DNA of 64,000 bases. It comes from an uncultured Alphaproteobacteria bacterium (lineage in GTDB: Bacteria; Pseudomonadota; Alphaproteobacteria; Micavibrionales; Micavibrionaceae). The position numbers and the translations under genes were made by a program. Under the pieces are notes generated by a model that ran no database searches, was not told where the DNA came from, and saw only the letters and a program-made list of their open reading frames with translations. Location: NCBI GenBank assembly GCA_937934135.1, contig CALHAW010000001.1, forward strand, positions 62,001 through 126,000, written 5' to 3'. Shown piece after piece: positions 1 through 64,000 of this stretch (position 1 is its first letter; every line of letters begins with the position of its first letter).

Positions 1-35
1 ATATTCCTGCTTTTTTAAGGCGGCAAGCGAATTAG
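1..35 (+). CDS. ftsZ: FtsZ C-terminal tail (partial, 5' end outside window)
   Basis: Reading from base 3, the frame gives I-P-A-F-L-R-R-Q-A-N followed by TAG at 33-35. This is the conserved C-terminal peptide of alphaproteobacterial FtsZ, the tubulin-like GTPase that forms the division ring; this tail binds FtsA and other membrane tethers. Only about ten residues are in the window, but the match is characteristic and ftsZ directly upstream of lpxC is the usual order in this class. The rest of the gene lies to the left. Confidence 0.85.
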   Translation, partial: IPAFLRRQAN

Positions 36-80
36 GCTTTTTTACCTTTTCACATCTGGTGTCCTTCAGATGTCAACTAT

Positions 81-107
81 AGGGAGCCTTCTGGCTCCCT
101 TTTTTTT
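81..107 (+). terminator. Rho-independent terminator after ftsZ
   Basis: A perfect 8-bp stem (AGGGAGCC / GGCTCCCT) with a TTCT loop is followed by eight T residues. It lies 45 bp after the ftsZ stop codon and separates the division cluster from lpxC, which therefore probably has its own promoter in 108-206. Confidence 0.9.
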
Positions 108-206
108 GTTTTCTTAAGTGTGATGTAGAATGTACAACCCTATGTAACACACCGTTACAAGGTGTGATTTTATGAAGGGTGGGGGATTATATATAGTGAG
201 AGAGTA

Positions 207-1148
207 ATGCAATATACACTCTCACAGACAGTCTCTTTAAGCGGAATTGGCCTTCACAGCGCCGAAATAGTCAATCTGACTATTCATCCGGCTGACCCTC
301 ACCATGGGATTATCTTTAAGCGAATCAAACATTCTAAGGATCAAGGTCAGATTACGGAAACACAATCTTACGTTCCTGCGCTGTATAATAATGTGATTGA
401 TACGCGGCTTTGTACTGTGATTGGTAATGAACACGGCGTTACAATTTCAACAATAGAACATCTGATGGCGGCGTTTCGTGGCCTTGGTATTGATAATGCC
501 TTGGTTGAGATTGATGGAATGGAAGTGCCTATCATGGATGGAAGCGCGGATGCATTCGTTAAGGCATTCGAAGAAGCGGGTTTGCAACAGCAAAGCGCAC
601 CGCGTAAAGCTATCCGTATCCTCGAAGAAATTATCTATGAAGAAGGTGATAAGCGCGCTTCTTTAAAGCCCTCAATTATCCCGACTTACAAGGGAACAAT
701 TCAATATGATAACCCGTTTATTGGTGAACAATCATTTGATTTCAAACTGATTAACGGCAATTTCAAGCATGATTTGGCGGATTGCCGTACTTTTTGCCTC
801 CTTCAAGATGTACAGATGATGCAAGCCAATGGCTTGGCGCAGGGTGGTTCAATGGATAATGCCATTGTTGTTGATGATAATGGTGTAATGAATGAAGCAG
901 GGCTTCGTTGTCATAATGAATTTATCCGTCATAAATTATTGGACGCTATTGGTGATCTCGCATTGGCGGGAGGCCTTGTTTTGGGTGAATATGAGAGCCA
1001 TAAAGGCGGCCATGCAATGAATAACAAGCTTGTTCGTAAGCTGTTTGACACACCAAGCGCTTATGAAGTGATTGATCTGTATGTTGACCTGCATGCGCCT
1101 GATCAGGATGTTTATGTCGCAGAAACGCTCTCGAAAGCGCTTTCTTAA
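207..1148 (+). CDS. lpxC: UDP-3-O-acyl-N-acetylglucosamine deacetylase
   Basis: Catalyses the committed step of lipid A synthesis: zinc-dependent deacetylation of UDP-3-O-acyl-GlcNAc in the cytoplasm. The 313-residue length is normal. The TIEHLMAA motif carries zinc ligand His85; the NEFIRHKLLDAIGD motif carries His242 and Asp246; the HKGGH segment carries the catalytic His269. The ATG at 207 is preceded by a purine-rich GTGAGAGAG stretch. It follows the ftsZ terminator and is followed by bamD, so this is an outer-membrane biogenesis neighbourhood. It implies an LPS-bearing outer membrane. Confidence 0.97.
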   Translation: MQYTLSQTVSLSGIGLHSAEIVNLTIHPADPHHGIIFKRIKHSKDQGQITETQSYVPALYNNVIDTRLCTVIGNEHGVTISTIEHLMAAFRGLGIDNALVEIDGMEVPIMDGSADAFVKAFEEAGLQQQSAPRKAIRILEEIIYEEGDKRASLKPSIIPTYKGTIQYDNPFIGEQSFDFKLINGNFKHDLADCRTFCLLQDVQMMQANGLAQGGSMDNAIVVDDNGVMNEAGLRCHNEFIRHKLLDAIGDLALAGGLVLGEYESHKGGHAMNNKLVRKLFDTPSAYEVIDLYVDLHAPDQDVYVAETLSKALS

Positions 1149-1217
1149 TCTCTATAATTATCTGGATTTTTCAACATAATAGCGGGCTTTTGCTTTGTTT
1201 TTAGGCTCAGTCATTGT

Positions 1218-2066
1218 ATGACTATATCTATGTTAAAAAAGATCCTCGTTCCTGTTTTTATGGCTGTTCTTGTAACGGCCTGTGGTTCCTCCAAAAATGC
1301 ACAAGTTGTGACGGCCGCGCCTGAAGCCAAGACAGTTGAAGTTGCATATAACGAAGCGGCTGATGCGCTTGATGAAGAAAACTACCAGAAAGCAAATAGA
1401 TTATTCCAAGATGTAGAGCGTGAGTTCCCATACTCTAAATGGGCAACTAAAGCACAGCTCATGGCTTCTTATGCGGCGTATCAAGATGATAGTTATGATG
1501 AAGCTATTTTAGGGTTGGAGCGCTTCATTGAGCTGCATCCGGGGAGTGAAGATGTGGATTACGCCTATTACCTTCGCGCCCTTGCTTATTACGAACAAAT
1601 ATCTGATGTGGCGCGTGATCAGGAAATGACCAACCGTGCCTTACGCTCCTTTGATGCATTAATTACGCGTTTTCCAAATAGTGATTATACCCGCGATTCA
1701 AAATTAAAACGTGATTTGACCCTTGATCACCTTGCGGGGAAGGAGATGGAAATTGGGCGTTATTATTTGAAACAAAATCAAATAAATGCTGCGATTAATC
1801 GTTTTCGTACTGTTGTCAAAAAATACCAAACAACAACCCATACACCCGAAGCACTCCATCGCTTGGTTGAGGCATATTTGACATTAGGCCTGCGATCCGA
1901 AGCAACAAAGATTGCTGCGGTTTTAGGGCATAATTACCCTGGGTCTAAATGGTATGAAGATAGTTATAAAATTCTTGATGAAAAATCACGCCAGGAAATT
2001 TTAGCAAAACGCTCTTTTGTCGATAGAACAGTCGATTCCTTGTTTAAACCAGACGGCGCAGAGTAA
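1218..2066 (+). CDS. bamD: Outer membrane assembly lipoprotein BamD
   Basis: Lipoprotein subunit of the BAM complex, which inserts beta-barrel proteins into the outer membrane from the periplasmic side. The N-terminus is a lipoprotein signal ending in a lipobox (LVTAC) with the lipidated Cys at residue 22. The remainder is a TPR-like solenoid, with recurring A-x-x-x-Y and F-P-x-S helices typical of BamD (for example REFPYSKWATKAQLMASY). Initiation may instead be at the ATG at 1230 (M5), which gives a more usual short signal sequence; neither start has a strong ribosome binding site. It lies between lpxC and recN, the conserved alphaproteobacterial position. Confidence 0.93.
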   Translation: MTISMLKKILVPVFMAVLVTACGSSKNAQVVTAAPEAKTVEVAYNEAADALDEENYQKANRLFQDVEREFPYSKWATKAQLMASYAAYQDDSYDEAILGLERFIELHPGSEDVDYAYYLRALAYYEQISDVARDQEMTNRALRSFDALITRFPNSDYTRDSKLKRDLTLDHLAGKEMEIGRYYLKQNQINAAINRFRTVVKKYQTTTHTPEALHRLVEAYLTLGLRSEATKIAAVLGHNYPGSKWYEDSYKILDEKSRQEILAKRSFVDRTVDSLFKPDGAE

Positions 2067-2081
2067 GAAGGAGCGTTATTT

Positions 2082-6686
<4,605 letters not shown>

Positions 6687-6780
6687 TTTATTCTTTATGG
6701 TAACAGCTATCTGCTTGATTGCTTATATAATCCATTATAATATAGAAATTACATATCTTACAGGGATGTTCTTTCCTTTC

Positions 6781-8214
6781 ATGACTTTTAAACCACTTTT
6801 AATCTTATGCCCGCTCTTACTCTTAATTGGTGAGGCAAAATCAGAAACACTTGCTGATTCAATTCAGCAAGCGTTGATGACGAATCCTGCCATTGAAACA
6901 GCAAAATCACAAAAAATATTTTCTGAAGAAGAATATCGTGAAAATCGTTCTGGCCTTTTCCCTGTTTTGTCTGCCAGCGCGACAGCGGGGCGTATTTTTG
7001 GTGATAATAGTACCAGCCGTGGGCTAACTGTAGATCGTGGCTCGGCTTATTCTTATTTAGGGGAAGGGAGTGGGGCGATCACACAGCCGCTTTTTGATGG
7101 GTTTGAAGTATCACACCGCATTGATGCGGCGCAGGCACGGATAATTGCGTCAGATTACACCATTGAAGATACGAAAGAGAATATTGCGTTGAACGCGGCG
7201 CAGGCGCATTTGTCTATTTTACGCGCGCGCGATACGTTGGCGCAAACGCAGAGCTATTATCAGATCATCCAAGATTATCAAAACCGTATTGAATTGATGG
7301 TGAATGAAGGTGTTGCCGATGAAACAGAAATTGCCCAAGCGCGCAATATTTTGATTCAACTGGAAAGCACTTTGGCAGATTTTGAAGGGCAATTAAAAAC
7401 GTCTTACGCCCAATATCGCGCAGTTGTTGGGACAATGCCGCTTTCTGAGCTTTTAAAACCAGAAATATCAGTTGATATTGAAGATGATATTGAAAAGGCA
7501 ATCCGTGATACGTTGAATGCGCATCCTTTGTTACTATCGAGCGAGGAAGAGTTAAAAGCGTTGACGCATGAAGTAGATGCCGAGCAATCTGTTTTATATC
7601 CAGATTTAGATGGGGAGTTATCCTATTTAAAGCGTGATCAACAAGAAGAAATTGGGGGCGAGTTAATCGATGCCCGCGCCGTTGTACGTATGAATTGGAA
7701 TTTTGAAACGGGCGGCGCGCAAAATGCAAGAAAGCTTCAAAAGAAAGCAGAATACCTTGAAGTCCTTAATAGAAACAAAGAAACAGCGCGTGAGATTGAA
7801 GCAAATATCAGGCAGGCCTATGTTGAATATGAAACAGCCCTTAAACAAAGAGAATTAATCAAAAACCGTGAGGTTGCGACGCAAGAATTATTAGAAGCCT
7901 ATAACACCCAATTTGAAGGCGCGCGTGTACGATTGTTACAGTTGATGCAATCTGAAAATCAGTTGTTTAATACAAAATTAGAGGCGATTGCATCAGAATA
8001 TCGTTACTTACAGTCAAAAATAAATATCCTCGCCAGCACAGGGCGTTTGGTAAGTAATTTAGAGTCTATGAATCAAGTCGCACTTGACGATAAAGGTGAA
8101 AGCCCACTTTTCACGCGTCCTAAATCCTATGTATCAGAAAAAATTAATGTTGATCAAATGCCTAATTTATTTGGTGATTTTGGTCAGCTTTTGGTCGAAG
8201 ACGAAACCGAATAA
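6781..8214 (+). CDS. TolC-family outer membrane channel of a type I secretion system
   Basis: Outer membrane export duct. From the ATG at 6781 the protein starts with a signal peptide (MTFKPLLILCPLLLLIGEAK, cleavage near S-E). Two TolC repeats of long amphipathic helices follow, with typical landmarks such as NAAQAHLSILRARDTL and a second copy near VEYETALKQRELI. The open frame extends upstream to 6697, but that extension does not resemble a secretion signal, so the start at 6781 is preferred. The ABC transporter and adaptor genes follow in the same direction 22 bp away, so this is the LapE-like component of a dedicated system. Confidence 0.9.
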   Translation: MTFKPLLILCPLLLLIGEAKSETLADSIQQALMTNPAIETAKSQKIFSEEEYRENRSGLFPVLSASATAGRIFGDNSTSRGLTVDRGSAYSYLGEGSGAITQPLFDGFEVSHRIDAAQARIIASDYTIEDTKENIALNAAQAHLSILRARDTLAQTQSYYQIIQDYQNRIELMVNEGVADETEIAQARNILIQLESTLADFEGQLKTSYAQYRAVVGTMPLSELLKPEISVDIEDDIEKAIRDTLNAHPLLLSSEEELKALTHEVDAEQSVLYPDLDGELSYLKRDQQEEIGGELIDARAVVRMNWNFETGGAQNARKLQKKAEYLEVLNRNKETAREIEANIRQAYVEYETALKQRELIKNREVATQELLEAYNTQFEGARVRLLQLMQSENQLFNTKLEAIASEYRYLQSKINILASTGRLVSNLESMNQVALDDKGESPLFTRPKSYVSEKINVDQMPNLFGDFGQLLVEDETE

Positions 8215-8235
8215 GACAACATAAAGGTTATTATT

Positions 8236-10356
8236 TTGAATGATGCGCTGCTCGTAAAAGATTCTCTTTTAGAATGCCTCGTTTATATGACGGCGCATTA
8301 CGGTCAGGCACGTTCTGCTTCTTCTATTACGGCAGGTTTACCGTATGATGGTCACAATATGGGACCTGAATTATTTTGTGAGGCCGCCGAAAAATCAAAT
8401 TTAAAATCTAAAATTGTAAAAAATAAGACTATAGATAAGATTTCTAATTCTGTTTTGCCTGCCGTTTTAATTTTGAAAGAAAATAAAGCCTGTGTTCTTT
8501 TAAAAAAAGAAGGTGACAATTTGACGGTTTGGATGACAGAAAGTGATCAAGAGAAAATCATTAAAACGATTGAATTAGAAAAAGAATATGCAGGATATAG
8601 TATTTATATTCATCCCAATAAAAAACAAAAAGACGTTAATGAGAAAGAAGATCATTGGTTTTGGGGGACGTTTTCACAATCAAGCGGTATTTATGGGCGC
8701 GTAATTATTGCGGCAATTTTAATTAATATTTTTGCGCTTACCAGTCCTATTTTTATTATGAATGTCTATAATCGTGTTATTCCCAATAACGCCATTGAAA
8801 CGGGATGGGTTCTGGGTTTGGGGGCGCTTACTATCTTTGTTTTTGATTTCATTATGCGCACTTTAAGGGGGTATTTTATTGATATTGCGGGGCGACGCAT
8901 GGATGTGATTGCAGGGCGTAAAATTTATGACCAATTATTAAATATGAAACTGTCAGAACGGCCACAATCAAGTGGCGCGTTTGCGAATATGCTGCGTGAT
9001 TTTGATTCAGTGCGAGAATTTATGACATCGGCCTCTCTCACTATTTTGATTGATCTACCCTTTACCCTTTTATTCTTGATTGTGATTTGGCTGTTGGGCG
9101 GTCCAGTGGCTTTTTTATTGGTGGGGCTTATTTGTGTTGTGTTCCTGGTGGGGGCATTATTGCAAATTCCGTTAAAGGCCGTTGTTAGACAAGCGGCAAA
9201 ATCAGCAGAGGAAAAACATGGTCTTCTTATGGAGACAATTCATGGCTTGGAAACCGTGAAGGCGGTGGGTGCAGATGGTAGAATGCGTGATCAATATAGT
9301 AAGCTTTTGGCAGAAAACGCAAAGCTCTCCCAAAAATCACGTTTTATCTCGGCGATGGGCGGTAATATCTCAAGCTGGGTACAGCAAACTGCGTCTATAT
9401 TTGTTGTGTTAATGGGAATGTATCTTATTAAAGATTCTGAAATGAGTGTTGGAGCGCTTATTGCCTGTGTTTTGTTGACGGGGCGCGCCATCGCACCGAT
9501 TGGGCAAGTTGCAAATTTGATGAGCCGTTACCATACGGCGCGTACATCGTTGGATACGCTTAATGTTATCATGAGTAAGCCTGTTGAAAGGCCGACTTCT
9601 AAACGTTTTCTTCATCGCCCTGATATTAAAGGGAAGATCACGTGCAAGCGCGTTTCCTTTACATACCCGCAAACAAATCGAAAAATTATTGACGGATGTA
9701 GCTTTATTATTAATGCGGGTGAAAAAGTTGGAATTATCGGCCGTATTGGATCAGGTAAAAGTACATTGGCGCGTATGGCTATGGGGCTTTATGATCCGTC
9801 CGAGGGTAATTTTTTATTGGATGATACAGATTATGCGCAGATTGATCCGGCAGATTTACGCAAGCATGTGGCCTATATTTCACAAGACGTTGTTTTGTTT
9901 AACGGAACCGTGCGTGATAATATCACGGCAACAAAACCCAATGTGTCCGAAGAAGAAATTTTAAACGTTGCCAAGGCATCAGGCGTACATGATTTCATAT
10001 CGCAACATCCCATGGGGTATGATGCCCCCGTGGGTGAACATGGGTTAGGTTTGAGTGGGGGGCAACGCCAATGCGTTGCGTTGGCGCGAGCCATGTTGCT
10101 GAACCCACGGGTTTATATTTGTGACGAACCGACCAATGCGATGGATATTCAGGCAGAAAATTCTTTTACGCAGTTAATTAAAAATGAAACAGACAATAAA
10201 ACGCTTATCCTTATCACGCATCGCCATCATTTATTGGCACTGGTAGATCGTGTTATTTTGATTGATCAGGGGCGCGTTGTGATTGATGGATCACGTGACG
10301 AAGTTTTGGAAGCCATTTCAAAGGGGAAAGTGAAAGTGCAGGAGACAAAATCATGA
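8236..10356 (+). CDS. Type I secretion ABC transporter with degenerate C39 domain (LapB-like)
   Basis: Inner membrane exporter that energises secretion of a large surface or extracellular protein. Start is TTG at 8236. Residues 1-125 form a C39-peptidase-like domain; the catalytic Cys is not at the usual place (DSLLECLVYMTAHYGQ), as in LapB/HlyB-type transporters that bind but do not cleave the substrate. Membrane helices occupy about 155-430. The nucleotide-binding domain shows Walker A (GRIGSGKST), signature LSGGQ and Walker B (VYICDEPTNAMD). The 706-residue length fits the LssB/LapB family. The stop overlaps the start of the adaptor gene (ATGA). Confidence 0.93.
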   Translation: MNDALLVKDSLLECLVYMTAHYGQARSASSITAGLPYDGHNMGPELFCEAAEKSNLKSKIVKNKTIDKISNSVLPAVLILKENKACVLLKKEGDNLTVWMTESDQEKIIKTIELEKEYAGYSIYIHPNKKQKDVNEKEDHWFWGTFSQSSGIYGRVIIAAILINIFALTSPIFIMNVYNRVIPNNAIETGWVLGLGALTIFVFDFIMRTLRGYFIDIAGRRMDVIAGRKIYDQLLNMKLSERPQSSGAFANMLRDFDSVREFMTSASLTILIDLPFTLLFLIVIWLLGGPVAFLLVGLICVVFLVGALLQIPLKAVVRQAAKSAEEKHGLLMETIHGLETVKAVGADGRMRDQYSKLLAENAKLSQKSRFISAMGGNISSWVQQTASIFVVLMGMYLIKDSEMSVGALIACVLLTGRAIAPIGQVANLMSRYHTARTSLDTLNVIMSKPVERPTSKRFLHRPDIKGKITCKRVSFTYPQTNRKIIDGCSFIINAGEKVGIIGRIGSGKSTLARMAMGLYDPSEGNFLLDDTDYAQIDPADLRKHVAYISQDVVLFNGTVRDNITATKPNVSEEEILNVAKASGVHDFISQHPMGYDAPVGEHGLGLSGGQRQCVALARAMLLNPRVYICDEPTNAMDIQAENSFTQLIKNETDNKTLILITHRHHLLALVDRVILIDQGRVVIDGSRDEVLEAISKGKVKVQETKS

Positions 10357-11666
10357 GTAAAGATGATCTTGATTTCATGAGCGAGCTTGAAGCTGCTACA
10401 CGGTTAAAACCATCCGATGGATCACATTATTTGTTATTGGCTGTTTTTTCTTTGGTTGGTGCATTTTTTGTATGGTCCAGCACATCAGAAATTGAGGAGC
10501 TAACACGGGGCAGTGGGCAGGTTGTTCCTACACAGGAAATTCAAATTGTTCAAAGCTTTGAAGGCGGGATTCTAGAAGAACTTTTGGTGAAAGAGGGACA
10601 AAGCGTAAAAAAAGGCGATATTCTTTTAAAGGTAAGTGATGTTGCCTTTGCATCTGAAGAGCGTGGCGCGGAAGCCAAAAGTGCGGCGCTTAAGGCAAAG
10701 CGCATAAGGCTTAAGGCCGAAGCAGATGGTAAAGCGTTTAAAATGAGTGATGATATTTTAGAACAATACCCTGATATTGCCCGTAATGAAAAAGCTCTTT
10801 TTAATTCACGTAAAGAAGAATTACAAAATTCTAAATCAATTTTAGATAATGAAATTTCAAGTGCGCGCTCACGCCTTGGTGAAGTACAGGCTAAAATAAA
10901 TAGATTTATCGAAAGCCGTTCTATCTTAAATAAAGAGCTTGATATTACCAGAGAGATGGTAAAAAAACGAGCTGTGCCAAAGTTAGAAGAAATTCGTTTG
11001 GATCGTGAGCTTGCAAATATTTCAGGGCAAATTCGTGAGGCAACACAGGAGAAAAATGCGCTTAATTCTGATTTACGCACAAAGAAAAAAGAACGTAAAG
11101 ACAGGGAAGACCAATTTAAGAGCCAAGTTCTTGGTGAATTAAATGAAGTAGAAAGCCAAATTTCTCAATTAGCAGAAAATCTAACTGCCATCGAAGACCG
11201 TGTGTCGCGTACGGACGTTCGTTCTCCGATTAATGGCGTAGTGAACAAAATATCAATTAAGACGATAGGTGGGATTGTCGAGCCTGCAATGAAGTTGTTT
11301 GAAGTTGTACCATTAGATAATAATTTAAAGATTATCGCACGGGTAACACCCCAAGAAATCGCCTTTATTCGCCCTAGCTTACCCGCGAATATCAAAGTTT
11401 CTGCGTATGATCCACAGCGCTATGGGTCATTAAAAGGCACGCTTTCACGTATTGGCGCAAATAGTATCACCGATGAAAAAGGAAATATCTTTTTTGAAAT
11501 TGAAGTGCAGGCAAATCAGAATTATTTAGGTACAGTGGATAACCCGTTGCCCATTACCCCTGGTATGGTCGCAGAGGTAGAGATTATCACGGGCAAACGC
11601 AGTATCTTAAGTTACTTAGCAAAGCCAGTTTTACGTGCAAAAGATAGGGCGCTTTCTGAACGATGA
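10353..11666 (+). CDS. HlyD-family type I secretion periplasmic adaptor (LapC-like)
   Basis: Membrane fusion protein bridging the ABC transporter and the TolC-like channel. It has a short cytoplasmic N-terminus, one membrane helix (about 29-46), a biotinyl-lipoyl-like half (IVQSFEGGILEELLVKEGQ, about 66-85), a long coiled coil (about 100-275), the second lipoyl half with R-S-P-I-N-G-V-V (about 290) and a beta-barrel domain ending in the conserved GMVAEVEI...GKRSILSYL...P signature of T1SS adaptors. At 437 residues it is normal. It overlaps the transporter gene by 4 bp, so the two are translationally coupled. Confidence 0.93.
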   Translation: MSKDDLDFMSELEAATRLKPSDGSHYLLLAVFSLVGAFFVWSSTSEIEELTRGSGQVVPTQEIQIVQSFEGGILEELLVKEGQSVKKGDILLKVSDVAFASEERGAEAKSAALKAKRIRLKAEADGKAFKMSDDILEQYPDIARNEKALFNSRKEELQNSKSILDNEISSARSRLGEVQAKINRFIESRSILNKELDITREMVKKRAVPKLEEIRLDRELANISGQIREATQEKNALNSDLRTKKKERKDREDQFKSQVLGELNEVESQISQLAENLTAIEDRVSRTDVRSPINGVVNKISIKTIGGIVEPAMKLFEVVPLDNNLKIIARVTPQEIAFIRPSLPANIKVSAYDPQRYGSLKGTLSRIGANSITDEKGNIFFEIEVQANQNYLGTVDNPLPITPGMVAEVEIITGKRSILSYLAKPVLRAKDRALSER

Positions 11667-11676
11667 AGTCTTTCCT

Positions 11677-13926
<2,250 letters not shown>

Positions 13927-16677
13927 TTAGACGACGTTTATAGTGACATCATTTTCTACATAAAGCGTGTAAGCGCCAACTTCGTAAACTTGATAATTAC
14001 CAGAGCTTGTTGCGCCATCAGTATCCCCCAATATATCTGCGAGAGTACCGGACGCACCGTCTGTAACATTTATCTGCGATGGTCCACCACCAACAGTCGT
14101 ACCATCAATTTTTAATTCTAATGTGTCACTTGATTTTAGAAGATTGAAAAGATTTTCTTTGGTTAACGTGATGTTACCATTAATGCCCAGATCTATATGT
14201 TCAATTTGACTGATTTGTTCAAAATCAACATCACTAAAATCTAAAGCAGTATTGATTTTTAAAGTGTCGTTTCCTAAACCACCATCAATATTTCTAAATG
14301 TAGTTTTATTCGCAGCGCCTTGGTCTGTGATTTCAAATATATTATCACTGCTACCACCTCTTAGGCTCACCCTTGCTTGGTTGCCGTCATTAAAATCAAT
14401 ATCACCAACAAGGTTTTTATTGGCAGCGTTAGCAGTTCCTGCGTTACCCACTGAAGTATTACCAGTTTCTTTTCCTTCAATCAGGAATTTAGGGCCACCG
14501 GCAACGCCAACTTGAAAATCATCAAAACCATCACCATTATGATCCCCAAGAGCTTGTATTGTGTATTTACCGCCACCTAAATTAACATCATGAGTGATTT
14601 TAAGCGCATTATTTTGGTTGTCTAGGTCTGCTAATGAGTAATTCCCGATGCCGCCATCTTTACCGTAAATTGCAAAGGTTTCTACCTTATCCCCGTTCTT
14701 AAGAGAAAGGGCAAAGTCATCATACCCATCACCATTAATGTCACCAATACCTGCACCAGTAATGAATTTTTGAGTTGATATTACTGTTGAATTTAATGTT
14801 GCATTTGCTCCATCAAAAGCATGAATTACGGCTTGGTAATTCCCACCAAATGTCCCATTGGATAATGTTAATAAATTTGTTAAGCCATCACCGTTCATAT
14901 CACCAATATTTTCAACTAAAGAACCAAAGCTTTCTCCTGTAGAGCCATTGATAAACTGATTACCAGCCGATGATTCTATAATAACCCTTCCTTCATTTGC
15001 CGCCCCAAATTGTGGCGCACCAACAGCGAAATCAGAAAGACCATCACCATCAAAATCACCAAGCCCTGTAACGGAAGCGCCTAATCTATCACCGATATTC
15101 CCATTCACTGTAGAAACGGGACTATCGTTTCCTATTTCAAAGACGCTGTAACTTCCATTTGTTCCGTTGGTGGTGCTAACAACAAAATCTAATTTTCCGT
15201 CATTATTAATGTCTCCAATAAAATCAAAATCTTTACCTAGGCCTTGTCCACTTGTTCCTGCCGCATTGATAAGGGAACTTCCGTTATCATCGATTGAAAA
15301 CACACCATTCCCACTAGCAAGATGGGCGCCCGAAGTGATTGTATCGATTGTGCCGTTCCCGTTAAAATCTTGTCCTACAGGCATAATGCCGGCTATCACA
15401 TTATTTCCGGCCGCTTCGACAGGAAGGGATGTGCCGTTATTTCCTGATGTAGCCTCTCTATTATTAGCAATATCAAGACGTGGATTTAATCTGTTAAAGA
15501 AGAAGTCTGTGTTTTCTTCTTGGTTTTGAAGGCGATTATCATTTTCTTTCGTTGCTTCACGGCCTTCGCCTTTATTTTGTCCTGCCTGTGGTATTTTGTC
15601 TGCGGTCATCTGCCCTTTGCTTTTTAAAACAGGTTCTAAAATCTCAGATTGTTGATCTTCTTGTGCTTTGTCTTCTGGTTTTACTTCAATAATGTCCTGC
15701 TCAACCTCTTGTGTTTCGACCTCTTTGGGTTCTGCGGTTGGTGCTTCGCTTTTACTCTCACGAATATTGTCATTAATGGAGCTGAATAATTGAGGAATTA
15801 CATTACTAACAGAACCATAAGAGGTCTTCATTTCACCAGCTTCTTTCACGCCCAGTGCTTCAATAGAATCATTAAAACCATTGATTTTAACGGTTTCATA
15901 TTGTTGAGATAGTGTTGCTTCTCCTTGGCCGTTTGATACGACAATCGCGCCTTCAAGAACGGTAATCTCGCTCTGCCCATCAGGATTAATATTCCCTGCA
16001 ATAATTGTTCCGCGAATACCGATTGATCCAACAGGCGTTTCAATCAAAACATCATCTGGATCATCACGCCCAATAAGGCCACTGGTGTAAACAAAAACAC
16101 CACGCAGAACAGAAAGGTTTGTTTCACCGCTTTCCGTTGCGGCGTCAAATTTATAATTATCAACGGATAGGCGTGCGCCTTCACTCACTGCCATGCTTGT
16201 ATCATCAAGGAATAAGATATTGGCTGCGCCATCTGCGCTTGTTTCAATGGTGTCGCCTTCATAAACAGGCGTTCCTAATGTAGCCGTTTCTGATGTGCCA
16301 TCAACACGTGTAATGACAACAGAACCTTCCAGCTCTTCGATCGCGCCAATCGGGCTTGCATCATTTAATGTACCTGCTTGTGCAAATTGATCTCCTGTCT
16401 TTAAAAATGAATGAACAAGGCTTTCTGTTAGGATTGATCCATCTGGGGATTGAAGAATCGGTGTTTGTTCGGCTGTGAAGTAATCTGTGATGACAACGAC
16501 TTCTCCGTCTGTGCTTGTTAAAGTAAGATCTTGCCCATCACGTGCAATTTCAGAATCTGAAATAAATTTACCAGCGGGGATGGTAATGGTTTCTTGGTTG
16601 TGGGCTTCAAAGGTGAATGAATCGCTTTCGTTAGCGTCTGGGTTATTAGCTATTGTATTTTGTGTGTCCTGAACCAT
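13927..16677 (-). CDS. FecR-domain, FG-GAP-repeat protein; probable type I secretion substrate
   Basis: A 916-residue protein without a Sec signal peptide. The N-terminus (about 15-75) resembles the retention-type region of secreted adhesins. Residues about 95-270 form a FecR domain (EGDTIETSADGAANILFLDD ... TPVGSIGIRGT). A charged Glu/Gln-rich linker (about 300-400) precedes about seven FG-GAP units (about 430-770) with Ca-binding D-x-N/D-x-D-G loops such as GDFDGDGLSDFAVG, consistent with a beta-propeller. The C-terminal part (IDGGLGNDTLKI ... TLYVENDVTINVV) looks like the non-cleaved T1SS signal region of RTX-type proteins. An AGGGGAAAT ribosome binding site precedes the ATG. It converges on the secretion operon, which supports a substrate role. 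Confidence 0.8.
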   Translation of the reverse strand: MVQDTQNTIANNPDANESDSFTFEAHNQETITIPAGKFISDSEIARDGQDLTLTSTDGEVVVITDYFTAEQTPILQSPDGSILTESLVHSFLKTGDQFAQAGTLNDASPIGAIEELEGSVVITRVDGTSETATLGTPVYEGDTIETSADGAANILFLDDTSMAVSEGARLSVDNYKFDAATESGETNLSVLRGVFVYTSGLIGRDDPDDVLIETPVGSIGIRGTIIAGNINPDGQSEITVLEGAIVVSNGQGEATLSQQYETVKINGFNDSIEALGVKEAGEMKTSYGSVSNVIPQLFSSINDNIRESKSEAPTAEPKEVETQEVEQDIIEVKPEDKAQEDQQSEILEPVLKSKGQMTADKIPQAGQNKGEGREATKENDNRLQNQEENTDFFFNRLNPRLDIANNREATSGNNGTSLPVEAAGNNVIAGIMPVGQDFNGNGTIDTITSGAHLASGNGVFSIDDNGSSLINAAGTSGQGLGKDFDFIGDINNDGKLDFVVSTTNGTNGSYSVFEIGNDSPVSTVNGNIGDRLGASVTGLGDFDGDGLSDFAVGAPQFGAANEGRVIIESSAGNQFINGSTGESFGSLVENIGDMNGDGLTNLLTLSNGTFGGNYQAVIHAFDGANATLNSTVISTQKFITGAGIGDINGDGYDDFALSLKNGDKVETFAIYGKDGGIGNYSLADLDNQNNALKITHDVNLGGGKYTIQALGDHNGDGFDDFQVGVAGGPKFLIEGKETGNTSVGNAGTANAANKNLVGDIDFNDGNQARVSLRGGSSDNIFEITDQGAANKTTFRNIDGGLGNDTLKINTALDFSDVDFEQISQIEHIDLGINGNITLTKENLFNLLKSSDTLELKIDGTTVGGGPSQINVTDGASGTLADILGDTDGATSSGNYQVYEVGAYTLYVENDVTINVV

Positions 16678-16867
16678 GATTTCCCCTAATTTATTGTTTT
16701 TAAATAATTTTTTATAAAAAATATGCTGCTTTTGCGTCTGTATCTCATTTATAATATGAGTAAATGCTTAAAATGATGTGAAAATAAGAACGAATTTTAG
16801 GTAATTATTGGAATAATTCGATATTTAGTATTTCATTCATGTTTTTTCATCTTTATTATAGTTGGCA

Positions 16868-17266
16868 ATGGAACTCATATTTCTCCTCTTTCTCTACCTC
16901 TCCTTTCGGGCAAAGCATTTTAGTTGTGACTTTTTGTTGCAAACAGACTGGATGGCGGCTGATAAAGGAAAACCTGGTGTTGAGGGATACCGCGCGCTTA
17001 TCCCACATATCGCCATTCATGCGATAGGGACGTTGGCGGTGGTGTTGATCTTTGCACCAGCGCTTTGGTGGCTCTCAATTATTGATTTTATCATTCATGG
17101 TGTAATTGACCGTATGAAGGGTGTTGTGGGCCACAAGAAGAAATGGGGGATTGATAATAAGATTTTCTGGTGGGTCTTTGGCCTGGATCAAGAACTGCAT
17201 AACTTGACCCATTTATTTTATGTTGTGGTGATTTTTATGAGTTTGAACGCAATGATTTCCCTGTAA
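16868..17266 (+). CDS. DUF3307 family membrane protein
   Basis: A small integral membrane protein of about 132 residues from the ATG at 16868 (a TTG two codons earlier is possible). It shows the DUF3307 pattern: N-terminal helix, H-F-x-x-D-F-L-L-Q-T-D-W-M-A, central helices around HAIGTLAVVLIFAPALWWL, a HGVIDRMKG segment and a C-terminal WWVFGLDQELHNLTHL helix. The biochemical role of the family is not established. It lies alone between the FecR protein and rpmJ, on the opposite strand to the former. Confidence 0.7.
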   Translation: MELIFLLFLYLSFRAKHFSCDFLLQTDWMAADKGKPGVEGYRALIPHIAIHAIGTLAVVLIFAPALWWLSIIDFIIHGVIDRMKGVVGHKKKWGIDNKIFWWVFGLDQELHNLTHLFYVVVIFMSLNAMISL

Positions 17267-17322
17267 TTTTCCCCGTAATTTTCTCTGTAATATTGCCTTT
17301 TAATGTTCCTTTTCAATTTCTC

Positions 17323-17351
17323 TTGACAGTTTGCCCTTAAATCCCTATTTT
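17323..17351 (+). promoter_or_regulatory. Sigma70-type promoter for rpmJ
   Basis: A perfect -35 box TTGACA (17323-17328) is followed by a 17-bp spacer and TATTTT (17346-17351), 36 bp before the rpmJ start codon. The upstream region also has a repeated TGTAATTTTC-like sequence (from about 17263) of unknown meaning. Confidence 0.75.
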
Positions 17352-17387
17352 CTTGCTTCTAATAAGGAAATTGAAGGAATTGAGACG

Positions 17388-17513
17388 ATGAAAAAAGCTA
17401 ACTCATTGAAAACATTGAAATCTCGTGACAGAAACTGTCGCGTTATTCGTCGTCGTGGCCGTGTTTATGTGATCAATAAGGTCAATAAACGCTTTAAAGC
17501 CCGCCAAGGTTAA
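17388..17513 (+). CDS. rpmJ: 50S ribosomal protein L36
   Basis: A 41-residue very basic protein of the large ribosomal subunit. It ends in the signature [21 protein letters not shown]. It is the alphaproteobacterial form that lacks the zinc-ligand cysteines of canonical L36. Start ATG at 17388 has a GAAGGAATTGAG ribosome binding site; the longer open frame upstream is not coding. It is monocistronic, with its own promoter and terminator. Confidence 0.95.
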
Positions 17514-17540
17514 TATTAAACTTTGATAACAGAATGAGGA

Positions 17541-17563
17541 GCCTGCAATTTGCAGGCTTTTTT
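17541..17563 (+). terminator. Rho-independent terminator of rpmJ
   Basis: The inverted repeat GCCTGCA / TGCAGGC with a short AT loop is followed by a T-run, 28 bp after the rpmJ stop codon. Confidence 0.9.
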
Positions 17564-17666
17564 GTGCGCGATATCTGCTTAATACCTGTTTGTCTTTCAA
17601 AAGTAAGTGGTGATTTGTACGTTGTTCTCTGTTATAAAATCACATCTTTAACATTTTAGGATTTGA

Positions 17667-18716
<1,050 letters not shown>

Positions 18717-18726
18717 TTGAATATGC

Positions 18727-19578
18727 ATGTTGTTGCCTTGGATCAGAAAAAGAAGTTTTACTCCGGCCCTCTCTTTTGATGACCGTACTAAGTCTATCTT
18801 TTTAATTGTAATTTCTCTCCTTATTTTTGTATTTTTTCTTTTAAGCCCCTCGGCAGCAGAGAGAATAAAGATGTCATTCTATGATCATCTGGCGACGACA
18901 GTTGACTTTATTAATCGCCCGTTTAAGACGGTATCAGATGAAATTAATTCCATCTCAAATGTTGCTGAATTAAAGGCAGAGAATGAGCGGCTCTTAATAG
19001 AAAATGAACGCTTAAAAGAATGGTATCAAACCGCGTTGATGTTACGGGCGCAAAATAGATCACTTGAGACATTGTTAAATGTGAAATCAGATAATGATTT
19101 TAACTTTATTACAGCGCGCGTTCTGATTTATCCGCAAAATAGCTATAGATCTGAGTTTCTTGTCAAAATCGGCGCTGAGAGCGGGATTGAAAAAGGAGAT
19201 GTAGCGCTTAGCGGGGAAGGGTTGATTGGCCGTATTTATAATATAGGTGAAAAAGTGGCTCATATTTTAGCTGTCACAGATATTAATTCGCGTATTCCGG
19301 TGACTGTTGAAGGCACTAATAAAAATGCGATTGCTGTGGGTCAGTTAAATCAACGTATTATCTTAAAACATTATGATTTCAATCTGAAAGATATGATTGG
19401 TAAAAAAATTTATACCTCAGGGGATGGAGAAGTCTTTCCCTCTGGGCTTTTAGTCGGCACCATTACACAATATAAAGATACTATTATTTTAGAACCTGCG
19501 GCAGAGTTAAAAGATTTGAAATTCGTAAAAATCATGAAATCTATCAATGTAAAACAGAAGGATATTGGAGGATTATAA
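18727..19578 (+). CDS. mreC: Rod shape-determining protein MreC
   Basis: Bitopic inner membrane protein that scaffolds the elongation machinery in the periplasm. It has one membrane helix (about 25-45), a coiled coil (ELKAENERLLIENERLKEWY, about 80-105) and the two beta-barrel domains of MreC with the conserved NSYRSEFLVKIG and GLIGRIYNIG segments. The 283 residues are normal. The ATG at 18727 is 10 bp after mreB. Activation of the PBP2-RodA pair by MreC is known for the family, and both partners are encoded downstream. Confidence 0.94.
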   Translation: MLLPWIRKRSFTPALSFDDRTKSIFLIVISLLIFVFFLLSPSAAERIKMSFYDHLATTVDFINRPFKTVSDEINSISNVAELKAENERLLIENERLKEWYQTALMLRAQNRSLETLLNVKSDNDFNFITARVLIYPQNSYRSEFLVKIGAESGIEKGDVALSGEGLIGRIYNIGEKVAHILAVTDINSRIPVTVEGTNKNAIAVGQLNQRIILKHYDFNLKDMIGKKIYTSGDGEVFPSGLLVGTITQYKDTIILEPAAELKDLKFVKIMKSINVKQKDIGGL

Positions 19579-19580
19579 TA

Positions 19581-20084
19581 ATGTTTTTTTTGAAAAATAT
19601 TACAATTTATATTCTGTGCTTTGTTCTTATTTATGCCAGTTGGTTGTGCAGTGATGTGTTTTTTAATGTGACTGTGCAGCCTTATATTATACTTTTGACG
19701 CTATCTTATTGGGCTATTTATAAGCCCTCGCTTTTTCATCCAGCTGTTATTTTTTGTTTAAGCCTTTTTTATGATGTCTTGCTTAACAATATGATTGGTT
19801 TTCATAGCGTTATATTCTTAACAATATATTTTGCACTGCGGTCTCAACGGAATTTTTTCCTTGGGCAAACATATATCGCTTTATTTGCGGTTTTTACCTT
19901 TATAATTAGTGTTTATGCGTTGTTTCACTGGCTGCTGCTATCGGTATCTTATAATAATGTTCTGCCGTATGAATATTTCTTTCATAATGTTGTCATCAGT
20001 ATTTTACTGCTTCCTTTATTAAGCTTTTTCTTTTTAGGTTTAAGAAAGCTTCTTTCCGTAGAGATCGAAAGTCATAGAATTTGA
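19581..20084 (+). CDS. mreD: Rod shape-determining protein MreD
   Basis: Polytopic membrane protein of 167 residues with about five hydrophobic helices (for example near 7-24, 35-50, 60-80, 90-120 and 130-155). MreD sequences diverge strongly, so the call rests on size, topology and its place directly between mreC (2-bp gap) and mrdA (4-bp overlap). It contains the typical SLFYDVLLNNMIG-like segment. It works in the inner membrane with MreC. Confidence 0.88.
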   Translation: MFFLKNITIYILCFVLIYASWLCSDVFFNVTVQPYIILLTLSYWAIYKPSLFHPAVIFCLSLFYDVLLNNMIGFHSVIFLTIYFALRSQRNFFLGQTYIALFAVFTFIISVYALFHWLLLSVSYNNVLPYEYFFHNVVISILLLPLLSFFFLGLRKLLSVEIESHRI

Positions 20085-21910
20085 TAGGCAACACAGATCA
20101 TAAAAGTAAAAAATTCACCCGTAGGGCATTTTTTGTCACGGCTTGTCAGGGTGCATTATTAACACTTTTAGGGGGGCGGTTGGCGTGGTTACAACTGGCA
20201 CAAGGCGAAAAATATAAAACATTATCAGATCAAAACCGTATTGATGGAAATTTTTTGTCCCCGTTGCGTGGGGGAATATTTGATCGCTTTGGTGTGCCAC
20301 TGGCCTTTAATGAAGAAAATTACCGTCTCCTCATTACGCCGGAAAAAGTAGATGACCTTGATTTACGCTTTAAGATTTTAAAACAGCTCATTGATATTAA
20401 TGATCAAGAAATTAAAAAAATTAAAGAAAAAATAGGAAAGCAATCTTCGTTTTTACCGTTAGAGGCGATTGACCGCTTAACATGGAAGGATATTGCAAAA
20501 TTAGAAGTTAATATTTCTGACCTTCCGGGAATGGAAGTGCAAAAAGGCGATATACGGCGTTATCCTTTATCTGATATCACGTCTCATATTACAGGATATG
20601 TTGGCCGCCCGAATGAACGGGATTTAGAAACCAAAGATCCTGTTTTAAAGCTTCCAGGTTTTCGCATCGGTAAAACATCCCTCGAAAAATCTTATAATCA
20701 TATTTTACAAGGTCAAGCAGGATTCCAACAATCTGAAGTGAACGTACAGGGGCGAAAAGTAAGGGATCTTTCTTATCAAGAAAGCCAAGCAGGAAAACGT
20801 GTAAAGCTAACGGTTGATGCAGAATATCAGCGGTTTTGCCAAGAACGGCTTTCTCAATATAAAAGTGCTTCTTGTATTGTCATGAATACGAAGACGGGAG
20901 CAATTTATGCGATGGCATCTCATCCAACTTTTGATCCGAACTTATTTGTAAATGGTATTTCAACAGGAGCATGGAATGAGCTTTTAAATGATCCAACCTT
21001 TCCGTTAAATAACAAAGCGATTTCAGGGCAATATCCGCCAGGGTCGACATTTAAAATGATTACGGCTTTGGCTGCCTTTGAACAGGGCGTGGCGACATCA
21101 AAAACATCCGTTAACTGCACGGGGCGGTATGAGTTAGGAAAGAGTAAGTATCATTGCTGGAAATTGAGTGGTCACGGTAAAGTGAACGCGGTGAGCGCCC
21201 TGATGCGGTCATGTGATACATATTATTATAAATTATCGACTGAAATTGGTATTGATAATATTGCGGCGATGGCGCGCCAATTTGGGTTGGGGCAGACATA
21301 TGATTTTGACATCATGTCGGAAAAATCAGGCTTAATTCCAACCAAAAAATGGAAACAAAAACATCATAAACAAGTCTGGCGCCCTGGAGACACAGTGATT
21401 TCAAGCATTGGTCAGGGATTTATATTGGCAACACCATTACAGCTTGCGGTGATGACCGCGCGGCTTGTGAATGGTGGATACGCGGTAAAGCCATATTTGG
21501 TGAGCCATGTTGGTGAACGTCAAATTTATCAAGAAAAATGGCCCAAAATTAATGTAAAGAAAAAGCATTTAGACCTTGTAAAAAAAGGAATGGATTTTGT
21601 TGTTAATCATAAAGATGGCACGGCATATGATTCAAAAGTAGAAAATAAAGATCAGCAATTTGGTGGTAAAACGGGAACGGCTCAGGTCAAGAAAATTAAC
21701 CGCGCACAACGCGCTTTAGGCATTACGAATGAAGATTTAGAGTGGAAATTCCGCCATCATGCTTTATTTGTTGGGTACGCCCCACTTAATAATCCAGATT
21801 ATGTGTGTTCTGTCGTGGTAGAGCATGGCGGCGGTGGTTCTGCCGTTGCCGCGCCGATAGCGCGTGATTTATTGCTGGAAGTACAAAGAAGAAAATTGGC
21901 AGACACATGA
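20081..21910 (+). CDS. mrdA: Penicillin-binding protein 2 (peptidoglycan transpeptidase)
   Basis: Elongasome transpeptidase that cross-links peptidoglycan, a beta-lactam target. The TTG start at 20081 overlaps the mreD stop. It has an N-terminal membrane helix (about 15-35), a pedestal domain with LRGGIFDRFGVPLA (about 60-75), and the catalytic domain with the three penicillin-binding motifs: PPGSTFKM (nucleophile Ser of SxxK), SCD (in MRSCDTYYYK) and KTGTAQ. The 609 residues are normal. It overlaps rodA by 4 bp (ATGA), matching the functional pairing of PBP2 with RodA. Confidence 0.96.
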   Translation: MIGNTDHKSKKFTRRAFFVTACQGALLTLLGGRLAWLQLAQGEKYKTLSDQNRIDGNFLSPLRGGIFDRFGVPLAFNEENYRLLITPEKVDDLDLRFKILKQLIDINDQEIKKIKEKIGKQSSFLPLEAIDRLTWKDIAKLEVNISDLPGMEVQKGDIRRYPLSDITSHITGYVGRPNERDLETKDPVLKLPGFRIGKTSLEKSYNHILQGQAGFQQSEVNVQGRKVRDLSYQESQAGKRVKLTVDAEYQRFCQERLSQYKSASCIVMNTKTGAIYAMASHPTFDPNLFVNGISTGAWNELLNDPTFPLNNKAISGQYPPGSTFKMITALAAFEQGVATSKTSVNCTGRYELGKSKYHCWKLSGHGKVNAVSALMRSCDTYYYKLSTEIGIDNIAAMARQFGLGQTYDFDIMSEKSGLIPTKKWKQKHHKQVWRPGDTVISSIGQGFILATPLQLAVMTARLVNGGYAVKPYLVSHVGERQIYQEKWPKINVKKKHLDLVKKGMDFVVNHKDGTAYDSKVENKDQQFGGKTGTAQVKKINRAQRALGITNEDLEWKFRHHALFVGYAPLNNPDYVCSVVVEHGGGGSAVAAPIARDLLLEVQRRKLADT

Positions 21911-23034
21911 AAAATCAATCAAGGATAAAAGGGCAGAGCGCTATTTTAGAAAAAGTTCTTAATTTGAACTTTACGCTTATCTTTCTTGTTATTTTTATGG
22001 CGTGTATTGGATTTACGGCGCTTTATTCTGCGGCAGGATCGTTTGACCCATGGGCGTCAAAACAAATTATGCGTTTTGGAGTCGGCATGATCGGACTTCT
22101 TATTATTTCGATGATCAGCACGACATGGTGGTACCAACTTAGCTACCCGATCTATATTATCGGTTTTCTCATGCTCCTTATTGTTGAAATTATGGGGCAT
22201 ACGGGGATGGGGGCGCAGCGCTGGATTAATTTAGGCTTTATTCAGCTGCAACCGTCTGAATTTATGAAGATTGCGGTTGTGATGGCGTTGGCGAAATATT
22301 TTCATCACGCAACCGATGAAGATTTAAAAAGTATCAGATTTTTGTTTATGGGATCATTATTGGTTATTGCGCCAGTTGCCCTTGTTTTATTACAACCTGA
22401 TTTAGGGACATCCTTGATGATTGTGATGGCGGGGCTTTCTATTTTCTTTTTGGCGGGTGCGCCCATTTGGATGTTTTTGACGGGCGGCGGCGCGGTTTTA
22501 TTATCGCTTCCGGTTATTTGGCATTTTTTGCATGACTATCAAAAAGGGCGCGTGCTTACTTTTTTGAATCCAGAACGTGATCCGTTAGGGGCGGGATATC
22601 ATATCACCCAATCTAAAATTGCATTGGGGTCTGGCGGATGGGATGGACGCGGCTTTATGGAAGGCTCTCAAAGCCGCTTAAATTTCCTGCCTGAAAAACA
22701 GACAGATTTTATTTTTACTTTATGGGCCGAAGAATGGGGATTTGTCGGTGGTGTGTTTCTCTTGGGACTTATTGCATTTATTTTGTGGAAATGCGTTTCC
22801 ATTGCAATGAAGTGCCGCCATGTCTTCACGCGCTTGCTGGCGATGGGACTGACGGTGAACTTCTTTCTTTATGTGTTTATTAATATCGCCATGGTGATGG
22901 GGCTTATTCCCGTTGTGGGCGCACCTTTACCGCTTGTCTCTTATGGTGGCACATCCATGCTCGCCGTATTAACGGCGTTTGGATTAATATTATCGTGCCA
23001 AATTCATAAGAATGATAAATTGTTACTTACTTAA
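21907..23034 (+). CDS. rodA: Rod shape-determining SEDS glycosyltransferase RodA
   Basis: Integral membrane peptidoglycan polymerase of the SEDS family, partner of PBP2. About ten membrane helices are visible. Conserved SEDS stretches include AQRWINLGFIQLQPSEFMK, LLQPDLGTSLMI, the QKGRVLTFLNPERDPLGAGYH loop, FLPEKQTDFIFTLWAEEWG and a C-terminal GLIPVVGAPLPLVSYGGTS. The 375 residues are full length. It is the last gene of the mre operon and ends 13 bp from the convergent grxD. Confidence 0.96.
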   Translation: MKNQSRIKGQSAILEKVLNLNFTLIFLVIFMACIGFTALYSAAGSFDPWASKQIMRFGVGMIGLLIISMISTTWWYQLSYPIYIIGFLMLLIVEIMGHTGMGAQRWINLGFIQLQPSEFMKIAVVMALAKYFHHATDEDLKSIRFLFMGSLLVIAPVALVLLQPDLGTSLMIVMAGLSIFFLAGAPIWMFLTGGGAVLLSLPVIWHFLHDYQKGRVLTFLNPERDPLGAGYHITQSKIALGSGGWDGRGFMEGSQSRLNFLPEKQTDFIFTLWAEEWGFVGGVFLLGLIAFILWKCVSIAMKCRHVFTRLLAMGLTVNFFLYVFINIAMVMGLIPVVGAPLPLVSYGGTSMLAVLTAFGLILSCQIHKNDKLLLT

Positions 23035-23047
23035 ATGATAAATTATT

Positions 23048-23380
23048 TTACGCGGCGGCAATGATGCCTTTGTCTTGAAGAAGTGTTTGTAACTCACCAT
23101 TTTCATACATTTCACGAATAATATCCGCGCCGCCAATAAATTCACCCTTCACATATAATTGAGGAATGGTTGGCCATTGGGTAAATTCTTTAATTGCCTC
23201 ACGCAGCGTATTATCTTCTAAGATATTAATATCTTTAAATGGCACGCCCATTTGTGACAAAATTTGTACAACAGCAGCAGAAAACCCACATTGTGGGAAA
23301 ACGGCGCTGCCTTTCATATAAAGAACAACATCATTATTTGTTATGGTTTTTTTGATTTGGTCAAAAATTATATTTTCCAT
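23048..23380 (-). CDS. grxD: Monothiol glutaredoxin (Grx4 type)
   Basis: Iron-sulfur cluster carrier glutaredoxin with the CGFS active site (Cys31 in PQCGFSAAV). Family members bind a [2Fe-2S] cluster with glutathione and pair with BolA. Other family landmarks are WPTIPQLYVKGEFIGG, which binds glutathione, and GADIIREM near the C-terminus. It is 110 residues, normal. It lies 18 bp downstream of bolA on the same strand, which fits the known Grx4-BolA complex. Confidence 0.95.
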   Translation of the reverse strand: MENIIFDQIKKTITNNDVVLYMKGSAVFPQCGFSAAVVQILSQMGVPFKDINILEDNTLREAIKEFTQWPTIPQLYVKGEFIGGADIIREMYENGELQTLLQDKGIIAAA

Positions 23381-23398
23381 TATTTATTTCCTTAAAAA

Positions 23399-23632
23399 TT
23401 ATTCGGGTATAGAGGTTTGTATGGCAAGCGCATGAAGTTCATTCCCCATCCGCCCTTGTAAGGCTTGATACACCATTTGATGTTGTTGAACCCGTGATTT
23501 ACCAATAAAGCTGGCAGAGACAATATGCGCGGCATAATGTTCCCCGTCACCACGTAGGTCCGTGATGGTAATGTGTGCATCAGGCAGGCCTTCTTTGATA
23601 AAGCCTTCAATTTCTTCGGGACTCATTGCCAT
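23399..23632 (-). CDS. BolA family protein
   Basis: A 77-residue BolA/IbaG-type protein. It shows the family core: an N-terminal helix (IEGFIKEGLPDAHITITDLRG), the conserved H-Y-A-A-H-I-V strand, the V-Q-Q-H-Q-M-V-Y-Q-A-L helix and the C-terminal ELHALAIQT strand. The family binds a [2Fe-2S] cluster together with monothiol glutaredoxins, and grxD is the next gene. The gene upstream, for the DUF1476 protein, ends 3 bp before it, so the three probably form one transcript. Confidence 0.92.
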   Translation of the reverse strand: MAMSPEEIEGFIKEGLPDAHITITDLRGDGEHYAAHIVSASFIGKSRVQQHQMVYQALQGRMGNELHALAIQTSIPE

Positions 23633-23635
23633 GGT

Positions 23636-23968
23636 TTAAGCGGCTTCTTCTTTAATTTCTTTTTGTGCTTGTTCAAAAAGCTCAGCCATTTTGGCATTAA
23701 ACCCATCTTCAGAAACACCTAGATTATGTTTTTCGATATCAGGCATAACAAAGCGTTTTACATCGTCAAATCCCGCTTCTTCAAGATTGGCGCCAATAAC
23801 ACTTCCTGCATAGGCATTTGCTTCTTCATTGCTCATCCCCATTTTATTCGCAAGCCAAAGGCCCATCCGCTTACAGGCGCGTGCTTCTGCCTTAAAAAGG
23901 AGGGTTTCATCGAGGGCAAATTTATTCTCAAATGCACTTTGGCGGTCGTCAAAACTACTCATAATCAT
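23636..23968 (-). CDS. DUF1476 / F1-ATPase inhibitor zeta subunit
   Basis: A 110-residue alpha-helical protein with the DUF1476 pattern: MSSFDDRQSAFENKFALDE, EARACKRMGLWLANKMGMS, and VMPDIEKHNLGVSEDGFNAKM. In Paracoccus the homologue is the zeta subunit that blocks ATP hydrolysis by F1Fo-ATP synthase. The family is essentially alphaproteobacterial. The longer frame has two residues before MSSF, and the ATG at 23962 is equally likely as the start. It diverges from purC. Confidence 0.88.
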   Translation of the reverse strand: MIMSSFDDRQSAFENKFALDETLLFKAEARACKRMGLWLANKMGMSNEEANAYAGSVIGANLEEAGFDDVKRFVMPDIEKHNLGVSEDGFNAKMAELFEQAQKEIKEEAA

Positions 23969-24063
23969 CCTTTCTTGATGAAATTGTTAATTTCCTAAAC
24001 CTACCATTGGAAAGTGAGGAAATCCATGCTTATATGCGAGTATATTAAAGAGGATTTAAAATA

Positions 24064-24927
24064 ATGACAAAGCGTAAACCACTCTATGATGGCAAGGCCA
24101 AAACCATTTATGAAGGACCAGAGCCAGGCACAGTAATACAATATTTTAAAGATAATGTGTCTGCCACATCCATTGCTCCGGATAAGAAGGGGACTGTTTC
24201 AGGCAAGGGGGTTTTAAATAACCGAATTTCTGCCCATATTATGACGAAATTAGAAGCCGTTGGCGTGCCGACGCATTTCATTCGCTCGCTCAATATGCGT
24301 GAACAATTAGTACGTAAAGTCGATATTGTACCTTTAGAAGTCGTTATCCGTAATGTTGCCGCGGGCGGTGTATGCCGTCACTTGGGCGTCAAAGAAGGTC
24401 AACGCTTTGCACAGCCTTTGGTTGAGTTTTTCTATAAGAATGATGAATTAAATGATCCGATTGTGAGCGAACAGCATATTTATGCGTTTAATTGGGCTGA
24501 TCCTTATGAATTAGAAGAAATGGTGATGCAGGCGCTTCGTGTGAATGATTTTCTTTCTGGTTTATTTGCGGCCATTGGTCTGCAGCTCGTTGATTTTAAA
24601 TTGGAATTTGGTCGCCTATGGGGAAAAGATGATGAGCTTTACATTATTCTGGCCGATGAAATCTCACCGGATAATTGCCGCCTTTGGGATATGAAAACTG
24701 GCGAAAAAATGGATAAAGACCGCTATCGCTATGATTTAGGGGATTTGGTTGAAGGATATCAAGAAATTGCTAAACGTTTGGGATTAATCCCCGAAGCAGG
24801 GATTATCCAAGGCGGAAATATTGATGAAGCCGCCGCAGAAGGCCTTGTTCATATTGAAAACGAGCTGTCGCGTGAGCGCAGATTGCGGGCGATTAAAAAA
24901 TCGCCACAAGGGACGAAAAAAAATTAA
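24064..24927 (+). CDS. purC: Phosphoribosylaminoimidazole-succinocarboxamide synthase
   Basis: ATP-dependent purine biosynthesis enzyme (SAICAR synthase). Family motifs present are [13 protein letters not shown] at the N-terminus, [10 protein letters not shown] in the CAIR/ATP region, and [14 protein letters not shown] and [10 protein letters not shown] in the C-terminal half. The ATG has an AGAGGAT ribosome binding site. The 287 residues exceed the minimal form by about 40 because of a basic, Glu-rich C-terminal tail. In many alphaproteobacteria purC is followed by purS-purQ-purL before bolA-grxD; those genes are not here. Confidence 0.95.
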
Positions 24928-24951
24928 AAACATTAAAAGTAGGAAAAAGAG

Positions 24952-25716
24952 CTAAGAGGTAAATTGCTCTTTTAAGATACGCTCTTCCAGATTTTGATCT
25001 GGATCGAAAAGAAGTGTGCATCCATGACTGTCTGCTTGCTTGATTTCAACGGATGCAACATGGCGGATTTCTGTTGAATCTGCGGTGGCGCTCACGGGAC
25101 GTTTTTCTGGATTGTTAATCTCTATCTTGACACGTGAATGGGACGGCAATAATGCGCCCTTCCACCGTCGTGGGCGAAAGGCGCTAATGGGGGTTAATGC
25201 CAAAACATTTGCCGAAAGCGGGATGATAGGGCCATGGGCAGAAAGATTATACGCCGTACTCCCTGCGGGGGTTGCCAATAATATACCATCACAAACCAGC
25301 TCGGGGATGCGTTCAATATTATCAACGGATATCTTCAGTTTTGCGGCTTGGCGGGTCTGCCTTAACAGGGCGACTTCATTAAAAGCGATCGCATCATATT
25401 CTGTCCCTTTTTCATCAATGGTTTTCATTTGAAGGGGGAATATCTCAACTTGATGAGCATCATTGAGGCGTTCCAGTAATTTTTCGGGGCGGTAGGGATT
25501 CATCAAAAACCCAACAGAACCACAATTCATGCCATAGACAGGAATGCCGTGATTATAGGTTTGATGTAATGTTTCCAACATTGTTCCATCACCGCCAATG
25601 GCCACGGCGATATCCGCCTCATCCAATGCAACGTTTTTATAATATTTTTGTAAATTATGAAGGGCGTCTTGTGCCTCTTTGGTTTCTGCGGCAATGAAGG
25701 TTAATTTGGGCGGCAT
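24952..25716 (-). CDS. nadK: NAD kinase
   Basis: Phosphorylates NAD+ to NADP+. The diagnostic GGDGTMLETLHQTY motif is at about residues 41-54, followed by the N-x-G-x-V-G-F-L-M-N motif and the ATP/NAD site GDGILLATPAGSTAYNLSAHGPI. The 254 residues are normal for the alphaproteobacterial form. The ATG follows the pyrE stop codon with no gap, so it is translated from the same message as pyrE and the S24 regulator upstream. Confidence 0.94.
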   Translation of the reverse strand: MPPKLTFIAAETKEAQDALHNLQKYYKNVALDEADIAVAIGGDGTMLETLHQTYNHGIPVYGMNCGSVGFLMNPYRPEKLLERLNDAHQVEIFPLQMKTIDEKGTEYDAIAFNEVALLRQTRQAAKLKISVDNIERIPELVCDGILLATPAGSTAYNLSAHGPIIPLSANVLALTPISAFRPRRWKGALLPSHSRVKIEINNPEKRPVSATADSTEIRHVASVEIKQADSHGCTLLFDPDQNLEERILKEQFTS

Positions 25717-26394
25717 TTAAGATGCTTTCTTAAAATTATCGGCCCATTCTTTGGGCGCGTTCAGAAAACTTTCGAAAGATGTAATAGTTTTATCATCAAA
25801 ATAATCTTCTTCTTTTATGACATCCAATACATCCCACCATGTAGTCAATGACAGCGGCGCCATATCCATTTCTTGAAAAGATTTTTTTGTTTCCGGATAA
25901 ATGTCATAAGAAAAAATAACAAAACTATTTTGAAGACGCATTCCCGCTTCACGCAGTACATCAATAAATATTTTTTGTGAACTGCCCACATTCATTAAGT
26001 CTTCAACCAGAATAACTTTTTTATTTTCACCTTCTACATGTCCTTCAATTTGTGACATACGCCCGTGACCTTTTGGTTTTTTACGAACATAAAGCATAGG
26101 CAGATTAAGACGCTCTGCAATGAAAGCAGCATAAGGGATACCTGCAGTTTCCCCGCCCGCCACATAGTCAACATCAAGGTTTTTAATCATCTGCGCGGCA
26201 TAATCCATAAGGATTGAACGCTCTTCAGGGAAGGCAATAGGGCGGCGGCAATCCACATAAACAGGGCCAATAGCGCCAGAGGTATATTGAAATGGTTCTG
26301 CCGTATTAATTAAGATTGAATTTGTATCTAATAAAATCTTTGCGGCTTCTTTTGCCATATTTTTTGTTTCGTTTTTTGTCATTGGCTTACCCAT
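25717..26394 (-). CDS. pyrE: Orotate phosphoribosyltransferase
   Basis: Pyrimidine biosynthesis: orotate plus PRPP to OMP. Family features are FQYTSGAIGPVYVDCRRPIAFP at the N-terminus, the AGGETAGIPYAAFIAERLNLPMLYVRKKPKGHG stretch, and the PRPP loop. The loop reads VEDLMNVGSS, where most PyrE have a T-T-x-G-G-S core, so the phosphate-binding residues differ from the norm. Three starts are possible (26412, 26394, 26382). 26394 has GGGAAG at good spacing; 26382 gives an ATGA overlap with the regulator stop. Either way translation is coupled to the regulator. Confidence 0.88.
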   Translation of the reverse strand: MGKPMTKNETKNMAKEAAKILLDTNSILINTAEPFQYTSGAIGPVYVDCRRPIAFPEERSILMDYAAQMIKNLDVDYVAGGETAGIPYAAFIAERLNLPMLYVRKKPKGHGRMSQIEGHVEGENKKVILVEDLMNVGSSQKIFIDVLREAGMRLQNSFVIFSYDIYPETKKSFQEMDMAPLSLTTWWDVLDVIKEEDYFDDKTITSFESFLNAPKEWADNFKKAS

Positions 26395-27026
26395 ATTATT
26401 CTTCCCATCCATGCGATGTCTTGTGTTTGTATTTTTGTGTTTTCATGATCAGATTTGAATGTGCATATTTCAATTTGCGTTGCTGTTTGTTTGATTAATT
26501 CTTTGATCATGATGTCGCTATTCTTTGTTTTCACAATAATGCGGTCGCCTGCACGTCGTTTGGATTTTGGTGATATGATAAGAATGTCCCCTTTGCGGTA
26601 TATGGGTTTCATCGAATTGTCATTTATCTCTAATGCATAAATACCATTATCATTTTTCTTATTTAATTCAGGGTAGGGCGTTTCATTCCAATGATGGCCT
26701 TGAGGGCATCCTTCCTTATCAAAATACCCATTTTCACCGGCTTGGGTAAAATTAATAAGCGGAATTGTTAGCTCATTTGATTGAACAGGCTCGTTTAAAT
26801 CATCTACCAGAGAAACAAAATCTGACATGGTCGCCCCCGTTGCGGCCAATATACGCGAGATACTTTCTGTTGATGGCCATCTTGGTTTTCCGTCAGGACC
26901 ATGACGTTTACTTTTATTGAATGAAGTCGCATCAAGCCCAGATTGTTTGGCAAGACCAGAGGGGCTGTAACCAAAGCTTGTCGCAAGGCGATCAATCGCG
27001 TGCCAAATTTGTTCATGAGTGAGCAT
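26379..27026 (-). CDS. LexA/S24-type transcriptional regulator (HTH plus peptidase S24 domain)
   Basis: A 215-residue two-domain repressor-like protein. Residues about 1-75 are a helix-turn-helix domain of a type common in alphaproteobacteria (YSPSGLAKQSGLDATSFNKSK, with PRWPSTESISRIL). Residues about 90-215 are an S24/LexA-like domain with a plausible self-cleavage pair Ala96-Gly97 in FTQAGENG, nucleophile Ser138 in NDNSMKP and general base Lys175 in IMIKELI. All catalytic elements are intact, so RecA-stimulated cleavage is possible. It overlaps pyrE, and its own promoter carries the palindrome that also marks the phage-like promoters, so it is the best candidate master regulator of the 30.7-44.9 kb module (inference). 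Confidence 0.87.
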   Translation of the reverse strand: MLTHEQIWHAIDRLATSFGYSPSGLAKQSGLDATSFNKSKRHGPDGKPRWPSTESISRILAATGATMSDFVSLVDDLNEPVQSNELTIPLINFTQAGENGYFDKEGCPQGHHWNETPYPELNKKNDNGIYALEINDNSMKPIYRKGDILIISPKSKRRAGDRIIVKTKNSDIMIKELIKQTATQIEICTFKSDHENTKIQTQDIAWMGRIIWVSQ

Positions 27027-27058
27027 AGCTGTTCCTTTTAAAATCTTGATTCTGACAA

Positions 27059-27076
27059 GTAGGATTATACTCCCAT
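27059..27076. promoter_or_regulatory. Candidate operator over the S24 regulator promoter
   Basis: Matches the deduced palindrome ATAGGATTATAATCCTAT at 15 of 18 positions. Read on the minus strand it contains a perfect -10 hexamer TATAAT (27064-27069), 38 bp upstream of the regulator start codon, which fits autoregulation. The -35 region is weak (TTACAT at 19 bp spacing is the best seen). Confidence 0.6.
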
Positions 27077-27099
27077 CATTAGCATTACATGTAAATAAG

Positions 27100-27107
27100 A
27101 AAATAAT
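27100..27107. repeat. Target site duplication, left copy (AAAATAAT)
   Basis: An exact 8-bp copy of 30620-30627 directly abutting the left inverted repeat. Eight base pairs is the typical duplication length of the IS1595 family. Confidence 0.9.
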
Positions 27108-27132
27108 CCTGATATTATACTTTGCGTACCCA
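27108..27132 (+). repeat. Left terminal inverted repeat of the IS1595 element
   Basis: 25 bp beginning CCTGATATTATACTT and ending CGTACCCA. It differs from the right repeat at two adjacent bases only, TG instead of GA, exactly where the right copy has its promoter-like TTGACG. Confidence 0.9.
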
Positions 27133-27144
27133 ATTTAATCTAAA

Positions 27145-27160
27145 GATAGTAAATACTATC
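27145..27160. repeat. Perfect palindrome upstream of the ParB-fold passenger gene
   Basis: GATAGTA-AA-TACTATC, 51 bp before the start codon of the passenger gene and just inside the element. It could be an operator for the passenger operon; the ParB-like protein itself might bind it. Nothing else supports this. Confidence 0.45.
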
Positions 27161-27211
27161 AATTTCTTTTATTCTTTAGCCTGATTATTTTAGTAAAAAT
27201 AAGGATAAAAG

Positions 27212-28483
27212 ATGAAATACGGTATTAAGGGTGCAAGCATGGTGTCTCCCTCCAAAGTTTTTTTGGATCAAAATAATCCGCGCCATGAACCTTTTGAAGA
27301 CCAAGAAGAAGCTATTAACTATTTATGTAAGAACGATAAAGTTTTGGCGATAGCAAAAGACATTGTTTTATTAGGCTTAAACCCACTAGAATTATTTGCA
27401 ATCATTAAAGATGAAAACAATACTTATTTCACGGCCGAAGGAAATAGAAGGCTTTGTGCGATTAAACTTTTAAACGACCCTGACCTTGCGCCATCAAGTC
27501 AACAAAAAGAATTTAAGAAAACTGCAAAGAACTGGAAACCTATTAAGGAGCTGTTTTGTGTTGAATTTAAAAATAGAGAAGAAGTGCGTATCTGGCTAGA
27601 TAGAATACACGCAGGTGAAAATGAAGGCAGAGGGCGCAGACAATGGAACGCTGACCAAAAGGCAAGAAATAGTGGATATGATAAAAATAATTTAGCGTTA
27701 CAAATCTTAGATATTGCGGAGAAACAAGGGATTATTACCGCAGAGGAGCGCAAAGGCAGATTGTCAACTGTGCAAAGATATTTAGGTAATCCTGTTATGA
27801 GGGACACACTCGGCCTCAACGAACCTAGCGCGGAACAGGCAAGCACAGATGTTGTAGAAAAAGACTTCAATATTATGCTTACAAAATTTGTTTCTGATGT
27901 CGCACAGAAAAAAATTACAACCAGAGTTGATAGTGACGGAATAAAAAAATATTCCCGCAACCTCTCAAAATCTGAAGGTGTTACAGGAGCAAGAGGAACT
28001 CGCCGTGAATTAACAAAAACTGTGGGTGCAAAAAAAGCGCGTCCACAAAAACCTACAGAGCCAGAAAGGCCAGAAAAAATAGAACCCAATAGGAAGCTAG
28101 AGCAGTCCTTAAAAGCTATACCAAGCTATAAATTGCAAAGACTGTACTTTTCTTTATGTGATATTCCACTTGAAAACCATACTCCTTTACTTGCAGTTGG
28201 GGCTTGGACATTTTTGGAAACATTAACTGCGCTCAACGGAAGGAAGACCAACGATCCTTTTTCAAACTTTTTAAGTGCGGACAGGCTTGCTAAAATGGGG
28301 TTTGGGGACAAGAAAAAAACAAAGGGCATAAGGACTGTAATTCAGCGCATTTCTGACATGGGTAACGTTACCAAACATGATGAAAAATCAACGTATTTAA
28401 ACCAAGAACAACTGGCAAATGATTTTGAAACACTTTCCAGTTTATTAGTCGCATTATCTGATGGAGCAAAAGGAAAAACATAA
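27212..28483 (+). CDS. ParB/sulfiredoxin-fold protein (IS passenger gene)
   Basis: A 423-residue protein. The first about 130 residues resemble the ParB N-terminal nuclease/CTPase fold: V-S-P-S-K-V-F-L-D-Q-N-N-P-R, then the ParB box E-G-N-R-R-L-C-A-I-K-L-L. A charged central region (about 135-290) with Lys/Arg/Pro-rich linker follows, and a helical C-terminal domain (about 295-420) that I do not recognise. It is not a canonical chromosome-partition ParB, being encoded without ParA inside an IS. A good AAGGAT ribosome binding site precedes the ATG. It is probably co-transcribed with the methylase 71 bp downstream; together they may be a defence, anti-restriction or maintenance cassette (inference). 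Confidence 0.7.
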   Translation: MKYGIKGASMVSPSKVFLDQNNPRHEPFEDQEEAINYLCKNDKVLAIAKDIVLLGLNPLELFAIIKDENNTYFTAEGNRRLCAIKLLNDPDLAPSSQQKEFKKTAKNWKPIKELFCVEFKNREEVRIWLDRIHAGENEGRGRRQWNADQKARNSGYDKNNLALQILDIAEKQGIITAEERKGRLSTVQRYLGNPVMRDTLGLNEPSAEQASTDVVEKDFNIMLTKFVSDVAQKKITTRVDSDGIKKYSRNLSKSEGVTGARGTRRELTKTVGAKKARPQKPTEPERPEKIEPNRKLEQSLKAIPSYKLQRLYFSLCDIPLENHTPLLAVGAWTFLETLTALNGRKTNDPFSNFLSADRLAKMGFGDKKKTKGIRTVIQRISDMGNVTKHDEKSTYLNQEQLANDFETLSSLLVALSDGAKGKT

Positions 28484-28554
28484 AAAATAGTTCTGGCCGT
28501 GCGAATCAAATTCTGGTAAAATGGTGATATCAATAGCTTTCACAAGGATTCATC

Positions 28555-29433
28555 ATGGCTCATATTTTTTCTCCTTTAAGATACCCAGGCGGCAAAAGCT
28601 GTTTAAAGCCATTAATGAGTTCAATATTAAAGGCAAATAAATTTCAACGTTACCACTACGCTGAACCCTATGCTGGCGGGTGCGGATTAGCCTTATCGTT
28701 GCTTTACAATGGCCACGTAAGCGAAATACACATCAATGATATTGACCCTTCTATTTGGAGTTTTTGGAAGTCTGTCCTTTATTACACTGATGATTTAATT
28801 GATTTAATTAACAATACAGAAATCAATATGAAGGAATGGGAAAAACAAAAAGAAGTTCAATTAGAAGAAGATATTAAAGACCCTCTTAGCTTAGGTTTTT
28901 CGGCGTTCTTTTTAAACCGAACTAACAGGTCTGGAATTATTAAAAAAGCTGGAGTAATTGGCGGTAAAGACCAAAAAGGAAATTATAAAATGGATTGCCG
29001 CTTCAATAAGGAAGATTTAATTCATCGTATAGAGCGTATTAAGAAATATAAAACACAAATTAATTTAACTCGAAAAGATGCAATCGCTTTTATGAAGGGC
29101 AACAAGAATATGCCAGAAGAAACGTTCTTTTGCATTGATCCACCTTATTACAATAAGGGTTCTTGTCTATACACAAGCTTTTATCAACCGTGGGATCATC
29201 AAAAAGTATCAGAAGCAATCCTAGAAATGAAATACCCTTGGGTGGTAACTTATGACAATGCGGATGAAATAAAAAATCTTTATAAAAAGAGAAGACAGTT
29301 TTGCTTTGATATAAACTACTCTGTTCAAACTAAACGAGTTGGTACAGAACTTTTAATTGCATCAAAAGGATTGGTAATACCAAAAGATATAAGAGAAAAA
29401 CAAATACATCCAATAAAAAGAATTGCTGCTTAA
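28555..29433 (+). CDS. D12-class adenine-N6 DNA methyltransferase (Dam-like, IS passenger gene)
   Basis: Transfers a methyl group from S-adenosylmethionine to adenine N6 in DNA. The SAM-binding motif is LRYPGGKS (residues 8-15), the target-recognition region lies in the middle, and the catalytic motif is DPPY (Asp195-Tyr198). These are the hallmarks of the D12/Dam class; the closest Dam specificity would be GATC, but this cannot be proved from sequence. At 292 residues it is complete. It has an AAGGA ribosome binding site. No restriction endonuclease is encoded in the element, so it acts as an orphan methylase or with the ParB-fold protein. Confidence 0.9.
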   Translation: MAHIFSPLRYPGGKSCLKPLMSSILKANKFQRYHYAEPYAGGCGLALSLLYNGHVSEIHINDIDPSIWSFWKSVLYYTDDLIDLINNTEINMKEWEKQKEVQLEEDIKDPLSLGFSAFFLNRTNRSGIIKKAGVIGGKDQKGNYKMDCRFNKEDLIHRIERIKKYKTQINLTRKDAIAFMKGNKNMPEETFFCIDPPYYNKGSCLYTSFYQPWDHQKVSEAILEMKYPWVVTYDNADEIKNLYKKRRQFCFDINYSVQTKRVGTELLIASKGLVIPKDIREKQIHPIKRIAA

Positions 29434-29436
29434 AAG

Positions 29437-29604
29437 TTAAAGTTTAGCCTTATCCTTTCTGGGGAATATTTGACTCATGGCCTTTTCAAACGTTTCGCCA
29501 GATTCATCACATTCAGTTTCACGCGCATACTCAATAAACCTCTCTTTTTGAGATAGGTTCTGCTTAACTTTTTTCTTCGATTTTTTAGTTTTTTTAACAG
29601 ACAT
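29437..29604 (-). CDS. IS1595-associated small accessory protein
   Basis: A 55-residue ORF starting at 29604, with a Lys-rich N-terminus and the segment F-I-E-Y-A-R-E-T-E-C-D-E-S-G-E-T-F-E-K-A-M. Short proteins with a similar F-x-x-x-A-R-E-x-x-C-D-E-x-x-x-x-F signature are common directly after IS1595 transposases. The start overlaps the transposase stop by 11 bp, so translation is coupled. Its function is unknown. Confidence 0.75.
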   Translation of the reverse strand: MSVKKTKKSKKKVKQNLSQKERFIEYARETECDESGETFEKAMSQIFPRKDKAKL

Positions 29605-30556
29605 TTCTTTCGCCAGTCGTTTGGTAGGTTAGGCGTTTTCCTACGAAACCTTTAAGCAATGCAGTTGCTCGGTCTTCGTCATTGTAACCTAACTTCTCTC
29701 TATGGTTATAACGAAAATCAAATTCTGATAAATAGCGGTGTAAATGACTTTCGCCACAATGTTGATATATCCCCTTCATGCCGCGCTTAAACAACCCAAA
29801 ATAACCTTCTGCGCTGTTGTTATGAACATTGCCACGAACATATTCGCCAGAGGCGTGTTTAACGCTGTGATGTTCTTTAACGTGTGCTTCTGCGCCAGTA
29901 TATAAACGGCTTTCGTCAGTATGTAACTCACTTTCTTTAGCTACATTATTAACAATAATGTTTGCGACGGTGACTTTATTGGCTCTATCTACATGAAATG
30001 ATTTAATTCTTCCCCCGCGCTCGACTAAAGAAACGATGGAACGCTTGTGTGCGCGTTTTGCTCCTCCTTTACCTTTCGGATATGGAATACCAAGTGCGTT
30101 ATGAGTTGGGGGCTTACCACTTTTCTTACCATGATAAGTTTCATCAGCTTCAACGATTTGACCCTCACCACCTAAAATACCTATTGAGCCATCCTTCATG
30201 GCTTCACGTATTCGATGCGATAAAAACCAAGCTGATTTAACGGTGATACCTAAAACACGCGCTAATTGGTTTGAACTAATACCTTTTTTACTTGAGGTTA
30301 CTAAAAAGATAGCTTGCAACCATACGTGCATTTTTATATGGCTTGATTCAAAAATAGTCCCCACCTTAACAGTGAAAGGTTTACGGCAAGAATAGCACTT
30401 ACGGACTCCAATTCTGGTACTTTTACCTTTTAATTCGCCTATGCGTTCGCACTCACCGCAATGAGGGCAAGTAACGCCGTTAGCCCATATATGTTTTTCA
30501 ACAAATTTATAGGCGGCCTTTTCATCGTGTAAGTGTTTTGCAGATAGCATAGACAT
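29594..30556 (-). CDS. IS1595-family transposase (ISXO2-like)
   Basis: 320 residues. An N-terminal zinc ribbon (Cys30, Cys33, Cys54, Cys57 in CPHC ... CYSC) is followed by a helix-turn-helix (SSNQLARVLGITVKSAWFLSHRIREAM) and the DDE-type catalytic domain with Asp138 in EADETYHGKKSG, a second acidic site in HTDESRLY and the HNNSAEGYFGLFKRGMKGIYQH region. The ATG has an AAGGAG ribosome binding site. The right inverted repeat supplies a -35 (TTGACG) with TACTAT 16 bp on, so the transposase promoter is partly inside the repeat. No frameshift is seen. Confidence 0.95.
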   Translation of the reverse strand: MSMLSAKHLHDEKAAYKFVEKHIWANGVTCPHCGECERIGELKGKSTRIGVRKCYSCRKPFTVKVGTIFESSHIKMHVWLQAIFLVTSSKKGISSNQLARVLGITVKSAWFLSHRIREAMKDGSIGILGGEGQIVEADETYHGKKSGKPPTHNALGIPYPKGKGGAKRAHKRSIVSLVERGGRIKSFHVDRANKVTVANIIVNNVAKESELHTDESRLYTGAEAHVKEHHSVKHASGEYVRGNVHNNSAEGYFGLFKRGMKGIYQHCGESHLHRYLSEFDFRYNHREKLGYNDEDRATALLKGFVGKRLTYQTTGERNVC

Positions 30557-30594
30557 TGGTTTTCTCCTTATATTCTATATAGTACAGGAGTATG

Positions 30595-30619
30595 TGGGTA
30601 CGTCAAGTATAATATCAGG
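30595..30619 (-). repeat. Right terminal inverted repeat of the IS1595 element
   Basis: 25 bp, matching the left repeat at 23 of 25 positions. On the minus strand it contains TTGACG, the -35 of the transposase promoter. Confidence 0.9.
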
Positions 30620-30632
30620 AAAATAATCCTAT
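30620..30632. promoter_or_regulatory. Right target duplication and right part of the split operator
   Basis: 30620-30627 is the second AAAATAAT copy. Removing the element and one duplication joins 27095-27107 to 30628-30632. The joined 18-mer matches the palindrome ATAGGATTATAATCCTAT at 15 of 18 positions, with a perfect right half (ATAATCCTAT). The insertion therefore cut a candidate operator upstream of the phage-like module. Today the intact half-site remains at 30623-30632. Confidence 0.6.
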
Positions 30633-30639
30633 TTTATTC

Positions 30640-30668
30640 TTGACAATAGGATTATAATCATATTATAT
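30640..30668 (+). promoter_or_regulatory. Promoter with embedded operator for the phage-like module
   Basis: A perfect -35 TTGACA (30640-30645) is immediately followed by an 18-bp operator copy at 30646-30663 (ATAGGATTATAATCATAT, 17 of 18 to the consensus). -10 candidates are TATTAT at 15 bp or TTATAT at 17 bp. A repressor bound here would cover the promoter spacer and block transcription of the genes from 30701. A weaker copy (14 of 18) at 30687-30704 overlaps the ribosome binding site and start codon of the first gene. Confidence 0.7.
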
Positions 30669-30700
30669 AGGCTCACAACGCCAGAAATAGGATTATATTC

Positions 30701-31189
30701 ATGACTAAAAACCCGAAACAACAAATACCAAAACAACAAATAATAGAAAAAACCACAGGAACGCCTTTTGAAGATATAGAAGAAGCATGGTTTTGGTTTG
30801 TACAGGCACAACAGGCGCGCAATGAAGGGGCGCGTATTCGCGCAGGACTTTCAACAATAGAACGCCCCTGTGAACCAGCTGATATTCTTAAAATTCTAGA
30901 TCGTCTTTACCGTCAACGCATGTTGCTGCGGGATCATCTTTTGGTATTACGCCATTATGGGCGCCGCCAATTTGCACCAGATCCATACCGCGTAAAAGAA
31001 GCGCGCGCGCATTTTCTATGGAACGAAGCCTTTAAGAAAATGGAACCTGTTTTTATTCGCAAAGGAATCGTGCGGGATAAAATTTTTAACCAAAAGACGT
31101 TAACAACACCTCATCCTAATAAATATTGGACATCAGGAGCAACGGTTTATAACGGGCTACCTGCTGGCTTTCAGGAGCGTATAAAATGA
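30701..31189 (+). CDS. Conserved protein at start of phage-like module
   Basis: 162 residues, predicted soluble and helical, with a Gln/Lys-rich N-terminus and a conserved-looking core (EEAWFWFVQAQQARNEGARI ... RLYRQRMLLRDHLLVLRHYG). I do not recognise a named family. It is the first gene after the operator-bearing promoter and its start codon overlaps the weakest operator copy. It overlaps the next gene by 4 bp (ATGA). Position at the head of the operon would suit an early regulatory or packaging-related role, but nothing in the sequence proves it. Confidence 0.75.
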   Translation: MTKNPKQQIPKQQIIEKTTGTPFEDIEEAWFWFVQAQQARNEGARIRAGLSTIERPCEPADILKILDRLYRQRMLLRDHLLVLRHYGRRQFAPDPYRVKEARAHFLWNEAFKKMEPVFIRKGIVRDKIFNQKTLTTPHPNKYWTSGATVYNGLPAGFQERIK

Positions 31190-31569
31190 CCCAAAAACAA
31201 CAATCAATCTGGATTGTTTTTACGGGTAAGACGGATATTGCATGGCTTAAAATTTTAAAGCCAGGCTTTCGTCATTGTTACGCCCTTATTCATGATGGGT
31301 ATAAATGGATATCGATTGATCCGTTAGCATCGCATACGGATATTGAAATTCATCATCATATATCACCAGATTATGACTTACCCGGCTGGTTGGAATGTCA
31401 GGGAAACCAAATCCTGCATATTCCGTATCTTTATAATCATCGTAAATCTGCCCCCTTCGCATTTTTTTCATGTGTTGAAATGATGAAACGCCTGATTGGA
31501 TTGCATCGGTTTTTCATCATGACGCCATGGCAGTTATATAAATTTTTAAATAGTAAAAAGGAGAAATAA
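31186..31569 (+). CDS. Phage-associated protein, possible papain-like (permuted NlpC/P60) fold
   Basis: 127 residues. An N-terminal F-R-H-C-Y-A-L-I motif with a candidate catalytic His, a W-I-S-I-D-P-L strand, and a later F-S-C-V-E-M-M-K-R-L-I-G-L helix with a candidate catalytic Cys are arranged as in permuted papain-like amidases (His before Cys). The C-terminal MTPWQLYKFL segment is common in phage homologues of this kind. The enzymatic assignment is inference from this pattern. It overlaps the preceding gene by 4 bp and precedes the small pre-portal gene by 1 bp. Confidence 0.65.
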   Translation: MTQKQQSIWIVFTGKTDIAWLKILKPGFRHCYALIHDGYKWISIDPLASHTDIEIHHHISPDYDLPGWLECQGNQILHIPYLYNHRKSAPFAFFSCVEMMKRLIGLHRFFIMTPWQLYKFLNSKKEK

Positions 31570-31570
31570 T

Positions 31571-31816
31571 ATGGGTAGTTTATTCAAATCCCCCAAAAAA
31601 CCGCCGCCGCAACCTGCGCCGCGCCCCGTTACCGCGCCAACGCCCACTATAACAGAGGTCGCCGATAAAACAGACAATGAAATTCGAAATGAATCACGAG
31701 AACAAAGCTTGTTACGCCGTAACCGCGGACGCTTAGGTACAATTAACACTGGATTTACAGGGTTTTTAAGTCCCGTAAAGACCAACGACCCCCGTAAAAC
31801 ATTATTAGGAGAATAA
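31571..31816 (+). CDS. Small pre-portal phage protein
   Basis: 81 residues with a Pro/Lys-rich N-terminus (KSPKKPPPQPAPRP) and a basic C-terminal half with R-R-N-R-G-R-L-G-T and D-P-R-K-T-L-L-G-E. It is the last small gene before the portal. In T7-like phages the small tail-assembly protein gp7.3 holds this position and also has a basic tail; that equivalence is positional, not sequence-proved. It has an AAAAGGAGAAAT ribosome binding site and ends 1 bp before the portal gene. Confidence 0.7.
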   Translation: MGSLFKSPKKPPPQPAPRPVTAPTPTITEVADKTDNEIRNESREQSLLRRNRGRLGTINTGFTGFLSPVKTNDPRKTLLGE

Positions 31817-31817
31817 G

Positions 31818-33365
31818 ATGGCCTTTAATAATCAACAATCAGATAATCAAGACAGACTGAATAATATTGTTCAGCGTTACGAACAGGCCAAATCACGCCG
31901 CAGTCATTGGGAAAGCCATTGGCAGGACTGCTATGATTATGCCCTGCCAGAACGCGGTAATTTCACTCATTTTGATATCCCTGGAAGCCGTAAAACGCAG
32001 AATCTATATGATGGTACCGCCATGGATTCTGTCGACCAATTAGCGGCAAGTTTGCTCGGCAATTTAACGCCGCCATGGACAGGGTGGTTTGGATTTAAAC
32101 CAGGGCCTGAATTAAATAAACAAGAGGCACAAGATATCGCGCCCCTTTTGGAAGATATTGGTAAAACGATACAGGCACATCTTGACCGCTCTAACTTTAA
32201 TGTAGAAATGCATCAATGTTTTTTAGATCTTGCTGTTGGTGGTACAGCAACGCTTTTCTTTGAAGAAACCGCGCCGGGTGCTTTTTCGGCCTTTAAATTT
32301 ACGTCTGTTCCCCTTCATGATGTAATATTAGAGGAAGGAGATAAAGGATTTTTGGATAACGCCTTTCGGGTATTGTCTCTTACCTTGGCGCAGATAGAAA
32401 AAAAATACCCCGCGGCGGAAATTCCTGAACGGATATACCGTGAAGGAACAAAAGATTCACAAGCGCGCTTTAAGGTGCTTGAATCTGTTCTACCTGAAAA
32501 AGGCGTTTATGCCTTTACGGCAATTTTATTGGAAGACACAACGCCTATTTTACTTTTCGAAGGTGTGTTTAACGAAAGCCCCGCTATTTCTTTTCGCTGG
32601 ATGAAATCATCAGGGGAAGTATATGGGCGCTCTCCTGTGATGAAGGCGCTCCCCGATATTAAAACCGCTAATAAAGTCGTTGAGCTTATTTTAAAGAATG
32701 CCTCTATTGCGGTGACTGGGATTTGGCAGGCTGATGATGATGGCGTGTTAAACCCGGCGAATATTGAGCTTAAGCCCGGCGCTGTCATTCCTAAGGCGGT
32801 TGGATCACAAGGGTTAAAGGCGCTTGAAATGCCAGGGCGCTTTGATGTGTCTGAATTAATCTTGAATGATTTACGCGGACGTATTCGCCATGCCTTGCTT
32901 ACGGATAAGCTTGGCCCCGTGGCCGGTGGACGCATGACCGCAACGGAAATCATTGAACGTTCTTCTGAAATGGCGCTTCTTTTGGGTGCAACCTATGGCA
33001 GGTTACAATCAGAGCTTTTAACACCGCTGATACAGCGCGCTTTTTCCATTTTAAAACGCCGCGGCGAAATTCCTGATATTGAATTAGATGGGCGTTATGT
33101 GGCGCTGGATTACCGTTCACCCTTGGCACGGATTCAGGGACAAAAGAACGTGCAGAATATTTTGCTCTGGCTTGATTCTTTATCGGCGATGGGCGCTGGC
33201 GCGGCGGCTTCGGTTAATGTACCAAACACTGTAAAGCATTTGGCCGAAGCGCTGGGTGTTCCCAATGATCTTATTCAAAAAGAAATCATCCCCGCGCAAA
33301 TTATTTCAGAAGATATCTTGCTTAATGATGAAATAGGGGAGGGTAGCGATGTCCTTCCTCAATAA
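31818..33365 (+). CDS. Phage portal / head-tail connector protein (T7 gp8-like)
   Basis: 515 residues, the typical size of podovirus connectors, which form the twelve-fold ring at the capsid vertex for DNA packaging and tail attachment. Family features include the N-terminal SHWESHWQDCYDYALPERG, RKTQNLYDGTAMDSVDQLAASLLGNLTPPWTGWFGF, the FRWMKSSGEVYGRSPVMKALPDIKTANKVVELILKNASIA stretch, and GRMTATEIIERSSEMALLLGATYGRLQSELLTPLIQRAFSIL. It has an AGGAGAATAAG ribosome binding site. It overlaps the next gene by 17 bp. Confidence 0.93.
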   Translation: MAFNNQQSDNQDRLNNIVQRYEQAKSRRSHWESHWQDCYDYALPERGNFTHFDIPGSRKTQNLYDGTAMDSVDQLAASLLGNLTPPWTGWFGFKPGPELNKQEAQDIAPLLEDIGKTIQAHLDRSNFNVEMHQCFLDLAVGGTATLFFEETAPGAFSAFKFTSVPLHDVILEEGDKGFLDNAFRVLSLTLAQIEKKYPAAEIPERIYREGTKDSQARFKVLESVLPEKGVYAFTAILLEDTTPILLFEGVFNESPAISFRWMKSSGEVYGRSPVMKALPDIKTANKVVELILKNASIAVTGIWQADDDGVLNPANIELKPGAVIPKAVGSQGLKALEMPGRFDVSELILNDLRGRIRHALLTDKLGPVAGGRMTATEIIERSSEMALLLGATYGRLQSELLTPLIQRAFSILKRRGEIPDIELDGRYVALDYRSPLARIQGQKNVQNILLWLDSLSAMGAGAAASVNVPNTVKHLAEALGVPNDLIQKEIIPAQIISEDILLNDEIGEGSDVLPQ

Positions 33366-33612
33366 AATACAAGAACGCTTTGCGTTGATGAAATTTATAT
33401 CAAACAGCGATCAAAAAAATATTGATCGGCTTTTTACCCGTGTTTTCCAAAGTGAAGATGGTCAAAAAATATTGGCGTATTTACACCATATCACAACGGA
33501 TCGCGCCATTAGCGTACAAGCAACGCAAGAGCATTTGCGCCACCTCGCGGGGCAACGCGCCCTTGTTCAAACCATTCAAAAATTGGCTGATCGTGGCCGT
33601 TTTATTAACTAA
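33349..33612 (+). CDS. Small phage protein, Bbp19-like
   Basis: 87 residues, helical, of the kind encoded between portal and scaffold genes in Bordetella BPP-1-type and related podoviruses (Bbp19 family). Landmarks are LFTRVFQSEDGQKILAYLHHIT near the middle and a basic HLRHLAGQRALVQTIQKLAD helix at the end. The start overlaps the portal gene by 17 bp. The family role is unknown; the assignment rests on position and general pattern. Confidence 0.65.
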   Translation: MSFLNKIQERFALMKFISNSDQKNIDRLFTRVFQSEDGQKILAYLHHITTDRAISVQATQEHLRHLAGQRALVQTIQKLADRGRFIN

Positions 33613-33624
33613 AAGGAGAAAAAT

Positions 33625-34284
33625 ATGACCCCTAATGAATCCCAAAAAGAAGAAAATCAAACATTGTTAGATAATGATATTCCTGCAAAATTTAAAGACC
33701 CTAAAACCGGCGCTGTGCGTTTGGATGTGATGATGAAGTCTTATAAAGAGCTTGAGCAAAAAATCTCTAAAACGCCTTCTGCCCCAAAAACGGCAGAAGA
33801 ATATAAAGTGGATTGCTCTCACGGTTTATTTGATATTGATACACAGATGAATGAACGCTTACATGAAAAAGGCTTTAGCAATGATCAAGTGCAGTTTGTC
33901 TATGATTTGGCCGCAGAAAAAATGATCCCTATGGTCATGGAAATGGCTGGTGATTTTCAGGCTGACCGTGAAGTTGAAAAATTAATTGAACATTTTGGCG
34001 GCGTTGAAAAATGGCAAGAAGTGTCCCGCCAACTTTTGGCCTATGGACAAAAAAGCCTGCCTGCAGATGTGCTTGATTCCCTATCCAGCTCTTATGAAGG
34101 CGTGATTGCGCTTTATAATATGATGCAAGGAAAAGAACCAACCATGACAGCGAACATGGACAATGTATCAAGCAGTGAGATGAATGATATTACATCAATG
34201 ATGCGTGATCCAAAATATTGGCGCGATAAAGATCCATCTTTTGTTGCAAAAGTGACCGAAGGGTTTCAAAAACTATATAAGTAA
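33625..34284 (+). CDS. Capsid assembly scaffolding protein (T7 gp9-like)
   Basis: 219 residues, acidic and helix-rich. The N-terminus has the usual scaffold opening (P-A-K-F-K-D-P-K-T-G-A-V-R-L-D-V-M-M-K-S-Y-K-E-L-E-Q-K); the C-terminus (D-P-K-Y-W-R-D-K-D-P-S-F-V-A-K-V-T-E-G-F-Q-K-L-Y) resembles the capsid-binding tail of this family. Scaffold proteins guide procapsid assembly and leave before DNA entry. It has an AAAAGGAG ribosome binding site and lies upstream of the capsid gene, interrupted only by the reversed PilZ gene. Confidence 0.85.
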   Translation: MTPNESQKEENQTLLDNDIPAKFKDPKTGAVRLDVMMKSYKELEQKISKTPSAPKTAEEYKVDCSHGLFDIDTQMNERLHEKGFSNDQVQFVYDLAAEKMIPMVMEMAGDFQADREVEKLIEHFGGVEKWQEVSRQLLAYGQKSLPADVLDSLSSSYEGVIALYNMMQGKEPTMTANMDNVSSSEMNDITSMMRDPKYWRDKDPSFVAKVTEGFQKLYK

Positions 34285-34371
34285 AAACTAAATCTTATGC
34301 TGCTTGTGGTGGGATATGCCAAAACATATCCTCCCGCTTGCAGGCATTCTTATCGTTGAATAGAAGGTTTG

Positions 34372-34755
34372 TTATTGTTGGGAATTGGCAAATTCTTGGG
34401 TGACGTAATCATCAACTACCATCTTAAAGCGTCTATCGACTTCTTGCGTTAGTGGATTAAATTGCACGACAAACTGGTCTCTATCTTTACGAAGGATACG
34501 ACCCTTATGCGTTACATCCATAACACGATCTGCCAGTTTGAATTTCATGGTGACGTCTTTTGTGTCGTCCACACCGAAACTGCGATCATCACTGTTTAAA
34601 AGAATGCCGCCCTTGCTCCAGTTTTTTACGGGGTAGGCTTTTCCGTCAATAACGGCCACGCATGAATCCATCTCACGGCGTTCATGGGAACGACGAGAGT
34701 CAAAATCATCATTGCTGGCGCTTACTTTCAAGCTATCGATTAGATTTTCAAACAT
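34372..34755 (-). CDS. PilZ-domain protein inside the phage-like module
   Basis: 127 residues. The PilZ cyclic-di-GMP-binding signature is present: an arginine cluster R-R-S-H-E-R-R-E (about 21-28), followed by a N-W-S-K-G-G-I-L-L loop (about 45-53; D/N-x-S-x-x-G motif) and beta strands up to about 105. It is the only minus-strand gene in the module, lying between the scaffold and capsid genes, with its 5' end facing the capsid promoter. It could be a host-derived insertion or a control factor responding to cyclic-di-GMP. No signal peptide or membrane segment is seen. Confidence 0.82.
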   Translation of the reverse strand: MFENLIDSLKVSASNDDFDSRRSHERREMDSCVAVIDGKAYPVKNWSKGGILLNSDDRSFGVDDTKDVTMKFKLADRVMDVTHKGRILRKDRDQFVVQFNPLTQEVDRRFKMVVDDYVTQEFANSQQ

Positions 34756-34825
34756 CTACAGAATCTCCTACTTCTCTTAATATATATACATAAGACTTTT
34801 TTTCAAGATAATTCGAAAATAATTC

Positions 34826-34854
34826 TTGACATCATAGGATTTAATTCCTATTAT
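34826..34854 (+). promoter_or_regulatory. Capsid-gene promoter with embedded palindromic operator
   Basis: TTGACA (34826-34831), a 17-bp spacer and TATTAT (34849-34854) form a near-ideal sigma70 promoter. The spacer is filled by ATAGGATTTAATTCCTAT (34834-34851), an imperfect palindrome with the same ATAGGA...TCCTAT arms as the copies near the S24 regulator. The capsid start codon is 253 bp downstream. The leader (34855-35106) holds no convincing gene; an 11-codon ORF at 34922 preceded by AGGAAAAG may be a leader peptide. Confidence 0.75.
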
Positions 34855-35106
34855 AATTACATCAACACCAGAATTGCGTCTTTCTTACTATTCTATTCTG
34901 CCCTAAAGCAGGAAAAGTTTCATGATTAAGAAAGAAAATTTTGGTTCTTTGAAGCCTTAATTAGATAACGGCGCTCGCTTATTGTGCGTGTGTCGCCTTA
35001 TTCCCCTTCAAAAACAGCTCATATTGCGCGCCGTCACCATGATGAGAACGCGTCCGTGACTGCACCTTCTTAAATTTAAACCAAACACCCATAGAAAGGT
35101 AAATAT

Positions 35107-35940
35107 ATGTCAACATCTATTGATCAGGCTTTCATTAAACAATTCGAACGCGAAGTGCATGAAGCCTACCAACGTCAGGGGTCCAAACTTCGGAACACTG
35201 TGCGTACCATTAACCAAGTAAAAGGTTCTTCTGCTGTCTTTCAAAAGGTCGGCAAGGGAACGGCGTCGACAAAACCAACAAATGGCATTGTCCCTATTAT
35301 GAATCTTGACCATTCAAATGTTGAATGTTTGTTACAGGATTATTATGCAGGGGATTGGATTGACCGTCTGGATGAATTAAAAACCAACATTGATGAACGT
35401 CAAGTTATTGCTTCGGCCGGGGCGAGCGCATTGGGCCGTAAAACTGATGAGTTCATTATTGACGCATTGGCCAATTCAACCACAAATGTTATTGCCGATG
35501 GTAATACAGGCCTGACAAAGGAAAAAATCCTAACGGCTTTTGAAACTTTCGGTGAAAGCGATGTGCCAGATGATGGCCAACGTTATGCCGTTATTGGTTG
35601 GAAACAATGGAGCGACCTTCTGCAGATTGATGAATTTGTTAATGCGGATTATGTCGGCGAAGGAAACTTACCTTTTGCGAACAGTACACAGGCAAAAATG
35701 TGGCTCGGCACAATTTGGATTCCCCATTCTGGTCTTCCTATTGATGCCAATGATGTGCGCTCTTGTTTCTATTATCACAAAACCGCAATCGGTCATGCCG
35801 TTGGCAGTGATGTGCAAACAGATGTTTCATGGCACGGTGATCGCGCCGCACATTTTGTGAATAACATGATGTCACAAGGCTCTTGCCTCATTGATGATAG
35901 CGGCGTTGTTGTCATTGGTTGTGATGAAACACCAGATTAA
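35107..35940 (+). CDS. Phage major capsid protein
   Basis: 277 residues, matching a podovirus-type capsid protein family found in marine and alphaproteobacterial phages. Landmarks are IDQAFIKQFEREVHEAYQRQG at the N-terminus, VPIMNLDHSNVECLLQDYYAGDWIDRLDELK, and RVAVIGWKQW-like RYAVIGWKQWSDLLQIDEF. It has its own strong operator-bearing promoter and a strong terminator downstream, as expected for the most abundant virion protein. It has an AGAAAGG ribosome binding site. Confidence 0.9.
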   Translation: MSTSIDQAFIKQFEREVHEAYQRQGSKLRNTVRTINQVKGSSAVFQKVGKGTASTKPTNGIVPIMNLDHSNVECLLQDYYAGDWIDRLDELKTNIDERQVIASAGASALGRKTDEFIIDALANSTTNVIADGNTGLTKEKILTAFETFGESDVPDDGQRYAVIGWKQWSDLLQIDEFVNADYVGEGNLPFANSTQAKMWLGTIWIPHSGLPIDANDVRSCFYYHKTAIGHAVGSDVQTDVSWHGDRAAHFVNNMMSQGSCLIDDSGVVVIGCDETPD

Positions 35941-36211
35941 ATAGAGAGTTTCTTTTTTAATCATATCAATATTGATACGGATGGTATGGCTCAGATAACG
36001 TAAAAAATGATCATGAGTATTTCAGGCAGCACCCTCACGGTAACAATCCTTTCAATAGGATAGACGTTATATTCTATACATCGTCGTTACATATAAACGT
36101 GATAGAGGCTTGAGCGTTGGCGCAGTAATTCCTTCCTGACACGCCAGTTGGCTCGCTTCACTTTCTTTATCAAAAAAGAAAACTGACTGAAGACGTTTCC
36201 CGTATCAATCG
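35941..36211. other. Intergenic region after the capsid gene
   Basis: No gene is supported in the roughly 270 bp before the capsid terminator. It contains TCCTTTCAATAGGA (36047-36060), an imperfect repeat of the operator arms but without the full palindrome. A transcribed untranslated 3' region of the capsid message is the simplest reading. Confidence 0.4.
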
Positions 36212-36226
36212 GGGCATTAAATGCCC
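36212..36226. repeat. Hairpin before the capsid terminator
   Basis: GGGCAT-TAA-ATGCCC, a perfect 6-bp stem with a 3-base loop, 7 bp before the terminator stem. It may stabilise the 3' end of the capsid message. Confidence 0.5.
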
Positions 36227-36232
36227 TGCAGG

Positions 36233-36270
36233 AACGGCTTCCTGTTTAAACGCAGGGAGCCGTTTTTTTT
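36233..36270 (+). terminator. Terminator downstream of the capsid gene
   Basis: A 12-bp stem (AACGGCTTCCTG with CAGGGAGCCGTT, one G-T pair) closes an 8-base loop and ends in eight T residues. T7-like phages also terminate transcription just after their capsid gene, so the architecture is conserved. Downstream tail genes would then need readthrough or another promoter. Confidence 0.88.
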
Positions 36271-36366
36271 AAGAATTTAATAAAGAAAAAAGAACTGCGT
36301 GATCAGGTCAACAAAAGCGATCAATCTGATATTGACAGTGATGTTAGCAAAGGGCAGTGTGACCAA

Positions 36367-36516
36367 ATGCACGCAGAAAATACGAAAGAATGTAGTGATG
36401 TAACACGTGATCAAGGGAAAAGAGCGAGCGCCATATATAGGGTACGTGCCATGGCGCGTTATGTTGCTTGTTTAGCAGGAAAACCGGAAGATCAATGGCC
36501 ACCGCCTACATTATAA
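36367..36516 (+). CDS. Short phage-module ORF upstream of tail tubular A
   Basis: 49 residues from the ATG at 36367. The frame stays open upstream to about 36252, but there is no ATG, GTG or TTG there, so a non-standard start such as CTG could give a longer acidic N-terminus. The C-terminus R-V-R-A-M-A-R-Y-V-A-C-L-A-G-K-P-E-D-Q-W-P-P-P has a coding look. It lies between the capsid terminator and tail tubular A. Function unknown. Confidence 0.5.
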   Translation: MHAENTKECSDVTRDQGKRASAIYRVRAMARYVACLAGKPEDQWPPPTL

Positions 36517-36609
36517 TCATTATAAATTTTTTAATTATTATACCCGCTATTGAGCGGGTTTTTTATTTTTAAATCACAATACACACACATAACATTAAGG
36601 AGAATTACC

Positions 36610-37176
36610 ATGGCTTTGAATGATATAGCCCTATGTTCGCGCGCATTGATAAGATTAGGTGCGGCGCCCATTACATCTTTTACTGATCAAACAGCAGAAT
36701 CTGAAATTGCGGGTGCGCTTTTTGGCCCAATACGTGATGCTTTATTATCAGCTTATCCGTGGACATTTGCGACAGGTCAAATTGTGTTGACGGAATCAAA
36801 CACACCGCCGGTTGCGGATTACCAAAAATCATTTCAACTGCCCAATGACTTTCTGCGCGCTATTTCTGCGGGGGGCGCGGGGCGCGGGCGCGGTGTTAAT
36901 TACCGTATCGCCCGTAACATGTTGCACACTAACGCAACAGAAGTTATTTTAACTTATATTTTCAGACCCGAAGAAGAAGAATTTCCACCGTTCTTTGATA
37001 TGGCACTAATTAATCGCTTGGCGGCTGAATTTTGCATTCCTATCACGGAAAGCACATCACGCGCCGAAGCAATGTACCGTTTGGCAGAACGCGAATATGA
37101 ACGCGCCCGCCAAATTGATGCACAGCAAGACAGCCCCAATGCGATTGAAGACTTTACTTTGATTGATGTGAGGTAA
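36610..37176 (+). CDS. Tail tubular protein A (T7 gp11-like)
   Basis: 188 residues, forming with gp12-like protein the short non-contractile tail tube. The typical opening MALNDIALCSRALIRLGAAPITSF is followed by the F-G-P-I-R-D-A-L-L-S-A-Y-P-W-T-F-A strand, a YQKSFQLPNDFLRA segment and an ALINRLAAEFCIPIT helix. Start ATG at 36610 has AAGGAGAATTACC; the longer frame upstream lacks such a site. It ends 2 bp before tail tubular B. Confidence 0.9.
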   Translation: MALNDIALCSRALIRLGAAPITSFTDQTAESEIAGALFGPIRDALLSAYPWTFATGQIVLTESNTPPVADYQKSFQLPNDFLRAISAGGAGRGRGVNYRIARNMLHTNATEVILTYIFRPEEEEFPPFFDMALINRLAAEFCIPITESTSRAEAMYRLAEREYERARQIDAQQDSPNAIEDFTLIDVR

Positions 37177-37178
37177 CC

Positions 37179-39077
37179 ATGACACGCGCACGATTTGTTA
37201 AAAGTAATTTCACCGCTGGGGAAGTCTCTCCTGATCTTTTGGGACGGGGGGATTTGCGCGCCTATGAAAATGGCGCGTCAAAATTACAAAATTTATTTAT
37301 CTTTCCAACGGGCGGCGTCACGCGCCGTGCGGGCATGCGGTATATTGATATGATTGCCAGCAATGGTCGCCTTATTCCGTTTGAATTTAATACAGAACAA
37401 ACTTATTTGGTCGTTTTAACAGGCAATCAAATTGATATTTATTTAAATGATACAAAAATTGAAACGCTTCCCTCCCCATGGCCAGAAAATGAAGTGGGGC
37501 AGGTCGCATGGACACAAAGCGCCGATACATTGTTACTGGTGCATCCAAACTATCATCCAAAAAAATTACTGCGTAATAAGATGGGTAATTTTATCCTAGA
37601 AGATTGGGTGTATTTTACCGAAGATAATCTTATTGCGCAGCCTTATTATAAATTCGCCGATAGCGCCGTGACATTAACCCCCAGTGGGACTATGGGTACC
37701 ATTACCTTAATGGCCTCTACTGATGTATTTCTTCCCCATCATGCGGGAACACGTATACAAATTAACGGTAAACAAGTTGAGATCACAAGCTATGATTCCC
37801 CCACCGTTGTCACCGCAACTGTGATTGAAGAATTAAATAATGTTGACGCAACAATAGATTGGTTTGAACAGGCATTCTCTCCCGCACGCGGTTATCCCGT
37901 AACGGTGGCCTTTCATCAGGATCGTTTGGTTATTGGTGGGTCGCGTGATTTACCCAATCGGTTGTGGTTTTCACGCTCTGGTGATTTATTTAACTTTTCT
38001 CTGGGGGAGGGATTAGATGACGAAGCGATTGAATTTTCTATTCTGTCAGATCAGGTCAACGCCATACGTGGTATTTTTTCAGGTCGCCATTTACAGGTTT
38101 TTACCAGTGGCGCGGAATGGCAGGTCACAGGCATTCCCCTTACACCAGAAACAGTGCAGTTAAACCGCCAAACCCGTATTGGCTCTGTCATAACGCGGCA
38201 TATTCCACCTGTGACAGTGGATGGGGCAACGGTGTTTGTGGCGCGCAATGGGCAGGAAATCCGTGAATTTCTTTACACAGATATTGAACAGGCCTACACC
38301 GCAACGGATTTGGCCTTGGTGTCACGACATATTCCACAAGATATTATTGACCAAGATTATGATCCGCTCCGCCGTCTTATTTTTGTTGTCCGTGCAGATG
38401 GTAAATTCGCCACCATGACTTTTTACCGCGCGGAACAGGTGCGCGCTTGGACGCTTCATGAAACAAGCGGTCTTGTGCGCGCGGTCTCTGTCGTGGGGAA
38501 TGATGTTTATATGATCGTGCAACGCGGTAATGATTACTTCATTGAAAAATTTGACGAAACGCTCAACCTTGACTCTGCCTTAACGGGTGAAGTGACCACC
38601 GAAAGTATAAATTGGTCTGGTCTTGATCATTTAAATGGCCAAACTGTGACGGTTATTGCCGATGATATTGCCCAAGACCAAACATATCTTGTGACAGATG
38701 GTGCAATCACACTCAATAATCCTGCCTTTAAAATCGAAGCAGGGCTTGCTTATCAACATATTATTGAACCTTTGCCGCCGGCCTTTAATGAAGGGACAGC
38801 GGGGCGCAAAATGCGCCTTATTGAGGCAATATTCCGTCTTCAAAAAACCCAAGCCCTTCGTTTAGATGTTGGGCGGGGGTTTCAGGACGTACCGCTTAAA
38901 CAATTTAACAAAAATCAAATTCTGGGCGCACCCCCCCCTATGATCAGTGATGATATAAAAATACGGGGGTTAGGATGGCAACAAAACGGAACAGATGGAC
39001 TTTGGAAAATTAAACAAAGCGTTCCATATCCCTTCACATTGCTTTCAACCAGCGCAGAAATAAAAATAAACGATTAA
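37179..39077 (+). CDS. Tail tubular protein B / stabilisation protein (T7 gp12-like)
   Basis: 632 residues with the typical N-terminus of this family: F-T-A-G-E-V-S-P-D-L-L-G-R-G-D-L-R-A-Y-E-N-G-A, then LQNLFIFPTGGVTRRAGMRYI. A long all-beta, propeller-like body includes PVTVAFHQDRLVIGGSRDLPNRLWFSRSGDLFNF and ALVSRHIPQDII. The protein forms the distal tail nozzle. At 632 residues it is shorter than T7 gp12 (about 794) but within the range of prophage forms. Confidence 0.88.
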   Translation: MTRARFVKSNFTAGEVSPDLLGRGDLRAYENGASKLQNLFIFPTGGVTRRAGMRYIDMIASNGRLIPFEFNTEQTYLVVLTGNQIDIYLNDTKIETLPSPWPENEVGQVAWTQSADTLLLVHPNYHPKKLLRNKMGNFILEDWVYFTEDNLIAQPYYKFADSAVTLTPSGTMGTITLMASTDVFLPHHAGTRIQINGKQVEITSYDSPTVVTATVIEELNNVDATIDWFEQAFSPARGYPVTVAFHQDRLVIGGSRDLPNRLWFSRSGDLFNFSLGEGLDDEAIEFSILSDQVNAIRGIFSGRHLQVFTSGAEWQVTGIPLTPETVQLNRQTRIGSVITRHIPPVTVDGATVFVARNGQEIREFLYTDIEQAYTATDLALVSRHIPQDIIDQDYDPLRRLIFVVRADGKFATMTFYRAEQVRAWTLHETSGLVRAVSVVGNDVYMIVQRGNDYFIEKFDETLNLDSALTGEVTTESINWSGLDHLNGQTVTVIADDIAQDQTYLVTDGAITLNNPAFKIEAGLAYQHIIEPLPPAFNEGTAGRKMRLIEAIFRLQKTQALRLDVGRGFQDVPLKQFNKNQILGAPPPMISDDIKIRGLGWQQNGTDGLWKIKQSVPYPFTLLSTSAEIKIND

Positions 39078-39096
39078 TAAAAAAAGGAGAAACATC

Positions 39097-39633
39097 ATGG
39101 GAAGTATTATTCCTATCGCCACCCAAGCCATTGGTTTGGCCAAGACAGTCGGTACAGTCGCCACTGTTTTAAATCAAACAACAGATTTTATAAATCACCG
39201 CAATGATCGTGGCGCTGAACAGGCACTTGATCAATTACGGGATCAACAAAAACTGGAAGAACGCCGCGCAACTGAAAAGGCAAATACACAGCGCCAAGAA
39301 ATAGGCTTGCGTGCAGAAGAAGCAGAGCAAAAACGCCGCGCTGCTTTAAAACGCGCTGTATCCCGCCAACGCGCCCGTTTTGGTGGTGCAGGGATAAGCA
39401 GTAATAACGGGTCATCAGAAGCGGTCTTATTGGGTTTATTTGATGAATCAGATGAAGAACGCTCAAACCGTGATCGCCTTGATACGCTGCGCTTGCAATC
39501 TATTGATAATAATCTAGCGAATGTAAAACGTGTAAATACGCTTCAACGCACTCAGGCAGAAGGCCGCAATAGCCTTGCGCGGAATTTAAGAACACGCAAA
39601 AGCGCGCAAGACCTGATTGACAGTATTTTTTAA
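39097..39633 (+). CDS. Internal virion-like protein
   Basis: 178 residues. A small Ala/Val/Thr-rich N-terminal segment (about 5-30) is followed by a long charged coiled coil (about 35-100) and an Arg-rich C-terminal half with FGGAGISSNNGSSEAVLLGLFDE, a stretch typical of small internal or ejection proteins (T7 gp14 position) in podovirus-like prophages. The larger gp15 and gp16 equivalents are missing, so the ejection apparatus appears reduced. It has an AAAGGAGAAAC ribosome binding site. Confidence 0.75.
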   Translation: MGSIIPIATQAIGLAKTVGTVATVLNQTTDFINHRNDRGAEQALDQLRDQQKLEERRATEKANTQRQEIGLRAEEAEQKRRAALKRAVSRQRARFGGAGISSNNGSSEAVLLGLFDESDEERSNRDRLDTLRLQSIDNNLANVKRVNTLQRTQAEGRNSLARNLRTRKSAQDLIDSIF

Positions 39634-39668
39634 AACAAAAATAAAAATTAATAATTAAGGACAATAAA

Positions 39669-41690
39669 ATGACAGAGCATATAAAAATACCAGCGGTTGA
39701 ACCGTTGGTACGATACGTCACGAATGGAATACAAACAGATTTTCAATATCCCTTTCCTATTTTTGCAAGTGAAGACTTAATGGTTTATTTTGATGGCGCC
39801 CCCCAATATAACGGATTTGATGTATTAAATGCGGGCGAAACATCAGGGGGGATGATTGCTTTTGATACACCGCCTGCCAATGGCACTATTTTAACATTAG
39901 AACGCCGTTTACCGCTGGAACGTGTGACGGATTTTATCGAAGGCGGGGATTTTTCCGCGCAGGCAATTAACAATGAATTGGATTATTTAACGGGGTCATT
40001 GCAACAAATTAACCGTGATCTATCCCCCATGTTACGTTATAGCGACCATGAATTACCAGGGAATGTCACCCTACCGCCACGCAATAACCGTGCGAATAAA
40101 GCGCTCGGTTTTGACGGGAATGGTGATCCTGTAGCCGTGTCTTTGGATGGAGCAATGGCCGCGCCAGACTTTATCGCAGGCGGCATTGGCGCGGTGACAC
40201 GCACCAGCCATGATAAATTCTCAGACGCCGTATCTATCAAAGATTTCGGCGCAAAAGGTGACGGGTTAACGGATGATACATTGGCAATCCAAAACGCATT
40301 ATCGGCATATGATTCTGTATTTATTCCCGCAGGGCGTTATCTCATTTCAAATGTCATCACGGTTAAAGCGCGCCAAACATTGAAAGGGGCAGGGCAGACA
40401 TCTGTCTTTGAATGCCAAGATAATAACTTTAACGCCATTGAAATCGTTGAAGACCACGCAACGCTCGCCAATTTTAGAATTGAAAAAGGAAATATTGGGA
40501 TTAAACTTTTTGGACGGGATCGCCCCGTGGTACAAACATCGGTAACAGATGTAACAATTATTCAACCTCATATAGGGGTGCAGCTTGATGGCTTTAATGA
40601 CACGAACAAGCCATGCTATTGGAATAATTTTGACCGTGTGTTGGTGGAACAACCCACCACACATGGTTTTCATTTAACCAAAACAGGTGCGGGTGATACC
40701 CCCAACGCCAATAAATTCCATGCCTGCCGTGCCTATTCATTGGGCGCAACCATGTCAGGCGCAGGATTTTATATAGAACACGGGCAGTTTAATAATTCTT
40801 TTATTGATTGCGAAGCCAATGTGCATGGCACCGCGCAAGGGTGCTTTATCGTTGGCGAAAATGCGAATAAAACACTTTTTATTAACCCCTACGCGGAAAG
40901 CTATAATCAAGTTCCGAATATAAAACTTGAAAATGGCTCGGTTGAAACGGCGATTTATAATTTACTTTCGGTCAGTGATGGCGCGGCAATTTATGATTTA
41001 TCAGGCGGGGAATATACTGCTTATAATTCGGGCTTCCCCTTTAAAAACCGTTTTCAAAAAACCACAGTGACGGATTTAAACACCACCCTTCAACGCTTTG
41101 ATACGCAATATATTGATGCAAGCGGGGAAGTAACACTTGATACTTCGCATTCTGTACATTTGCTTTCTTCTTTCGGCGGCGCGCTGACGGTAAAATTGCC
41201 AAAGGCGTCTACCGCCGTTGGTGCGGAAATGACAGTTAAGAAAATTGATAGCTCACAAAACGTCATCACCGTTGCCGAAGATCAAGGATTAGGACCTGAT
41301 AGCCGTAATTACTATCTAGGCAGTGAAAATGATTATGTGACGATGATTTCAAATGGCGCAGAATGGTTTGTGACTGCCTCAAACCGGACTGCGGGCAATA
41401 CGCGTTATTATGATGGCACGGGAATTTATGATATTGATATGTCCGTAAACACCTATCTTGTATCCAGTTTTGGTGGAACGCTCGAAACGCGTTTACCACC
41501 TGCTAACGCTCCTGAGGCGATTGGCCGCACCGTCACAATTAAAAAGATTGATGTGTCCTCAAACCTTGTAAATATCAGTGAATTGGGCGGCAGTGGGCCG
41601 GACGGTTTCACCCAACCCCTTAATGCACAATATAAAGCGCTCACCGTTGTTTCTGATGGGGCGCGATGGTACATCACCTCAAAATTTTAA
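39669..41690 (+). CDS. Tailspike/tail fibre with pectate-lyase-like domain
   Basis: 673 residues. About residues 1-150 resemble the T7 tail-fibre N-terminal domain, which attaches to the tail (EPLVRYVTNGIQTDFQYPFPIF ... AINNELDYLTGSLQQI). Residues about 195-430 begin with the pectate-lyase-3 opening VSIKDFGAKGDGLTDDT, predicting a right-handed beta helix that could bind or depolymerise a surface polysaccharide. The last about 200 residues are two tandem repeats of about 95 residues, each with SSFGG, a K-K-I-D strand and a terminal W-(F/Y)-(V/I)-T strand. This is the host-range determinant. Confidence 0.85.
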   Translation: MTEHIKIPAVEPLVRYVTNGIQTDFQYPFPIFASEDLMVYFDGAPQYNGFDVLNAGETSGGMIAFDTPPANGTILTLERRLPLERVTDFIEGGDFSAQAINNELDYLTGSLQQINRDLSPMLRYSDHELPGNVTLPPRNNRANKALGFDGNGDPVAVSLDGAMAAPDFIAGGIGAVTRTSHDKFSDAVSIKDFGAKGDGLTDDTLAIQNALSAYDSVFIPAGRYLISNVITVKARQTLKGAGQTSVFECQDNNFNAIEIVEDHATLANFRIEKGNIGIKLFGRDRPVVQTSVTDVTIIQPHIGVQLDGFNDTNKPCYWNNFDRVLVEQPTTHGFHLTKTGAGDTPNANKFHACRAYSLGATMSGAGFYIEHGQFNNSFIDCEANVHGTAQGCFIVGENANKTLFINPYAESYNQVPNIKLENGSVETAIYNLLSVSDGAAIYDLSGGEYTAYNSGFPFKNRFQKTTVTDLNTTLQRFDTQYIDASGEVTLDTSHSVHLLSSFGGALTVKLPKASTAVGAEMTVKKIDSSQNVITVAEDQGLGPDSRNYYLGSENDYVTMISNGAEWFVTASNRTAGNTRYYDGTGIYDIDMSVNTYLVSSFGGTLETRLPPANAPEAIGRTVTIKKIDVSSNLVNISELGGSGPDGFTQPLNAQYKALTVVSDGARWYITSKF

Positions 41691-41700
41691 GGATTAAATC

Positions 41701-42000
41701 ATGACAAACTTTACCAATAAAGTGCTTATTTTTCTAAAAAATGGCATGGAAAAAACAATGCAATCTTATGATCACTTCACCAATGATGAGAACAAAGAAA
41801 GCAAAGATTTTGATTTTCAAAAACATCATATGGCCTGTAAACAAGCCATCGTTCATTTGGAATCCCTCTTAAAACTTTATGAAAGAAACATGACGCTTGA
41901 TCATGACGATGAGGATAAAAAATCAGACACAGGGAAAAACTTGCAGTCATTAATCGATGAAGCCTGCCTGCGTATTAAAAATGATAATAAAAAAATATAA
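41701..42000 (+). CDS. Small acidic protein at the terminase-small-subunit position
   Basis: 99 residues, helical, with many Asp, Glu and Lys residues (TNDENKESKDFDFQKHHMACKQ, DDEDKKSDTGKN). In T7 the small terminase gp18 (about 89 residues) lies directly before the large terminase, so this could be its equivalent. I see no clear helix-turn-helix or other TerS signature, so the call is positional. It has a TAAGGATTAAATC ribosome binding site. Confidence 0.5.
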   Translation: MTNFTNKVLIFLKNGMEKTMQSYDHFTNDENKESKDFDFQKHHMACKQAIVHLESLLKLYERNMTLDHDDEDKKSDTGKNLQSLIDEACLRIKNDNKKI

Positions 42001-42061
42001 ATAATATCAAATAGATGGCGGTTGCCATGACTTATGATAATCATGAAAGGGTTGAAATCTC

Positions 42062-43534
42062 TTGCTTACAGAACAATTTAGGGTATTCTTAGAACTATGG
42101 AACATAAACCAGAAATACATAACGCCTTCGATTCATCGAAGAATGGGAAAGTGGTTGACGACCTCGTTAAAGAATGGCGACCAGCAACTTCTTTTGATGG
42201 CGTTTCGCGGGGCGGGAAAATCGACGATCGTGGCCCTGTACGTAACGTTTCTTTTATGGGTGGAACCGGCTACGCGAGTATTGGTATTAGCCGCGGACCA
42301 ATCACTGGCCAACAAAATGGTGCGCAACATCCGCAAGATGATAGAGAGTCATCCTTTAACCACGCATCTAAGACCGAAGAATCCTGATCAATGGTCGGTT
42401 GACCGCTTTACCATTAACCGTGATAGGGAACTACGTGATCCTTCCGTTTTGGCAGCGGGAATTACCACCAACATCACAGGCTGCCGCGCCGATATTATCA
42501 TTTATGATGATGTCGAAGTCCCCAATACATGCGGCACACATGAAAAACGATTATCATTGCGTGAACGCCTTAATGAAAGCCGCTTTATTTTGGCAGCAGG
42601 CGGCAGGCAACTTTTTATTGGAACGCCGCATAGCTATTTTTCGATTTATGCGCCCAAAGCCCGAAAAGAAATCAATGAAGAACGCCCTTACCTTGATGGA
42701 TTTAAACGCAAAGAAATTCCAATTTTGAATAAATTGGGTCGTTCTAACTGGCCAGAACAATTTAACCGTAAAGATATTGATCAGATAAAAGCCCAAGTTG
42801 GGCCACAAAAATTTCAATCACAAATGATGTTAAAACCTGTCAACATCAATGAAAGTCGTTTGGATACAACGCTTTTGCAACATTATGACGCGGATCTTGA
42901 ACCACATGAAGCGATGGGGATTTTGTACCTTCGTTTGAACGGTAAAAAAATTATTTCCTGTAGCAGCTGGTGGGATCCTTCTTATGGGGGTGCAAAAAAC
43001 GACCATAGCGTCTTTGCGATTATCTTTACCGATGAAAGGGGGCATCATTACCTCCATCATATTGCTTATATTAAAACAGGGGAAAGTGATCTGAGTGAAG
43101 CCACCGATCAATGTCACCAAATTGCGCAGATTGCTAAAAAATATTTTGTCCCCTCCATTGCGATTGAAACGAACGGTATTGGAAAATTCTTACCTGGAAT
43201 TTTAAGAAATGAATTGGCAAAAGAAAAAATAAATTGCGCCGTGATTGAAAAAACCAGCACGACATCAAAACAAACAAGAATACTTGAAGCTTTTGACGTG
43301 ACGCTCGCCGCCGAAGCACTCTCTGTTCATTGCAGTGTAAAGAAAACGCCCTTCATTCATGAAATGATGGAATGGCAACCAACAGCCAAAAATGGCTTTG
43401 ATGATGGCCTTGACGCGGTGGCGGGTGCGCTTTCTTTAGAACCAGTGCGCATTAAACGTGTTTATTTCCCCTCCCGGCAAAGCTGGGAAAAAGCAGGGGG
43501 CGTATACCAAGCCAAAACAGAATTTGATTTATAA
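42062..43534 (+). CDS. Terminase large subunit (T7 gp19-like)
   Basis: 490-residue DNA packaging motor. The ATPase domain has Walker A FRGAGKST (48-55) and Walker B IIIYDD (145-150), with a coupling segment FIGTPHSYFSIY (about 186-196). The RNase-H-like nuclease domain starts at WWDPSYGG with catalytic Asp305 and ends with the acidic cluster DDGLDAVAGAL near 445. Start is TTG at 42062; an in-frame stop lies 9 bp upstream, so no longer form is possible. Both catalytic domains look intact, so the module should be able to package DNA. Confidence 0.92.
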   Translation: MLTEQFRVFLELWNINQKYITPSIHRRMGKWLTTSLKNGDQQLLLMAFRGAGKSTIVALYVTFLLWVEPATRVLVLAADQSLANKMVRNIRKMIESHPLTTHLRPKNPDQWSVDRFTINRDRELRDPSVLAAGITTNITGCRADIIIYDDVEVPNTCGTHEKRLSLRERLNESRFILAAGGRQLFIGTPHSYFSIYAPKARKEINEERPYLDGFKRKEIPILNKLGRSNWPEQFNRKDIDQIKAQVGPQKFQSQMMLKPVNINESRLDTTLLQHYDADLEPHEAMGILYLRLNGKKIISCSSWWDPSYGGAKNDHSVFAIIFTDERGHHYLHHIAYIKTGESDLSEATDQCHQIAQIAKKYFVPSIAIETNGIGKFLPGILRNELAKEKINCAVIEKTSTTSKQTRILEAFDVTLAAEALSVHCSVKKTPFIHEMMEWQPTAKNGFDDGLDAVAGALSLEPVRIKRVYFPSRQSWEKAGGVYQAKTEFDL

Positions 43535-43549
43535 AAAAGGACTTTAACC

Positions 43550-43837
43550 ATGAATATTTTTGATATTGCATTCAATGATTGGATTACAATTTCGGTCATT
43601 ATTGCGCAGGCGGGGGTCATGTATTACCGCCTTAAAAAAGTTGAGCAACGCACAGACTGCCTCAATGATTTAATTACCGAATTTGCAGTCTACAAAAACT
43701 CACTCGAAAATTACCGCCATGATGCGGAAAAACAATCTAGCCGTACAGAAATTATCCTACAGCGTCTAGATAGCCGCCTTTCCAGCATTGAAACACATGC
43801 GCTAAAGGCTCTCATCCAGCAAAATAAATTACAATAA
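43550..43837 (+). CDS. Small membrane-anchored coiled-coil protein (spanin/Rz-like)
   Basis: 95 residues. One N-terminal membrane helix (about 10-27, DWITISVIIAQAGVMYYRL) is followed by a coiled coil (about 28-95) with a Leu/Glu heptad pattern. This topology fits an inner-membrane spanin or a holin accessory. It lies between TerL and the cell-wall hydrolase; T7 places its spanin Rz (gp18.5) next to TerL. Sequence alone does not prove the function. Confidence 0.6.
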   Translation: MNIFDIAFNDWITISVIIAQAGVMYYRLKKVEQRTDCLNDLITEFAVYKNSLENYRHDAEKQSSRTEIILQRLDSRLSSIETHALKALIQQNKLQ

Positions 43838-43860
43838 ATAAACGATAATAGGAGAACTCT

Positions 43861-44373
43861 ATGTTTAAAAATATAATTGGGCTGTTCGCGCGGCCCGATA
43901 CACAAACGCGCGCGTCTAAAGCACAATCAGAAGAACAAAAGCAAGCCGACTTTTACCGTGAATTAGAAATTGATACCCTCGCCCGCACAATCTTTGGTGA
44001 AGCACGTGGAGAGCCTGTTGAGGGGATGGAAGCCGTCGCCAATGTTGTTCAAAACCGCGTGAAAATATCACAGAAAAAAGGACGCTATTGGTGGGGCAAT
44101 AACATCATTGGTGTGTGCCAAAAACCTTATCAATTTTCCTGTTGGAATAAAAATGATCCCAGCTATCAACGGCTGTTGGATGTCACGGAAAAGAATATTC
44201 ATTTTGCCACATGCTTGCGCATTGCCCGCCGTGCAGTGATTAACGCATTACCTGACAGAACAAAGGGCGCAACCCATTACCATGCAGATTATATTATGCC
44301 CTACTGGGCGAAGGGGGAGCGCCCCGTTAAAATAATTGGCGCGCATCTTTTTTATAAATTGGTAGAGGTGTAA
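43861..44373 (+). CDS. Cell wall hydrolase, SleB family (endolysin)
   Basis: 170 residues. The SleB-type domain (about 40-170) carries the catalytic Glu in T-L-A-R-T-I-F-G-E-A-R-G-E, then VANVVQNRV and GVCQKPYQFSCWN, all family landmarks, and a C-terminal T-H-Y-H-A-D-Y-I-M-P-Y-W-A segment. SleB enzymes cleave the glycan strand of peptidoglycan. There is no clear signal peptide, so export depends on the holin encoded next, 1 bp downstream. Similar hydrolases serve in GTA release in other alphaproteobacteria. Confidence 0.87.
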   Translation: MFKNIIGLFARPDTQTRASKAQSEEQKQADFYRELEIDTLARTIFGEARGEPVEGMEAVANVVQNRVKISQKKGRYWWGNNIIGVCQKPYQFSCWNKNDPSYQRLLDVTEKNIHFATCLRIARRAVINALPDRTKGATHYHADYIMPYWAKGERPVKIIGAHLFYKLVEV

Positions 44374-44374
44374 A

Positions 44375-44866
44375 ATGCTCACGACTATTTTATCAAAAAT
44401 AGGACTCCCCATTCTGATTGAATTTGTCGCCCGCGCATTAGGTCGTATTAACCACCCCGTTGCCAAAAGCGCAAGCGCCGCGCTTGAGGAAGTAGAGGGC
44501 GCATTGGCAGGGGGCTTGATTTCATCTGATCAAATGATGGAGGCAAACCGTCACGCCGAAGAAATGGCGCGGATCAACATGCAGGAATATGAAACCAACC
44601 TGTCTGAAATTAATCAATCCCTTCGCGCCGAAATTATTTCCCAAGATTTATATGTGCGCCGCATGCGCCCAACATTTGGTTATATCATGGCCTTTACATG
44701 GGCGGCGCAAATGTCCGCTGTTGCCTTTATTGTGGTTTTTGATACCGAAAAAGTCGCTGATGTTCTCGCGGGTATGGCCTCACTCAGCACGATTTGGGCT
44801 GTCGGCCTGTCTGTCCTTGGTGTCTATGTCTATAAACGCAGCGAAGATAAAAAACTTCTCAAATAA
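44375..44866 (+). CDS. Three-TM holin of the GTA-holin family
   Basis: 163 residues. An N-terminal hydrophobic stretch (about 4-20) is followed by an amphipathic region (about 30-95) and two C-terminal membrane helices (about 105-125 and 130-155). The R-R-M-R-P-T-F-G-Y sequence before the second hydrophobic block is typical of the family named for gene-transfer-agent release (GTA_holin_3TM). Holins make inner-membrane holes that let the endolysin reach the wall. It is the last gene of the module; icd begins 50 bp later. Confidence 0.8.
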   Translation: MLTTILSKIGLPILIEFVARALGRINHPVAKSASAALEEVEGALAGGLISSDQMMEANRHAEEMARINMQEYETNLSEINQSLRAEIISQDLYVRRMRPTFGYIMAFTWAAQMSAVAFIVVFDTEKVADVLAGMASLSTIWAVGLSVLGVYVYKRSEDKKLLK

Positions 44867-44915
44867 TATGAACCCTGTAAACTAGTGGTGGTTTTATTCA
44901 AAACAGGACATCACA

Positions 44916-46361
44916 ATGACTCAAAAAACACCTATCACAATCGCCCGCGGTGACGGCATCGGCCCCGCTATTATGGACGCTACGTTGAAAATATTAGAAG
45001 CCGCAGGCGCGCAGCTTGATATTGAAGAAATTGAAATTGGTAAGGCTGTTTATGAACGCGGCGTGCCGAGCGGCATTGAAGATAGTTCTTGGGATTCCCT
45101 GCGCCGGACAAAGATTTTTTTAAAAGCGCCCATTACAACCCCGCAGGGTGGTGGTTTTAAATCATTAAACGTGACTGTACGTAAAACATTAGGGCTTTTT
45201 GCCAATGTCCGCCCTTGCGTGGCTTACCATCCCTTTGTTGAAACAAATCATTCCTCCATGGATATGGTGATCATACGGGAAAATGAAGAAGACCTTTATG
45301 GCGGGATTGAATATCGTCAATCACAACAAGTAATGGCGTCTTTAAAATTGATTTCCCGTCCAGGGACAGAACGCATTGTGCGCTATGCGTTTGAATATGC
45401 ACGCGCCAATGGCCGTAAAAAAGTCACCTGTATGACCAAAGATAATATTATGAAGATGGCCGATGGCTTGTTCCATAAAGTTTTTGATGAAATTGGCGAA
45501 GAATATAAAGACATTGAACAAGACCACATGATCATTGATATCGGTACGGCGAAGGTTGCCGCCAATCCAGGGATGTTTGATGTGATTGTTCTGCCGAATT
45601 TATATGGTGATATTGTGTCTGATGTTGCCGCCGAAGTTACCGGATCTGTCGGTCTTGGCGGGTCGAGCAATATTGGCGTTGATTTTGGCATGTTCGAAGC
45701 GGTGCATGGTTCTGCCCCTGATATTGCGGGTATGGGTATCGCTAATCCCTCAGGCTTAATTTTGGGCGCGGTGATGATGCTTGTCCATATTGGGCAAGGG
45801 GACGTTGCGGCGAAAATTCATAACGCATGGAAAAAAACAATCGAAGATGGTGTGCATACTGGTGATATTTACCGCGACGGCGTTAGCACGACAAAAGCAG
45901 GTACAGATGATTTCACCGCGGCGTTGATTGATAATTTGGGCGCGACCCCTAAAACATTGGCAAAGGTTGAATATGCCGCAGGCGGAAAAGGAATTATTAT
46001 TCCGCCGTTAAAAGTAATCCCTGATGAGAAAAAAGAACGTATTGGCGTTGATGTCGGTATTAATTTTGGGGGACAGCCAGACGCGCTCGCCGCACTGGTA
46101 CAGCCCTGCCAAACAGAAAATCTTACGCTTTCTATTATTTCAAATCGTGGGGTTAAAGTATGGCCTGACGGCGCGGAGGAAACGTTCTGTACTGATAATT
46201 GGCGCCTACGCTTTAAAGGCAAAGATGGCAACCATGTGAAAACATCCGAAGTCGTGCAACTTCTCTCAAACCTTAATAACGCCGATATGAATTTCACAAA
46301 CGCGCTTATGCTCTATAAATTCAATGGTGCCGATGGCTTTACAAAGGCGCAGGGGGAGTGA
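44916..46361 (+). CDS. icd: NADP-dependent isocitrate dehydrogenase, long alphaproteobacterial form
   Basis: TCA-cycle enzyme converting isocitrate to 2-oxoglutarate. The first about 335 residues are the IDH/IMDH fold with the TIARGDGIGPAIMDATLKIL opening, the substrate residues in R-E-N-E-E-D-L-Y-G-G-I-E-Y, and an NADP-site region HGSAPDIAGMGIANPSG. A C-terminal extension (about 340-481) is the hallmark of the Rickettsia-type long IDH. Its ATG is 50 bp after the holin gene. It ends inside the first copy of a 13-bp direct repeat and overlaps the convergent HExxH gene by 23 bp. Confidence 0.93.
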   Translation: MTQKTPITIARGDGIGPAIMDATLKILEAAGAQLDIEEIEIGKAVYERGVPSGIEDSSWDSLRRTKIFLKAPITTPQGGGFKSLNVTVRKTLGLFANVRPCVAYHPFVETNHSSMDMVIIRENEEDLYGGIEYRQSQQVMASLKLISRPGTERIVRYAFEYARANGRKKVTCMTKDNIMKMADGLFHKVFDEIGEEYKDIEQDHMIIDIGTAKVAANPGMFDVIVLPNLYGDIVSDVAAEVTGSVGLGGSSNIGVDFGMFEAVHGSAPDIAGMGIANPSGLILGAVMMLVHIGQGDVAAKIHNAWKKTIEDGVHTGDIYRDGVSTTKAGTDDFTAALIDNLGATPKTLAKVEYAAGGKGIIIPPLKVIPDEKKERIGVDVGINFGGQPDALAALVQPCQTENLTLSIISNRGVKVWPDGAEETFCTDNWRLRFKGKDGNHVKTSEVVQLLSNLNNADMNFTNALMLYKFNGADGFTKAQGE

Positions 46362-47271
46362 GGTTGATTGTTTGATTAACAAATTGCCCAATTTGATGCG
46401 CTAAGACTTCATTAAATTGTTTGTAATAAGAATTACCCATTCTTGTGGGAATATAGGCATTGTTTGAATCACGTTCAACGATAAGAGCGGCATCTTGCTT
46501 TAACCAATCTGGGACAATAGGCGATGAATATCTATACGCATATCCTATTTGCCCCTCAATGATGTGAACACTTTCATGAAAAATAACGTCTAATGCGCAG
46601 GCCAGATTTTGAAACCTAGAATCTGGGTGCGTGTTGATATGAATGCCATTGCTGCCTGGCCATATATTTGAACCGATATTTGCAATGCCCCGAAGGATTC
46701 TTGCTTCATTTGTATCGGGATTTTTTTGATATGACTCATGATATAGAAAAACTCTATCTTCTCTTATGTGTTTTGCTAAATCGGTATTTTTCCCTAACAT
46801 TCTTTTTACATTTGAAATGATAAAATGGTGATTTAACTTTAAAAACTTTTGAGTATCCTTCTGTGATAATTTCTTCCAATTTGATATATATTCAGCCGCC
46901 TCTGTGCTTTGATACAGATCAGTTAACGCTAATTTAGTAATGATTTTTATCCAATTATTATATCTCTCACTAAATTGTAACGTGGAAGATATCTTATTTA
47001 ATGCGGCTATTTCATCTGAAATTTTTTCTTTATCGATCGGGGCATTTGCGTGTTCTTTTTTTGTAGGAAACCTCTGGTCAATATCATGAATAATCATGGA
47101 TACTCTTTGGAAGCGTTCAGTTAATGTTAAAGTCCTTATTTCTGTTGTCGAAGAATTTAGAGTTTGATGCGTAAGACTGCTGCCTTGTGGATGCGTAAGA
47201 TAATCTTCAGGTAGCTTTCTTATGAAGAAGGCTTTTATTGTTTGTGCGAAGTTATAATCTTGTTTACCCAT
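46339..47271 (-). CDS. HExxH-motif protein of unknown function
   Basis: 310 residues, soluble, with no signal peptide. A H-E-S-V-H motif in a hydrophobic context (LDVIFHESVHIIEGQIG, about 225-241) is a possible zinc-protease site; a following acidic residue would be the third ligand. The rest is helical and not recognised. It is flanked by a 13-bp direct repeat (46353-46365 and 47348-47360), and its last codons read through the end of icd on the other strand. This suggests that it was inserted between icd and the next gene. Confidence 0.65.
   Translation of the reverse strand: MGKQDYNFAQTIKAFFIRKLPEDYLTHPQGSSLTHQTLNSSTTEIRTLTLTERFQRVSMIIHDIDQRFPTKKEHANAPIDKEKISDEIAALNKISSTLQFSERYNNWIKIITKLALTDLYQSTEAAEYISNWKKLSQKDTQKFLKLNHHFIISNVKRMLGKNTDLAKHIREDRVFLYHESYQKNPDTNEARILRGIANIGSNIWPGSNGIHINTHPDSRFQNLACALDVIFHESVHIIEGQIGYAYRYSSPIVPDWLKQDAALIVERDSNNAYIPTRMGNSYYKQFNEVLAHQIGQFVNQTINLTPPAPL
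46353..46365. repeat. Direct repeat copy 1, GGGGAGTGAGGTT
   Basis: Exact copy of 47348-47360, 995 bp apart, spanning the icd stop codon. The two copies flank the HExxH gene. A duplication made during insertion, or recombination at a short homology, is the simplest explanation. Confidence 0.7.
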
Positions 47272-47347
47272 AATGAGCGTTGGTTATATAGATAAATAGC
47301 ATTATGTCAATAAATTATTCTGCTATCTTCATAAATACAGACCCAAA

Positions 47348-47360
47348 GGGGAGTGAGGTT
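47348..47360. repeat. Direct repeat copy 2, GGGGAGTGAGGTT
   Basis: Exact copy of 46353-46365. It touches the stop codon of the membrane-protein gene that starts at 48018. Confidence 0.7.
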
Positions 47361-48018
47361 ACTTTAACTCACGTTTTTGAACAGCGATGAGGTACAAAAG
47401 TACAAAATAGAACATATATAGCTCTTGTATCTCACTAAAGCGGACAAAAAGCTGTACCCCCAACGCTTCACCTGTTTTTTCGATGATTTGCGGCACAACA
47501 ACACAAAGCGCCACGAACCATAAATCTTTTGGTGAATAAAGAATTTTAAATTTATCTGGGATAAAGCGTAATCTTTTTTCTTGAATAAAAGGAATAATCA
47601 ATCCTCCAATAATAATACCAATTAACAAAATAAGACGCGGTTTTTGATCAAGCCATGAGCTTGTATTATGCAGATTGGTTTCCCCTTGATCATTGACGCT
47701 CTGCCAGGATTCTGGCGTTCCCCAGTTTAAAATATGCTGCCCCCAACTAACTTCTTCACCGGCAACATAAAGGCAACATAATGCTGCCAATCCAAACCAT
47801 AAAGTGAGCAGATGGTTTTGTTGTTTTTTAGATTTGAAAAAACAATAAGCGGCATAAAAAAATGCTATCGTAATAACAAAGAACTGCAATAATTCATGCG
47901 GCCCACCTTCGCTCAACATGGCATTCATCACATCATAGGGAGTAATCATTTCCGCAACTGTTTGAATAAGTAGAAAAAGCGCGGGGATCCAAATTATATA
48001 AAGGGGCTTTAAAATCAT
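47359..48018 (-). CDS. Polytopic membrane protein with EExSWGQ motif
   Basis: 219 residues with about six membrane helices (near 5-25, 45-62, 72-92, 130-150, 165-185, 195-212). Between helices 3 and 4 lies the conserved-looking hydrophilic stretch A-G-E-E-V-S-W-G-Q-H-I-L-N-W, followed by Q-G-E-T-N-L-H-N. I have seen this pattern in uncharacterised membrane proteins but know no function. The product of 58591-59196 has a related R-E-T-S-W-G element, so the two may be distant relatives. Confidence 0.7.
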   Translation of the reverse strand: MILKPLYIIWIPALFLLIQTVAEMITPYDVMNAMLSEGGPHELLQFFVITIAFFYAAYCFFKSKKQQNHLLTLWFGLAALCCLYVAGEEVSWGQHILNWGTPESWQSVNDQGETNLHNTSSWLDQKPRLILLIGIIIGGLIIPFIQEKRLRFIPDKFKILYSPKDLWFVALCVVVPQIIEKTGEALGVQLFVRFSEIQELYMFYFVLLYLIAVQKRELK

Positions 48019-48064
48019 TATTATATTGGTTTCCTTAAATAGTGTTTCTTTAAAAAATGCTTCC

Positions 48065-48907
48065 TTAAAAAGTTGCGGCCTTTACCGTATTGGCCAATAA
48101 ACAGGCGATTGTCATGGGGCCAACACCGCCAGGGACAGGGGTGATGGCGCTGGCTATATCTTTAACCGCGTCAAAATCTACATCACCACAAAGCTTACCT
48201 GTATCAAGGCGGTTAATACCTACATCAATCACAATCGCGCCGTCTTTGACCCAATCGGCCTGCACCATTTTGGGGCGACCGACGGCAGCGACAAGAATAT
48301 CTGCAGTTTTACAAACGCTGGCTAAATCTTTTGTTCTGGAATGAGCGATGGTGACGGTACAATTTTCTTGTAGCAAAAGCTGCGCCATCGGCTTACCAAA
48401 TAAATTGGAACGGCCAATCACGACCGCATGCTTACCGCTTAAATTTTCTTCGGCGGATTTGATTAATCTTAATGACCCTTGTGGTGTACATGGAATCAAT
48501 CCATCATTCATACCTAAAAAAAGCTTGCCCGCATTTGTCATGGTTAACCCATCCACATCTTTTGCAGGCGCAATAGATTGCACCAGACTTTCTTGCACCG
48601 CGCTTAAATGTTGAGGCAGGGGCAGCTGTAATAAAATGCCGTGAATATCAGGATTTTCATTCAGGTTTTTAATAACGTGTCGAATTTCCTCTTCGGTCGC
48701 TTCATCGCTCATCTTATGTTCAAAGCTTTGAATACCAACATGCGCGCAGGCTTTAATTTTATTGCCAACATACACATGGGATGCGGGGTCATCCCCCACC
48801 AAAATCACCGCAAGGCCGACAGGCTTGCCTAAATTGGTGACTTGCGCCTTAATTTCTTCTCTTAAATGGGCCGCAATGGCTTTTCCGTCAATAATATGGG
48901 CGCTCAT
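48065..48907 (-). CDS. folD: Bifunctional methylenetetrahydrofolate dehydrogenase/cyclohydrolase
   Basis: One-carbon metabolism enzyme interconverting 5,10-methylene- and 10-formyl-tetrahydrofolate. Visible motifs are the active-site Lys region ASHVYVGNKIKACAHVGI, the GILLQLPLPQHL segment, KDVDGLT, the Rossmann motif VIGRSNLFGKPMAQLLL and the C-terminal TPVPGGVGPMTIACLLANTV. The 280 residues are full length. It is 2 bp from the YggT gene on the same strand. It supplies the formyl donor for PurH, encoded elsewhere in the window. Confidence 0.96.
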   Translation of the reverse strand: MSAHIIDGKAIAAHLREEIKAQVTNLGKPVGLAVILVGDDPASHVYVGNKIKACAHVGIQSFEHKMSDEATEEEIRHVIKNLNENPDIHGILLQLPLPQHLSAVQESLVQSIAPAKDVDGLTMTNAGKLFLGMNDGLIPCTPQGSLRLIKSAEENLSGKHAVVIGRSNLFGKPMAQLLLQENCTVTIAHSRTKDLASVCKTADILVAAVGRPKMVQADWVKDGAIVIDVGINRLDTGKLCGDVDFDAVKDIASAITPVPGGVGPMTIACLLANTVKAATF

Positions 48908-48909
48908 CT

Positions 48910-49200
48910 TTAAAACCCGCCGTTAAAAAAGACCATGGCAACGCCATTTTTTAATAATGAGATTCCAAAAATGATAATAATTGGCGTCAGGTCAATTCCC
49001 GCCACGGCAGGAATAAAACGCCGCAATGGCTTATAAACGGGGTCGGTTATTTTATGGATTAAACCCACAAGGTTACGTGCTTGCTCATTTTTAATGTTGA
49101 CCACATCAAACGCCAAAAGCCAGCTCAACACGACTTGTGCGATAATAATCCAAAAGAAAACATCTAAAAGAAGGATAAGAATTTGACCAATAAGAACCAT
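48910..49200 (-). CDS. YggT family membrane protein
   Basis: 96 residues with two membrane helices (about 3-25 and 70-92) and the conserved central element L-L-A-F-D-V-V-N, then D-P-V-Y-K-P-L-R-R-F-I-P with I-D-L-T-P-I-I. The family is widespread and has been linked to osmotic tolerance or organelle division, without a clear mechanism. It is co-directional with folD 2 bp away, probably one operon. Confidence 0.9.
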   Translation of the reverse strand: MVLIGQILILLLDVFFWIIIAQVVLSWLLAFDVVNIKNEQARNLVGLIHKITDPVYKPLRRFIPAVAGIDLTPIIIIFGISLLKNGVAMVFFNGGF

Positions 49201-49287
49201 AAATTTTGCCTTTGTTAGGATTTTGATAACCTATTGATGTATAATGGTATTGTGGGTATTCGTCAAATCATCAAACAGATTTTTTCA

Positions 49288-49995
49288 ATGAATTATAATT
49301 CAAATATTTTAGCTATCTTATTGATTGCATTGTCTTTTCCAATGGGTATTTCCGGGGCGGCATGGGCGCAATCTGTGGAATGTCAGGCAAAAACAGTGCC
49401 GCGTATTAATGTTATTCCAAAAACAGAGAATATTAAATATGATTTCACCAAAACCAAAGCGCAGCTTAATTCTGTTGATGTAGATACAATTTCCCCTTAC
49501 GGCCCACAGCATAAAACAACGGTGAGCGGCCTGATGAGTGGTTCTATTCAGGTGCGCACGCAGGCTGAATTTATCCATGAAAAATATGAACAAGCTGATT
49601 TAGGCTGTGTTTATCTTAAAAATATTAACGTCGAAGTTAAAATTGACCCCACAATCTTCATTGCGCGTGAATATAAAAATGGAAGCTGTTACCATAATGC
49701 CGTTCTTAATCACGAACGCAAACATGTGCGCGAAGATCAGTTGATTGTGAATAAATATGTTGGCCGTATTGGCCGTTCTTTGCAGGATTTGATTAAGGGG
49801 AAAACAGATGGTTTTGGCCCTTACCAACTTGATCGCTTGGATTCAGTGCAAAAAAATGTTGAACAGGCGGTTAATCAGGTTGTGACAAGATATAACGATG
49901 ACATGAATAAAGAACGCCGCCGCAGGCAACAAGCCATTGATAGCCTTGAAGAATATGAGTCTATCGGGTCAAGATGCCCTAAGGAGCGGGGTTAA
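49288..49995 (+). CDS. Secreted HExxH protein, possible DUF922-like zinc protease
   Basis: About 235 residues from the ATG at 49288; the longer frame from 49234 would place 18 residues before the signal. The signal peptide (MNYNSNILAILLIALSFPMG to a cleavage after AAWA) targets the periplasm. The mature part has a H-E-R-K-H motif (N-H-E-R-K-H-V-R-E-D-Q) with a G-S-C-Y-H-N sequence just before, as in DUF922-type predicted metalloproteases. The C-terminus is a charged helix rich in Arg/Glu. Substrate unknown. Confidence 0.72.
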   Translation: MNYNSNILAILLIALSFPMGISGAAWAQSVECQAKTVPRINVIPKTENIKYDFTKTKAQLNSVDVDTISPYGPQHKTTVSGLMSGSIQVRTQAEFIHEKYEQADLGCVYLKNINVEVKIDPTIFIAREYKNGSCYHNAVLNHERKHVREDQLIVNKYVGRIGRSLQDLIKGKTDGFGPYQLDRLDSVQKNVEQAVNQVVTRYNDDMNKERRRRQQAIDSLEEYESIGSRCPKERG

Positions 49996-50011
49996 AAAAA
50001 ACCGCATTTTT
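49986..50011 (+). terminator. Possible terminator before acnA
   Basis: GCGG ... CCGC arms (49986-49989 and 50002-50005) with an AT-rich loop, followed by TTTTT. The stem is only 4 bp plus A-T pairs, so the call is weak. Confidence 0.4.
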
Positions 50012-50077
50012 CTCTTCTCTTCTTCGTGCTATACTCTGATTTACTTTTAAACTTTATAAATCAAATCAGGATTTCTT

Positions 50078-52741
50078 ATGACACGCACAGGCCAAGATAC
50101 ACTTCAAACACGCTCTACTTTGACCATTGATGGTAAAGATTATGACTATTTCAGTCTGAAAAAAGCTGAAACACAAATTGGCTCACTTTCAAAATTACCT
50201 TTTTCTTTAAAAGTACTTCTTGAAAACTTGTTACGCTATGAAGATGGCCGCAGTGTCAATAAAGATGATGTGTGTGCGATTGTTGATTGGCTGAAAGAAA
50301 AGAAATCCACCAAAGAAATTGCGTATCGTCCTGCGCGTATTCTCCTCCAAGACTTCACAGGCGTGCCTGCGGTAGTTGATTTGGCGGCGATGCGTGAAGC
50401 GATGAAAAACCTTGGCGGTGATGTGCAAAAAATTAATCCCCTTTCCGCGGTTGATCTTGTGATTGACCATTCTGTGATGGTTGATGAATTTGGATCGGAA
50501 CGCGCCTTTGGCATTAATGTTGATCGTGAATTTGAACGCAATGGCGAACGCTATGAATTTCTTAAATGGGGACAAGACGCCTTTGATAATTTCCGCGTTG
50601 TCCCACCAGGAACAGGAATCTGTCATCAAGTAAATTTGGAATATTTGGGGCAAACCGTTTGGGTTGAAGAAGATCAAAATGGGAAACAAATTGCCTATCC
50701 AGATACATTGGTGGGAACAGACTCGCACACAACAATGATTAACGGCCTTGGCATCCTTGGTTGGGGTGTTGGTGGGATTGAGGCGGAAGCCGCGATGCTG
50801 GGACAGCCTGTCTCCATGCTTATCCCCGAAGTGGTCGGCTTTAAACTTACTGGTGCATTGCGCGAAGGCGCAACGGCGACGGATTTGGTGCTTCGCGTGG
50901 TTGAAATGCTGCGTGAGCTTGGCGTGGTCGGCAAATTTGTTGAATTTTATGGCGATGGCCTTGGCAATATGTCACTGGCAGATCGTGCGACGATTGCCAA
51001 TATGGCGCCTGAATATGGTGCAACCTGTGGCTTCTTCCCGATTGATGATGAAACCATCCGTTACCTCCGCTTTACAGGGCGTGATGAACATCGCGTGAAA
51101 TTGGTCGAAGCCTACGCGAAAGAGCAAGGCATGTGGCGCACTGAAGGGCATGAGCCTGAATTTACACAAACTCTCCATTTAGATATGGCCGAAGTTGTCC
51201 CATCCATTGCTGGGCCAAAACGTCCCCAAGACCGTATTTCACTTACTGACGCGTCGCCTGCATTTAAAAAATTAGAGGTGAGCGGTAAAGAGATCGCGGT
51301 TGAAGGCACAGATTATTCCATTACCGATGGTCATGTCGCCATTGCGGCGATTACCAGCTGTACCAATACATCAAATCCTGATGTGATGGTGGCGGCGGGC
51401 TTGGTTGCGCGTAATGCGCTGGCGAAGGGTTTAAAAGTAAAGCCATGGGTGAAAACATCGCTTGCACCAGGATCTCAGGTTGTGACGGATTATTTGGAAA
51501 AAGCAAACTTGCAAGATGATCTTGATGCGCTTGGCTTTAATCTTGTGGGGTATGGCTGTACAACCTGTATCGGAAATTCTGGCCCGTTAAATGGCCCCAT
51601 TGCCAAAGCGATTGAAGAAGGTGATTTAACCGTTACTGGTGTTCTTTCTGGTAACAGAAATTTTGAAGGACGTATCTCACCGCATGTCAAAGCAAACTAT
51701 TTGGCGTCACCGCCATTGGTTGTGGCCTATGCGTTGGCGGGATCAATGAATGTTGATCTTTATAAAGATCCTATTGGTCAGGATACTGAAGGCAATGATG
51801 TCTTCATGAAAGATATCTGGCCATCAAATAAAGAAATCCGCGAAACAGTGGAGGCCTGCTTAACACCGGCCATGTTCCAAGAGCGCTACGCCGATGTGTT
51901 TAAAGGGACAGCGCAATGGCAGAATATTGGCGCCGATGAAGCAGGGCAAACTTATGACTGGTCACCCAGCTCAACCTACGTGAAAAATCCGCCTTTCTTT
52001 GATGGCATGACAATGACGCCAGATGCGATTTCTAATATTAAAGATGCGCGCCCACTTGCCATTTTGGGACGCAGCGTGACGACAGACCATATTTCCCCCG
52101 CCGGCGCCATTAAAGGCGATAGCCCCGCTGGTGATTATTTGCAATCTCATAAAGTCGAAGCGCGCGAATTTAATTCCTACGGGTCACGTCGCGGTAATCA
52201 TGAAGTTATGATGCGTGGAACATTCGGTAATATCCGTATTAAAAACTTAATGCTGGATAATGTTGAAGGCGGTTTTACCAAACATATGCCAGAAGGTGAT
52301 GTGATGAGCATTTATGATGCCTCCATGAAATATCAAGAGGCAGGCACGCCATTGGTTGTGATTGCGGGCGCGGAATATGGCACGGGATCATCACGTGATT
52401 GGGCCGCAAAAGGCACGCGCTTGCTCGGCGTTCGTGCGGTTGTCGCTGAAAGTTTTGAACGTATTCACAGATCAAATTTAATCGGAATGGGTGTGATACC
52501 ACTCGTCTTTAAAGACGGCGTTACACAAGAAAGCCTGAATCTGGATGGAACAGAAACATTTGATATTAATGGTTTGGATAAAGGCCTCAGCCCCCGTCAG
52601 GACTTAACCATGACAATCAACCGCGCCGATGGTTCAACGCAGGACGTAACCCTTATGTCGCGTATTGATACCCTCGATGAACTAGATTATTACCAACATG
52701 GCGGAATTTTACATTACGTTCTTCGGGATTTAGCGGCTTAG
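50078..52741 (+). CDS. acnA: Aconitate hydratase A
   Basis: TCA-cycle [4Fe-4S] enzyme interconverting citrate and isocitrate. The 887 residues match the AcnA/IRP1-type length. Cluster Cys residues are in [15 protein letters not shown] (about 431) and [13 protein letters not shown] (about 497 and 500). The C-terminal swivel domain has [16 protein letters not shown] and [16 protein letters not shown]. Its ATG has a CAGGAT-like ribosome binding site. It appears monocistronic. Members of this group can also act as RNA-binding regulators, which cannot be judged here. Confidence 0.97.
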
Positions 52742-52767
52742 TTTAGTTGATAAATAAGGCGGGTAAC

Positions 52768-53712
52768 TTACAAAACCCAATCTTTGGAATCGAGGCTGCC
52801 GTCGGCTAATTTTTCTTCGATTTCTGGTTTTAAGATTTGCGTGGCCTTTTCTTCGGCCTTGGCGACCATGTCTTTAATGGTTGGGCGGTCGGGACGGTAA
52901 TTGACCTTAAAATTATCTTCATAGTTACTGATGGCCTTGTTTAAATTTGCCAGACGGTTTGAGGCACGGCGGTGATGGCGTTCTTCGTCGGAATAGGGTT
53001 CAATCAAATTAAACTGGATTTTACGGTTTAATAAACCAACCTGAAAGGCGAGCTGTACCGATTCTAAAAACGCGGCAGAGACCGTTAAAGTTGTGTAGGG
53101 ATGAATTTCGAGCGGGTTTTCCTCATGCGGTGTTGTCATGAAATTAAAGGTTGTTGCCCCGCTGGCGGCGCGTACGATAATACCGCTTTTGGCCATGTTT
53201 TCTTTTGTGGAAGTGATCAGGGCCACATTTGAATCATATTCAATTTTTACTTGTTTTCCCGCTTGTCCGAATGCTTGTTCGGCATAGCTGATCGATTCCG
53301 TATATTCGCCTTTATTGGCAACGTCACATTTTTCAATGATGTCCAAAAAGGGATGATGTTTACCCTGTTGAAAAACAATGCGGCCTTTATGATAAAGCAC
53401 GCACCAAATATTGGGGTTCCAATCTTTTTCATACCCCTTAATCACATCACCCCATAAGATGCGCCAATTAACAGGAATGGTTCTATTGGCAAGCGTCCCA
53501 TGTTCGGTGAACTCCTTAATAATGGCGCCTGCCATGCGGGCGCAGCTATGCATGTTTTGGGTTCTTAGGATAAAGGTTTCATTATCAAGGCCATCATCGC
53601 TTTTTAATGGGATCGAAATGCGGTTGCTCATCGCTATAATCGGCTCTTCCTCTTTATCAGTAGGATGGAGAATAAATTTTTCGCGGAGGAGGGAGGCTTT
53701 AAATTCTTGCAT
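52768..53712 (-). CDS. Conserved hypothetical protein
   Basis: 314 residues, soluble, no signal peptide or membrane helix. Features visible are an N-terminal IPLKSDDGLDNETFILRTQ, a SARMAG-like CARMAGAIIKEF, a central region with two possible strands around NVALITSTKENMAKSGIIVRAASG, and a charged helical C-terminus (A-K-A-E-E-K-A-T-Q-I-L-K). I do not recognise a family. It converges on acnA and diverges from the DCC gene. Codon use is like its neighbours, so a housekeeping-type conserved gene is more likely than a mobile one. Confidence 0.6.
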   Translation of the reverse strand: MQEFKASLLREKFILHPTDKEEEPIIAMSNRISIPLKSDDGLDNETFILRTQNMHSCARMAGAIIKEFTEHGTLANRTIPVNWRILWGDVIKGYEKDWNPNIWCVLYHKGRIVFQQGKHHPFLDIIEKCDVANKGEYTESISYAEQAFGQAGKQVKIEYDSNVALITSTKENMAKSGIIVRAASGATTFNFMTTPHEENPLEIHPYTTLTVSAAFLESVQLAFQVGLLNRKIQFNLIEPYSDEERHHRRASNRLANLNKAISNYEDNFKVNYRPDRPTIKDMVAKAEEKATQILKPEIEEKLADGSLDSKDWVL

Positions 53713-53776
53713 GATCTATTAAAGCTATCATAAAGCATGGATTCTGATAAGCTTTTATCTTCATGGAGGAGCTTTT

Positions 53777-54187
53777 ATGTCTTTTGAAAGACCCGTTTTA
53801 ATATTTGATGGTATTTGTGTTCTTTGCTCTTATCTTGTGCGGTTCGTGCTTTGGGCGGATGCAAAAAAGCAATATTTGGATTTAGCGACGGCGCAATCTG
53901 AAATAGGCCAAACCGAATTATCCAAACGACATTTAAACAGTGAAGATTTTGATACGGTCTTACTGATCTTCCCCAATGGTAGTGATGCCATAAAAATGGA
54001 TTGTGTTATTGAAGTTGGAAAAATTTTGGGCGGTGTTTGGAAATTGCTTTATATCTTTAAAATTATGCCCCGAAAAATGCGTAATGCGCTTTATGATTTT
54101 GTGGCGCAGCGGCGTTATAAATGGTTTGGGAAAACGCCTTATTGCGCGCTTATCCCGGAAAAATATAAAGACCGTATTATTCAGTAA
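53777..54187 (+). CDS. DCC-family thiol-disulfide oxidoreductase-like protein (DUF393)
   Basis: 136 residues. The family signature D-G-x-C-x-x-C is present as F-D-G-I-C-V-L-C-S (Cys14 and Cys17), the segment that names the DCC family. The later K-W-F-G-K-T-P-Y-C region is typical of the C-terminus. It resembles a short thioredoxin fold; no signal peptide is seen. A GGAGGAG ribosome binding site precedes the ATG. The redox partner is unknown. Confidence 0.85.
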   Translation: MSFERPVLIFDGICVLCSYLVRFVLWADAKKQYLDLATAQSEIGQTELSKRHLNSEDFDTVLLIFPNGSDAIKMDCVIEVGKILGGVWKLLYIFKIMPRKMRNALYDFVAQRRYKWFGKTPYCALIPEKYKDRIIQ

Positions 54188-54342
54188 TATCTACGAAAAC
54201 CCTTTTCTATAGGCCGTTTTTAGATGGTATGAAGTCTGATTGGTTGAATGATTTATGGCATCCGTAAATTATTTTGTACCTTTTGGGATTGATCGAACGA
54301 ATATCTTAACATGGTTTAGTAGAACAAATAGAAAGGTTTATT

Positions 54343-54813
54343 ATGACCAAAAAAACATTTATATATTCTGGGATTTTAGCGATGCTTGTCGTGATGCCCA
54401 CAAATGCGCAAAGCCAAGATGTAAATGACAGGCAATTTCGTGAATTTACACAAACCATTATTATTGATGGTAAAGAAGTTCAAGGATATGGAACAGCGTA
54501 TAGAGATTCAAACGATGGCGCATGGAGAATTATTTCACAAGCCAAGCCGCGTGAAGTGAAATCAGACAGGGTCATTGTTAAAGAACATGTTTCACCCAAA
54601 GTTGTGATTTTGAAAAAGAAACAATATCCGCGATATGGGTATAATCACCATGGTTATTCACGCCATAATAGTTTTTTTGACAGACATCATTACAAAAAAA
54701 CCAGATACCATAATCGTGCGCGGTTTAATCATGGCTTTCATGGGAAACGCCATCATGGATATCACAAGCAAAGCCATTATAAGGCAAAGCATTACGGGAA
54801 AAAATATCATTAA
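54343..54813 (+). CDS. Secreted His-rich small protein
   Basis: 156 residues. A signal peptide (to about residue 25, N-A-Q-S-Q) precedes a small region with Y-G-T-A-Y-R-D-S-N-D-G-A-W-R-I, which resembles short RcnB/surface-antigen-like proteins. The C-terminal 60 residues are dense in His, Lys, Tyr and Gly (for example HGFHGKRHHGYHKQSH) and could bind metal ions in the periplasm or outside the cell. It has an AAAGG ribosome binding site. It converges on the SIMPL gene with a 6-bp gap. Confidence 0.65.
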   Translation: MTKKTFIYSGILAMLVVMPTNAQSQDVNDRQFREFTQTIIIDGKEVQGYGTAYRDSNDGAWRIISQAKPREVKSDRVIVKEHVSPKVVILKKKQYPRYGYNHHGYSRHNSFFDRHHYKKTRYHNRARFNHGFHGKRHHGYHKQSHYKAKHYGKKYH

Positions 54814-54819
54814 AATATT

Positions 54820-55539
54820 TTAAGGTTTTAGCAAAACCCGCGCAGAAACGGTGAGAGTGATTGTGCTTTCACCAGATGCGGCCACGGGGGCAGCGACGGA
54901 CATTGAAGCGACGCTGTCCATTGCCATACCACGGGCATAGTTGCGGCGTTGTACGGGGATATTGCCGCCTTGTGTATTGACTTCACGTAGTTCAGCAGTG
55001 GATTTGCCCAAAGCCTTCGCGGCGCGGTTGGCGCGGGTTTGAAGTTGCTTTAGGGCGGCTTCCATCAGGTTATCCTGCACGGCAATCGCGGTTTCGGGGG
55101 AAAGCGTATAGTTCAACCCGTTCATGTTGAATTTCAAATCCTGCAGTTTCCCCGCCAGTTCCAAAATAATTTTTGCGTCCTTGGATTTAAGGGTGAGGGA
55201 TTGTGAGCCATTCCATTTTTGCTCTTTCGTGCGGGGGTCACGGTTTTGATATACTTGATAAGCGCCTGTATTGACCTTCACATTTTTTTCTTTCTGTACA
55301 AGGCCGAGCGCTTTTTTCATCGCACTGTTAATCTCGTTTTGAAGTTCGCGTGAATTTTTATTGGTTGCGGTGTAATTTAATGTTGCGACCAATAAATCTT
55401 GCTCAACTTCGCGGCGTTCTGTTGCGTTGATGTTCAAAATCACTTGTCCATCGGGGAGGGAGAGGATGGGATCTTCGACCTGTGCCATTACAGTGTGGGG
55501 AAGGGTGAGAAGAAAAAGAGCAATTAGAAAAACGCGCAT
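54820..55539 (-). CDS. SIMPL domain periplasmic protein (DUF541)
   Basis: 239 residues. A signal peptide (MRVFLIALFLLTLPHTVMAQ) is followed by the SIMPL fold (about 30-235). Family landmarks are VILNINATERREVEQDLL at the start, Q-V-Y-Q-N-R-D-P, LNYTLSPETAIAVQDNLM-, A-N-R-A-A-K-A-L-G-K-S, and the terminal ITLTVSARVLL. Members of the family occur in many proteobacteria, one named YggE and linked to oxidative stress tolerance. It is alone on its strand. Confidence 0.88.
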   Translation of the reverse strand: MRVFLIALFLLTLPHTVMAQVEDPILSLPDGQVILNINATERREVEQDLLVATLNYTATNKNSRELQNEINSAMKKALGLVQKEKNVKVNTGAYQVYQNRDPRTKEQKWNGSQSLTLKSKDAKIILELAGKLQDLKFNMNGLNYTLSPETAIAVQDNLMEAALKQLQTRANRAAKALGKSTAELREVNTQGGNIPVQRRNYARGMAMDSVASMSVAAPVAASGESTITLTVSARVLLKP

Positions 55540-55958
55540 GATGAAGTCCTTTTTGTTAAATCTGGGGGGTAGCGTAGCACATTGTTTTCATGGGACAAAA
55601 TACAGTGTACTCAGTTTGTTTGTCGAACGAAGGGGTGGGGGGCTGTCAGGGAGGGGGTGTGTAAGCGAGGCGACCCCCTGAGCCAGATGGCTTCCGCTAT
55701 GCCCGCAATGAGGCGATGCGACAGAAGTCTGTCTTTGCGCCTTGGGCTGTCTTCCCCAAGCCGTGCCGCTCCCAAGAACGGACAATAGAGATATAGTAAG
55801 AGATATAGTAAGATATTTAGGAATATAAGTCTAATTAAAAATTGTGTACAAATCATGAACATTGCTTGTGATTTAATTATCTTAAGGCGTATAATTGATC
55901 TATTAAGGCGCTCATTAAGAGGCTTTTGAATAATAATTTAATAGCTTAAGGAGAATTA
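55540..55958. other. Intergenic region with a GC-rich structured core
   Basis: No gene is supported. 55610-55790 is markedly richer in G and C than the surroundings and contains inverted repeats, for example GGGGGT / ACCCCC (about 55654-55678) and GCTTGG / CCAAGC-type pairs near 55745-55765. Short ORFs on both strands here have no coding character. A direct repeat GAGATATAGTAA occurs twice near 55786-55811. It might be a structured RNA or a relic of a mobile element. Confidence 0.35.
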
Positions 55959-56267
55959 ATGATTGAACTTCAAATCACCCATATAGATAAACCAGATCGT
56001 GATAGCCAAGTAGAATCTATACGGGCTGTTGCAGGTATAGGATGGGGACCATGGACATTATCACAAGCAGTTGCTTGGGCAGAAATAGAAGGTAATCAAT
56101 TTGTTGTTGCTAGTGGTTTTAGCACTACTCAAGTAGATGTTATGCCTCCTAGAACTATACTAGGAAATAAATACCTCAGAACGCGAGCAAACAGTACATT
56201 AAACGATAATTTGCTTTCTCTTCCTTCGATTAGTAGATCAACTGGCTTATGGGGTCACCATAATTAA
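55959..56267 (+). CDS. DUF3892-like small protein
   Basis: 102 residues with the pattern of DUF3892: I-T-H-I-D-K-P-D-R-D-S at the N-terminus, then G-P-W-T-L-S-Q-A-V-A-W-A-E-I and the later TILGNKYLRTRANST. Such proteins are small, soluble and uncharacterised. It has an AAGGAGAATTA ribosome binding site. It stands alone next to the GC-rich intergenic region, so horizontal acquisition is possible. Confidence 0.7.
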   Translation: MIELQITHIDKPDRDSQVESIRAVAGIGWGPWTLSQAVAWAEIEGNQFVVASGFSTTQVDVMPPRTILGNKYLRTRANSTLNDNLLSLPSISRSTGLWGHHN

Positions 56268-56285
56268 TAACCATGTGTAATAGTT

Positions 56286-56456
56286 CTATTCCGTCATCGC
56301 ATAGTTTTCCGTCACATCACTCTCACCTTCATCCATCGTTAATAAATCAACGGGAATTGTCACGATATCAACGGTTGTGCCAACCACGGTGCGGACGATA
56401 CCGCAAGCCGATAGGAGCGGGAGTGTTAGGGCGATGAGGAAAAGCGTTTTGATCAT
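56286..56456 (-). CDS. Small lipoprotein overlapping the lepA stop
   Basis: 56 residues. A lipoprotein signal ends in the lipobox L-L-S-A-C with the lipidated Cys18 ([18 protein letters not shown]), then GIVRTVVGTTVDIVTIPVDL and an acidic tail. NF038104-type and related small lipoproteins share the short G-x-V-x-x-V-V-G-x-x-V-D pattern. Its ATG overlaps the lepA stop codon (TAATG), so it is translated with lepA. Confidence 0.78.
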   Translation of the reverse strand: MIKTLFLIALTLPLLSACGIVRTVVGTTVDIVTIPVDLLTMDEGESDVTENYAMTE

Positions 56457-58279
56457 TATTTATCATCACCCATTTTAAGGGCGTTGATAAAGGCGCTTTG
56501 GGGGATTTCGACATTGCCGTATTGGCGCATCTTCTTCTTACCCTTTTTCTGTTTATCAAGGAGTTTGCGTTTCCGTGATACGTCACCGCCATAACATTTT
56601 GCAGTCACGTCTTTACGCATGGCGGAGATATGCTCTGCCGCAATGATCTTCCCGCCAAGGGCGGCCTGCACCGCGATCTTAAACATTTGACGGGGGATCA
56701 GTTCTTTTAGGCGTTCGCATAATTGGCGGCCGCGGCGTTCCGCATTGTCTTTATGGACGATCATGGAAAGGGCATCAACGTTTTCCTGGTTCACGCGGAT
56801 ATCCAGTTTCACGAGGTCATTTTTGGCATACCCATCAAGGGCGTAATCAAAGGAGGCATAGCCACGGGAGATAGATTTTAAACGATCATAAAAATCAAAG
56901 ACGACTTCATTAAGTGGCAGGCGGTACACAATCATCGCACGGTTGCCTGCATAATTAAGTTCCACCTGTTCACCGCGGCGTTCTTCACAGAGTTGGAGGA
57001 GACCCCCTAAATATTCATCAGGCACCAAAATGGTGGCTTTAATCCATGGTTCTTCAATGAAATCGACCTTCACGATATCGGGGAAGTCGGCGGGGTTATA
57101 AAGTTCCATCGTATCACCATTGGTCATGTGGAGTTTATAAACAACCGATGGCGCAGTGGGGATGAGGTCAAGGTCAAATTCACGGGTCAGGCGTTCTTGG
57201 ATAATCTCCATATGAAGGAGGCCGAGGAAGCCACAACGAAAACCAAGACCAAGTGCCTGAGAATTTTCAACTTCGTAGAATAAAGAGGAGTCATTAAGTG
57301 CGAGTTTACCAATACTATCGCGGAGTTTCTCATAATCGCCGGCATCAACAGGAAAGAGGGAGCAAAACACCATCGGCACAGAGGGTTTAAACCCCTGTAA
57401 GGGTTCAAGGCACGGGTTTTTATCATCGGTAATGGTGTCACCGACTTTTGTTTCTGTGATTTCTTTAATAGAGGCGGTAATAAACCCCATTTCACCAGGC
57501 CCAAGTTCATCCAGTAGCACATGTTTTGGCGTGAAGATCCCAACGCGGTCAATTTCACGGGTTGCGCCATTTGATATGAATTTGATCTTTTGTCCTTTTT
57601 TAAGAGAGCCATCAATCACGCGCACCAAAATCACCACACCAAGGTAAATATCATACCAGCTATCAATCAATAGTGCCTTGGTTGGGGCGTCTGAATCGCC
57701 TTTATGAGGTGGGGGCAGTTGGGTGACGATGGCTTCTAATAAAGCTTCGATATTCTCACCTGTTTTACCAGAAACGGGGATGGCGTCATCAGCGGGCAGG
57801 CCAATTACGTCTTCGACTTGGGCTTTGGCTTTTTCGATATCGGCGGCGGGGAGGTCAATTTTATTCACCACGGGAACGATTTCGTGATTATTATCAATCG
57901 CCATATAGACATTAGCCAGCGTTTGCGCTTCGACCCCTTGGGTAGAATCAACCACCAGCAATGAGCCTTCACACGATGCCAAAGAGCGGGAAACCTCGTA
58001 AGAAAAATCCACATGCCCCGGTGTGTCCATCAGGTTGAGTTGATATTCAATACCGTCTTTGGCGGTATAAGCAAGGCGCACGGTTTGTGCCTTAATGGTA
58101 ATGCCGCGCTCTTTTTCAATATCCATGTTATCGAGGACTTGTTCGGACATTTCACGTTCTTCGAGGCCGCCGCACGTTTGGATCAGGCGATCAGCAAGGG
58201 TCGATTTACCATGATCAATATGGGCGATAATGGCGAAATTTCTTATATGTTCTAACGGTTTAGATGTGTTTTGCGACAT
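56456..58279 (-). CDS. lepA: Elongation factor 4 (LepA)
   Basis: Ribosome-associated GTPase that back-translocates or remodels stalled ribosomes. The start is M26 of the longest frame (ATG at 58279), giving 607 residues; the upstream extension is not conserved. G1 is AHIDHGKST (about 14-22), G3 is DTPGH, and G4 is NKID. The C-terminal LepA domain includes [15 protein letters not shown] and ends in [17 protein letters not shown]. Domain order is standard. Confidence 0.96.
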
Positions 58280-58398
58280 GGCGTAGACAATACGATTTTG
58301 GCGGTAAAAGGCAAGAAAATATGTGTTATCAGGGCGGATCTGTGCAAAGGGCATGATTTTTGCTATTATTATACCAGATACGTTAGAATAGTAGGATA

Positions 58399-58578
58399 AT
58401 GACCAATATAACCACCACCGTTAAGCTTTTAGCCCTCGCCCTGTTTTTGGGTGTGATTGTGTGGGGAACTGTGCAAAGTGGGGGCATCAAGAGTCTGAAT
58501 GGCAAGACTGTTGTTGCGTTTAATCAAGAGAACATTGCAGATGACTTAAGCGCCATTGCCACCGCCGCAGGTGAGTAG
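58399..58578 (+). CDS. Small membrane/secreted protein
   Basis: 59 residues from the ATG at 58399, preceded by a TAGGATA ribosome binding site. A hydrophobic helix ([16 protein letters not shown], about 8-23) is followed by a hydrophilic C-terminus with [18 protein letters not shown]. It may be a single-pass membrane protein or exported peptide. It diverges from lepA. Confidence 0.5.
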
Positions 58579-58590
58579 GGCAGCGCCGCT

Positions 58591-59196
58591 TTAACCCCGC
58601 GTAAAAAACGGGCGGGCATACATAAAATATCCATATAAAAATGCGGCGTAGCCTAGGCATTCATACCCTTCTTCCAAAAACTGATTATAAGAAAAATTGA
58701 AATGTTCTTTTTCAAAGAAATCGCCAATGAGGACAAACCCCGTTGCGGTTAAAAATATAGGGATAATGGGCAGGCGAAGGGCTTGTATAATAAAGCCGCG
58801 CTTATCTTTCTCCCGTAACAGCCAACTTACACCCAGCGATACCACAATGAGGGTGATGATGATGATTCCGATAAGCTCTATCATATCGGAAAGGCTGTCA
58901 GGCATGCCATACGCGCTACCCCAAGAGGTTTCACGCCCGATAATAGCAACCGTTATCAATAAGAGTACCCAGCCCATGATGAGGTTGAGGCGTGTGTAAT
59001 TTGTGGTATAGAGGCGCATTAATGCAAGAGCGCCGACAAGGAGGGCAAGACCCAATATGACGAGCTGTAATAGCTCCAACACCCCAAATTCCGTGGTGTT
59101 AACGGGTAGGGCGCGGTGGATTTGAACCATGACCAACCCCGCCAAGGCCGTAAAGCCCCCAATAAAAAACAGTTTTTTGATGGTTGGATAAAACAT
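58591..59196 (-). CDS. Polytopic membrane protein with R-E-x-S-W-G motif
   Basis: 201 residues with about six membrane helices (near 10-27, 38-60, 68-88, 105-125, 140-160, 175-195). The loop with T-V-A-I-I-G-R-E-T-S-W-G-S-A-Y resembles the E-E-V-S-W-G-Q loop of the product at 47359-48018. It converges with the small protein at 58399. No function is known for the type. Confidence 0.68.
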   Translation of the reverse strand: MFYPTIKKLFFIGGFTALAGLVMVQIHRALPVNTTEFGVLELLQLVILGLALLVGALALMRLYTTNYTRLNLIMGWVLLLITVAIIGRETSWGSAYGMPDSLSDMIELIGIIIITLIVVSLGVSWLLREKDKRGFIIQALRLPIIPIFLTATGFVLIGDFFEKEHFNFSYNQFLEEGYECLGYAAFLYGYFMYARPFFTRG

Positions 59197-59270
59197 GACA
59201 GCGCATTTTGCATTAAAGCGCGCGCAAGTCCATAGTTAAACGCATGCAGTGTCTGTGAATGATGAAACGC

Positions 59271-59306
59271 AAAAAGACGTAAGGTATTTTAGCCTAACGT
59301 CTTTTT
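59271..59306 (-). terminator. Terminator of the 59.3-61.9 kb operon
   Basis: AAAAAGACGTAAGG (59271-59284) and CCTAACGTCTTTTT (59293-59306) form a 14-bp stem with one mismatch and an 8-base loop. It lies just after the stop of the leftmost gene of the minus-strand operon and ends in a T-run on that strand. Confidence 0.85.
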
Positions 59307-59311
59307 GTGGT

Positions 59312-60529
59312 TTAAGTACCCATACCTAATGTGTTAGTGCTTCGTTGGACTTGCCCATGGTCTTGTAATTCTTGGTGGAATCTACCAAGAGATTCTTTGA
59401 CTTGTTCAAATGTTGAACCAGTTTTAACAGACACATCAAATTTATTGGATAATGTTGGGTTGCCTTCTATTGCTTCTATTTCATCGGCAATTTGTGGATC
59501 AACCTCGATTAAAGCTGCGCGAACATGTTCAGGATTATTGATGTCGCGTCCACGCCCTTCCATTGCGTTGGTAAATTTTTCATTGAAATCATCTAATGAT
59601 AAATTACCTACTTTACCGTCTGCGTTTGCCTGAAATGATGGATTTTCTTTTACATGGCTATATTTGCCACGCACTTCTCCTGCGGAGTTTTGAACACTTT
59701 TTTGAACTTCTTGTCCCCAAGCTTGTAAGTCTTGACCCATACCGCCCATAATAGGACCAAGCCCCTCTATAAGAGGGACAAACATACCCATGAAAAGATC
59801 ACTTTGTGCAAGCGCAGGGTTTGATTGAAGCATTGTTTCAATGAGTTTACCTGGGTTATTTAGGATATTCATTATATCGGACAAGCCGTTTATATTCATA
59901 CTTGCAAACATGCTTTCTAGAGGATTAATCTCAATCCCCATATGCCCCATCCCCTTAATTGCACCAGGGATACCCTCTTTTTTATAATCATTGATCAAGT
60001 CAATAGCATGGGCAGAAGTAATGTCTTGTCCTTTGTCAGGGCCGCTTGTGAATTTACTACCATCCGATACCTTATCCATAATTTGAATAAGGGCGCCGCG
60101 TGCCTGTGGGTTATCAAGCATATTGCTTACGTCTTGTGTATTTACACCATCGCTATCGGCACTTTGTCCAAGGACTTTTTTAATCTCATTTAACGCTTCA
60201 GGGTCTTTCACCATCAAATTATGCATGCTTTTTGCAACGTCAGTGTGACCTTTTATTTTTTTAAGAAGGGCAACTTGGTCAGCATTCCCGGGATTACCTT
60301 CCTTGGCAGTAATCAGCGCATCAAATGTTTTTTGAGATCCAATTTCGATCATTTTATCTTTAAAAAGTTTTTGATCCGCTTCACCACCTGGAATGATACT
60401 TCCACCTTTGAAGCCATAAAGATTTCCAGTCTCAAGCCCCATCGCAACACCAAAATTATATTCGAAGTCGGATGCAGCATTATTAAACTCTGCAATTTCT
60501 GGTCTAACTGTTGTTCCTTTTCCTGGCAT
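59312..60529 (-). CDS. Hypothetical protein, last gene of a three-gene operon
   Basis: 405 residues, soluble, without signal peptide or long hydrophobic helix. It is acidic, rich in Gly, Asn and Met in its centre (EINPLESMFASMNINGLSDIMNIL ... GLGPIMGGMGQDLQAWGQEVQ), which may form amphipathic helices. I recognise no domain. It ends in a Gln/Ser-rich tail. It is read together with the two genes upstream (spacings 16 and 10 bp), and a strong terminator follows. A secreted effector or toxin-type protein is possible, but only as speculation. Confidence 0.65.
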   Translation of the reverse strand: MPGKGTTVRPEIAEFNNAASDFEYNFGVAMGLETGNLYGFKGGSIIPGGEADQKLFKDKMIEIGSQKTFDALITAKEGNPGNADQVALLKKIKGHTDVAKSMHNLMVKDPEALNEIKKVLGQSADSDGVNTQDVSNMLDNPQARGALIQIMDKVSDGSKFTSGPDKGQDITSAHAIDLINDYKKEGIPGAIKGMGHMGIEINPLESMFASMNINGLSDIMNILNNPGKLIETMLQSNPALAQSDLFMGMFVPLIEGLGPIMGGMGQDLQAWGQEVQKSVQNSAGEVRGKYSHVKENPSFQANADGKVGNLSLDDFNEKFTNAMEGRGRDINNPEHVRAALIEVDPQIADEIEAIEGNPTLSNKFDVSVKTGSTFEQVKESLGRFHQELQDHGQVQRSTNTLGMGT

Positions 60530-60545
60530 TTATTTGCTTTCTTTC

Positions 60546-61649
60546 TTAATAGTCAAGCTTATTAATATTCGCAAGTGCTGGTGCTTGTTGAGTTGGCGCG
60601 GCTTCTGTATCGTTCCACCAATCTTTAGCACTCGTGAATGCACCCGTTAATTTTTGACCAGTCCATTGTGATAAGGATGTCCCATCTACTGTGATGTTAT
60701 CTGCTGCTGTTTGTGCAACAAAACCAACAGCCATGGATGTTCCTATTACAGCAGCGGTTGTCCAACCTACAGGATTACTCGCAAGGAAGAAGGCAGCACC
60801 TAATCCTCCTGCAGTGGCAGCAGCGCCGCTAATCATATTTCCACCCAAATCTTGATCTTGAGCTGCGATAGAATGTGACGCTTCTATACGCTCTGCAGAA
60901 GACATATTATTCGCTTCTTTTTGGAAAGTAGCCTTCATTTCTGAGGCTACTGAAGCTTGTGTTGTTGCTCCATATGCCGTTGCAGCAGCCCCAACGACAG
61001 GTAGTCTTTTTAAAGCTTTCCCGCTTAATTCTTTTACGCTATCCGCTACTTTACCAAAGAAATTCTTCGTTTTTGGAACTGCTTGGCTATTTTGGTTTGC
61101 CCCATCAAATAAATCAGCTTGTCCATTTTTCTTAGCGGCCTCAAATTCAGCATTTTTTAGACTCATGTCTTTTCCACCGCCATTGGGTGTGTTTCCACCA
61201 CCGCCATTTGGTGTGTTTCCACCGCCTGTAAATTTGTTTACAGCGTATTTTCCACCTTTGTATGTGGCATAAGCTCCTAATGCTGATGCAGCTAGTCCAG
61301 CCCCTGCAACAGTTCCTCCAATAGCGATATCTGTTTTGGATACCTCACCGGCATCTGCCTGCTTATCTGTTCTAATTTTACTGTGTTGTCTGTCTGTGTA
61401 ATCCTTCCAGACTTTTCCCCATTGACCTGGGTTTGAGATGGCTTCTACTAACGTATTTAAAAAATCACCAATTTGTCCAATCCATTCGCCAGTCCCACCA
61501 AATTTTGCAATAATATCAAGGCGTCCTGCGAACAACCCGACGTCTGCGGCTGGTCTTGCTGCTTTTTTACCTGTTCCAGCTACCAACTTTTCAACTGGCT
61601 GGGTTAAGGTGTCAATTACATTGCCTGTAGTGTTATTTTCTTCTACCAT
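60546..61649 (-). CDS. Hypothetical protein with Gly-rich repeats and hydrophobic helices
   Basis: 367 residues. A hydrophobic Gly/Ala-rich stretch (about 112-135, IAIGGTVAGAGLAASALGAYA) is followed by tandem repeats of G-G-G-N-T-P-N (about 145-158) and a long C-terminal hydrophobic section (about 270-315, ISGAAATAGGLGAAFFLASN, then VGWTTAAVIGTSMAVGFVA). There is no signal peptide. The pattern of internal glycine-zipper-like helices occurs in pore-forming bacteriocins and secreted effectors. I do not recognise a family. Confidence 0.65.
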   Translation of the reverse strand: MVEENNTTGNVIDTLTQPVEKLVAGTGKKAARPAADVGLFAGRLDIIAKFGGTGEWIGQIGDFLNTLVEAISNPGQWGKVWKDYTDRQHSKIRTDKQADAGEVSKTDIAIGGTVAGAGLAASALGAYATYKGGKYAVNKFTGGGNTPNGGGGNTPNGGGKDMSLKNAEFEAAKKNGQADLFDGANQNSQAVPKTKNFFGKVADSVKELSGKALKRLPVVGAAATAYGATTQASVASEMKATFQKEANNMSSAERIEASHSIAAQDQDLGGNMISGAAATAGGLGAAFFLASNPVGWTTAAVIGTSMAVGFVAQTAADNITVDGTSLSQWTGQKLTGAFTSAKDWWNDTEAAPTQQAPALANINKLDY

Positions 61650-61659
61650 TTCTTAATTC

Positions 61660-61851
61660 CTACTTTCCTGCTTTAGGTGTATTATTGGATACATTCTTTT
61701 TCACCATTTTTTCAAGAGCTCCTTCTAAGTCGCTTTGTACTTTTGGGGTTCCTTTAAATCTGTCATAGGCGGCTGTAGCGACTTGGAAGGTTTTGACTAA
61801 TCCACCTGCTACTTGCCCTATAATTGTAGCCCCTGCTTGTGTTGCACTCAT
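61660..61851 (-). CDS. Small hypothetical protein, first gene of the operon
   Basis: 63 residues: a Gly/Ala-rich N-terminus (Q-A-G-A-T-I-I-G-Q-V-A-G-G-L-V-K) followed by a charged helix (P-K-V-Q-S-D-L-E-G-A-L-E-K-M-V-K-K). It has an AGGAAGAAAATT ribosome binding site. It is 10 bp from the 367-residue gene. Size and composition would suit a chaperone or a small secreted partner; this is a guess. Confidence 0.6.
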   Translation of the reverse strand: MSATQAGATIIGQVAGGLVKTFQVATAAYDRFKGTPKVQSDLEGALEKMVKKNVSNNTPKAGK

Positions 61852-62231
61852 AATTTTCTTCCTTTTTCTATATACCCAAATTCTATCGAATCTGGTGGGG
61901 GGAATACAAATTGGCGGGGATTTTTGTTTGTTTTCAGATGGTTATGTTATTTCATCTGTTTTCCCATATTGGCTTTTATTAGTGCCGTTTGGGGGTTTCC
62001 GCTTTTGTATTTCTTACCCTCTGCCCCTATTATATGGAAAGAGTATTAATAGAAGGTTAATAAATTAAACTTTTTAATTTGCCTCAGGGCGGCAGGCCGC
62101 CTACGGCCTCTTCGAAACGTCATTGCGGAGATGTGATTTTGTGATTGACGCGCGCCCTCGCGTTTACGCGCCTGAGGTAGCATTTTTAATGCTAAGCGTC
62201 CTGCCGTTTACGACCATGAGGGCTAAATACG
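61852..62231. other. Intergenic region with inverted repeats downstream of purH
   Basis: No gene is supported. The left part (61852-62080) is AT-rich and holds the promoter region of the three-gene operon. The right part is GC-rich: AGGCCG-CCTA-CGGCCT (about 62094-62109), TAGCATT-TTT-AATGCTA (62178-62194, perfect), and CCTCAGG (62082-62088) with CCTGAGG (62171-62177). The ACGTCATTGCGG sequence near 62118 resembles dispersed intergenic repeats of many bacteria. Confidence 0.45.
62178..62194. repeat. Perfect hairpin TAGCATT-TTT-AATGCTA after purH
   Basis: A 7-bp perfect stem with a TTT loop, 38 bp downstream of the purH stop on its strand. There is no T-run after it on the minus strand, so it is not a standard terminator. 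Confidence 0.5.
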
Positions 62232-63854
62232 CTAATGTTTAAAATGCCGCATGCCGGTATAGACCATGGCAAGGCCGCGTTCATCGGCGGCTTTGATGAC
62301 TTCTTCATCGCGGATGGAACCACCCGGTTGAATAACCGCGGTTACGCCTGCTTCGGCGGCGGCGATTAAGCCATCCGCAAAGGGGAAGAATGCATCAGAG
62401 GCAACAACAAGATGGTCGTAACGCGCGGGCGCGCCGTCCATTTCTTTCATTTTCATGGCGGCAATACGTGAGGAATCACGGCGGTTCATTTGGCCCGCAC
62501 CTATGCCAACGGTGGCATGATCACGGGCATAAACGATAGCGTTTGATTTAACGTGCTTACCCACTTTAAAGGCAAAGAGCATATCACGATATTCATCTTC
62601 TGTTGGCTCGCGTTCTGTCACGACTTTCAGGTCATCACGGGTGATGACGCCGAAATCATTATCTTGTACCAATAAACCACCAGCAACACGGGTGATCATG
62701 CGGCGGCGATCATGGATATCAGGCATGCCGCCCGTTGTTAGCACACGCACATTTTTTTTGTCTTTCAGGACATCCAGCGCGGCGGCTTCGACATCAGGGG
62801 CGATGATGACTTCGCTGAAGGTGTCAATGATGCGTTTTGCGGAATCGGCGGTGAGTGTACGGTTCATGGCGATAATTCCGCCAAAAGCACTGACGGTGTC
62901 GCATTTAAAGGCTTCTTCATAGGCCTGAAGGATAGTGTTGCCGATGGCAACGCCGCAAGGGTTGGCGTGTTTAATGATGGCCACGGCGGGTTCATCAAAT
63001 TCGGCGACTAATTCATAGGCGGCGTCTGTATCATTAATATTATTATAGGAAAGCTCTTTCCCTTGGATCTGTGTTGCGCTGGCGGCGCCGGGGCGGGAAG
63101 ATCCATCCACCATGTAAAGCGCGGCGCTTTGATGAGGGTTTTCGCCATATCGCAATGTCTGTTTTAATGTGCCAGAAATGCTGGTGCGGCGGGGGTAATC
63201 ATCGGCGTCAATTTGCTTTGAAAACCAGCTAGAGATGTTTGAATCATACGTTGCCGTAGCGGCATAGGCATTGGCGGCAAGCTGTTGACGCAGTTTATAG
63301 GTGGTGGCGCCATCATGTGCCTTCATATCATCCAGCACGGCTTGGTAATCTTGGGGGTCTGTGACGACGGTTACAAATTCGTGGTTTTTTGCGGCAGAGC
63401 GGAGCATCGCTGGCCCGCCAATATCAATATTTTCGATGCAGGTATCGTAATCCGCATCTTTGGCGACTGTTTCAACAAAGGGATAGAGGTTTACAACAAC
63501 AAGATCGATATCACCGATATTATGATCGGCCTGCGCCTGAACGTGGTTGTCGTTATCACGGCGAGAAAGAATACCGCCATGGACAGTGGGGTGAAGGGTT
63601 TTGACGCGGCCATCCATCATTTCAGGGAAGCCTGTATGTTCGGACACATCTTTAACATCAATGCCGGCGTCTTTCATGGCCTTTGCCGTGCCACCCGTAG
63701 AGAGGATTTCAACGCCGTGCGCCATGAGTTCTTTGGCAAATTCAACAAGTCCAGCTTTATCAGAGACAGAAAGCAAAGCGCGTTTTACTTTGACGGCTTT
63801 GGGGTCACGGATTGTTTTTGCTTCGGGGGCAGGCGCGGCGGCGGTGTTGTTCAT
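62232..63854 (-). CDS. purH: Bifunctional AICAR transformylase / IMP cyclohydrolase
   Basis: Catalyses the last two steps of IMP synthesis. The N-terminal MGS-like IMP cyclohydrolase domain (about 25-170) shows [33 protein letters not shown] and [15 protein letters not shown]. The AICAR transformylase domain (about 215-540) shows [25 protein letters not shown] and the [14 protein letters not shown] signature. The first about 24 residues are a non-conserved Ala/Pro extension. The 540 residues are normal. An AGAGGAAA ribosome binding site precedes the ATG. Confidence 0.96.
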
Positions 63855-63911
63855 GTTTTCCTCTTTTATAATATGACGTTGTTTTAAGAGGAAAATACAC
63901 GAAAGGCAAGG

Positions 63912-64000
63912 CTATGCTGTGCTTTCTTCCCCAGATTCTGCTTCTTGTTCCTCTTGTGTCTCTTCCTCAACCTTTGGGCAGGTCATGAGAAATTCGATGC
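63912..64000 (-). CDS. 3' end of an unidentified gene (partial)
   Basis: The frame I-E-F-L-M-T-C-P-K-V-E-E-E-T-Q-E-E-Q-E-A-E-S-G-E-E-S-T-A then TAG is open to the window edge. The very acidic tail gives no family. It is co-directional with purH 58 bp away. Its identity needs sequence to the right. Confidence 0.55.
   Translation of the reverse strand, partial: IEFLMTCPKVEEETQEEQEAESGEESTA

Follow-up and report, generated by a model that had tools for sequence, protein, structure and literature searches.

Why should an insertion sequence carry a ParB-fold gene and an adenine methylase between its ends, and what could such a pair do? The question is raised by a 3.5-kb unit in the window, the whole 64,000-nucleotide stretch of alphaproteobacterial DNA that was analysed. 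With a probability of about 0.7, we read the unit as an IS1595-family transporter insertion sequence with a complete PD-Lambda-5 system as its cargo, in which the product of gene B would mark self DNA and the product of gene A would sense unmarked DNA and respond. This reading draws on the boundaries of the element, its empty site, the profile matches of both genes and four further elements of the same layout, together with modelled folds of A. The transposition half of the unit comprises the following features.

27108..30619: IS1595-family element, 3,512 bp, target duplication excluded
27100..27107, no strand: 8-bp target duplication on the left flank, AAAATAAT, exactly equal to 30620-30627
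30620..30627, no strand: 8-bp target duplication on the right flank, AAAATAAT, exactly equal to 27100-27107
27108..27132, plus strand: left terminal inverted repeat, cargo side, 23/25 equal to the right end
30595..30619, minus strand: right terminal inverted repeat, transposase side, 23/25 equal to the left end
29594..30556, minus strand: intact IS1595-family transposase, 320 aa (PF12762 and PF12760)
29437..29604, minus strand: 55-aa open reading frame overlapping the transposase 3' end (ORFs compared by eye)

The coordinates that the first-pass annotation had given for the element proved exact with the target duplication left out, and the near-perfect 25-bp ends, the exact 8-bp duplication and the IS1595 assignment that it had proposed are all borne out, the last by the DDE_Tnp_IS1595 domain (PF12762, 3.5e-30 over 5-153 of 153) and the zinc ribbon (PF12760, 3e-09) of the transposase. 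In its inverted repeats and the 8-bp length of its target duplication the unit agrees with the IS1595 family, and as in a transporter IS its ends enclose genes, A and B, that are dispensable for transposition. In a combined scan for inverted repeats and target duplications, with the end match scored out of 20, the element reached 18/20, and of 129 control stretches one reached at least 15/20 and none at least 16/20. Throughout the assembly (97% complete) the end sequence, at up to three mismatches, occurred just at the two ends of the element and the reversed end pattern used as a control was absent; a single copy of the element was detected. Of the transposases found, the nearest, at 92% and from the same genus, is accompanied by a cargo different from that of the window element, and related transposases likewise accompany cargo other than PD-Lambda-5.

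The right inverted repeat contains TTGAC upstream of the transposase, which may be its -35 box; the motif lies in the transposase-side end of 40/48 elements against 16/48 for the far end, and promoter-like sites in the element region were no more frequent than in shuffled sequence. The 55-aa open reading frame matched no Pfam family above cut-off, and similar small frames were seen by eye at the equivalent position of elements L033 and L034.

When the element and one duplication copy were deleted and the flanks joined, the joined sequence could be aligned, insertion point included, to the intergenic region in ten relatives, the site being empty in 10/10 syntenic relatives; in one of them (L168) the 22 bases spanning the insertion point were identical to the joined flanks. 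On one side of the element lies a phage-type repressor gene and on the other the gene that opens a conserved phage-like cluster. We considered a plain young prophage as the surroundings of the element and did not retain it, because the cluster beside the element is syntenic and occurs across the order.

The two non-transposition genes reported by the first-pass annotation were confirmed as genes for a ParB-fold protein and for an adenine-methylase-type protein with a DPPY motif.

27212..28483, plus strand: gene A, PD-Lambda-5_A, 423 aa (PADLOC PDLC04000, structure model, fold comparison)
27230..27643, plus strand: ParB CTPase-type domain of A as modelled, residues 7-144 (fold comparison, alignment columns)
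28112..28477, plus strand: HEPN-like C-terminal domain of A as modelled, residues 301-422 (VIA-align, alignment)
28555..29433, plus strand: gene B, PD-Lambda-5_B, 292 aa, Dam-like adenine methyltransferase type (PADLOC PDLC04018, PHROG 56, 7m6b)

In PADLOC, A matches PDLC04000 (PD-Lambda-5_A) at 1.9e-159 over residues 11-419 of 423 and B matches PDLC04018 (PD-Lambda-5_B) at 3.4e-123 over residues 1-284 of 292, the MTase_II model also scoring high for B (2.8e-112). B further matches PHROG 56 (1.5e-49) and the solved relative 7m6b (3.5e-16), has its DPPY motif at residues 195-198, keeps the methylase motifs in five aligned sequences and starts 71 bp past the end of A, in the A-B order of PD-Lambda-5. 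Judged by these profiles, the pair is PD-Lambda-5, a known anti-phage system and not a new one; what is unusual is its carriage by an insertion sequence, and not, as had been proposed, the pair itself. Among the three roles suggested at first, defence, anti-restriction and element maintenance, defence is the supported one because both genes match PD-Lambda-5 profiles, and the other two are not.

Protein A shares 18-57% identity with 50 aligned homologues. Scans with the single protein as query returned no relative, and an alignment of four homologues was therefore used as the query. Pfam at E up to 1 gave no family for B and none for A, hence no endonuclease family for A; PADLOC matched A to no endonuclease family either, although a nuclease of a new kind could escape both, and the A profile had no match among the sequences of solved structures. 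In the structure model, A combines a ParB CTPase-type domain with a HEPN-like domain. The ParB-type domain of the model has the ParB N-terminal fold according to both VIA-align, where it superposes on the CTP-analogue-bound ParB 7bnr (Z 9.3, rmsd 2.6, 95 residues), and Foldseek (E 3.5e-4). The box of ParB CTPases reads GERR; alignment columns place GNRR at this position of A, within the conserved EGNRRLCAIK, and CTP turnover may consequently have been lost.

The HEPN-like reading of the C-terminal domain rests on VIA-align comparison, in which the model matched 2hsb at Z 8.3 and HEPN chains, including HepT-type toxins and AbiA, at Z about 7-8; HEPN chains make up most of the top rows, and for a helical bundle a Z of 7-8 could reflect a common arrangement. 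Foldseek gave no match for this domain at E < 1. In the motif G384-N-x-T-K-H389 the G, T and H are invariant among 36 aligned sequences; the canonical HEPN Rx4-6H is absent from A, and the alignment shows no conserved arginine at the canonical distance. As glycine takes the place of the arginine, RNase action by this domain is unsure.

Mrr attacks methylated DNA. The host in which PD-Lambda-5 was cloned lacks the mrr region (PMC9519451), and the two facts together suggest that the methylase of the published system is active. A selection for phage protection brought PD-Lambda-5 to light (Vassallo et al. 2022, PMC9519451); the system protects Escherichia coli against phages, altered plating or plaque size for nine of ten phages and was described by its authors as a compact restriction-modification plus abortive-infection (RM+Abi) system. 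Many pairings of HEPN RNases with restriction-modification have been predicted by bioinformatics, as PMC9296519 notes.

Recurrence of the pair in other elements, the check that the first-pass annotation had put forward, was found: four more complete IS1595 elements, from Brevundimonas, two Mesorhizobium and a Rhizobiaceae MAG, carry it between ends of 17-20/20 and exact 8-bp duplications. This carriage is new as far as our searches reach, the literature search having found no paper on PD-Lambda-5 as an IS1595 passenger; to the same extent, the different cargo beside the closest transposase, the cargo survey described below and the two-domain model of A are new as well. Delimited IS1595 elements were present at 4/73 scanned PD-Lambda-5 loci; most loci lie outside such elements, the pair occurring also in phages, plasmids and chromosomes, and no IS1595 transposase was found at 12 places in 11 other genomes of the class. 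Several candidates were rejected. At L093 a transposase lies close to the pair and delimiting ends are absent; at L083, which bore the IS1595 label in the trees although outside the count of complete elements, the transposase is broken and no ends were found; and repeat-like pairs (14-15/20) at L055, L065, L069, L075, L092/L121 and L128 were ascribed to chance because an IS1595 transposase is absent and the ends are unlike those of the family. At L077, sister of the Brevundimonas copy, neither element ends nor transposase was found.

IS-borne copies are scattered in the trees of A and B, where well-supported branches require five or more changes from an IS-borne to another context or back; the simplest reading is that IS1595 elements captured the pair repeatedly, and losses may be among these changes besides gains. 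L060 sits on a long branch of the A tree and its placement there is unsure; by row count at least four changes remain without it. Clustering of the IS label did not go beyond that in shuffles, of which 93 and 85 in 500 came out as low. The trees exclude 16 loci as duplicate, partial, lacking B or very divergent (L055, L058, L066, L076, L081, L082, L086, L087, L095, L103, L104, L105, L108, L117, L119 and L121).

A wider survey took in 40 regions, covering 41/51 transposase matches of the class. Each of the 48 delimited elements holds at least 800 bp besides the transposase; 16/43 elements outside the PD-Lambda-5 set have genes with a HEPN-type motif, and DUF3800, PIN, NYN and methylase genes were also seen, L036 being read as PIN and L181 as DUF3800 by eye. 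The HEPN-motif family was built from nine seeds chosen by eye, of which the first 20 class regions supplied eight and the relatives the ninth, and its profile added four members, three at E < 1e-11 and L200 at 0.001; L032 (14/20) and L045 (13/20), with weaker ends, were added by hand to the profile search and stand outside the 48. The loose motif is not diagnostic alone: 24/248 cargo ORFs contain it, of which 12 belong to neither of the two clusters. L174, joined by BLAST to the second cluster and without the motif, was left uncounted. All Pfam matches of the family fell below cut-off, and PADLOC covered 20 cargo proteins and those of the window.

Taken together, we envisage that the transposase would move the whole unit through the element ends, so that defence would travel as cargo. 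B would methylate host DNA as a self mark, and the ParB-type domain of A, perhaps CTP-loaded, would bind or slide on unmarked DNA such as that of an incoming phage. This would switch on the HEPN-like C-terminal domain, and RNA cleavage or another toxic act would then make the phage fail. The published RM+Abi description fits such a mark-sense-act layout. A broader proposal, to which we give somewhat less than an even chance, joins two statements: that IS1595 transporters are general and overlooked vehicles of immunity, and that PD-Lambda-5 is a methylation-gated ParB clamp with a HEPN-like effector. As vehicles, such short elements would time and again take up and exchange individual immune or toxin genes and spread them across Alphaproteobacteria, with HEPN, DUF3800, PIN, NYN, restriction-modification and PD-Lambda-5 among their cargo. 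To our knowledge, none of the defence systems described so far senses DNA by such a clamp and effector.

Nucleases have been described among ParB-fold proteins, and one operon here holds a methylase with a DNA-binding-type partner; the pair could accordingly be a plain restriction-modification system, in which B protects and A is a ParB/Srx-type endonuclease cutting unmodified DNA. We consider this unlikely, as Pfam (E up to 1) shows no endonuclease family in A, its modelled fold matches are to ParB and HEPN-like domains, and the authors of PD-Lambda-5 called it an RM+Abi version (PMC9519451). The element would also gain stability from a self-marking enzyme and its toxic partner, and single toxin-like genes with HEPN, PIN or NYN features are carried by many related elements, which lends something to an addiction or maintenance cassette, in which cells losing B, and with it the methylation, would be poisoned by A. 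Selection for phage protection as the origin of PD-Lambda-5 (PMC9519451) and the existence of the pair outside IS elements make this quite improbable as the whole account, although addiction and defence are not mutually exclusive.

That B might instead methylate DNA of the phage-like cluster or of the element, and so secure survival in new hosts, draws on the position of the element in that cluster. Methylases associated with phage genes often protect phage DNA. Nevertheless, such anti-restriction leaves A without a role, and the cluster persists without the element, the site being empty in every relative aligned; we hold it very unlikely. Least credible, at a nearly negligible chance, is an IS that landed near an existing PD-Lambda-5 locus with chance ends enclosing both: PD-Lambda-5 does usually lie outside IS elements, but the matching ends and exact duplication lie outside the pair, removal of the element restores the site, no control stretch reached 16/20, and four further elements share the layout.

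Defence systems are gained and lost fast, and their vehicles are thought to be mostly prophages, plasmids and large islands. PD-Lambda-5 between IS ends illustrates one way in which immunity genes may move between genomes, and an element of 3.5 kb in which a single transposase accompanies a complete two-gene system is a minimal, directly testable vehicle. Reading the cargo between IS1595 ends offers a route to new defence candidates, and the putative ParB plus HEPN-like layout recasts the brief RM+Abi label as testable steps of marking, sensing and acting.

Compared with PD-Lambda-5 as published (PMC9519451), the window pair has the same two genes in the same order with profile matches; the published system is a prophage system and the window pair lies beside a phage-like cluster, but the IS1595 ends and target duplication that surround the window pair set it apart. 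Like the transporter IS (tIS) of the IS1595 family, a name from Siguier et al. 2009 cited here through PMC3129680 and PMC8496243, the window element has an IS1595 transposase, inverted repeats, an 8-bp duplication and passenger genes; what differs is that the passenger is a complete known defence system, in five elements. By model, the N-terminal domain of A folds like the CTPase domains of ParB, Noc and KorB, with the box altered to GNRR, and its C-terminal domain may fold like the HEPN proteins HepT, AbiA and RnlA, without the canonical motif. Unlike either group, A would thus join a ParB-type and a HEPN-like domain in one protein.

The cargo-bearing insertion sequence spans 27108-30619 of the window (3,512 bp), and its delimitation by the first-pass annotation as a 3.5-kb unit with matching ends and an exact duplication stands, the ends being identical at 23 of 25 positions and exact copies of AAAATAAT lying on both sides. 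The features of the region are as follows.

24064-27026 (left flank) and 30701-46361: podovirus-type phage gene cluster
27212-28483: gene A, 423 aa, ParB-fold protein, leftmost gene in the element
28555-29433: gene B, 292 aa, adenine-methylase-type protein, right of gene A
29437-29604, strand opposite to genes A and B: small ORF, 55 aa, right of gene B and overlapping the transposase 3' end
29594-30556, minus strand: intact IS1595 transposase with the DDE and zinc-ribbon domains of the IS1595 family

Gene A and the transposase are each present in one copy in the 1.72-Mb assembly (97% complete), and no further copy of the end sequence with up to 3 mismatches was found elsewhere in it. The element is more AT-rich than the window as a whole (GC content 37.0% against 41.8%). 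ORFs of about 50 aa sharing a QKERFI-type motif, which overlap the transposase 3' end or adjoin the transposase, occur at window 29437-29604 and in two related elements (L033, 8724-8888; L034, 9195-9344), and possibly encode an accessory protein of the element.

Pfam returned no family for A or B. PADLOC identified A as PD-Lambda-5_A (1.9e-159), all 25 families listed being versions of that model, and B as PD-Lambda-5_B (3.4e-123), closely followed by a type II methylase model (2.8e-112). The PD-Lambda-5 system was discovered in E. coli through functional selection (PMC9519451), and later papers restate the finding or list the system (PMC10799925, PMC12824646); the available text of these three papers gives no mechanism.

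The recurrence of this pair in other IS1595 elements, on which the first-pass annotation had made its reading depend, is borne out by four complete elements, each enclosing both genes and flanked by an exact 8-bp duplication.

Complete IS1595 elements enclosing the A and B pair
L079: Brevundimonas sp. AAP58; ends 20/20; 3,577 bp
L085: Mesorhizobium sp. WSM4311; ends 17/20; 3,600 bp
L064: Rhizobiaceae MAG; ends 17/20; 4,182 bp
L060: Mesorhizobium sp. AR07 plasmid; ends 19/20; 3,816 bp

In all five elements, the window's included, the pair reads toward the transposase, which lies on the opposite strand. The four besides the window's emerged from 75 loci with A homologues (47 + 21 from genome and viral contigs and 7 from phages, plasmids and two relatives, a few duplicating one another). 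The scan for element ends covered the 73 loci in which the reading frame of A was usable. B was also present in 69 of the 73 (43 + 20 + 6), an IS1595 transposase was present in six of the 75, and none of the remaining scanned loci had ends matching at 16/20 or better. Two candidates were rejected as complete elements, L083 for its broken transposase and L093 for its lack of ends. Across a class-wide sample, A-type matches were found in 12 of 385 genomes; the 12 A-type places fetched in 11 class genomes other than the window's (two of them also counted among the contig loci) had no IS1595 transposase, and B matched at only six. Of 142 genomes examined within the order, three carry an A-type gene, and the two copies besides the window's have neither such ends nor an IS1595 transposase. 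IS1595 carriage of PD-Lambda-5 thus recurs, as a minority arrangement.

How the pair came to be carried was addressed with two trees, one of 58 A proteins and one of 58 B proteins, with six IS-labelled rows (L083 included). The label needs five context changes, which may be gains or losses, and five are forced by well-supported branches in both trees; it shows no more clustering than shuffled labels do, 93 and 85 of 500 shuffles scoring as low. Repeated gain of the pair by IS1595 elements is the simplest reading of these trees. The nearest relatives of the window A protein by path in the A tree (L061 and L062; 57% and 55% identical) lie outside IS1595 elements. For the PD-Lambda-5 label, three changes are needed in a tree of 19 transposases, a count as low in 24 of 500 shuffles. 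The window transposase is sister there to that of a same-genus element, L032 (92% identical), which holds a DUF3800 gene instead of A and B. Between these two lineages the cargo has been exchanged and the transposase kept.

In the wider element family, 24 of 95 relatives have a transposase match, some of these matches being weak, as do 39 of 385 class genomes with the Brevundimonas query (E up to 1e-60). The transposase places exceeding 500 bp numbered 66; ends matching at 15/20 or better and an exact 8-bp duplication delimited 48 of them, and the other 18 could not be delimited. None of the 48 was a bare IS, each holding 800 bp or more in addition to its transposase (median 1,518). With the five PD-Lambda-5 elements set aside, 43 remained, comprising 14 found in relatives and 29 in the class. 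One diverse protein family, 15-25% identical to its first row, was distributed over 13 of these (L038, L178, L180 with two, L184, L186-L189, L192, L194, L198 and L200), encoded on the transposase strand, with an invariant R-x4-H and a near-invariant W-x3-E, which is the HEPN pattern. Members tested matched no Pfam family above cut-off, with one sub-threshold match to HEPN_Cthe2314; with Pfam support this weak, the putative HEPN assignment is a motif-level claim. A second cargo type with an RNxxxH motif occurs in three elements (L177, L190, L197), bringing HEPN-type motif cargo to 16 of 43. At L180 (4764-9423) two different IS1595 elements stand side by side with overlapping duplications and a separate HEPN-motif gene in each. 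Among other cargo, DUF3800 was identified by profile in L032 (outside the 48), L035 and L039, and in L181 by visual inspection. Found in one element each were a PIN_10 protein and, below cut-off, an HTH-like partner (L037); the PADLOC candidate PDC-S42 (L048, 1.1e-47); an NYN-like protein (L185, 0.0016); and, at L046 (1871-4763), a C5 cytosine methylase without its start and a 246-aa partner, which together may form a restriction-modification pair. The remaining cargo examined is mostly without a named family.

The empty site was looked for in 10 relatives, fetched around the neighbouring phage-like genes out of 64 genomes with a match. All 10 have the same order of NAD kinase, pyrE, S24 repressor and phage-like genes, purC adjoining this block in eight and lying beyond the fetched stretch in two; in L170 the distance from repressor to pyrE is greater by about 1.9 kb, and L171 matches only the first 75 residues of the repressor. 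Element-like DNA between the repressor and the first phage-like gene is absent from all 10, and the window flanks, joined after removal of the element and one copy of the duplication, align across the insertion point with every one, L168 being identical for 22 bases spanning it. Just past the insertion point, and left intact by it, is a conserved CTTGACA that may be the rightward operon's -35 box. Three copies of TAGGATTATA (27060, 30647 and 30688), in the vicinity of the repressor and of the rightward promoter region, look like S24 repressor operators, and the element now stands between one copy and the other two.

The phage-like cluster to the right, with podovirus-type genes for the portal, the major head protein, tail proteins, the large terminase and an endolysin, looks unlike an ordinary prophage. 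Of 135 genomes of the order, 97 contain a match to the major head protein (75 among the 98 good genomes), mostly a single one and mostly 65-85% identical, and the cluster adjoins or is near pyrE/NAD kinase in all 10 relatives checked. This order-wide, mostly single head protein in a constant neighbourhood with phage structural genes marks the cluster as a candidate vertically inherited gene-transfer-agent-like element, or a domesticated phage. In the same-genus relative L168 (G003; 9768-12567), most structural genes of the cluster are missing from the fetched stretch beyond residue 59 of the head protein.

A structure model of A from 51 sequences (mean pLDDT 90.9, pTM 0.58) shows at the N terminus a ParB-type domain, matched best by 7bnr (Z 9.3, rmsd 2.6 over 95 residues), and at the C terminus a helical domain whose top matches are HEPN proteins (2hsb, Z 8.3; 5yep, 7.8; AbiA, 7.2; Csm6, 6.7). 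Folded alone (pLDDT 92.3), the latter gave top 19 rows that were mostly HEPN-type chains, by their titles or by assignment. The catalytic HEPN motif was not found in this domain, where A has G-N-x-T-K-H instead, the histidine being invariant in the alignment. The usual ParB box is GERR; that of A is EGNRR. In B, RYPGGK and DPPY are kept in five of five aligned sequences and EPYAGG in four, the fifth having EPFAGG. This parts list is what the analysis establishes, and from it we infer every step of a mechanism in which B would mark host DNA, A would load onto unmarked DNA and the C-terminal domain of A would act.

No paper describing IS1595 elements with PD-Lambda-5 as cargo was found, the available text of PMC3129680, PMC8496243, PMC9296519 and PMC12457778 included, most subscription papers lying outside the search. 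The term transporter IS originates with Siguier et al. 2009, as cited in PMC3129680 and PMC8496243; as that study is known here from citation alone, its passengers may overlap with the cargo described. Transporter IS elements and PD-Lambda-5 are each already known separately. Coupling of a HEPN-like effector with a methylase has precedent, given that pairs of HEPN RNases and restriction-modification genes were predicted earlier (PMC9296519, in the available text), and the unusual part of the proposed mechanism is the ParB-type sensor.
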